Below, one piece after another: positions 1-42,671 of a stretch of 42,671 nucleotides of DNA. The stretch is taken from positions 1-42,671 of the forward strand of contig JAQMWT010000118.1 of assembly GCA_029834535.1 (NCBI GenBank), in the 5' to 3' direction. Position numbers and translations under genes: made by a program. Source of the stretch: Chrysophaeum taylorii. Its lineage: Eukaryota; Sar; Pelagophyceae; Pelagomonadales; Pelagomonadaceae. Numbering within the stretch: the first letter of the stretch is position 1; each line of letters opens with the position of its first letter. Below the pieces are notes generated by a model. That model had not been told where the DNA came from, made no database searches, and saw only the letters and a list, made by a program, of their open reading frames with translations.

Positions 1-236
1 ACTAATTGCGTTGCGCATACATTACCAAAAGAACAGAAGTACTGGCCTCGAGTGACTAACAAGAACTAGCGTTTGAAAAAAAAAAAAAAATATGATCGGT
101 TTACAAAAACGCAGATTTTTGTGGGCCGTTTCGGAGCCTTACCGCGGCTTCGCGCGCCACAAACAACAGAACACCGTAGAGTGCGTATACTGTTTGCACA
201 CACAGACACACACGTTTTCCCACTTATTATGTGTGA
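1..236 (+). repeat. Partial array unit, 3' tail only
   Basis: This is the AT-rich end of a unit. It holds the GCATACATTACCAAAAGAACAG segment and the ACAAAA/TTTTGT hairpin seen at the end of every later unit. It carries many single-base indels relative to those units, including a 14-15 base A run near 76-90. The preceding part of the unit lies outside the window. Confidence 0.75.
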
Positions 237-3070
237 CTAGTAAGGCCAAGTCGGGTTTTTTCGGCCTTTTTCTCGGGGCAGACCCCCTCAGAACCCCCCG
301 GAATTGGGGGGCTCTGCCCCCCAAACCCCACCGCCGGGACCACCCCCGACCGGTCCCCACCGCCTCGACGGCCGTCGCGTCTCGGGACCGACGAAAAAAA
401 ACAGCCGTCGCAACGCCGTGTAAAAAAAAAACTTCTATCTTTTCGGTTCCTTGAAGATTTCCGCGTAATGTTTCGTCTTGGTAGGGTGTTACCCTTTCCT
501 TCCTTTCCGTTGCCGAAAGCGTTCCGTGGTTAGACGTTATGCTCTTTATTTTCGTCTTTGCGTTTTTTCGGATGGCTAGAGATTCGGATGCCGCTTTTGT
601 TTAATGGAGTATATCATGTAATTAGACAATATGCGCCGGGGTGGCGGCGGCGTATGATAAGAGAATGTGCGTCGCGCTAATCCATAGATAGCGACGCGCC
701 GTCGCGGTCGACTGGCCAGTCAGAAAGTTCTCGCGGCCGAGGACGGCCGCAGCGGGAAGAGCGGGCGTGGCCGCGAGAAAGCGGGCTTAGCCGTATACGC
801 GAGCGGGGGAGTGTCGTCTCCGTGGCGATGCGCCGATTGCCACGGGCGGTCGTTGTGGACGCGCGCGGGCGCGCGGCCGGTCTCGGCGCGGGCGCGCGCG
901 GCGCGCATCATCGTCGCCGCGTTGTTTCCTTGTCGTGGATCCGTAGCGCCGCATAGGACGCGGCGCGTTGCGATGCCAGAGCGCGGCCATCCCAGGACGT
1001 TTCGCGACAACGTCGCAAAAGGCGAATCGATTTCGCAGGACGCGTCGAGGTCTCGACGCTTGGTCAAGCGCGCGACTTAGGCCATCCGTTGTCGCCGGCG
1101 GGTGAGACGTCCGCGGCCGCGGTCGCGACGGAGGGGGGGGGGGGGCGGCTTGCGCGCTCGCATCGGCGACGAAAAGCCGGCACGCACGTGATCGTAAGCG
1201 CTGGCAGACGCGTCTAGCGCCGGCGCGCCGCGCGCCGCGGGGTTTTATTCGGGTTGTTCGACTGGACACCGCGGGAAGTCCGAGTCCCTCTGGCGAGTCC
1301 GAGTCCGCTGGCGAGTCCGAGTCCTAGTCCGCGACGGCGGTGGCCGCTCGCAGCGGCGACGACGACTCCGGCACGGTCATCGGCATCGAACGCTGGCGCA
1401 CGAGCTCGAGCTCGATGCGCCGTCGCGTTTATTTCGGGTGGTCGACTGACGTCAACCCGCTGCGAGTCCGAGGCCGCGGTCGGCGACGCGCCTCGCGGTG
1501 CGACGGCAGCGACGAAGACCCGACCTCGCATCGTATCGAAGCGCTGCCCGGCGGCGCGGAGCGCCGCCCGTCGAGCGAGCCGCGGAGTTTTTTTTCGGGT
1601 TTGTCGACTGTACGTCAACCCGCGGGCGAGTCCGATACCGCGGTCGCGACGTCGATGCCGCTCGCAGCGGCGACGAAGTCGGCGGCACCATCGTAGCGAG
1701 TTAAACGTGGTCGATCCACCGAGTCTGTCGATCTCGTTCGGTCGCGGCGCGTTCTCGAGGACGGCCCGTCGGAAGATCGAGTCGTGTCGTGGAAGCGGGT
1801 TTGACCAAAGACGCGAGCTCGCAAGCCGTTGTCGATTTCGGTGGCCGTCGCAGCGGCGACGAAGACGCCGAACATCGCGCGCGTACCGAAGAGTTCGCGC
1901 GGAATAAAGCGAAATCGCGTCGCATTTTTGCCGCGCGCCAGAACCCCTAATAGACCCCGAACGTAAAACGCCGGCATGCGATGCCGGCGGTCGGGCTCGC
2001 GTAGCGTCCCTGGCTCGAGCGCGTCGTCCAGTTTGCCGGGCGAAGGCTCCTCGCCGTCGCACGCGACAACCTTCTTCAAAAAAATTTTTTTACGACTACA
2101 AACCTTACCTGTGGATCGCTGACTGCGGGCGATGGAGGACGGTGCCTCACGAAGCCTGGAGCCTTGCGAGGGGCCCACCCGCCCTCCCGGCGTAGGTTGC
2201 ACCTATGCGCCTCCCGGGCGTGCCGGTTGGCAGCCGGAAAACGTTCGCTGTGGGAGTGGGACCGTGCATGGCGGGGGGCGAAGACGAAGGTTGTGGGGTT
2301 TTTTTCTTCCTCGAAATACTCGCGATCTACGACTACCTCGTGCCAAGCATACAGCCAGCATAGAATCGACCATCCGACGTGGTTTTTCTTTTCGAGGAAT
2401 ACTACTGGTTTCTTCGTCAATGGCTTTGACAGGGTTTTCTCCTTTCGACAAACTAACAGGATGATCCGAAGCTCGAGAGTACGTACAGCAACTACCCATA
2501 TCGCGCTCAAACTTTCGTCTCTCCGATACCACTCAAAGCTCGTCGTAGAGGCAAGAACAAAAAACATTTTATAACATTAATGCTTTGGCCTGGCATCGCA
2601 TTACCAAAAGAACGTGTAGGGTCCAGGTGAAGCGTTTTTTGAATAATCGGCTTTTACAAAAGCGCAGATTTTGTGTGCCGTTTCGAGCTACATAGGGCTT
2701 TCTGTGAACAAGAAATAGAGTGGCCGTTTAGAGTCCTGTCACCACAGACACCCTTTTCCCAGGTAATTATGTGATATCGAAACTACTACGCAAATCACCC
2801 AGATTCTCCTCAAACTTCCTGTACGTTCTCTTCGATACCCAAGGTCGCCCGCAATGGCAAGACAAAACATTTTATAACATAGGCTTTTGGCGCATACATT
2901 TAGCCAAGAACAGAAGTTAGGCCTCGATGAAGCCGTTTGAAATGAATCGGCTTTACAAAACGCAGATTTTGTGTGGCCGTTTCGAGCATACATAGGGCTT
3001 CGAACAGAAGTAGAGTGCCGTCCGTAATGTTGTCGGGACACACAACACCGTTTCCCAGAATTATTGTGGA
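237..3070 (+). repeat. Array unit 1 (type B, divergent)
   Basis: The hairpin cluster is at about 273-360, the GC-rich core at about 630-1960, and the 9-bp-arm palindrome CGCCGGCAT/ATGCCGGCG at 1969-1989. The SINE-like segment is at about 2135-2270. The unit matches units 3-8 throughout but differs by scattered one- and two-base insertions and deletions, many in homopolymers. Either it is an older, eroded unit or this end of the sequence is less accurately determined. A run of ten G lies at about 1133-1142. Confidence 0.8.
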
Positions 3071-5021
3071 CTAGTAAAGCCAAGTCGGGTTTCTTTCGGC
3101 CTTTTTCTAGGGGGGCAAGCCCCCGAACCCCCGAGAATTGGGAGGCTCTGCCCCCCAAACCCCCCGCCGGGGGACACCCCCGACCCCCCACGGTCCCCCC
3201 AAGGCCCCCACGTCCTCTGCTGCGCCACGGAACGCGGGTGCCGACCAAAAAAAACGCCGTCGCACGCCGTGAACGTTTTTTTTCGTCATTTTTCGGTTCT
3301 GAAACATGTGAGGATCCGTATTAGGTTTATGTTAGCCAGCGTCTGAGTCTGCGGTAAGGCTTTATTCGTGTGTTATTTTCGGCTTTGCGTGCCTTCCGCG
3401 ACCGCGGTGCGTGGCCGCCGAGACCACACGCCCCGTTTATGTCGCTTTCTTACGTGGGCATCCGTGGGAGGAACAACAGGCTCGGGTGGAGGAGGCGGAT
3501 CCCCTTGGGATATTTAGGCCTTGGAATAAAGGTGTAGTAGTCCTTTTATTTGGACTATCCATGGTGGCGAGTGGGGAGGGAGACAGTGATGGCCGTTGGA
3601 GAATGGAGCGCGCACCGTGGAGTTGACATGGCGTCTAAGTTCGAAGGAGCACGACGGGGAATTTGTCCGTGTGGCCGACGGTGGCCGATGGTGTAAGACG
3701 TAGTAATAGCGGAGTCCCGTGCGCGGGTCGACGGTCGAGCGGGTTTTCGGGTCGAGGACGACCCGCAGCGAAGATCGAAGCGTTACGGGTGATGCGGGCT
3801 CCCGTTCGCCTCGGCGATGGGCCAGACCGCGGCCCGGTCTTCGTCGTGACGCGGCGGGGCGCGCGTCGAGGTCGACGGCGTCGTCGACGCAGGCGCGCGA
3901 ACTTTACTGCGAGCCGTTGTCCGCGTCGGGTCAGAGTCCGGAGGCCGCGGCTGGTCGCGACGGCGGTGTCCGCTGGCAGCGGCGACGAAGACGCCGGCAC
4001 GCATCGTATCGAAGTGCCGGGCCCGGCGGCGCGGCGCGCCGCCCGTCGAGCGCGCCGCCGAGTTTTTTTTCGGGTTGGTCGACTGGACGTCAACCCGCGG
4101 GCGAGTCCGAGTCCGCGGTCGCGACGGCGGTGGCCTCTCGCAGCGGCGACGAAGCCGCCGGCACGCATCGTAACGAAGGTGAAACGATGGTCGATCCACC
4201 GAGTCGACGGTCGAGTCTCGTTCGGTCGCGCGCGTTCTCGAGGACGGCCCGTCGGAAGATCGAGTCGTAGCCGTGGAAGCGGGCTTCGACCGCAGACGCG
4301 AGCGCGGCAAGCGGGCTTTGACCGCAGACGCGAGCGCGGCAAGCCGTTGTCGATTTCGGTGGCCTCTCGCAGCGGCGACGAAGACGCCGGGCAGCATCGC
4401 GCGTACCGAAGAGTTCGCGCGCAAAAAAGGCGAAATCGCGTCGCATTTTTGCGCGCGCCAGAAGCCCGAAAGAACCCCGAAAGAAAAGATGGAGCCCCCC
4501 GGCATGCCATGCCATGCCGGCGTCGAGGCTCGCGTCCCTGGCTCGAGCGCGTCGTCCCGTTTGCCGGGCGAAGGCTCCATCGCCGTCGCACGCGTCAACC
4601 TTACTTCAAAAAAGATCGGCCGAGGGTTTGTGTAGCAAATAGCCAAAAAAAAAGGAAAAAGGGTAAGGGTTTTTTTCTTCGAATTACTTTCGATTTTTTA
4701 CGACCAACAGGATCCGAACTCGAGACGTACGTAGCGCACCCTCCCCAGATTCTCGCTCAAAGTTCGTCGGTCTCTCCCAGAACACACAACACTCTCACGT
4801 GCCAAGAAGAAAACATTTTATAAAGAGCTTTGCTTTTGGCGCATACATTACCAAAAGAACAGAAAGTAGGTCGCGGGTGAAGCGTTTTGAAATAAATCGG
4901 CTTCACAAAACGCAGATTTTGTCGGCCCGTTTCGAGCATACATAGGGAAAAGAACAGAAAGTAGAGTTCCGTTAGAGTTCTGTCACGGACTGACACACGT
5001 TTCCCAATTAATTATTGTGGA
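3071..5021 (+). repeat. Array unit 2 (type A, without SINE-like segment)
   Basis: The hairpin cluster is at about 3109-3210 and the core at about 3640-4500. A 48-bp stretch of the core ending in the AGCGCGGCAAGC motif is tandemly doubled near 4280-4340. This unit lacks the roughly 125-bp SINE-like segment of most units. At the corresponding point (4605-4700) it reads continuously through AAAAAAGATCGGCCGAGGG, an A run and GGTAAGGG. Its close match is unit 6. Confidence 0.85.
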
Positions 5022-7379
5022 CTAGTAAAGCCAAGTCGGGTTTTTTCGGCCTTTTTCTCGGGGGCAAGCCCCCGAACCCCCCGGGAATTGGGGGGCTCTG
5101 CCCCCAAACCCCCCGCCGGGGGACACCCCCGGACCCCCCACCGCCTCGACGGCCGCCGCGTCTCGGGAGCCGACCAAAAACGCCGTCGCACGCCCTGGAA
5201 ATTCTGTCTTTTCGGTTCTTGAAGATTTCTTGGTAAGTTTTTCGTTCTTGGGTTAGGGTGTGTACCGTTTTCCTTCCTTTCCGTTGCGCGAAGCGTTCTG
5301 GGGTTAGCGTTATGCCTGTTTATTTTCGGCTTTGCGTTTTTTGCGGATGGACTATGAGATGGACTATGAGATGGCGGATGGCCGCTTTGTTTAATGGAGT
5401 ATTTCATTATAGACAATAGGCGCCGGGGTGGCGGCGGGCGTAGTGAGAAGGAGGGCGTCGCGCATAATCCATAGATAGCGGACGCGCCGTCGCGGTCGAC
5501 GGTCCAGAGGTTCTCGCGGCGAGGACGGCCGCAGCGGGAAGAGCGAGGCGTGGCCGCGGAAGCGGGCTTCGCCGTAGACGCGAGCGGGGAGGTCTTCGTC
5601 TCCGTGGGCGATGGCCGATGGCCACGGGCGGTCGTGCGCGCCCGCGCGCCGACGACCGGAGGCCGCGGTCGCGAAGGCGGTGGCCGCTCGCAGCGGCGAT
5701 GAAGACGCCGGCACGCATCGTATCGAAGCGGCGACGAACGCCGGCACGCATCGTATCGAAGCGCTGGCAGACGCGTCGAGCGCCGGCGCGCGCGCCGCGG
5801 AGTTTGCATTCGGGTTGGTCGACTGGACAGTCCGCGGGCGAGTCCGAGTCCGCGGGCGAGTCCGAGTCCGCGGGCGAGTCCGAGTCCGCGGGCGAGTCCG
5901 AGTTCGAGTCCGCGACGGCGGTGGCCGCTCGCAGCGGCGACGAAGACGCCGGCACGCATCGTATCGAAGCGCTGGCGCACGCGTCGAGCTCGACGCGCCG
6001 TCGAGTTTTTATTTCGGATTGGTCGACTGGACGTCAACCCGCGGTCGCGACGGCGGCGACGAAGACGCCGAAACGCATCGTATCGAAGCGCTGCCCGGCG
6101 GCGCGGTGCGCTGCCCGGCGGCGCGGTGCGCTGCCCGGCGGCGCGGTGCGCTGCCCGGCGGCGCGGTGCGCCGCCCGTCGAGCGAGCCGCGGAGTTTTTT
6201 TTCGGGTTGGTCGACTGGACGTCAACCCGCGGGCGAGTCCGAGTCCGCGGTCGCGACGGCGGTGGCCGCTCGCGGCGACGAAGCCGCCGGCACGCATCGT
6301 ATCGAAGGTTAAACGGTGGTCGATCCACCGAGTCGACGGTCGAGTCTCGTTCGGTCGCGCGCGTTCTCGAGGACGGCCCGTCGGAAGATCGAGTCGTAGC
6401 CGTGGAAGCGGGCTTTGACCGCAGACGCGAGCGCGGCAAGCCGTTGTCGATTTCGGTGGCCGGTCGCAGCGGCGACGAAGACGCCGGGCAGCATCGCGCG
6501 CGTACCGAAGAGTTCGCGCGGAATAAAGGCGAAATCGCGTCGCATTTTTGCGCGCGCCAGAACCCCGAAAGAACCCCGAACGTAAAACGCCGGCATGCGA
6601 TGCCGGCGTCGAGGCTCGCGTAGCGTCCCTGGCTCGAGCGCGTCGTCCCGTTTGCCGGGCGAAGGCTCCATCGCCGTCGCACGCGACAACCTTACTTCAA
6701 AAAAATTTTTTTACGACTACAACCTTACCCTGATCGCTGACTGCGGGCGATGGAGGACGGTGCCTCACGAATCCTGAGCCTTGCGAGGGCCATCCGCCCT
6801 CCCGGCGTAGGTTGGCACCTATTCGCCTCCCGGGCGTGCCGGTTGGCAGCCGGAACGTTCGCTGTGGGACGGTGCATGGCCGGGGTGGCGAAGACGGAAG
6901 GTTAGGGTTTTCTTCCTCGAAATACTCGCGATCTACGACTACGCCAGCATACAGCCAGCATAGAAATCGACCATCCGACAGGGTTTTCTTTTCAACGAAT
7001 ATACGGTTTTTCTTCTTCGAAATACTCTCTCGCCTAAGGGTTTTCTCTCTCCTTCGAAATACTACCAGGATCCGAACTCGAGACGTACGTACAGCAATCA
7101 CCCAGATTCTCGCTCAAACTTCTACGGTGTCTTCGATACTCCAAGGGTCGCCGCAGATAGCAAGAACAAAACATTTTATAAACATTAATGCTTTTGGCGC
7201 ATACATTTAGCAAAGAACAGAAAGTAGGCCTCGAGTGAAGCGTTTTGAAATGAATCGGCTTTACAAAACGCAGATTTTGTCGGCCCGTTTCGAGCATACA
7301 TAGGGATTTGAACAGAAAGTAGAGTTCCGTTAATGTGTCGGGACTGACTGACACACGTTTCCCAATTAATTATTGTGGA
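5022..7379 (+). repeat. Array unit 3 (type B)
   Basis: The hairpin cluster is at 5058-5150. A doubled 14-mer ATGGACTATGAGAT starts near 5346. The core spans about 5400-6590 and holds an 18-bp minisatellite (GCGGGCGAGTCCGAGTCC, about four copies, 5833-5905) and a 20-bp minisatellite (four copies, 6091-6170). The palindrome is at 6587-6609 and the SINE-like segment at about 6754-6880. The stretch 6587-7300 is almost identical to 9433-10150 in unit 4, implying recent duplication or gene conversion. Confidence 0.9.
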
Positions 7380-7417
7380 CTAGTAAGGCCAAGTCGGGTT
7401 TTTTTCGGCCTTTTTCT

Positions 7418-7530
7418 CGGGGGGCAAGCCCCCCGAACCCCCCGGGAATTGGGGGGCTCTGCCCCCCAAACCCCCCGCCGGGGGACACCCCCGGACCCCC
7501 CACGGCCCCCCCAAGGCCCCCCGGGCCTCT
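7418..7530. repeat. G/C hairpin cluster (example from unit 4)
   Basis: This stretch is a chain of near-perfect short inverted repeats: GGGGGGCAAGCCCCCC, TTGGGGGGCTCTGCCCCCCAA, and CCGGGGGACACCCCCGG, with runs of five to seven G or C. It can fold as three or more very stable stem-loops on either strand. The G runs could also form quadruplexes. Equivalent clusters lie near the start of every unit: 273-360, 3109-3210, 5058-5150, 10262-10345, 12590-12692, 14463-14550 and 17023-17108. Similar G/C hairpin strings occur in GC-rich algal and protist genomes. No function can be assigned from sequence. Confidence 0.85.
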
Positions 7531-9359
7531 GCTGGCGCGCACGGACGCGGGTGCCGACCAAAAACGCCGTCGCACGCCGTGGCAACGGTTTTTTTTCGTC
7601 ATTTTCGGTTCTTGAACATGTTGAGATCCGTTATGAGGGTTTATGGTAGAGCGTGTGGCTTCTGCGGTAAGGCTTATGCGTGTGTTATTTTCGGCTTTGC
7701 GTGCCGCGACGCGGTGGACGTGGCCGCCGACCACACGCCCGTTTTATTCTCTTTCTTTGCCGTGGGATCCTGTGGGAGGAGACAACAGGCTCGGGGTGGA
7801 GGAGGCGGACTCCCCATTGGGGAGTTTTAGGCCTTGGGAATAAAGGGTGTAGTAGTCTTTTATTAATATCCATGGTGCGAGTTGGAGGAGGTAGACAGGG
7901 ATGAGGCGGTGGAGAATGGAGCGCGCACCGTTGGAGTTGACAGGGCGTGGGTTTCGAAGGAGCACGACGGAGATTGTATCCGTGTGGCCGACGGTGGCCG
8001 ATGGTCTAGACGTAGATAGCGGACGTCCCGTCGCGGTCGACGGTCGAGCGGGGTTCGGGTCGAGGACGACCCGCGCGAAGAGCGAGGCGTGGCGGTGGAT
8101 GCGGGCTCCGTTCCCTCGGCGATGGCCAGACCGCGGCCACGGGCGGTCGTCGTGGACGCGCGCGGGCGGGTCGTCGGCGCGTAGGCGCACCGGTCGCAGC
8201 GACGACGGGGAGTCTGTCGTAGAAGGCAAAGCGGAGGCGGCGAGTCCCAGGACGTCGCGCGACCACCGTCGACCAAGCCGAAATCGCGGTAGCAGACGCG
8301 TCGAGCTCGAAGACTCGTCGCGCCGGCGACGTCGTCGCGGCCTTCGTCGACGCCGGCCGCGACTTTACGGCGAGCCGTTGTCGCCCGCGGGTGAGAGTCC
8401 GAGGCCGCGGTCGGGACGGCGGTGGCCGCTCGCAGCGGCGACGAAGACGCCGGCACGCATCGTATCGAAGCGCTGGCGGACGCGTCGAGCTCGACGCGCC
8501 GCGGAGTTTTTATTTCGGGTTGGTCGACTGGACGTCAACCCGCGGGCGAGTCCGAGTCCGCGGTCGCGACGGCGGTGGGCGCTCGCGGCGACGAAGCCGC
8601 CGGCACGCATCGTAACGAAGGTCAAACGGTGGTCGATCCACCGAGTCGACCGTCGCGTCTCGTTCGGTCTCGCGCGTTCTCGAGGACGTCCCGTCGGAAG
8701 AGCGAGTCGTGGCCGTGGAAGCGGGCTTTGACCGCAGACGCGCGCGCGGCAAGCCGTTGTCGATTTCGGTGGCCGGTCGCAGCGGCGACGAAGACGCCGG
8801 GCAGCATCGCGCGCATCGCGCGTACCGAAGAGTTCGCGCGAAAAAAGGCGAAATCGCGTCACTCGTCGCGGTCGTCGCCGCGTTTTTCGTGGTCTTCGAT
8901 CCGTAGCGGGGGAGGGTCCGAGGCCGCGGTCGCGACGGCGGTGGCCGCTGGCAGCGGCGACGAAGACGCCGGCACGCATCGTATCGAAGCGCCGGGCCCG
9001 GCGGCGCGGAGCGCCGCCCGTCGAGCGAGCCGCCGAGTTTTTTTTCGGGTTTGTCGACTGGACGTCAACCCGCGGGCGAGTCCGATACCGCGGTCGCGAC
9101 GTCGATGGCCGCTCGCAGCGGCGACGAAGCCGGCGGCACGCATCGTATCGAAGGTGAAACGATGTTCGATCCACCGAGTCGACGGTCGAGTCTCGTTCGC
9201 TCTCGCGCGTTCTCGAGGACGGCCCGTCGGAAGATCGAGTCGTAGCCGTGGAAGCGGGCTTTGACCGCAGACGCGAGCGCGGCAAGCCCTTCTCGATTTC
9301 GGTGGCCGCTCGCAGCGGCGACGAAGACGCCGGCACGCATCGCGCGCGTACCGAAGAGT

Positions 9360-9402
9360 TCGCGCGCAAAAAAGGCGAAATCGCGTCGCATTTTTGCGCG
9401 CG
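9360..9402. repeat. Inverted repeat GCGCGCAAAAA / TTTTTGCGCGC (example from unit 4)
   Basis: Two perfect 11-bp arms are separated by about 18 bp at the 3' end of the core. The same structure is present in the other units that keep the GCGCGCAAAAAA form, for example units 2 (about 4417), 6 (about 13824) and 8 (about 18641). In units 1, 3 and 7 the left arm reads GCGCGGAATAAA and the pairing is lost. It is followed 30-50 bp later by the ACGCCGGCAT/ATGCCGGCGT palindrome. Confidence 0.7.
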
Positions 9403-9432
9403 CCAGAACCCCGAAAGAACCCCGAACGTAAA

Positions 9433-9455
9433 ACGCCGGCATGCGATGCCGGCGT
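9433..9455. repeat. Perfect palindrome with 10-bp arms and GCG loop (example from unit 4)
   Basis: The arms ACGCCGGCAT and ATGCCGGCGT are separated by GCG. The palindrome recurs at about 1969, 6587, 11766, 16160 and 18713. Units 2 and 6 carry a variant built on CCGGCATGCCATGCCGG. Conservation of the hairpin across units is expected from unit homogenisation alone, so it is not by itself evidence of function. Confidence 0.8.
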
Positions 9456-9599
9456 CGAGGCTCGCGTAGCGTCCCTGGCTCGAGCGCGTCGTCCCGTTTG
9501 CCGGGCGAAGGCTCCATCGCCGTCGCACGCGACAACCTTACTTCAAAAAAATTTTTTTACGACTACAACCTTACCCTGATCGCTGACTGCGGGCGATGG

Positions 9600-9725
9600 A
9601 GGACGGTGCCTCACGAATCCTGAGCCTTGCGAGGGCCATCCGCCCTCCCGGCGTAGGTTGGCACCTATTCGCCTCCCGGGCGTGCCGGTTGGCAGCCGGA
9701 ACGTTCGCTGTGGGACGGTGCATGG
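9600..9725 (+). repeat. SINE-like head segment in array unit (example from unit 4)
   Basis: The segment starts at GGACGGTGCCTCACG and runs through GCCTCCCGGGCGTGCCGG and CAGCCGGAACG. It aligns over about 125 bp with the minus-strand head of the SINE-like insertion at 32722-33085, which carries GGACGGCGCCTAGC, GCCTCCCGGGCTGGCCGG and CACCCGGAAAG. Other copies are at about 2135, 6754, 11931, 16361 and 18878. Units 2 and 6 lack it. The tails after the shared head are unrelated, as in SINE families that share a head but differ in body. Confidence 0.6.
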
Positions 9726-9904
9726 CCGGGGTGGCGAAGACGGAAGGTTAGGGTTTTCTTCCTCGAAATACTCGCGATCTACGACTACGCCAGCATACAG
9801 CCAGCATAGAAATCGACCATCCGACAGGGTTTTCTTTTCAACGAATATACGGTTTTTCTTCTTCGAAATACTCTCGCCTAAGGGTTTTCTCTCTCCTTCG
9901 AAAT

Positions 9905-9925
9905 ACTACCAGGATCCGAACTCGA
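9905..9925 (-). other. tRNA B-box-like sequence, minus strand (example from unit 4)
   Basis: On the minus strand this reads CGTCTCGAGTTCGGATCCTG, close to the RNA polymerase III B-box consensus (GTTCRANNCC). A weak A-box-like GAGCGAGAATCTGG lies about 40 bp upstream on the same strand. Copies are at about 4708, 7068, 12238, 14109, 16671 and 19186. No cloverleaf folds convincingly. At best this is a relic of a tRNA-derived element, not a tRNA gene. Confidence 0.3.
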
Positions 9926-10223
9926 GACGTACGTACAGCAATCACCCAGATTCTCGCTCAAACTTCTACGGTCTCTTCGATACTCCAAGGGTCGCCGCAG
10001 ATAGCAAGAAGAAAACATTTTATAAACATTAATGCTTTTGGCGCATACATTTAGCAAAGAACAGAAAGTAGGCCTCGAGTGAAGCGTTTTGAAATGAATC
10101 GGCTTTACAAAACGCAGATTTTGTGTGCCCGTTTCGAGCATACATTCTCAAAAGAACAGAAAGTAGAGTTCCGTTAATTGGTCCTCACACACTGACACAC
10201 GTTTCCCAATTAATTATTGTGGA

Positions 10224-12551
10224 CTAGTAAGGCCAAGTCGGGTTTTTTTCGGCCTTTTTCTCGGGGGGCAAGCCCCCCGAACCCCCCGGGAATTGGGGGC
10301 TCTGCCCCCCAAACCCCCCGCCGGGGACACCCCCGGACCCCCCACCGCCTCGACGGCCGCCGCGTCTCGGGAGCCGACCAAAAACGAAGTCGCGACGCCG
10401 TGGAAATTCTGTCTTTTCGGTTCTTGAAGATTTCTGCGCATTTTTTCGTTCTTGGGTTAGGGTGGGTACCCTTTTCCTTCCTTTCCGTTGCGCGAAGCGT
10501 TCTGGGGGTTAGCGTTATGCCTGTTTATTTTCGGCTTTGCGTTTTTTGCGGATGGACTATGAGATGGACTATGAGATGGCGGATGGCCGCTTTGTTTAAT
10601 GGAGTATTTCATTATAGACAATAGGCGCCGGGGTGGCGGCGGGCGTAGTGAGAAGGAGGGCGTCGCGCATAATCCATAGATAGCGGACGCGCCGTCGCGG
10701 TCGACGGTCCAGAGGTTCTCGCGGCGAGGACGGCCGCAGCGGGAAGAGCGAGGCGTGGCCGCGGAAGCGGGCTTCGCCGTAGACGCGAGCGGGGAGGTCT
10801 TCGTCTCCGTGGGCGATGGCCGATGGCCACGGGCGGTCGTGGTGGACGCGCGCGGGCGCGCGGCCGGTCGTCGGCGCGCGGGCGCGCGGCGCGCTCGTAG
10901 AGTCCGAGGCCGCGGTCGCGAAGGCGGTGGCCGCTCGCAGCGGCGACGAAGACGCCGGCACGCATCGTCGCAGCGGCGACGAAGACGCCGGCACGCATCG
11001 TATCGAAGCGCTGGCGGACGCGTCGACCTCGACGCGCCGTCGAGTTTTTATTTCGGGTTGGTCGACTGGACGTCAACCCGCGGTCGCGACGGCGGCGACG
11101 AAGACGCCGACACGCATCGTATCGGCGCGCTGCCCGGCGGCGCACCGGGGTGCGCGGGCGCGCGGCCGGGTCGTCGGCGCGCGCGCGCGCGGCACGCTCG
11201 TCGCGGTCGTCGCCGCGTTTTTCGTGGTCTTCGATCCGTAGCGGGGGAGAGTCCGAGGCCGCGGTCGCGACGGCGGTGGCCGCTGGCAGCGGCGACGAAG
11301 ACGCCGGCACGCATCGTATCGAAGCGCCGGGCCCGGCGGCGCGGAGCGCCGCCCGTCGAGCGAGCCGCCGAGTTTTTTTTCGGGTTTGTCGACTGGACGT
11401 CAACCCGCGGGCGAGTCCGATACCGCGGTCGCGACGTCGATGGCCGCTCGCAGCGGCGACGAAGCCGGCGGCACGCATCGTATCGAAGGTGAAACGATGT
11501 TCGATCCACCGAGTCGACGGTCGAGTCTCGTTCGCTCTCGCGCGTTCTCGAGGACGGCCCGTCGGAAGATCGAGTCGTGGCCGTGGAAGCGGGCTTTGAC
11601 CGCAGACGCGAGCGCGGCAAGCCGTTGTCGATTTCGGTGGCCGGTCGCAGCGGCGACGAAGACGCCGGCTGCATCGCGCGCGTACCGAAGAGTTCGCGCG
11701 AAAAAAGGCGAAATCGCGTCGCATTTTTGCGCGCGCCAGAACCCCGAAAGAACCCCGAACGTAAAACGCCGGCATGCGATGCCGGCGTCGAGGCTCGCGT
11801 AGCGTCCCTGGCTCGAGCGCGTCGTCCCGTTTGCCGGGCGAAGGCTCCATCGCCGTCGCACGCGACAACCTTACTTCAAAAAATTTTTTACGACTACAAC
11901 CTTACCCTGATCGCTGACTGCGGGCGATGGAGGACGGTGCCTCACGAATCCTGAGCCTTGCGAGGGCCATCCGCCCTCCCGGCGTAGGTTGGCACCTATT
12001 CGCCTCCCGGGCGTGCCGGTTGGCAGCCGGAACGTTCGCTGTGGGACGGTGCATGGCCGGGGGGCGAAGACGGAAGGTTAGGGTTTTCTTCCTCGAAATA
12101 CTCGCGATCTACGACTACGCCAGCATACAGCCAGCATAGAAATCGACCATCCGACAGGGTTTTCTTTTCAACGAATACTACGGGTTTCCTTCTTCGAAAT
12201 ACTCACGACTAAGGGTTTTCTCCTTCGAAATACTAACAGGATCCGAACTCGAGACGTACGTACAGCAACTACCCCAGATTCTCGCTCAAACTTCTACGGT
12301 CTCTCCGATACTACAAGGCTCGCCGTAGATAGCAAGAACAAAACATTTTATAAACATTAATGCTTTTGGCGCATACATTAGCAAAAGAACAGAAAGTAGG
12401 CCTCGAGTGAAGCGTTTTGAAATGAATCGGCTTTACAAAACGCAGATTTTGTGTGGCCGTTTCGAGCATACATAGGGAAAAGAACAGAAAGTAGAGTTCC
12501 GTTAATGTGTCGGGACACACTGACACACGTTTCCCAATTAATTATTGTGGA
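10224..12551 (+). repeat. Array unit 5 (type B)
   Basis: The hairpin cluster is at 10262-10345, the core at about 10615-11765, the palindrome at 11766-11788 and the SINE-like segment at about 11931-12056. The core shares a GC-extreme segment (about 11146-11240) with unit 8 (about 18100-18190). It shares the next segment, through TCGATCCGTAGCGGGGGA, with unit 4. The units are therefore mosaics. Confidence 0.9.
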
Positions 12552-14425
12552 CTAGTAAGGCCAAGTCGGGTTTTTTTCGGCCTTTTTCTCGGGGGGCAAG
12601 CCCCCGAACCCCCGGGAATTGGGGGGCTCTGCCCCCCAAACCCCCCGCCGGGGGACACCCCCGGACCCGGCCCCCCAAGGCCCCCCGGGCCTCTGCTGGC
12701 GCGCACGGACGCGGGTGCCGACCAAAAACGCCGTCGCACGCCGTGGCAACGGTTTTTTTTCGTCATTTTCGGTTCTTGAACATGTTGAGATCCGTTATGA
12801 GGGTTTATGGTAGAGCGTCTGGCTTCTGCGGTAAGGCTTATGCGTGTGTTATTTTCGGCTTTGCGTGCCGCGACGCGGTGGACGTGGCCGCCGACCACAC
12901 GCCCGTTTTATTCTCTTTCTTTGCCGTGGGATCCTGTGGGAGGAGACAACAGGCTCGGGGTGGAGGAGGCGGACTCCCCATTGGGGAGTTTTCGGCCTTG
13001 GGAATAAAGGGTGTAGTAGTCTTTTATTAATATCCATGGTGCGAGTTGGAGGAGGTTGACAGGGCGTGGGTTTCGAAGGAGCACGACGGAGATTTATCCG
13101 TGTGGCCGACGGTGGCCGATGGTCTAGACGTAGATAGCGGACGTCCCGTCGCGGTCGACGGTCGAGCGGGGTTCGGGTCGAGGACGACCCGCGCGAAGAG
13201 CGAGGCGTGGCGGTGGATGCGGGCTCCGTTCCCTCGGCGATGGCCAGACCGCGGCCACGGGCGGTCGTCGTGGACGCGCGCGGGCGGGTCGTCGGCGCGT
13301 AGGCGCACCGGTCGCGGCGACGACGGGGCGTCTGTCGTAGAAGGCAAAGCGGAGGCGGCGAGTCCCAGGACGTCGCGCGACCACCGTCGACCAAGCCGAA
13401 ATCGCGGTAGCAGACGCGTCGAGGTCGAAGACTCGTCGCGCCGGCGACGTCGTCGCGGCCTTCGTCGACGCCGGCCGCGACTTTACGGCGAGCCGTTGTC
13501 GCCCGCGGGGGAGAGTCCGAGGCCGCGGTCGCGACGGCGGTGGCCGCTCGCAGCGGCGACGAAGACGCCGGCACGCATCGTATCGAAGCTCCGGGCCCGG
13601 CGGCGCGGAGCGCCGCCCGTCGAGCGCGCCGCCGAGTTTTTTTTCGGGTTTGTCGACTGGACGTCAACCCGCGGGCGAGTCCGAGTCCGCGGTCGCGACG
13701 GCGGTGGCCGCTCGCAGCGGCGACGAAGCCGCAGACGCGAGCGCGGCAAGCCGTTGTCGATTTCGGTGGCCGGTCGCAGCGGCGACGAAGGCGCCGGGCA
13801 GCATCGCGCGTACCGAAGAGTTCGCGCGCAAAAAAGGCGAAATCGCGTCGCATTTTTGCGCGCGCCAGAAGCCCGAAAGAACCCCGAAAGAAAAGATGGA
13901 GCCCCCCGGCATGCCATGCCGGCGTCGAGGCTCGCGTCCCTGGCTCGAGCGCGTCGTCCCGTTTGCCGGGCGAAGGCTCCATCGCCGTCGCACGCGTCAA
14001 CCTTACTTCAAAAAAGATCCGCCGAGGGTTTGTGTAGCAAATAGCCAAAAAAAAAGGGAAAAGGGTAAGGGTTTTTTTCTTCGAATTACTTTCGATTTTT
14101 TACGACCAACAGGATCCGAACTCGAGACGTACGTAGCGCACCCTCCCCAGATTCTCGCTCAAAGTTCGTCGGTCTCTCCCGGAACACACAACACTCTCCT
14201 GCACTCCAAGAAGAAAACATTTTATAAAGAGCTTTGCTTTTGGCGCATACATTACCAAAAGAACAGAAAGTAGGCCGCGGGTGAAGCGTTTTGAAATGAA
14301 TCGGCTTCACAAAACGCAGATTTTGTGTGCCCGTTTCGAGCATACATAGGGAAAAGAACAGAAAGTAGAGTTCCGTTAATTGATCCTCACACACTCACAC
14401 ACGTTTCCCAATTAATTATTGTGGA
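12552..14425 (+). repeat. Array unit 6 (type A, shortest, without SINE-like segment)
   Basis: The hairpin cluster is at 12590-12692 and the core at about 13080-13900. The type A spacer matches unit 4 closely; the tail from about 13840 matches unit 2. Like unit 2 it lacks the SINE-like segment. At about 14010-14090 it reads straight through AAAAAAGATCCGCCGAGGG and an A run to GGTAAGGG. A deletion joins two core repeats near 13728, which accounts for most of its shortness. Confidence 0.9.
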
Positions 14426-16985
14426 CTAGTAAGGCCAAGTCGGGTTTTTTTCGGCCTTTTTCTCGGGGGGCAAGCCCCCCGAACCCCCCGGGAATTGGGG
14501 GGCTCTGCCCCCCAAACCCCCCGCCGGGGGACACCCCCGGACCCCCCACCGCCTCGACGGCCGCCGCGTCTCGGGAGCCGACCAAAAACGAAGTCGCGAC
14601 GCCGTGGAAATTCTGTCTTTTCGGTTCTTGAAGATTTCTGCGCATTTTTTCGTTCTTGGGTTAGGGTGGGTACCCTTTTCCTTCCTTTCCGTTGCGCGAA
14701 GCGTTCTGGGGGTTAGCGTTATGCCTGTTTATTTTCGGCTTTGCGTTTTTTGCGGATGGACTATGAGATGGACTATGAGATGGCGGATGGCCGCTTTAAT
14801 TAATGGAGTATTTCATTATAGACAATAGGCGCCGGGGTGGCGGCGGGCGTAGTGAGAAGGAGGGCGTCGCGCATAATCCATAGATAGCGGACGCGCCGTC
14901 GCGGTCGACGGTCCAGAGGTTCTCGCGGCGAGGACGGCCGCAGCGGGAAGAGCGAGGCGTGGCCGCGGAAGCGGGCTTCGCCGTAGACGCGAGCGGGGAG
15001 GTCTTCGTCTCCGTGGGCGATGGCCGATGGCCACGGGCGGTCGTGGTGGACGCGCGCGGGCGCGCGGCCGGTCGTCGGCGCGGGCGCGCACGGCGCGCTC
15101 GTCGCCGCGTTGTTCCTGGTCTTGGATCCGTAGGCGTTCCAGCAGTAGGACGCGAGGCTTGCGATGGCCAGAGCGCGGCCAGTCCCAGGACGTGGCGCGA
15201 CCACCGTCGACAAAAGCGAAATCGATGTCGCAGACGCGTCGAGGTCGACGACGCGTCGACGAAGGCCGCGACTTTACGGCGAGCCGTTGTCGCCGGCGGG
15301 GAGTCCGAGGCCGCGGTCGCGACGGCGGTGGCCGCTCGCAGCGGCGACGAAGACGCCGGCACGCATCGTATCGAAGCGCTGGCAGACGCGTCGAGCGCCG
15401 GCGCGCCGCGCCGCGCCGCGGAGTTTTTATTCGGGTTGGTCGACTGGACACCGCGGGCGAGTCCGAGTCCGCGGGCGAGTCCGAGTCCGAGTCCGCGACG
15501 GCGGTGGCCGCTCGGCGGTGGCCGCTCGGCGGTGGCCGCTCGCAGCGGCGACGAAGACGCCGGCACGCATCGTATCGAAGCGCTGGCGCACGCGTCGAGC
15601 TCGACGCGCCGCGGTGTTTTTATTTCGGGTTGGTCGACTGGACGTCAACCCGCGGGAGAGTCCGAGGCCGCGGTCGCGACGGCGGTGGCCGCTCGCAGCG
15701 GCGACGAAGACGCCGGCACGCATCGTATCGAAGCGCTGGCGCACGCGTCGGCGCGGAGCGCCGCCCGTCGAGCGAGCCGCCGAGTTTTTCGGGTTTGTCG
15801 ACTGGACGTCAACCCGCGGGCGAGTCCGAGACCGCGGTCGCGACGTCGGTGGCCGCTCGCAGCGGCGACGAAGCCGGCGGCACGCATCGTATCGAAGGTG
15901 AAACGATGTTCGATCCACCGAGTCGACGGTCGAGTCTCGTTCGACGGCTCGTCGGAAGATCGAGTCGTAGCCGTGGAAGCGGGCTTTGACCGCAGACGCG
16001 AGCGCGGCAAGCCGTTCTCGATTTCGGTGGCCGGTCGCAGCGGCGACGTAGACGCCGGCACGCATCGCGCGCGTGTGCCGAAGAGTTCGCGCGGAATAAA
16101 GGCGAAATCGCGTCGCATTTTTGCGCGCGCCAGAACCCCGAAAGAACCCCGAACGTAAAACGCCGGCATGCGATGCCGGCGTCGAGGCTCGCGTAGCGTC
16201 CGTGGCTCGAGCGCGTCGTCCCGTTTGCCGGGCGAAGGCTCCATCGCCGTCGCACGCGTCAACCTTACTTCAAAAGATCGGTCGAAAGGGTTTTCTTCTT
16301 CGAAATACTCTCGACTTTTACGACTACAACCTTACCCTGATCGCTGACTGCGCGCGATGGAGGACGGTGCCTCACGAATCCTGAGCCTTGCGAGGGCATC
16401 CCCGCCCTCCCGGCGTAGGTTGGCACCTATTCGCCTCCCGGGCGTGCCGGTTGGCAGCCGGAACGTTCGCTGTGGGACGGGGTATGGTCTTCTTAGCAAA
16501 TAGTACGGGTTTTCTTCTTCGAAATACTCTCGATTTTTACGACCACCAGCGTCCAATTTACTACTACGGGAATCGAACTCGATACCAGGGACCTATGCGC
16601 ACTACGTATCCGAAAGTCGTCTTCACCCACGCTCGCCAGGCTACTACTCTCAGCATTACAAATCGACCACCAGGATCCGAACTCGAGACGTACGTACAGC
16701 AACCACCCAGATTCTCGTTCAAACTTCTACGGTCTCTCCGATACTACAGGGCTCGCCGTAGGTAGCAAGAACAAAACATTTTATAAATATTATTGCTTTT
16801 GGCTCATACATTTAGCAAAGAACAGAAAGTAGGCCGCGGGTTGAAGTTTTGACTTTACAATTGACTTTACAAAACGCAGATTTTGACGGCCCGTTTCGAG
16901 CATACATGCTGGTTTGCACAGAAAGTAGAGTTCCGGTAGAGTGCTCTGACACACAGACACACGTTTCCCAATTAATTATTGTGGA
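14426..16985 (+). repeat. Array unit 7 (type B, with extra tRNA-like segment)
   Basis: The hairpin cluster is at 14463-14550. The core, about 14815-16160, includes a 15-bp repeat (GGCGGTGGCCGCTCG, three copies) near 15500-15545. The palindrome is at 16160-16182 and the SINE-like segment at about 16361-16483. Copies of GGGTTTTCTTCTTCGAAATA flank the SINE-like segment, before it at about 16288 and after it at about 16506. An extra block with a tRNA-like motif follows at about 16553-16670, not seen in the other units. Confidence 0.9.
16553..16670 (-). repeat. tRNA-like insertion unique to unit 7
   Basis: This block interrupts unit 7 just before the common GGATCCGAACTCGAGACG motif. On the minus strand it contains GGTATCGAGTTCGATTCCCG, a good B box with a T-loop TTCGATT. 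A possible A-box-like TAGCCTGGCGAG lies about 65-70 bp upstream. T-stem pairing is incomplete and the A-B distance is long, so this is more likely a tRNA-derived SINE fragment than a functional tRNA. Confidence 0.35.
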
Positions 16986-19498
16986 CTAGTAAGGCCAAGT
17001 CGGGTTTTTTTCGGCCTTTTTCTCGGGGGGCAAGCCCCCCGAACCCCCCGGGAATTGGGGGGCTCTGCCCCCCAAACCCCCGCCGGGGGACACCCCCGGA
17101 CCCCCCACCGCCTCGACGCCCGCCGCGTCTCGGGAGCCGACCAAAAACGAAGTCGCGACGCCGTGGAAATTCTGTCTTTTCGGTTCTTGAAGATTTCTGC
17201 GCATTTTTTCGTTCTTGGGTTAGGGTGGGTACCCTTTTCCTTCCTTTCCGTTGCGCGAAGCGTTCTGGGGGTTAGCGTTATGCCTGATTATTTTCGGCTT
17301 TGCGTTTTTTGCGGATGGACTATGAGATGGACTATGAGATGGCGGATGGCCGCTTTAATTAATGGAGTATTTCATTATAGACAATAGGCGCCGGGGTGGC
17401 GGCGGGCGTAGTGAGAAGGAGGGCGTCGCGCATAATCCATAGATAGCGGACGCGCCGTCGCGGTCGACGGTCCAGAGGTTCTCGCGGCGAGGACGGCCGC
17501 AGCGGGAAGAGCGAGGCGTGGCCGCGGAAGCGGGCTTCGCCGTAGACGCGAGCGGAGAGGTCTTCGTCTCCGTGGGCGATGGCCGATGGCCACGGGCGGT
17601 CGTGGTGGACGCGCGCGGGCGCGCGGCCGGTCGTCGGCGCGCGGGCGCGCGGCGCGCTCGTAGAGTCCGAGGCCGCGGTCGCGAAGGCGGTGGCCGCTCG
17701 CAGCGGCGATGAAGACGCCGGCACGCATCGTATCGAAGCGGCGACGAACGCCGGCACGCATCGTATCGAAGCGCTGGCAGACGCGTCGAGCGCCGGCGCG
17801 CCGCGCCGCGGACTTTTTATTCGGCTTGGTCGACTGGACACCGCGGGCGAGTCCGAGTCCGCGGGCGAGTCCGAGTCCGCGGGCGAGTCCGAGTCCGAGT
17901 CCGCGACGGCGGTGGCCGCTCGCAGCGGCGACGAAGACGCCGGCACGCATCGTATCGAAGCGCTGGCGGACGCGTCGACCTCGACGCGCCGTCGAGTTTT
18001 TATTTCGGGTTGGTCGACTGGACGTCAACCCGCGGTCGCGACGGCGGCGACGAAGACGCCGACACGCATCGTATCGGTGCGCTGCCCGGCGGCGCACCGG
18101 GGTGCGCGGGCGCGCGGCCGGGTCGTCGGCGCGCGCGCGCGCGGCACGCTCGTCGCGGTCGTCGCCGCGTTTTTCGTGGTCTTCGATCCGCAGCGGGGGC
18201 GAGTCCGAGGCCGCGGTCGCGACGGCGGTGGCCGCTGGCAGCGGCGACGAAGACGCCGGCACGCATCGTATCGAAGCGCCGGGCCCGGCGGCGCGGAGCG
18301 CCGCCCGTCGAGCGAGCCGCCGAGTTTTTTTTCGGGTTTGTCGACTGGACGTCAACCCGCGGGCGAGTCCGATACCGCGGTCGCGACGTCGATGGCCGCT
18401 CGCAGCGGCGACGAAGCCGGCGGCACGCATCGTATCGAAGGTGAAACGACACCGAGTCGACGGTCGAGTCTCGTTCGCTCTCGCGCGTTCTCGAGGACGG
18501 CCCGTCGGAAGATCGAGTCGTAGCCGTGGAAGCGGGCTTTGACCGCAGACGCGAGCGCGGCAAGCCGTTCTCGATTTCGGTGGCCGGTCGCAGCGGCGAC
18601 GAAGACGCCGGGCAGCATCGCGCGCGTACCGAAGAGTTCGCGCGCAAAAAAGGCGAAATCGCGTCGCATTTTTGCGCGCGCCAGAACCCCGAAAGAACCC
18701 CGAACGTAAAACGCCGGCATGCGATGCCGGCGTCGAGGCTCGCGTAGCGTCCCTGGCTCGAGCGCGTCGTCCCGTTTGCCGGGCGAAGGCTCCATCGCCG
18801 TCGCACGCGACAACCTTACTTCAAAAAAATTTTTTTACGACTACAACCTTACCCTGATCGCTGACTGCGGGCGATGGAGGACGGTGCCTCACGAATCCTG
18901 AGCCTTGCGAGGCCCATCCGCCCTCCCGGCGTAGGTTGGCACCTATTCGCCTCCCGGGCGTGCCGGTTGGCAGCCGGAACGTTCGCTGTGGGACGGTGCA
19001 TGGCCGGGGGGCGAAGACGGAAGGTTAGGGTTTTCTTCCTCGAAATACTCGCGATCTACGACTACGCCAGCATACAGCCAGCATAGAAATCGACCATCCG
19101 ACAGGGTTTTCTTTTCAACGAATACTACGGGTTTCCTTCTTCGAAATACTCACGACTAAGGGTTTTCTCCTTCGAAATACTAACAGGATCCGAACTCGAG
19201 ACGTACGTACAGCAACTACCCCAGATTCTCGCTCAAACTTCTACGGTCTCTCCGATACTCCAAGGGTCGCCGTAGATAGCAAGAACAAAACATTTTATAA
19301 ACATTAATGCTTTTGGCGCATACATTACCAAAAGAACAGAAAGTAGGCCTCGAGTGAAGCGTTTTGAAATGAATCGGCTTCACAAAACGCAGATTTTGTG
19401 TGGCCGTTTCGCACATACATAGGGAAAAGAACAGAAAGTAGAGTTCCGTTCATGTGTCGGGACACACACACTCACGTTTCCCAATTAATTATTGTGGA
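16986..19498 (+). repeat. Array unit 8 (type B, last unit)
   Basis: The hairpin cluster is at 17023-17108, the core at about 17375-18715, an 18-bp minisatellite at about 17845-17900, the palindrome at about 18713-18735 and the SINE-like segment at about 18878-19003. It is very similar to unit 5 in core and tail. The unit ends with CCAATTAATTATTGTGGA as the others do. It is then followed by TT and a short tandem repeat instead of the CTAGTAAGG start of a new unit. Confidence 0.9.
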
Positions 19499-19561
19499 TT
19501 ATTGTGGATTATTAATTATTGTGGATTATTGTGGATTAATTATTGTGGATTATTGTGGATT
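19489..19561 (+). repeat. ATTATTGTGG short tandem repeat at the array edge
   Basis: The 10-mer ATTATTGTGG occurs six times in three pairs, separated by short ATTATTA or ATTA spacers. It extends the last bases of the array unit (each unit ends ATTATTGTGGA). Beyond it the sequence is unique. The pattern could come from replication slippage, or from the tandem tail of a target-primed retroelement. Confidence 0.85.
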
Positions 19562-19654
19562 GAAATGATACGTCATAACGATCAGCCTAACCATGAGGGA
19601 GAGGAATGCATTAAGGGTAAGTAAGACACATGCGTGACTCAGGAGTACTGAAGC

Positions 19655-20345
19655 ATGTGTGAAGAATACTCCCATACTCTCCTAAAGCGGCAACTCGCAG
19701 GTGCGGCCTTGGGCATTGCCAACCCCAAGACTTGGTTGTGCAGAGCTCTCGAAGAATCCCCCAGATGGTATCTCGGTCGGTTTAGTCGACGATTCCAACT
19801 TATATGAATGGGAAATTATGATAGTTGGACCACCAGACACTCTGTAGTGCGTCACGAGGGCGTTGTCAAAGCTGTAGATAGTGTGCTTACGAGCCAACCT
19901 CATAGTGTTCTCTTTGGTGCTTGCGCAGTGAAGGAGGCTTCTTCAAGGCCAGGCTCGAATTCCCAAAAACATTTCCAAATCAGCCACCAAAAATGACGTT
20001 CATTACAAAGATGTGGCATCCAAACAGTACGTAGTGACAGTAATCTGCCTTGAAACTTCACTAAAACTAAGCGGCTCAACTGTAGTCTACCCAGACGGGA
20101 AAGTCTGCATTTCTATTCTGCACTCACCTGGAGATGATCCTCACAATGAGCAAGAAACTGCAGATCTGCGTTGGCGACCCGTGCTGGGCGTCGAATCAAT
20201 ACTGGTATCAGTGATCTCCATGCTTTCTGATCCAAACGACTCTTCTCCTGCAAACATCGATGCTGCTGTCATGTGGCGCGACCGACCTGTTGAATTCAAG
20301 AAGCAAGTGCGTCAGCTCGTACGTAGGTCGCAAGAGGAGATGTAA
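19655..20345 (+). CDS. UBE2G1-like: Ubiquitin-conjugating enzyme E2, UBE2G1/Ubc7 type (spliced, complete)
   Basis: Four exons (19655-19700, 19744-19846, 19929-20026, 20086-20345) encode 168 residues, matching the usual length of about 165-170. The introns (43, 82, 59 bp) begin GTGCGG, GTGCGT and GTACGT and all end AG. Each join restores the conserved frame across a split codon. The start ATG has an in-frame TGA just upstream (19649-19651). The product accepts ubiquitin from E1 on a catalytic cysteine and passes it to substrates with an E3; the family is known for lysine-48 chains and protein quality control. The N-terminal helix has LLKRQLAEL, followed by NPPDG and GPPDTLYEGGFF. The HPN motif is at residues 80-82 and the active-site cysteine is residue 90 (KVCISILH, codon 20106-20108). 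The acidic loop insertion typical of UBE2G/UBE2R follows the cysteine, and the C-terminus ends in RRSQEEM. Only about 94 bp separate the start from the array-edge repeat. This is the only clearly intact host gene in the window. Confidence 0.95.
19701..19743 (+). other. Intron 1 of the E2 gene (43 bp)
   Basis: It runs from GTGCGG to TGTGCAG and interrupts a glutamate codon. Splicing joins LLKRQLA to ELSKNPPDG, as in the family. It is very short for a spliceosomal intron. Confidence 0.9.
19847..19928 (+). other. Intron 2 of the E2 gene (82 bp)
   Basis: It runs from GTGCGTCACG to TTGCGCAG. It splits the tyrosine codon of the GPPDTLYEGG motif after its second base. Confidence 0.92.
20027..20085 (+). 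other. Intron 3 of the E2 gene (59 bp)
   Basis: It runs from GTACGT to CAACTGTAG, with a plausible branch sequence CTCAAC or ACTAAG near the 3' end. It splits the isoleucine codon between WHPN and YPDGKVC. Confidence 0.92.
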
Positions 20346-20990
20346 GATACCCTACTTGATACTCCATGACACCTGCGTCGCCGAAGGTAAGACCTCTCCT
20401 TAGACGCCAACAGCCATGGACAAGACTACCACTCCATTAAGGTGATGTAAGCGGCGATATGTCATGAAACCAAAGTCCTGTGCCAATCAGGCAGTAGCAT
20501 TGTTATTGTCCATCAGTTCCAAACGCTCACCAACAAATATATCATGCTTGTCAACGCAACATCGGGCTACTGCGTCAAGCCGACAGTGGTCTACACGTCT
20601 GTGGTGTTGTCTTGTCTGGTATCACAGAATATGGCTTGTACGAGGTGGTGCCAGATGTAGAGGTCAACTTACTACATTCGCCAACTACCCACCTCTGGAA
20701 GACCCCCACATGGTGGAAGCTACCTGTAGTCGGTATTTGCTCGGCGACACCGAGTTGCTTCCGAGGTGGTACTGTGATGGAGTTATATGATACTCCCTCC
20801 GCTAGAACAAACTCCAAATCAAGTGCGCGTTCGCAACCCCCTCACTTAGCAGCCGGCCTTTCAAGAACCCGAATCAAGCCCCCGCTCGCACATTCCCCCT
20901 CTTTAACAGTCGGCCCTTACGGCCCTTAAAATAGGGTCGGATGAGAAAGCTTAAAACTATCCACTTTCGAACACAAAACTAGAAACCCTC
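20346..20990. other. Gene-free or unrecognised stretch after the E2 gene
   Basis: It contains the presumed 3' end of the E2 transcript and short open frames in several phases; the longest, 20464-20790, is 108 codons. None resembles a known family, and I could not build a convincing spliced gene from them. Near 20900-20930 the repeated GGCCCTTACGGCCCTTA makes a small direct repeat. Confidence 0.5.
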
Positions 20991-21533
20991 ATGAGAACCC
21001 AAAAGCGGCAGAGTTACTTTGTGAAAGTCACACAAATCACACACGAATCGCACCCGATCTCCGCCGCAGAGCCCGTGGAGGCCGTCGAAACGTGCCCGGA
21101 GGCGGCTTCGCACCCATCCGGAAGCCACACTTGCCCATCCGACCGGGCAGACTCGGCGCCGAAAGCCCAACGGCCGAAGAAGCCTGTCGGTAGGCGCGAA
21201 CGGCGCGACGATTTGGTTGATGGCGAGTGCGCATGCTGCGTGAATATGCTTTCGGATAAACGGGGGGCGCCCCTGGATCACGAACGTAACTTGTGCGTAT
21301 CGGGCGACATGCCGGTCCGGTTTAATGTCTGCTCGACGAAGTGTCGCAGGTATCTGACGCCCAAGAATCGAGAAACAACACCGATGCGAGCATTCATCCG
21401 TCGGATATCGGACGCTCTCACGCGGCTCTTTCATACGACGGTTCGTCCTGGCGAGTCGGTCGAGGTCGTCCAGGACTTATCTGCGGGGCGGAATGTCCAA
21501 GGAGGTGCTGGGACTGTCAAGAGCATGGACTAA
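20991..21533 (+). CDS. Unrecognised 180-residue ORF with cysteine pairs
   Basis: The open frame is rich in charged residues. Its middle part contains ECACCVNML, then a single cysteine, then VCSTKCRRYL, spaced like a possible zinc-binding site. The C-terminal third (FIRRISDALTRLF) could form an amphipathic helix. The frame closes at 21533, while open sequence continues in other frames downstream. It may be the start of the decayed coding region that follows, or a first exon. No family recognised. Confidence 0.35.
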   Translation: MRTQKRQSYFVKVTQITHESHPISAAEPVEAVETCPEAASHPSGSHTCPSDRADSAPKAQRPKKPVGRRERRDDLVDGECACCVNMLSDKRGAPLDHERNLCVSGDMPVRFNVCSTKCRRYLTPKNRETTPMRAFIRRISDALTRLFHTTVRPGESVEVVQDLSAGRNVQGGAGTVKSMD

Positions 21534-22262
21534 ATCGCCGACGCCGGGACTACTATCGTGTCAAGACGATCACCCAGACCGTCACCGTCGGGTTCAAGGG
21601 CCCGAGCGACGAGCCGACAGCCCCTTCGGCCGATTAGTTCGTTTGCTCAAAGAGAGTTCTCACAAACGTTGTCGTCATCACCGAGCTTCGGTGATCGCTC
21701 GCGCTAAGAGACAACCAGATCCAGCAGCTCAAGACAGCCGAGGCGGCGCAAGAAGGGCGCGCTACCGCAGTCGAGCGCGTACGGAACCAGGCCCGCGCCG
21801 AGACTCTCGACGCCTAGACGGAGTGACGGAGTTTGCCATGGCCGAGGCGGGGTGGCTTGAGGCTGGGCGGAAGGAAGTACGAGGACGAGGTTCGGGATGC
21901 CGCACGTCGGGAGGAGCGGCTCCGGGTCCGGAATGAGCGCCAGGTTGCCGCGAGGGAGAAGCAGCACGACCGCGATGCCGCGAAGGTGCAGCAGTCCATC
22001 GGCGAGCTCAACGCGACCAAGGCCCAGACAAAGGAGGCGGCAAGACAGGCTGCTCGGCGGCCGGTGCGCGGACGAGGAACCGACTGAAGAAATCGGATCC
22101 TCGGGACATGCGACAACTCAAGGACAAAAACGCCGCCGTCAACCAGGAGGCGAAGTAAATGGAGATCGAGGTCGCGGTTGCCGAGGGCCACGTCCTGGCC
22201 AATGAGGAGGAGATCGAGCGCCTACGGGAGCGGGTCGCGGTCTCGAGAAGCAAAACGCAGAA
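21534..22262 (+). pseudogene. Frame-broken coiled-coil coding region
   Basis: Pieces of one charged, helix-forming protein can be followed across changing frames. A frame around 21700-21810 reads LRDNQIQQLKTAEAAQEG. Frame 21833-22087 contains DEVRDAARREERLRVRNERQ. Frame 22159-22344 contains EEEIERLRERVAVSRSK. The E/R/K/A-rich heptad-like composition suggests a long coiled coil. Each piece ends in a stop or continues only in another phase, so this is either decayed or spliced from many small exons. Function unknown. Confidence 0.4.
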
Positions 22263-23075
22263 GTGTGGGTACCGCGGAAGTCGCCCGGCAAGGGATCCGG
22301 TAAGGGCGCGCCGTGGGACTCGAAGCTCGGGACGCTGTGTATGAAACTGCTCGCCTCTCGAATTGCGCCTTCGCCAATTCTCGAGGGCCTGGCTTCGGTC
22401 GCCGAGGCGGTCGCCGGCCCGGAGCGGGCGAGAGACATGGACCTCCCGTCCGAGCGCTTCATTCGCGACCTGCGCTCAGAGATGGGCGTCCTTCACGAGA
22501 TCGCCGTCGCCCTCGCGCTGGGCGACGGTGACGTCGTCGATGCGGCGACGGACGCGTCGCCGCTCGACGGCAAAGATATCGCTACCACCCACGTTCGCAT
22601 CAAACCCGGCGGCGAGACGGAGAACTGGACGCGCAGCGCGCACGAGATCTCGAACCAGATCGCGGCTGGCGAGGCCAAGGCGATCACCAATCGGTTCGGC
22701 GACCTGAGTCGAGCGCTCCAGCTCGTTCGTCCAGCTCTCAAGTTCACCAGTAGCGCTACGGAGTCGACGTTGCGACAGTTCTCAAGCTCCAGCCAGCCTC
22801 CTTCAGAGTCTGCCAGGATAATCCACAACTCGGCGACCGCCGAGCACGAGGCCTTCGACATCGAGATCGCCACATACCCCCAGTTCCTCGACACCCGGGC
22901 TGGGTCGGCGAAGTTGTCCGTCGACTGGCACTCCACAATCCACGAAGTCACGGCCGTTCGGGCGCGGCTCTACTCTCCGACTGACTCCAATGATTCAGAG
23001 ACCAAGACCATGCTCGACGCGCGCCGGGCCTGGGGCCGCGGCAGCACGTTCGAAGGGGGGCAGTCCACGCGCTAA
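22263..23075 (+). CDS. Unrecognised 270-residue ORF (possible transposon-derived fragment)
   Basis: This is the longest uninterrupted frame in the region. Recognisable stretches are PSERFIRDLRSEMGVLHEIA, DVVDAATDASPLDGKDIATT and HEISNQIAAGEAKAITNRFG. It reads like a normal globular protein, and the coiled-coil pieces upstream run straight into it. The arrangement resembles the body of some large eukaryotic transposases. I cannot identify catalytic residues, so no function is claimed. The GC-rich codon choice differs from the AT-richer copia element downstream. Confidence 0.4.
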   Translation: MWVPRKSPGKGSGKGAPWDSKLGTLCMKLLASRIAPSPILEGLASVAEAVAGPERARDMDLPSERFIRDLRSEMGVLHEIAVALALGDGDVVDAATDASPLDGKDIATTHVRIKPGGETENWTRSAHEISNQIAAGEAKAITNRFGDLSRALQLVRPALKFTSSATESTLRQFSSSSQPPSESARIIHNSATAEHEAFDIEIATYPQFLDTRAGSAKLSVDWHSTIHEVTAVRARLYSPTDSNDSETKTMLDARRAWGRGSTFEGGQSTR

Positions 23076-24584
23076 GTTGGCGACGGGCGGCGGTCAACCA
23101 GACGCCGGAGCTCCAGAGGGCCTTCGATGGCGCGCGGCGGGACTCGAGTTTAGCACCTTGAAGTTTTACAACGCTGCCTTCCTCAACATGAGCGTCGAAA
23201 GCTGCCGGTGTCGTCTCGTGCCAACGGGATCACATCTTTGTCCGCGCCGCCACGAGTTTCGCGGCCAAGCGCCAGCGACACGTCGCCGGCGAGGTCGCTG
23301 CTCGAACGACAACGAAAGCTAGCACGCTGGATCGAGATGATGGAGGGCGCCTCGCCACGCGCAGCGACGACGTTCAAGGAGCGTTGATGGAGGCGGCTCG
23401 TCGTGGTCGGCAGACCCACAAGGCGCAGGCTGCCGCGCGCCGGGAGGCGGCGATGGAGCACCATCGCCGTCGCGCAGCCGTGGCTGTCGAGAAGGCCCTC
23501 GTCCAAGCGCCTGATGAACGACTACGCCAAGGCCCTGGAGGCCACGAAAGTCGACTCTGTCGTCGTCCACGATCAGGCCCTCGTCGGGAGGACCCAGCTC
23601 TCGACGGTCAAGAAGCGACTCGACGCCGCATAAGCAGCTCCCGAGCGACGCTGCGCGGTCGAACGCCCTCAACGCGAACATCGATAGATAAGTCGCAAGC
23701 ATGGGCATGGGCGACCTCAAACCCAAGTCCTACACATTGGGTAAGGACCCAAAGATCGGCCAGGCCGGTTCCAAGGCGAACGTCGAATTCCTCACGGCGC
23801 ACCTCAAGTACTACGTCTACGAACAGATCAAGACCAACTCCGCGAGTTGGTTGCCGAGGCGGTGGTGACTCGCGTCGACGGCAGCTGCCAGTGCTTAGGA
23901 CCGCGACGACCCAGCGTGTCGAACTCGACACGAAGCGGCACTTGAGCGTTGACGAGCTCAAGGCCAAGGTTGATGAGTGCCGCGCGTCTCGCCACCAACG
24001 AGTGCCATCTCGAAGCTACGGACGATCGACGCGGCATTGGTTGGGTTACGCGTCGAGGTTCTCTGGGAGTTGTCGGGTCATCCCGGTTGCTACTGGATAC
24101 CCGGCACTATCGGTGGTATCCGACGAAAACTCCAAGGACGGTCGCAATAAGCTCGGGCTGGGTTGGATCTTCGTTTCCTATGACGACGGTTTCAGCGGGT
24201 GGCTCTTCGAACCGCTCTACCTTCTTCATCGGCTCCAAGCCAGCTTCCTGGCGCTTCGCGTCCGAGGACAACGAATACGACGAGGAGGAGGAGGAGGGGA
24301 AGGAGGACGCGATGGACGTCGACGACGACGACGACGACGACTTAGCATAGCTGCATTCGCGGGCCTCGACGCCCGTGTTCCCCGTGGACGCCCAGCGGGA
24401 AGATCAGGACAATAGACCCTCATTGGGCCCACGCACATTGCCAATGCGCCATATGTTGTATCTGGAGCCGATAGCATCGTGCAGAGTAGAGCAACGTAGG
24501 GCCCCGCCGCCACCGAGGGGCCAAAATACCTCACCCCCATGTAGATTCGCCAGGACGGTAGCTACCGACTTCGTTCCAGTATAA
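23076..24584 (+). pseudogene. Continuation of decayed coding region, acidic tail
   Basis: Open pieces alternate between frames. One near 23700-23850 reads GKDPKIGQAGSKANVEFLTA. One near 24020-24130 reads VGLRVEVLWELSGHPGCYWI, loosely resembling a Tudor or PWWP-like beta-barrel start. One near 24150-24260 reads FVSYDDGFSGWLFEPLYLLH. A run of aspartates follows at about 24315-24345. Together with 20991-23075 this suggests one gene of about 3.5 kb that is either frameshifted many times or heavily spliced. Confidence 0.35.
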
Positions 24585-24599
24585 GATCGGCATCTTTTT

Positions 24600-25600
24600 A
24601 GGTCAACTTGACGACGGACAAAAAAAAACGCTAATCCTTGGGGGTTTTTGGCCCCGGCGCAGGACTCCCGCGTTCCTTATCAGACCCTAGTTAGGGGGGA
24701 TTAAGGGACCATAAATTTGGTTGATGGGCGCGGTGGCTATATGTGTCATATGAACTATCGTATTTGTTATGTGCGAAATTTTAGTACGCATAGTTGTTAT
24801 ACGCGTCAATAAATGCACGTGAAAGGTTTTATGTGTCACGTTTTTTAGTAAATTGTATCATGTGTCACTAGTTGTATTTTAATGTTGAAAGTGTCACGTC
24901 CTATTTGTAGTAATTTTTATATGTGTCATTTTTGCAGAGAAATCAGCTGACTCCTACCCTTATTGCGTCCGTTGAGAGCGCGATCTCTCCCTTACCCTTC
25001 TTCTTCCCTTTTCACCAAATCAATAGTCCTCTGATTTGTGCTCACGCTCATCATCATGGTCTAGCGCGTCCCGTAGGTGTGTAGGATTACATGGTAACCT
25101 AGGTGTTGTCCTATGTGTCGTCTGTCGTGTGCTGAGGCTAGGGGGACTAACCTGCTCCCTGAACTTAACCTGTCATAATTGGACTGTTACCGCGCCAGTC
25201 TAGCCTCGCCATGCAACACGCTTGTTTACATATGCTTTACATGGGATGTACATAGCTAACGTTAAGACTGCGTAACCTTGGGTGCTTGTTTATATGTCAT
25301 CGTGTTGTCGTGAAAGTGTTAGTGTGTGTGTATTCTGTCTAACTGTACTGATTGCACACGCGTTATGGAATATTTTGGATATGTCCGCTCGGATACTCCA
25401 CGATGATGCACTAACCGCTCATTAGAGCACAACGTACCCACAACTGCCAGTCAGTGCTAACCTTCACACTGATTGGAATCGCAGTTTGCACAGTTGCTAT
25501 ATATGCACCTTCCATTGTTTAACTGATGAGTGTACATAGACACCGCTAGACAGAGCCCCCTAGAATGTCTAGAAGGAGTCAACTCTGATCTGACAGAACC
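24600..25600. other. Gene-free AT-rich interval
   Basis: There is no open frame of note and base composition shifts abruptly from GC-rich to AT-rich at about 24600. It holds a phased repeat at 24735-24935 and the probable 5' flank of the copia element. I could not find a matching pair of long terminal repeats, so the 5' LTR, if any, is unrecognised here. Confidence 0.6.
24735..24935 (+). repeat. Degenerate ~30-bp phased repeat with TATGTGTCA core
   Basis: ATGTGTCA or close variants occur at about 24741, 24769 (TTATGTGCG), 24800 (ATACGCGTC), 24831, 24860, 24890 and 24921, that is, every 27-32 bp. The spacers are T/A-rich and variable. Regular spacing near three helical turns could reflect protein binding sites or an old minisatellite. 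Confidence 0.6.
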
Positions 25601-25617
25601 CACAGGTTCACGTCACC

Positions 25618-27445
25618 GTTCTCATGGCAGAACGAGCAGCAAGAGTCGCACCCAAAGCAGTCACGGTGCTGACTTTCTCTAACCCGAGGCGCCCGTCGTT
25701 GATTTTCTCAATGAGTGGAATCGCTTCCAAAGCCAGAGTGGCGGAGTTTAATCTTGGTTCAGTTAAGATTTGCGTTCTGAATACCAGGTCTGGCATTTCA
25801 CTGGTGAAACGTTCCCACATCTTCAGGATCATGAAGTAGCACAGCTGGCCACTGTCTGCTATGATAACGAAGTGCGGGCAACCCGCCCCGAAATAAACGA
25901 TCGCTTTAAGCATGGTGAGCGCAATTTAAATCTCACCAATCCTCGCGAACTTGCCTTTGGCGGCAGAATCAACGCACCAGTGTCCATGTTTGCTTTAATA
26001 CATGCCGACTGGCATACTTAATAAAATACGTATGCAACCTTCTTATACACTTATCTCAATCACGAACGCACTAACAAACCCGCTCTCGCGGCCTGGCCAG
26101 CCATTACTAATGTGTATAATAAATACCACCTCCCTAACAAAACACGAGCTATCATGCTCATAGCATTTATTTTTTACGAGCCTGTGTCTTCTAACGATGT
26201 CTCGTATTTTAAACAGCAATTTGTCGCTGTTGTGTATAATCCTAACTGGTATGTTCATGTATTCATTGAATGTGTGCAGTCTTTCAGGCATCTCTCGTTC
26301 CAACTTAACCAGGAGGAGACTAATCTTCAATTCGATCATCCTATTGTATGTAGGAAATCGATGAAGAGGTCTACAGGCATTTCGCCAACAATACCAGCAA
26401 TAACAGGTACGATAGAGGTTGGGTCGAATGGTGCGTTATCTATGAGACACGCACATCTCCAAGAGCTCAACCCGGAGCTGACAAATTCTGTCATCCGTCC
26501 AACTCATCTTGTATTTTGGAGTTCGCGCTCGACCTCTACAGTTCTGTGTCTAACAATTCGGATGACAAAAGGCGCCTTGAGTCCCCTGTTTCCTGGATCC
26601 CCTATGTGGAAGGTCTGTCTACACACCAGAAACCAAAGTTCCTACTAACTCAGCTGCTGGATACCACCGACTCTGAACTTGACCATACTGCCCATGTGTT
26701 CGCTTCACTTACTGCCGCAACCTCTGGACCTTCTAAACCTCAGTTCAACGCCAGACGCTTCCAAAACACTAAGGACGCCAGCCAACCATTTTCTCGCAGT
26801 GATATGAGTTACTATCGCCCTTGTGACTCTTATGTTACCAAACCCCGTGGTCCTGGTCGATCCAATGACCGACTCGTGTACGCGCGCACACTCGATCGCT
26901 CTGCCCGATCTGATATGAAGTTACTGGACCGTACTAAGCACACCATGTATGCCCTTAAAGAACACTGCAGAGAACTCTCCAAACATGCTTTACAGAATGC
27001 GACTACGGCGCAACTGCAAGAAAATATTAATAAGCTGTTTGAGTCATTACTATATTCTGCAGCCAGCATCTCGACTACTGCTTCGGACGATAACACCGAA
27101 GTACTTCGCATTAATGATCAGCTTCAGTATGCCGAGGACATCATACGTGATGTTCACACACATCTGCTTTCGAACGAAACGTCGCTAAACTATGGGCCAG
27201 AACAAGCTACTGCGTCTGGACCCAACTCTACTCTTCCCGCTGGCTCTGATGGCCCTACTAACGCCATTTCTACTTGTACCGAGTCGGTAAACTTTACTGA
27301 AGCTGCCATTGCCCAGCTTTCTCCGGAGCAGCTAAATCAGCTATCATCTCATGTGACAGCAGCGATGTGCCGTCACAGTACTACTCAAGCTACGATACAA
27401 CCGTCTTTTAACTCAAATGACAACCGCTGGTCTATCGCCCCTTGA
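25618..27445 (+). pseudogene. gag: Gag-like region of the copia element
   Basis: The upstream part (25618-26500) survives as fragments in different frames. One contains SEYQVWHFTGETFPHLQ and ends LIHADWHT. The main open frame, 26516-27445 (309 codons), is polar and helical: LDTTDSELDHTAHVFASL, then a basic stretch (KPRGPGRSNDRLVYARTL), then TAQLQENINKLFESLLYSA. No CCHC zinc knuckle is visible. The S-L-N-Y motif at 27182-27193 lies about 85 codons before the end of this frame. Assignment as Gag rests on position before the protease and on composition. Confidence 0.55.
27176..27205 (+). other. Repeated S-L-N-Y junction motif 1 (Gag / protease side)
   Basis: The frame reads NETSLNYGPEQATA. It has the same core as the motifs at 30156 and 32351 and lies just before the polar linker that leads to the protease. 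A cleavage site is proposed because S-x-N-Y followed by a small residue resembles retroviral protease sites and because each copy sits at a domain boundary. Confidence 0.5.
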
Positions 27446-27613
27446 CCTTGAAAATGGTTTAGGTGTCGACAATGGAGAACCTACTCCCCCAGTCGCCCCT
27501 GTCAAATTCACGCAGGTAATTGCCATGTCCAAGCTGCTAAATCAGTCGAATTCGTATGCAGCTAGCATCCCTTCTACCAGTGTCCATAGTGAAAACGCCT
27601 GTATACGAGGGAA

Positions 27614-28036
27614 CGTAGCCTTCCCCTTCACTTTCTCTATCTGGATAGCTGTGCTCCAATCTCGCTAATGACAACGTTTGACTTTGCAATACCTAACCAC
27701 GTTGTACCAATCGATCCTAAGATCGCCCCTGTTGTTCAAACCGCCACAGGTCAACAGCAAGTTTCGCACTTAATGTTAACAAAGAATATTGTGACTCCCC
27801 TACCAGATCACCCAGGTATCGGTTACGTGAAAATTGATTACGCTCTCTTCCTCAAACCTGTGAAAGGACGCCATATTTTCATATTGTCTGCCCCAGAGTG
27901 GAACAAAGCCCAATTGACTGTTACGCTTAATAGCAGCGATCAACCAATTCTATCCCATCTTACCAGTCTTATAGACAAAGATGTCAAGGTCCCAATCCAC
28001 TTTGTGGATCATGACTTACCAGCGTTACCTTGCTGA
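27614..28036 (+). pseudogene. Retropepsin-like aspartic protease of the copia element
   Basis: The key sequence YLDSCAPISLM (aspartate codon 27644-27646) corresponds to the D-S/T-G-A active-site loop, with cysteine in place of glycine. Hydrophobic strands follow, including QVSHLMLTKN and RHIFILS. The frame ends at a TGA at 28034 but continues open in the same phase beyond it, to another TGA at about 28240. In the family this enzyme is a homodimer that cuts the polyprotein. The glycine substitution and the stops suggest this copy is dead. Confidence 0.6.
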
Positions 28037-28240
28037 CCTTATGCTCTTGCACGCGACAGAAACATGGAACTACGCTCATTGGCATTTCCGCTGAGAAGGT
28101 ACAATGAAAATCGTGACCTGTGTCACTACTACGCATACCTTCTCTCTAAACTACCTTCGCGTCCTTGGCTCCGCCCGTTACTACTGAACCTTCGCAAACG
28201 GAATGATTATGTACGTAACAACACAACGCCATTGGCCTGA

Positions 28241-29995
28241 CTACATACGCGACCAGTGTTCTTATCTGTCGAACATGGCAAGCCTCGCAAGCCATCTGTC
28301 ATATTACTCTGTTTTGGTTTATCAACCCCTGCGTTTCTGTCACAAGCCAATAATGACCTGGTCTTGAACATCAAAGTTATAATTGTTGTCGAGTCTGATG
28401 ATACTCTTGTACGCACGTTACGTATACGATTTCCAGCTGTGTTAATTTTCCAATCCCTTCCCTCATTTATCAATCACCTCCACTCTATTACTGAGGAGGA
28501 GATACGTGAACTGTATTGTGACATCATAGAAATCACACCCCCTTGCACTAGTCGTATCTTGTTGAAGAACACCAAAACTTCCGCCCTGGTCAGCCTACTT
28601 GACGATGCTCTATTTGATAGCATGCTTACCATCATCAAGTTGCTCAAGCCCCTCGTTCTTCTGGCGGAGATGACTCCCCCACATAAACAGATTCACCGTA
28701 ATCATATTTCCGTGGCCAATCTTATTCATGCCACCCTCAATTACACGGTTGATGTGGTCGACAAACTTCCCACATGCCTCTGTGGCGATTATCAATCGCG
28801 AGAGAGGTGGATTTTTGTTGCTCGTAGGTATAACATAGGGAACATTGACATGCTCTCTTGGCCCAATCAACACCGTAAACGGCTTCTGGACATTGCAGAC
28901 GATATCAACTCTATTCCCAAATCACCCTGGCTAGCGAAAGATCTTGCTAGAGACTGGATCCGCGTCTACCCTGGTCCTCCTTTGGTTCCCTCACCTAAAA
29001 TTCTTCCTCTATACTCGCGCACAGGCTCTGTTCAGTTAAGTGTGAGTGAACTTGAAACCTTAAATCTCTTGTTCCTCCGGCTTCATTCCCAACAAGCTCT
29101 CGAACAATCCACCCACGAATCGCACTCTGAACGCACTTATCATAATTGGGGCTTTAAGAGATGTTCCAATAAGCCGCTACCGGGATCATCTAATCCCATC
29201 CGCCTCGAGGCGTCCATCACTCTCTACAATGTGTTCGCTAGGCTCTCGCCTGACACACCCACTCCTGTGTCCTGTTATTTCGCGATTTTCGAAACTGACC
29301 AATCCGCACACAGGTTATTCCTTGCAAACTCTTCATCCAACTTCAACATCCACTTCACTAGTGGCCGACACTCCGAAGGTAGCCTCCTAGTTAAGAACAG
29401 GGTCCGCAAGTACAAGGATTCTATTGATCCATTTGGATCTACCTACACGTTCACTGCCTCCGATAACCCTGCCGACAAAACTATTCACTTGGACTCGTTC
29501 CAAGGCTACCTCTGGCTCGTTCAGGCTCACCCTCAGGCCGACACTGCTCGTGGCACCCTTCCTGTCATCCGCTGTCTACAAACTCAGTGTGACCTGGTTA
29601 TGCCGCACTGTGTCGCCTACGACCCAACTCGCGACCAACTTTCGTTTAAGGACAAGCACTTTGCCCTAGAAGATTGTCATCTGTCCCACAGTCGGTATCT
29701 TGGCTACTTGCGGGATAGCGATCGCAAACTTGGCTCCAAAATCCACTCGATGCTTGCCCCCTAGCCCACAATACGGGGATACGCCAACATTTTGCTACTC
29801 GACCCGCGCAATGGTAAACTTCGATATCCCACGCGCCCCGAGCTCTTTATATAGGAAATAACCACTCGCGCCCTCAAGAGTCCTTCTTGCTTTCGCCGAA
29901 TAAGGATTTTTGCTGTGGTCTTCTCAGCAATGCCTCGCCTGCTGGCACTTTTCACACGCTCTATACTCGTATCTGTCGCATAGCTATCGACATGA
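28241..29995 (+). pseudogene. C5-cytosine DNA methyltransferase-like domain inside the copia polyprotein
   Basis: Methyltransferase motifs appear in order, numbered from the ATG at 28256. A motif I-like SVILLCFGLS is at 14-23, and an acidic VESDD (cofactor ribose region) at 45-49. ITPPCTS at 93-99 carries the catalytic cysteine of motif IV (residue 97, codon 28544-28546). AEM at 137-139 stands where ENV is usual (motif VI). QSRERWIFV at 180-188 is motif VIII. A long region of about 310 residues follows, in the place of the target recognition domain. After a TAG at 29762 the same frame continues with LRYPTRPELF (motif IX-like, about 29819). LSNASPAGTF (motif X-like, about 29923) is one frame off. 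The family methylates cytosine C5 in DNA. The diverged motif I and the stops suggest this copy is inactive. It is fused between protease and integrase, an unusual position for a host-type enzyme. Confidence 0.75.
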
Positions 29996-30128
29996 AATCC
30001 CTCATGTAGGACCCTACCTTTCAGCGTGATACTGCCATCCTGAAGTAGACATATGCGTCGACCTTCCTCGCTCGTGAACTGTCCCTTTTAGTCACAGTTA
30101 TGATACCATTTCTCAGGCAGACGCATTC

Positions 30129-31190
30129 TTGAGCTATATCGCCAACCGAAGCTGGACCGAAATGTCGTTAAACTACCGCTCCTCAGGAAATGCACGTGAA
30201 GAAGCACTTGCCTCGTCAGTCTCAAATGACAATGAGCATGCGGACGTCGACTCCACCGATGACGGCAACGTTCCCTCCTTAGACCCGGGTACTAAGCTCA
30301 AATTCCTCGTTCGGAGGAAACGGCACATACCCGTTAAATCGATTCCTCGCAAATCCCTACCGCACGGCACTGTCGAATATCAGAACGCTAAAGAACGTGC
30401 CAACCGCTTCCATCGGGTTCACCATTGCCCTGACAGTGTAGCAGCCAAAGCCCCCGACGTACTTGCACGTCCTGGCTTCTCGGCATCAGACATCCCCTAA
30501 GGGATATCTGTATCGACTGCATCTGTCGTAACAAACGTCACCGCCATGATCATCATAATCCAACCAAGTCCAATTTTGAACAGACTCATCAACCCGGTGA
30601 AGTCTGGGCTTGTGACGGAGGGTACGTTACCTTCCTTCAGAATGGGGTGGTTTCACTCATATCATACTCGTTAAATAGCTGCGGTCGAAGTCCTTGCTGG
30701 CGTACTTTACGCGCACCACCAACGCAACTGAGTTCATGCAAGCTCTGGGCTTTCTGCACGTCTTCTGCAGAACCCAACTCAATGTCCGTCTGCGTACAGT
30801 CTACTCTGACGCTTTCCGTCCATACTTTAGCTTGCATGTGACAACCCCCTACCGTGTCGATAAAGGCATTAACCTTGTCGCTTTCCCACCTTGCCTACAC
30901 TCTTTCAATCACGACTTAGGACAGAGTAGAGGCTTCGTTGCCTCTGCCTCCTCAACTCGCCTTCGTAATCTTCTCAATGCACACTACCGTGGTGCTAAGA
31001 TTGTTGAGTCGGCTGTTCATTTCCCGTGGGCTGTAGTGCATACGATTCCGTCCTATAATATTTTGCCTTACGCTACACTTGAACGCATCCACAGCGCCAT
31101 CATTGGCCCTCCGCAGTTCCTTTACAATCAACTGAGCACACCTCAACATAATCTTCTCAAAATCTTGGTAGTGAATGCTTCCTTCTCTTG
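30129..31190 (+). pseudogene. Integrase of the copia element
   Basis: The zinc-binding HHCC module is clear: FHRVHHCPD at 30408-30434, then after a frame shift DICIDCICRNKRHRH with C-x2-C at 30509-30520. The catalytic core begins EVWACDGGYVTF with the first aspartate at codon 30613. The second is in TVYSDAF at codon 30808, about 65 residues later, as expected for copia. The third acidic residue is not certain. Open frames 30129-30500 and 30694-31584 carry the two halves. The S-L-N-Y motif just before the HHCC module (30162-30173) would release integrase from the methyltransferase. Confidence 0.75.
30156..30188 (+). other. Repeated S-L-N-Y junction motif 2 (methyltransferase / integrase)
   Basis: The frame reads WTEMSLNYRSSGNA. 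It lies about 160 bp after the motif X-like sequence of the methyltransferase and about 75 codons before the HHCC zinc module of integrase. The DNA core GTCGTTAAACTA is shared with motif 3. Confidence 0.5.
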
Positions 31191-32350
31191 GAACATCATG
31201 AACACCATAACTACGAACCGTCGCGCCGCAGATATCTTTGCTTATGCTGCGCCATCTCGCAAAACCGGCTTATCTCGCCACATGCGGATCATCAGGCCGA
31301 TGTCGTTCTCAACCCGGAGAACGGACAACTTCGCGTTTCCTCCAAGCTCACCTTCACGTACATGCTCCAACGTTCCACTCTCGATCCTGAACATGCTCCT
31401 CCACCTCATGCTCCGCTTGTTCCTTTCAACATTACGCCCAATCGATATGATGACCCCGATGATGCGTTGCAGAGGGGGAATCAAACTCAGAGGGGGCACA
31501 CCCCTACTCCTGCTCCTCCACCCGCTCACGCTCCGTCATCGTCTCAGCAGCAGCCTCCTGACACCTATCCCACAGCTTTTCTAGTTGTTGCCGACAAGAC
31601 TATCTCGCCACCGCCTATCCTACCGTCTTACAAGGACCTGTTTCCACAAGATAACCTTGAACTTGTCCCAGGTTCCCGGCGCCCCAACCAACGCAAAGCC
31701 TCATCCATGGCCTCTGTCACTGCTCGGCCTTTCAGGCTTCTACTGTTGGCGCCTACAAATCCGCTGATGGCAAACTCGCTGACTTTCGATGGGACCTCCA
31801 GCATCGTTTCCTTGATTTCAAATCGCCCACCCTCTCCACACTCAACACATCTTGTGGTCTCCACTGGACAGCTCTCTGCCCAGAGGGGGAACAGGCTTTG
31901 CTCGTGCAACACCTTCTGCCGTTGCGCACTGATCTTCTTTCTCGTCATCCACTGCTTGAGGGTGCATTCTCTCAAACCAAATGTGCAACCAGCTTGCCAG
32001 TGTCTACGCACCTTACTACGGATGGAACTCCCTTTTGCCATCTTCCATCTTCACTTACTGCCATGTTCACTGAACATGCCTCGGCTTTTGGTGTCTATCC
32101 GTTGCAATATGCTTACGCTTACCTATCACCCACTAGCTTTATCGATCCTAACGTCCATACTCCCTGGTCGTCATCTGAGTTTGGATCTACGTCTTCCTCA
32201 CTATCTGACCTGGGGGAGTATCTCCTCTTCTCTACCGAGTACATTACTCGGGTTCTCCAGGAGGCACCACTCCTCGTGATTCACCTAGAACCGGACTCTT
32301 CTACCCCTTCCGCATGTTCTACTCACGCTTATCCTGAAGTGCTGTACACT
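31191..32350 (+). pseudogene. Unassigned region between integrase and reverse transcriptase
   Basis: The first part (31191-31700) is a proline- and glutamine-rich linker such as PPPAHAPSSSQQQPPDTYP, typical after copia integrase. The second part, about 31780-32350, reads as a folded domain: FDWDLQHRFLDFKSPTLSTL, LLPLRTDLLSRHPLLEGAFS, FGSTSSSLSDLGEYLLF. Frames change at about 31900. I recognise no family, and it is longer than the usual integrase-RT linker. Confidence 0.45.
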
Positions 32351-32385
32351 GCTTCGACCGAAGAGTCGTTAAACTATGGCTCCCC
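32351..32385 (+). other. Repeated S-L-N-Y junction motif 3 (integrase region / reverse transcriptase)
   Basis: The frame reads TEESLNYGSPATVG. It lies some 85 codons before the KARLVLRGF start of the reverse transcriptase fingers. Confidence 0.5.
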
Positions 32386-32713
32386 AGCCACTGTAGGTCC
32401 GGACGAATACAAAGTCCAGGAAGCCGACATTGCTATCGATCAGTACAAGCGCAGGTGCCTACAATGGCTTACTCCTGAAGACCGACAAGCCTACATCAAG
32501 GCGATCGCAAAGAGTTACGCGACATCATCCGCTTTGGCTTCTTCAAGCTAGCTCTACCTGATGCCCTTACTCGTCCAATTTACAGTCGCCTGGTGCTCAA
32601 GATTAGGACCAACTCCGCCGGTGAATATGTCAATCACAAGGCTCGGTTAGTCTTGCGTGGCTTCTTAGACTCACTCGACGCCGATTTCTTTGGGGCGTTT
32701 AGTCCCATGGCAA

Positions 32714-32721
32714 CGATGACT
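32714..32721 (+). repeat. Target-site duplication of the SINE-like insertion, left
   Basis: CGATGACT is identical to 33086-33093. It falls in the ATMT codons of the reverse transcriptase. Confidence 0.75.
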
Positions 32722-33085
32722 AACTAACTAACTAACTTCAGACCTCTCCCGAGCATGGGAGCCAGGCCGAACCGGCAAGAGTCGGTGCGGAATCACAGAG
32801 GAAAATCACGCAGTTGGGGCAGGGCGACGGACGAGGACGGACTTGTTGATGGTGGACCGCCACTGCGCGCGGTCTTGTGCGGGGTCGTGCAAAAGCGTCG
32901 CAGGCCGCGGACGTGTTGGTCCACGAACAATCGACCTGTCCGTCGCGTTCTGCCCAACCGAGCGAACCCCACCCCAGCGCGGACTTTCCGGGTGCTAACC
33001 GGCCAGCCCGGGAGGCGAGCAGGCACCGTCTCACTCCGGGACGGCCGGGGCCGCCGCAGGGAGCAAGCGTGCTAGGCGCCGTCCT
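32722..33085 (-). mobile_element. SINE-like insertion in the copia reverse transcriptase
   Basis: This 364-bp insertion is flanked by the 8-bp direct repeat CGATGACT (32714-32721 and 33086-33093). On the minus strand it starts with GGACGGCGCCTAGCACGC and ends in a simple tail of AGTT repeats (32722-32736 on the plus strand as AACTAACTAAC). A short tandem tail plus a target duplication indicates target-primed retrotransposition. The first 125 bp or so match the SINE-like segment of the array units. There is no coding capacity. A GGTTAGCACCC stretch is a weak B-box candidate. Confidence 0.7.
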
Positions 33086-33093
33086 CGATGACT
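33086..33093 (+). repeat. Target-site duplication of the SINE-like insertion, right
   Basis: CGATGACT, after which the reverse transcriptase reading resumes as ATGACTGCTATACGT (MTAIR). Confidence 0.75.
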
Positions 33094-33110
33094 GCTATAC
33101 GTGTAATCTT

Positions 33111-33880
33111 CAGCGTTGGGAATTCACTGGGCTCACTTCACTAGGTTCACTGAATTTGGTCCACTTCACTTCACTTCACCGAAATTTTGTGTCCGAAATC
33201 CAGTGTTCACTTCATATTCGTTCACTTTGGCTGACGGCCTGACCTGACCCCGCCTAATGAGCGAAGTCGAGCCGCGCTACCTCGAGGTGGAGGATAATGT
33301 TAATTATGAGGAGGAAAACGCGGAACAGAAGGAGGAGCACAAGAAAAAGCCGATGTCGATGCTGACGTCGAACACGCCCGGCAAAACTAGATGATAAACC
33401 AGGGAAACGTCTTGCTCGGCGCGGACGATGCGGAGAAAGTTGCCCTAGTGCGCACGAAGAAGAATTTCATTGCGGCGGCCCGGATCAAGCATAGCGACCT
33501 CGCCGAGACCGAGTTCAAAAACGCCGGAAGTACTATCCCCGACGACTTGCAGAGGAAGGAAGACCAAGACGAAGATACTGAGGTCGTTCACATCGCCTAA
33601 AGTAAGAAGCACTGAACACCATCCACGGTGACTCCTCCTTCGCCCCGAAACGCGAATGAATCTAAGAGCTCTAGACCTAGGCAATAGCGGGCGGGGGGAA
33701 CGGAACCGACGGGGTGCGGTAGGGACCGGCTCTGGCGTTAACAAAAAAAATGTGGTGTTCACTTCACCAAGGTTCACGATAGCCACGTAGGGCGACGAGT
33801 TCACTTTAAATCACTTCACAAAAATTGCATGGCTGGTGAAGTGGTTCACGTTCACTCGCTGAAGTGAATTCCCAACGCTG
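33111..33880. mobile_element. Non-autonomous hAT-like DNA transposon in the copia reverse transcriptase
   Basis: The 770-bp element has perfect 18-bp terminal inverted repeats, CAGCGTTGGGAATTCACT (33111-33128) and its reverse complement (33863-33880). It is flanked by an 8-bp duplication, GTAATCTT (33103-33110) and GTTATCTT (33881-33888), with one mismatch. The CAGNG start, 8-bp target duplication and short inverted repeats are characteristic of hAT elements. Subterminal regions are rich in TTCACTTCAC repeats, the kind of motif hAT transposases bind. No full transposase is present; a residual acidic ORF lies inside. Confidence 0.85.
33391..33600 (+). CDS. Small acidic ORF within the hAT-like element
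   Basis: This frame of 69 codons ends in an acidic tail (QRKEDQDEDTEVVHIA). Just upstream, 33257-33390 is open in another phase and also acidic (YEEENAEQKEEHKKK). These may be leftovers of a transposase end or of captured sequence. No domain recognised, and translation is doubtful. Confidence 0.3.
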   Translation: MINQGNVLLGADDAEKVALVRTKKNFIAAARIKHSDLAETEFKNAGSTIPDDLQRKEDQDEDTEVVHIA

Positions 33881-34183
33881 GTTATCTTAGCCATCGCTGC
33901 TTACAAGAACCTACCCGTGTACCACAGCGACGTGCCCAACGCGTTCGTCCAGTCCGACATTGATGCGCACGTCTACATCCAGCTCCCTGGCGGCATCAAG
34001 TTGCTTGATCCGCAAGACGATAAGTATAACGGCCGCCGTTTACCCAACTTGCGCAAGTCCCTGTGCGGACTCAGGCAATCTCCTTCACTCTGGAACAAGG
34101 AGGTCGATAATTTTTTTTGAAATCCTGGCTACAAGCGACTCCATGCTGATTCATGTTTGTATGTACGTGTCACCACTCTCGCT

Positions 34184-34371
34184 CGCTTTCTCATTTGAAG
34201 CCTATCCGTGGACGAGATCGTCATAGTTAGGAAGCTCTGCGCAAGCACAGTAGAGAACAGTAAAAAATCACTGTGCCCGCTTTCTCATTTGAAGCCTATC
34301 CGTGGACGACATCGTCATAGTTAAGAAGCTCTGCGCAAGCACAGTAGAGAACAGTAAAAAATCACTGTGCC
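34184..34371 (+). repeat. 94-bp tandem duplication across the reverse transcriptase VDD motif
   Basis: Copy one is 34184-34277 and copy two is 34278-34371. They differ at two visible positions; one changes the catalytic-motif codon (VDE in the first, VDD in the second). Each copy ends with GAGAACAGTAAAAAATCACT, the first bases of the downstream repeat. The duplication therefore arose after that repeat had joined the copia sequence. Confidence 0.85.
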
Positions 34372-35597
34372 CCTGGTAGAGAGTGATGGCAGTGGTAGTG
34401 CCACCCTAATGCCCTGTCTCTAACGACACAAAGAGCGGGACGGTGTTCGACACAGCGGTTTTGTTGGTGATTGGGTGTGAGTGTGATAGGAGGGGGCGTA
34501 CTAACCCTAAATCGGATTTTCTATCTCTACGCCCTCGCAGATTGAACTCGGTGGTGAAATCTGGAACAAACAAAACAAATGTCAGGCCAAAGACAAACAG
34601 ACGTTGAGTTGTAAGGAGGCGTGGAATGAGAAGTGTGCGAAATGCACGAGAGAGATAGAGCAGAGCGGAGTAGCAGGGGAGTGTAAGTGAGAAATGAGAA
34701 AGAGCGCAAAGTGGAACGTGGAATAGGTTGAAAGGGGAAACTAAGTGAAAAGAAGAATACAAGAGGAGGCGAATAGTCGAAAAGGGAAAAAGCATCGATC
34801 GTAAAGAAGAGGAAACGTGGAAGAAGATGCTAGGTGGGCTAATGGTGAACTATGGCGAGTTCAGTACTAGAGATCATATCATCATCTTGTCCAGTGACTG
34901 ATGAAAGAAGGATGTAATGACAACATCGTGAAGAATAAGTGAGCGTACTAGTGTCATCGTCGAATACGAGAGTCGCATGCATTAAGTCGTGGGTGTTCCG
35001 TGACATAGGACGACGGTGCGTGCGGGTGGATAAATCCTAAGTGGCTGAGGGATCCTCGTAGTAGAACGGGTGGTCTAACTGATAACAATAGTAGGGACCG
35101 TGAGTCAGGCAGTCGTGAAGTGTACACAGTACAGCAGACCAATGATTGATCGAAAGGCGAATAGTGAGAGTGGCCATAGGAATGAGATTCTATTATGACT
35201 AAAGTTGAGCTAGTAAGGGTGCGACGATGTGACAGAGCGGCAGCGTTATCCCATGAAGAGATATGACCATTTATCCAAATCGGTTTCGACATGATAAGGT
35301 AATCGTCGTAGCGATAGCGAGTAAGGCGGGGCTGTTCCTGGAAGATGAGAGAACCAGAATTGCCTGTCACATACGTGTCGAAGCTGTCGTCCTGAGTGTG
35401 GCGTGGGACAGCTGAAGCTAAACTATGAGCGTCTAAAATAACATGCGGATAATCATCGTGTGATGTTGATATAGGGATAAAGTCGTCTGGGGGTGGCCAT
35501 AAATATGAAAACAACTATAAATTGGCTGTAGACTTGGAATTGTGGTCTGGTGGCGGTTGCCATTTGCTATCATCAAAAGATGATTGGACTGAGACTC
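34345..35597 (-). repeat. Unnamed dispersed repeat, copy 1
   Basis: It aligns with 35899-36847 in the same orientation, sharing GAGAACAGTAAAAA at the start, ACGCCCTCGCAGATTGAACT, AACCAGAATTGCCTGTCACA, GGCCATAAATATGAAAAC and AAAGATGATTGG at the end. It keeps two internal blocks of about 100-200 bp that copy 2 lacks. On the minus strand it holds ORFs 34406-34795 and 34954-35514, with no recognised domain. It terminates the copia element, so it probably inserted there. No terminal repeats or target duplication were found. Confidence 0.7.
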
Positions 35598-35898
35598 CAG
35601 AGCGCTACACTATTATGTGTGCGACACTGGCATTCCTTACTCCTTTTAGTTAGTTAGTTCACACTTCTTATACTTGGGGGTTTTCTCTACGTAATACTAC
35701 AGCGTTCCCTCTCCTCCCTTACCCTTCCGCAATTATTTATTTCATGACTATGAAGAACTAGTCTGAAGCTCTCTTCCAACACGGAGTAGGCCTCCAGGTG
35801 CGTACCGTTAGGTACGGGGTTCTCTGCTTAATCAGCAGAAGCTCCGTTTCTCGTTGTCAGTGTAAAAGCTTCTATGAGATCTAATGTCCCTAAGGAGT
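35598..35898. other. Spacer between the two repeat copies
   Basis: There is no gene. A short AGTT run (TTAGTTAGTTAGTT, about 35647) recalls the tail of the SINE-like element, but the sequence before it does not match. An inverted repeat CGTACC/GGTACG lies at about 35802-35817. Confidence 0.5.
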
Positions 35899-36847
35899 TA
35901 GAGAACAGTAAAAATCACTGTGCCTCTGGTAGAGAATGGTGGCAGTGGTAATGCTGCCTTTCGTCCTGTCTTCTAACGACACAAAGAGCAGTACGGTGTA
36001 CGACACAGCGATTTTGGGGTTGTAGTGTGAGTGTGAGGTTAGGGGGGGGGGTTCCTAACCCTAAATGGAATTTTCTATCTCTACGCCCTCGCAGATTGAA
36101 CTCGGTGATGAGCGAAATCTGGGACAAACAAAACAAATGTCTGGCCAAGGACAAATGGATGTCGAGTCGTGAGGAGGCGTTGAAGGAAAGGGTGCGAAGT
36201 GCATGAAAGAGATAGAGGAAAACGAAACGCAGGTAGGTGTGTCTGAGAAAGGAGAAAGAGCGTGAAGTCGAGTGTATAATCGGTTGATATGGGAAGCAAA
36301 AGAAAGAGGGTATTGCAAGAAGAGGTGGATGATCAAAGAAAGGAAAAAGCATCGGCCGTGAGTAAGAAGAAGAGTGGAGGAAGATGCTAGGTAGGCTAAC
36401 GATGAAGTATGGCGAATGTTGTGCGAGAGACCAGATCATCATCTTGCCCAGTGGCTAATGAGATAGGGGACGGTGCGTGCCGGTGGATAAATCCGAAATG
36501 GCTGGGGGAGTATCTGAGTGGAGCGGGTGGTCTAACGAATAATAACATGAGGGATCATGGGTCCGGAGGGAGTAAGGCGGTGCTGTTTCTGGAAGATGAT
36601 AGAACCAGAATTGCCTGTCACATACGTGTCAAAGCTGTCGTCCTGAGTGTAGCGTGGGACAGCTGAAGTTAGGCTATGAGCGTGTAAAATAATATGCGGA
36701 TAATCGGAGTGCGATGGCGATATCGTTGTAAAGTTGTCTGGGGTTGGCCATAAATATGAAAACTATAAATTTGCTGTAGGTTTGGGTTCGTAGTCTCGTG
36801 TAAGTCGCCAGTGGCTATCATCGAAAGATGATTGGGCGGAGACTGAG
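35899..36847 (-). repeat. Unnamed dispersed repeat, copy 2
   Basis: It is homologous to copy 1 with many point differences and two internal deletions. Minus-strand frames are open for 175 codons (35915-36442). They include the FNLRGRRDRK peptide also seen in copy 1, but the indels between copies are not multiples of three throughout, which argues against a conserved protein. Confidence 0.7.
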
Positions 36848-37454
36848 GTTTGCGAGTGTATCGCGTATGATGGTGGATACAGGCGTGTGTCCTGTGCTGA
36901 CGAGTCGGTGCCCTGTGCAGAAAATGCAGAAGAGTCGGGCAACAGAAGAAATGCCTGAAGGCGATGGACTGCTTGAAGATAGTGTCCGTGCCAGGGGGAG
37001 AGTTGACTTCGAAGGTATGGTCAAAGTCGCATCTTTCGTGTTCTATGTTGCAAAGTAATCCTGAACTGCGACAATCGACTGATCCAGTATCGACTGATCC
37101 AGTGTGTATTTCATGTCCGGAGTGGTTTTTATCAGAATCAAACGAAGCGTTTCCACCTGAATCAAACTTCCCTTGACGTACAAGCGCGAGAAAGCGCTGT
37201 GCATCCCTGGTGAATCGTGCAGTGACCGAAAGGGGGGACATTCGACAGACGGGTGTTGTCGATATGCGAGAGCTGTACAGTATACAACGTGTAGGGAGCG
37301 TATGTTTCGAGAGAGGATTGATCTGTGGACGGGGGATGTCCGAAGAATGAACATGATGTGAGGTCCTGTCCATAATGCGAGAACTGTCCGATAATGAGTC
37401 ATGCGAGACTGTGGCTAGCAGCGAGTGTGTGGGAATGAAGAAGTGGATAGGCAT
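36669..37454 (-). CDS. Unrecognised minus-strand ORF, 261 codons
   Basis: It is rich in H, S, T and R. Its 3' part lies inside repeat copy 2, so at least that part is repeat sequence. Two tandem GSVDTGSVD repeats reflect a duplicated 12-mer (ATCGACTGATCC) at about 37075-37100. No signal peptide, membrane segment or domain is evident. It may be non-coding. Confidence 0.2.
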   Translation of the reverse strand: MPIHFFIPTHSLLATVSHDSLSDSSRIMDRTSHHVHSSDIPRPQINPLSKHTLPTRCILYSSRISTTPVCRMSPLSVTARFTRDAQRFLALVRQGKFDSGGNASFDSDKNHSGHEIHTGSVDTGSVDCRSSGLLCNIEHERCDFDHTFEVNSPPGTDTIFKQSIAFRHFFCCPTLLHFLHRAPTRQHRTHACIHHHTRYTRKPQSPPNHLSMIATGDLHETTNPNLQQIYSFHIYGQPQTTLQRYRHRTPIIRILFYTLIA

Positions 37455-37495
37455 GGCAGTTAACTTCCCTTGATTCGTAACACAACTGGGTGGGG

Positions 37496-38467
37496 CTAGC
37501 GGTGTGCGGCAGTGAGATTCGGTGGAATGCTTAGAGCAGAGCGCGTGTCCAACCTGTGGAGATTGGGGTTATCCTCGCGGGTGCTACGGAAAGCGTCGAC
37601 TGGGTGCGAATCGCAATGGCGGCTGTTGGGCTCAGAGTTCTGCAAGATGGAACCTGCAGTGCGAACGGAGAGGAGCGAACCGAGTGCGTCATAAGAGCGT
37701 AATACGCTAGTGCAGTCTGAGCTGTGTCCGAAGCATGATTCCGATAACAATGTCGACAGATGCGAGATATGATCAGAACTGGACGAGGATTTCGCGTGAA
37801 GTTGTGTTGTAACCGAACCATAGTGGTGCAGAGCTTCAACGTCAAGCATAGTGCTGGGAGGGACGTGAAGAGAGGTGAGTAAAGGACTCTGCGTGCGGCT
37901 ATCATTTGGTGGCGGGCATTTATTGCGCGAGACTGGCGATAACTGCGACGTGTGGCGTTGGCGTGATAGAACTTCGTTTGCATATGGCAGCATGCTGGAT
38001 AAAATCGAGCGAGGGTGGAATGCTGAAACTTGAGAGGTGTGACCTGCAAGAGACTGACGGAAGAGCGTGGGAGGCTCTGAATTGCATTGATGACGGAACT
38101 TAGTGTCATCACAAATCGTCGGGGATTTGGTCGTCGGGAGTCGCGTTGAAGCGGGGAGGAACGACGAATACTCATCAGGTCTTGGCGTGTGACAGAGGTC
38201 CTTAGAAAGAGGGACTTCGGTACGTGCCTTGAATTGAGTTCCGATGTAGCCAGAGTAGCCATAGGAGGCATGACTGATACGAATCGAAACGAATCTTGTC
38301 GTCGGTGGAAAACTAATGCGCCCTCGTAATTCGAACTGGGTGAAATCTTCGAATTGCCGGTGAGACCGAGAGACCATGATTGCGAAACGAGCGCAGAGCC
38401 GGGCGGCGGTCGGAGGAGGCGCTTCAGCGGTGGCTGAGACGACAGTGTTCTGCGTATCATGAATCAA
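37496..38467 (-). CDS. Unrecognised minus-strand ORF, 323 codons
   Basis: A long open frame, serine-, threonine- and proline-rich, contains FEDFTQFELRGRISFPP near its start. That peptide lies over the recurring GAGGGCGCA/TACGCCCTC DNA motif. A second minus-strand frame (37531-38460) is open over nearly the same span, so openness alone is weak evidence. No family recognised. Confidence 0.3.
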   Translation of the reverse strand: MIHDTQNTVVSATAEAPPPTAARLCARFAIMVSRSHRQFEDFTQFELRGRISFPPTTRFVSIRISHASYGYSGYIGTQFKARTEVPLSKDLCHTPRPDEYSSFLPASTRLPTTKSPTICDDTKFRHQCNSEPPTLFRQSLAGHTSQVSAFHPRSILSSMLPYANEVLSRQRHTSQLSPVSRNKCPPPNDSRTQSPLLTSLHVPPSTMLDVEALHHYGSVTTQLHAKSSSSSDHISHLSTLLSESCFGHSSDCTSVLRSYDALGSLLSVRTAGSILQNSEPNSRHCDSHPVDAFRSTREDNPNLHRLDTRSALSIPPNLTAAHR

Positions 38468-39041
38468 AGGTGTTTGGGCATCGTACTGTGCGACAAGCGA
38501 GCGTGCGTCTCAGTTGACTGCGAGTGTACCATGGGTATGGCGCAATGTTTGTAGTCTAAACCGAGAGGGGCGGTGAGCGTGCCGTCGCGAGTGCATTGTA
38601 GCCTGTGCGGTGTCTGGGCTTTAATCGGAATATGACATATGACGTCATACAAAGCGATGGGAGCTGAATCAGACGTGATGGGACTGGCTAGTAGTGCCGG
38701 GAGCAGCATGTCGGGGTAGTGCTCGGAGATGAGGGTGGAACGCAGTCCACTTCTATCTTGGTTGCCGTGTGTCGCGGTACTATGGGCGTAAACAAATGAC
38801 ATGAAGTAAATGCTTGTGTCCCAAACGAGAATGCGGTTATAGTCGCATGGGAAGGTTGCATTTTGTCTCTGCTGCAGTCAAATGCTTTGGAGGAAACCAA
38901 TGGAGAAACCACGAGCACATGGGTGGCGTCTGGTGGCCAAAGTTCCTGTGGGAGTGGTTGAGGTGACTCCAAAGTAGGATTCCTTCTTGGGTATGACTCA
39001 AGCGTTGCGATGAGTTCATGCTCGAGATCATAGTCGTCCAT
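38464..39041 (-). pseudogene. Minus-strand open pieces in two frames
   Basis: Frames 38688-39041 and 38464-38802 overlap. They read like consecutive parts of one protein (LEHELIATLESYPRR, then DMLLPALLASPITSDSAPIA) if a frame shift or intron lies between. Unrecognised. Confidence 0.25.
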
Positions 39042-39913
39042 TAGATGACTTGAGGTGGTCGCGAATGAGCGATACGTCGACCTGGTGTCAGGGAGACCGA
39101 GGTGGTGCAGTGACCTGACTGGCTGAGGTAGCCGTGCTGGTAAGATTCCAGCGGGTGCGCATAACTCTGCAGAGTGCTGACATTGGCTTGTGCCTGATCT
39201 GCAGTCGTGCAGGGAGGCGAGATCGTCTGTGCTAATACGGATTGCAGCGACAGGGAAGGGTCAGGTGCCTGGGAGGCTGAGAGGCGGCCTTTGTCTTCCA
39301 GAGGCGAAGGGAACAAGCAAAGCTGTAGCTTCGTCTCGTCGTGATCGGATAGGCGCAATGAGCTTGTGCGCATGATCGTGGTGCGCTTACCTGTGTCTTC
39401 ATGATGTACCTTTGTGTCCTGTGGTGGTGCTTCTGCGAGCGGGACATATCTTAAGGATTGGTCCATCGGATGGGGTGCATCAGCTATGAATGAGACAGGA
39501 GCCAGTAGCAGTGCAAGGTCAGGTGACAGAACGTTTGCGTGGTCGAGTAATTGAGCGTTGGACCTGAGCATCGTCTGCATAGTCTGGAACCGTGCTGTGC
39601 AGTTGGTTTGCGTTGTCTCGTCTGCTACATCAATGAGCTGGCTGGTGTAGCTGGCCGTTGTGGTCTTATCTTTCGTCTTGTCGTCCAATAGAGACTGCGA
39701 GATAGTACTGGTTGCTATGTGCGAGACTTTAAGTAGCTGTTGAGCAGCTGTTGAGCTGAGTGCTCTCTTGTCTGGCAGTTTCTGTTGCTTTGGAGTTCCA
39801 GAGACATGATTGCGCAGCTTCAGACGTCTTGGCATTGGGGATTGCCATAAAGTAACTCGTAAGTTCAAAGTCGGACGTCGGAAAATGCATCGAAAGACCT
39901 GTGAGGTCACCAA
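39041..39913 (-). CDS. Unrecognised minus-strand ORF, 290 codons
   Basis: A polar protein with helical segments such as DHANVLSPDLALLLAPVSFI. It starts just after another copy of the TACGCCCTCG motif (39920). No domain recognised. The frame ends where the next open piece begins. Confidence 0.3.
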   Translation of the reverse strand: MVTSQVFRCIFRRPTLNLRVTLWQSPMPRRLKLRNHVSGTPKQQKLPDKRALSSTAAQQLLKVSHIATSTISQSLLDDKTKDKTTTASYTSQLIDVADETTQTNCTARFQTMQTMLRSNAQLLDHANVLSPDLALLLAPVSFIADAPHPMDQSLRYVPLAEAPPQDTKVHHEDTGKRTTIMRTSSLRLSDHDETKLQLCLFPSPLEDKGRLSASQAPDPSLSLQSVLAQTISPPCTTADQAQANVSTLQSYAHPLESYQHGYLSQSGHCTTSVSLTPGRRIAHSRPPQVI

Positions 39914-40112
39914 TTGAAATACGCCCTCGTAAGGCGTGCGCGACGTGGTGCGGGCGCGAGCGACTTATGTTGGTGATCTGAAGGTCGTGAGATACGTTGC
40001 GGCGCGGAGCGTCGGTGGAAATGACGAGTGTCGTGGTGTTAAAGCGGTGACGCGGAGCATCGAAAGCGTGTCATGCTCCAAGAGCAAAGCGCGTGATGCG
40101 GGTGGTCCGAAG

Positions 40113-41228
40113 TCAGTGCCAAAAGGGGTGTGGCTCGCGGCTGACCTGTCTGCAAGGTAGGGCAGATGGGCGCGTGAGCTGAGATCCCGTGGTGGAGAGT
40201 ATCCGGCCTGGAATGCTTGGGGTCCAGTGCGGGAATTCGAAAAGAGGGTCGCCGAAGGAGAGTGCAGTAGAACCAAGGGCGATGTAAGGGTCAGTCCTGC
40301 TGGGTGCATCCTCAATAGCGGAGATGCTGGGACCAGAGCAGTGAGTGCCGTAGTGACCAGGGTTGCCCTTAGGCGTGTAGAGCATTCGAAGGTGCGGGCA
40401 TGTGACATGCGTCCTCAAATGAGGAGTGACGTGCTGAGCGATAAGACGCTTTTGAGGGAGGCAACGTACGTGACTTGGGTGCATGTTTGTGGTGGAGCCG
40501 GCAGCTGGCGTGGAACGTTTGTCGTGCATTCCAGTGATGCGAAAATGCTTATAGAAAAGGTTCAGGTGGAGCGAGTCTGTGCATAGTGCGCGGAGAATGT
40601 TTCCTGAGAGCGCAACGTCGATTTTCCGGAGGCAGCGCAAGCGTGTGGCGTCCAGAAGAGAGCTATGCAAGGGGACATACAGGACCGAAGTGGTCGCAAT
40701 GGAATCGTGCATAGTTTGCGGCTGATCGGGTCGTTCAGAACTCTCGAAATCTGTGTCTGTTACTGCAGCCATGGGGAAAGGTTTCCAGAGGCTTGGTCGC
40801 GGTGAGACATAAGGATCGGCAGTCAAAAGGATTGCGTCCTCTGACCGAAAGTTAGGGAGCGGGTGATCAGGTGCTGCGACTGGTGCTCGTGCGAAGACAT
40901 CCATCAAATCGTTACATGGTGGTCGCAGATGGGTCCATGCAACCTGCTGAGCAGTGTCATCCAGTGCATCCGACCGAGAAGGTGGATGGTGGGTGCAGCA
41001 GCAAGCGCCGGTGAGCGGCAGTGCGCGCCTGTCTTCGAGGAGGAGGCGGCGAGGCGGAACCAGCTTCGAAGTGATCGGGAGCTGCTGATCGAGAGATATC
41101 GAACAAGGCGGGAGTGCCTGGTGAATCTGAGCTGATACCTGCAGGTGCGGTGAGTGCCTGCGAGTATGGTGACCGTGGGACCGTTGACAGCGTGTCTTGT
41201 CCTTGTGGATTCGGCATTGCAGGGTCAT
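40113..41228 (-). CDS. Unrecognised minus-strand ORF, 371 codons
   Basis: The frame is histidine-, proline- and arginine-rich. It overlaps 40957-41742 by about 270 bp in another frame, so at most one is coding there; a frame shift or splice near 40990 could join them. No known motif; no signal sequence. Confidence 0.25.
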   Translation of the reverse strand: MTLQCRIHKDKTRCQRSHGHHTRRHSPHLQVSAQIHQALPPCSISLDQQLPITSKLVPPRRLLLEDRRALPLTGACCCTHHPPSRSDALDDTAQQVAWTHLRPPCNDLMDVFARAPVAAPDHPLPNFRSEDAILLTADPYVSPRPSLWKPFPMAAVTDTDFESSERPDQPQTMHDSIATTSVLYVPLHSSLLDATRLRCLRKIDVALSGNILRALCTDSLHLNLFYKHFRITGMHDKRSTPAAGSTTNMHPSHVRCLPQKRLIAQHVTPHLRTHVTCPHLRMLYTPKGNPGHYGTHCSGPSISAIEDAPSRTDPYIALGSTALSFGDPLFEFPHWTPSIPGRILSTTGSQLTRPSALPCRQVSREPHPFWH

Positions 41229-41742
41229 TGGTGGTGCTTGGATCAGGCGGCTGATCTGGAATGGTCGAGGAGACCATCTTCGAGACTAGTGAAGTGGGTC
41301 TTGCTTCTTCGCTGTATGCATCATACCAGGGGGCTGAATCGGAGGGGATGTTGTCAGTGGCCTGCGGCTCTTGTGCCTGGGGTATAGAATACGGCGGAGC
41401 CTTAGGTTCTTGGGTGTGGTTGCCATAGTCGATGTAGGCATAATACTCGGGAACATCTCGAGGTGTCTTTTTCTTTGACTTGTCGAAAGTGGGAACGAGG
41501 TGGCTTGGTGTTTCTTCGACAAGATTGCTTCCTGGGCCGTTGTGCCCGAAGAGAGAAGAAGCCCTTATGCATGTCTTGGCAGCATGATGGTGAGCATGAC
41601 CATCTGGCAAAGAGCTGTCTTTTGATAGTTCGGAACTTGTCGACTCTTGATGTGGGTGGTCTTGATTCTTGGTGGGACTTTGCACGTGGTGATCGTCGCT
41701 GGTGGTAGGGGTACGGTCGCCGGTGAATGTACGCCCTCGCAA
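40957..41742 (-). CDS. Unrecognised minus-strand ORF, 261 codons
   Basis: Contains ELRGRTFTGDRTPTTSDDHH at the start (the first codons lie before the ATG) and EYYAYIDYGNHTQEP in the middle. The frame opens at about 41810 after a TGA. A plausible 3' splice site (CTGAAC, then TTATCAG) lies there, so it may be an exon following 41565-42671. Function unknown. Confidence 0.3.
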   Translation of the reverse strand: MRGRTFTGDRTPTTSDDHHVQSPTKNQDHPHQESTSSELSKDSSLPDGHAHHHAAKTCIRASSLFGHNGPGSNLVEETPSHLVPTFDKSKKKTPRDVPEYYAYIDYGNHTQEPKAPPYSIPQAQEPQATDNIPSDSAPWYDAYSEEARPTSLVSKMVSSTIPDQPPDPSTTNDPAMPNPQGQDTLSTVPRSPYSQALTAPAGISSDSPGTPALFDISRSAAPDHFEAGSASPPPPRRQARTAAHRRLLLHPPSTFSVGCTG

Positions 41743-42671
41743 CTCGGACGCGGGGATGTGGTCGAGTTGGAATGAACCAGGTGGCTGATAAGGGGGGCGG
41801 GTGCAAAGGGTTCAGGGGGTGCCAAAGAGGCGAAGAGTGAGTGGGTAGAGGAGGAGGGGCCAGAGATGAGAACAGAGAGACGGAGTGGGTGGTGAACCAG
41901 GAGAACCAGGTCCAGGGCATCCGTAGAGGTGGTGATGATACTCGGGGAGAATCGGGGAGAGGCATTGGAGGTTGGTTCGGAAGGGGATGAAGGTTGGTTG
42001 TGGATGGGGAAAGGAGGTGAAAGATGCGATGCAGCATCTTGGGTGGGGTGGGTGGCATCCAAGGAGGTAAGAATGGTTTGGAGGACGGCGTTGGTTTCAA
42101 AGTGGGAGTTGCGGATGTCAGCGTGGGCAGTTTCGAGTGCCTTGAGCTGGGTGTGGGTGAGATGGAGTTCAGCGTGGGTGGAGACCAGTTCGTCGGCTTG
42201 GATGGCGAGCTGGGCAGTGGCGAAAGCCAGGGCGGCGTCGGTGGTGGTGAGTTTGTTGGCTGTGGAGGACAAAGCGTCATCCTTGCGAATGAGCATGGCC
42301 TTGGTTGCGGCCAATTCAGCGGTTTGGGAGCGGAATGCAGCCGTAGTGGTGGCCAACTCGCGTTGGAGCGCAGACGGAGGTGCATTGGAACTTGGAGAAA
42401 GGAGGTGGGTGTTCGCTTGAGTGGGGACGGAGGAATTGTCGTAGTCAGGGAATGCATAGTCACGCGGGTGGAGGAGCAAATCGGGGAAACAGCGACTTTC
42501 GAAAGGTGATGAAGGTCTGTCAGGAGGGTCCGATGGTTGGGCGGCAGTAGCTTGAGCCGCGGGAGGAGCTGTGGTAGAAATGGAAGTGCCGGGGCCGTCG
42601 TGGCCGTAGGTGGCATGGTCTTGTGGATGGAGAGGAAAGTCATGAGGAGAGTGACTTGCGGAAGATGATGG
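41565..42671 (-). CDS. Partial ORF with predicted coiled coil, 5' end outside the window
   Basis: The minus-strand frame is open to the window edge, so the start is not seen. The N-terminal part is rich in S, P and H with HPRDYAFPDYDNS. A region of about 110 residues follows, rich in A, L, T, E and Q (ALQRELATTTAAFRSQTAEL ... AQLAIQADELVSTHAELHL), with heptad-like spacing typical of a coiled coil. A proline-rich segment follows. The alternative frame 41402-42643 is a low-complexity shadow. Best guess: a coding exon of an unrecognised gene or of a Gag-like element. Confidence 0.4.
   Translation of the reverse strand, partial: PSSSASHSPHDFPLHPQDHATYGHDGPGTSISTTAPPAAQATAAQPSDPPDRPSSPFESRCFPDLLLHPRDYAFPDYDNSSVPTQANTHLLSPSSNAPPSALQRELATTTAAFRSQTAELAATKAMLIRKDDALSSTANKLTTTDAALAFATAQLAIQADELVSTHAELHLTHTQLKALETAHADIRNSHFETNAVLQTILTSLDATHPTQDAASHLSPPFPIHNQPSSPSEPTSNASPRFSPSIITTSTDALDLVLLVHHPLRLSVLISGPSSSTHSLFASLAPPEPFAPAPLISHLVHSNSTTSPRPSCEGVHSPATVPLPPATITTCKVPPRIKTTHIKSRQVPNYQKTALCQMVMLTIMLPRHA

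Follow-up and report, generated by a model that had tools for sequence, protein, structure and literature searches.

A decayed copia retrotransposon of Chrysophaeum taylorii carrying a C5-cytosine methyltransferase-like domain between its protease-like and integrase regions

We analysed a stretch of 42,671 nucleotides (the window), which is the whole of contig C118 in a 70.8-Mb genome of 697 contigs. We observed that a decayed copia retrotransposon spans about 24933-34228 on the plus strand, as judged by homology to the copies on contigs C42 and C127, and that the first base of the element coincides in all three copies. Its features are collected in Table 1. With the gag frame of the C127 copy as query in tblastn, residues 10-202 aligned to 25779-26357 and residues 197-829 to 26336-28234, the latter continuing through the protease. 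The protease-like stretch gave no Pfam match at E≤1, and its name comes from the DSCA motif and its position only. Around the insertion in the RT region, DNA homology ended at 32720 and resumed at 33888. A search for an LTR pair within the window found none.

Table 1. Features of the copia element in the window (positions of the window; MT, methyltransferase)
Feature	Position	Strand	Basis
5' LTR, diverged, right end approximate	24933-25245	+	begins TGCA; aligned to 5' LTR of C127 copy
gag region, frames shifted	25779-27592	+	tblastn with gag frame of C127 copy (L047)
SLNY site 1, gag end; candidate protease site	27182-27193	+	
Aspartic-protease-like stretch, DSCA at 27644-27655	27593-28036	+	open frame; DSCA motif and position
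In-frame TGA before MT, next codon CTA	28238-28240	+	same TGA codon in 25 of 30 loci
Uninterrupted part of MT domain (motifs I, II, IV, VI and VIII)	28241-29764	+	stop-free 507-residue frame; profile matches
Motif I-like VILLCFGLSTPAFLS	about 28298-28342	+	counted from residue numbers
Motif II-like VVESD	about 28385-28399	+	counted from residue numbers
Motif IV EITPPCT	28529-28549	+	counted from residue numbers
Motif VI LLAEMTPPH	28658-28684	+	counted from residue numbers
Motif VIII CGDYQSRERW	28781-28810	+	exact, from pattern search
IX-like LRYPTRPEL (29819-29845) and X-like LSNASPAG (29923-29946), two frames	29819-29946	+	
SLNY site 2, MT/integrase junction	30165-30176	+	
Integrase region	30494-31167	+	tblastn of C42 pol frame, residues 753-977
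Region before and at start of RT	31730-32721	+	tblastn of C42 pol frame, residues 1163-1486
SLNY site 3, integrase/RT junction	32366-32377	+	
Insertion splitting RT	32722-33880	.	gap between pol residues 1486 and 1490
RT continued; homology ends at 34228	33881-34228	+	tblastn of pol residues 1490-1605, 75% identity

Other repeats were also seen in the window. One of them, dispersed and about 180 nt long, occurs on the minus strand at 2114-2291, 6723-6902, 9569-9748, 11900-12078, 16330-16487 and 18847-19025, and is 84-93% like a sequence that immediately precedes the C127 element. Direct repeats are present at 34181-36844, namely two tandem units of 94 nt and a block repeated at spacings of about 1250-1560 nt.

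The preliminary description had read a series of C5-methyltransferase motifs, I to X, in the correct order between a protease-like sequence and a copia integrase. The placement was borne out, both in the window and in other copies. As for the series, motifs I, IV, VI and VIII were found in one open frame, while the IX-like and X-like pieces lie beyond its stop (29762-29764), LRYPTRPEL in the same frame and LSNASPAG in another. In other copies of the two related families that we call A and C, the equivalent pieces (LRYPTRPEL or IRHYSTREL, and SNALP or ANAIP) sit within one frame. The stop and the frame change before these pieces thus indicate that the window copy is broken; it is also truncated.

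We further compared the domain with profile libraries. The only Pfam match of the window MT at E≤1 was DNA_methylase (PF00145; E 5.6e-4), the profile suggested earlier, and its 19.9 bits stayed below the curated cut-off of 22. PHROG_116, annotated as DNA methyltransferase, matched residues 43-214 with E 4.7e-6; the same stretch of that profile was matched by four of four other family A loci (E 0.0034-0.031) and, in a separate test, not by the single locus tried (L018). NCBIfam gave nothing relevant for the window MT. At E≤1, PF00145 matched two of eight family A members and one of six family C members (E 0.19), and PHROG_116 matched three of the six family C members (E 0.15-0.38). All five members of a third, divergent family (B) matched PF00145, the best with E 5.1e-12 and 38.6 bits, over the cut-off, and the NCBIfam dcm model matched family B at E 8.7e-9, under its cut-off. 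Against solved structures at E≤1, the family B profile found only three cytosine-specific methyltransferases (E 0.013-0.047). The family A and A+C profiles found no methyltransferase there; the A1 and A5 profiles returned unrelated proteins only, and A2 had no match at E≤1. A single-sequence structure model of the domain had a pLDDT of 30.6, too low to use. Taken with the motifs, these matches confirmed, at the level of sequence likeness, that the open frame in the window carries a C5-methyltransferase-like domain inside a copia element.

The window MT had at least 87 matches in the genome (itself included), the others being 56-71% identical to it. A search with the motif-VIII pattern CGDYQxRERW, allowing up to two mismatches, gave 518 sites (262 + 256) and none with the reversed control; these sites cover the MT type of families A and C. 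Family C (L054) was 46-49% identical to the window MT and had 131 scored genome matches. Family B had 120 matches at 114 distinct places, and its MT sits at the same place, between protease and integrase, in another copia lineage. These counts may include haplotypes, because some contigs look duplicated: C10/C297 and C25/C521 showed matches at nearly equal coordinates and are probably duplicate or haplotype contigs.

An RVT_2 search of the genome scored 150 matches out of 1670 candidates. We assessed the 38 matches on contigs C1-C131, dropping two at contig ends, and 28 of the remaining 36 were preceded, at a distance of 2.5-5.5 kb and in the same orientation, by an MT; none was listed for the other eight, one of which, on C131, falls past the end of the list of MT places. 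The motif YGL(K/R)QS occurred 333 times in the genome (control 2), and YGL(K/R)QA once (control 0). We considered from this count whether the genome has no other copia; it is not shown to lack MT-free copia, because the unrelated copia protein P0002 also has QS and because of the eight RVT_2 matches above.

The anatomy was read from the copies on C42 and C127. In the C42 copy, a single frame of 1691 residues contains the MT, an rve-like stretch (residues 784-866), SH3_retrovirus and RVT_2 (residues 1431-1651), and is preceded by gag and by the DSCA stretch that we read as protease, for which no Pfam family gave confirmation. Of the two profiles proposed for checking the backbone, RVT_2 was found with E 7.7e-42 downstream of the integrase-like stretch, which is the copia arrangement, while rve reached E 0.0076, below its cut-off (as was SH3_retrovirus, E 5.6e-4). 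No LTR pair was found between the C42 element ends that were examined. The C127 copy (C127:108155-121989, 13.8 kb) has LTRs of 313 bp with nine differences within the pair and TGCA at start and end (TG...CA ends). CTGAG stands on both flanks as a candidate target duplication, which could be fortuitous, because the flank itself is repetitive. As a further observation, in the family A copies L064 and L065 (C127) and L061 (C42), about 2 kb more follow the RNase H and a TGA, with frames like the gag region upstream of the MT in the family C copy L055.

Directly behind the 5' LTR of the C127 copy is GGTTATGGGCCCAG, a candidate tRNA primer site whose complementarity to an initiator-Met-like arm of the genome extends over 13 nt. 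Priming with half an initiator tRNA is known from copia elements. Sequences resembling initiator tRNA-Met in its 3' half, ACCA included, stand at two loci (L066 on C130 and L067 on C142) and at six more exact places. Neither of these two loci was called as a tRNA by ARAGORN, and the sequences are perhaps tRNA retrocopies.

When we examined the junction upstream of the MT, we observed an in-frame TGA directly before the domain in 25 of the 30 family A loci (the exceptions, in that register, being L030, L032, L035, L040 and L042). The earlier view of the MT as fused into a copia polyprotein is corrected by this, as the stop separates the protease from the MT in most loci. The codon after the TGA was CTA (13 loci), CTG (2), ATG (8) or ATA (2); L018-L046 thus show two kinds, CTA/CTG in 15 loci and ATG/ATA in 10. 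UGA followed by CUA is a leaky stop context, and the presence of both kinds in one family would allow read-through to be compared with re-initiation.

A second recurrent feature was the sequence SLNY, which stands at the end of gag, at the MT/integrase junction and at the integrase/RT junction in the window and in the copies on C42, C127 and C9. The repeat is about 22 nt long, codes for TxxSLNY with like codons (TCG YTA AAC), and was also seen in L047, L048 and L050. Since SQNY/PIV is a protease site of HIV, it served as the model for reading these sites; the repeats are possible protease sites or a DNA or RNA signal.

We propose that the window element is a decayed copy of a large Ty1/copia family with a C5-cytosine MT between protease and integrase, and we give this account, its mechanism included, an even chance of being right. 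Its parts differ in strength. It is highly probable that these are copia elements carrying a real relative of the C5-methyltransferases, and the enzyme is probably active in some copies; that the element's own cDNA is its main substrate is a suggestion by analogy, which we put slightly short of even. In the proposed mechanism, gag-protease would mostly be made alone, and some ribosomes would pass the UGA to give MT-integrase-RT-RNase H; in part of the copies, they might instead restart at the AUG behind the UGA. The MT would then be released by the protease, for which the repeated SLNY sites are possible cleavage points. Since the MT lies inside pol, packing together with RT is suggested, as was argued in the available text of PMC5890265. 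The packed MT would methylate the double-stranded cDNA of the element before integration, which could shield it from a defence that targets unmethylated DNA or set the state of the new copy, and the host DNMT5 may keep the marks. A wider picture is doubtful, with clearly less than an even chance: new cytosine methylation would come mainly or solely from the copia MTs, the host's only detected DNA enzyme of its own being the maintenance-type DNMT5 (the element writes and the host keeps); the MT would have belonged to the lineage from before the divergence of families A, B and C; and a copy deprived of it would not spread.

A different possibility is that the MT has lost its enzymatic function and persists because it binds DNA or supports the fold of the polyprotein. 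We estimated the constraint on the domain from family A loci, which are the best matches to the window rather than a random sample and are not all independent. Cys102, Glu143, Gln185 and Arg189 were kept in 30 of 30 loci (window included) and Arg187 in 29. Motif IV reads PPC in all 30 family A loci (SPC in C, LPC in B), the motif VI Glu stands in AEM instead of ENV (ENV or ENA in B; one family C member, L058, has Gly at this position), and of the motif VIII QxRxR only the first Arg varies. The preliminary description would have been contradicted by copies lacking these motifs; instead, the motif residues recur in the 30 family A loci and in family C. With the window excluded, the 18 stop-free copies (153 pairs) gave dN/dS values of 0.18 over the whole domain, 0.106 for residues 15-240 and 0.262 for residues 241-507, with the lowest values (0.046-0.090) across residues 61-180, which contain motifs IV and VI; RT gave 0.116 (8 loci, 28 pairs). 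Close MT pairs had higher values (0.37 at dS <0.05), as is expected of dead copies. These results show that purifying selection acts on the MT domain. An inactive domain would agree with the diverged motif I of families A and C (CxGxS in family A, in place of the standard FxGxG), with LPC for PPC in family B, and with the replacement of Gly26 by Ala in two of the 18 stop-free copies and of Cys24 in single copies; we nevertheless consider it unlikely, since the catalytic residues are unchanged and the constraint is strongest around motifs IV and VI.

We also looked for a footprint of methylation. No sign of deamination was found: over 159 close pairs, transitions at CpG were 1.2 times those at other C sites, and no context stood out. 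The CpG observed/expected ratio was 0.92 in the element vs 1.48 in positions 1-24000 of the window, a difference that could have other causes.

The MT might also act on RNA, such as the element transcript or the primer tRNA, as DNMT2 does on tRNA. The complementarity of the primer site to the initiator-Met-like arm would fit this, and the available text of PMC5890265 raises RNA methylation as a possibility for a LINE-borne MT. The A+C profile, however, gives the host DNMT2 -1.6 bits (in a test of low power), and we regard action on RNA as quite unlikely.

The enzymes of the host bear on a further possibility, that the MT, whether by accident or because the element profits, methylates host DNA generally rather than the element's own cDNA. 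Scoring 123 of 474 candidates, we obtained 57 PF00145 matches in the genome. Of these, 55 belong to family B (48 assigned by place, L005 by reading and six by tblastn), and the other two are a DNMT2 and a DNMT5. A divergent host methyltransferase could be missed in this search, because families A and C are themselves absent from the 57. The DNMT5-like gene is on contig C621 (7r76, E 3e-143) and the DNMT2-like gene on C634 (1g55, E 3.9e-39); a light-harvesting-like frame, with VCPI-6 as best PDB match, adjoins the latter. This frame, the DNMT5 and a copia match in Aureoumbra lagunensis (below) fit a photosynthetic ochrophyte, perhaps a pelagophyte, as host. With hundreds of MT modules in the genome and DNMT5 as the sole other DNA methyltransferase among the scored matches, an effect on host DNA is conceivable, but the position in pol, with the packing that it suggests, speaks against it as the main role, and we hold it to be distinctly unlikely. 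The two host genes are C5-methyltransferases of the same genome as families A, B and C, but had no measurable closeness to any of them in a weak test. By eye, motif I of families A and C (CSGxxxP) resembles CSGTEAP of the host DNMT5. An origin of the MT from DNMT5 or DNMT2 found no support in the profiles (the A+C score against DNMT2 is given above; none was reported for DNMT5), a test of little power, because the Pfam-clear B profile misses both host genes too.

That families A and C are not C5-methyltransferases, the motif order being a chance likeness of a polyprotein spacer, is very improbable. The Pfam match of family A is below threshold, and its comparison with family B is weak: hhalign of A or A+C against B gave P 0.16, and two segments 0.034 and 0.0026; with the B profile in HMMER, two unrelated window frames scored 13.4 and 9.3 bits vs 8.2 for the best A sequence. 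In a test of motifs IX-X, 3 and 8 of 2000 shuffles exceeded the best score between A/C and B. Against chance stand the PHROG_116 match of the window MT, the recurrence of the motifs, in unchanged order, in families that share about half of their residues, and a Pfam-clear C5-methyltransferase at the same place in family B. The A/C and B domains may have a single origin: their common place between protease and integrase speaks for it, but the HMMER scores do not set the match apart from unrelated frames or shuffled sequences. The only observation in favour of a chimeric assembly, or of a lone host gene next to a transposon, is the likely duplication of contigs C10/C297 and C25/C521; the protease-MT-integrase order, repeated in many copies across many contigs, practically refutes both.

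The RT sequences were placed in a tree of 14 proteins (P0007 and P0008 left out, family B as one row). Families A, C and B together with P0001 were separated from five other copia proteins at 100/99, and A, C and P0001 were grouped at 94/93; constraining A+B+C without P0001 came near rejection (p-AU 0.054). P0001 is a copia-like transcript of Aureoumbra lagunensis (Pelagophyceae) from the MMETSP0892 transcriptome. It was the closest relative found among the eight matches of the C42 pol frame in the protein database (E 4.1e-200, 39% identity over 33% of the query). A1 and A4 gave no matches in that database, where length limits excluded whole polyproteins.

Elements of this kind are hardly described for copia, but are known in other retroelements. 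Published retrotransposons with DNMTs had been invoked from the start, and they do exist; in the available text of PMC5890265 their backbones are LINE, DIRS and Gypsy, and Symbiodinium copia is stated to lack a DNMT. The element described here is of none of these backbones, having the copia-type RVT_2 and domain order. One sentence in the part of PMC12344493 seen, without coordinates, names retrotransposon DNMT3s in "LTR Copia and DIRS", citing the 2018 paper; this mention may be a slip or may be based on supplementary data. Searches of the open-licence literature listed no copia element whose DNMT is described as lying between protease and integrase. The finding extends to copia the range of retroelements with a cytosine methyltransferase; the 70.8-Mb genome has hundreds of MT modules, and besides the element's own enzymes the PF00145 search of the scored candidates gave only DNMT5 and DNMT2. 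The copia MTs may bear on where new methylation comes from in lineages that rely on DNMT5.

Among the known systems, the nearest within copia is the Aureoumbra lagunensis P0001, which is of the same RT lineage as families A and C and whose predicted protein starts downstream of the MT position. For the others, we rely on the available sections of PMC5890265. SymbioDIRS-Dnmt3 and SymbioLINE-Dnmt of Symbiodinium are, like the present elements, retrotransposon-coded C5-methyltransferases in hundreds of copies, and the host likewise has DNMT2 and DNMT5. SymbioDIRS also carries its MT within the pol polyprotein; this MT is reported to perform de novo CG methylation and was proposed to methylate cDNA before integration, and the SymbioLINE MT that was tested is reported not to have methylated DNA in yeast. 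The two differ from the present elements in their DIRS and LINE backbones, the DIRS MT being of the DNMT3 type. KnitGypsy-Dnmt3 of Klebsormidium nitens shares with the copia elements the LTR type, an MT inside Pol and purifying selection, but it is a Gypsy element, its MT is of the DNMT3 type, and it is present in fewer copies.
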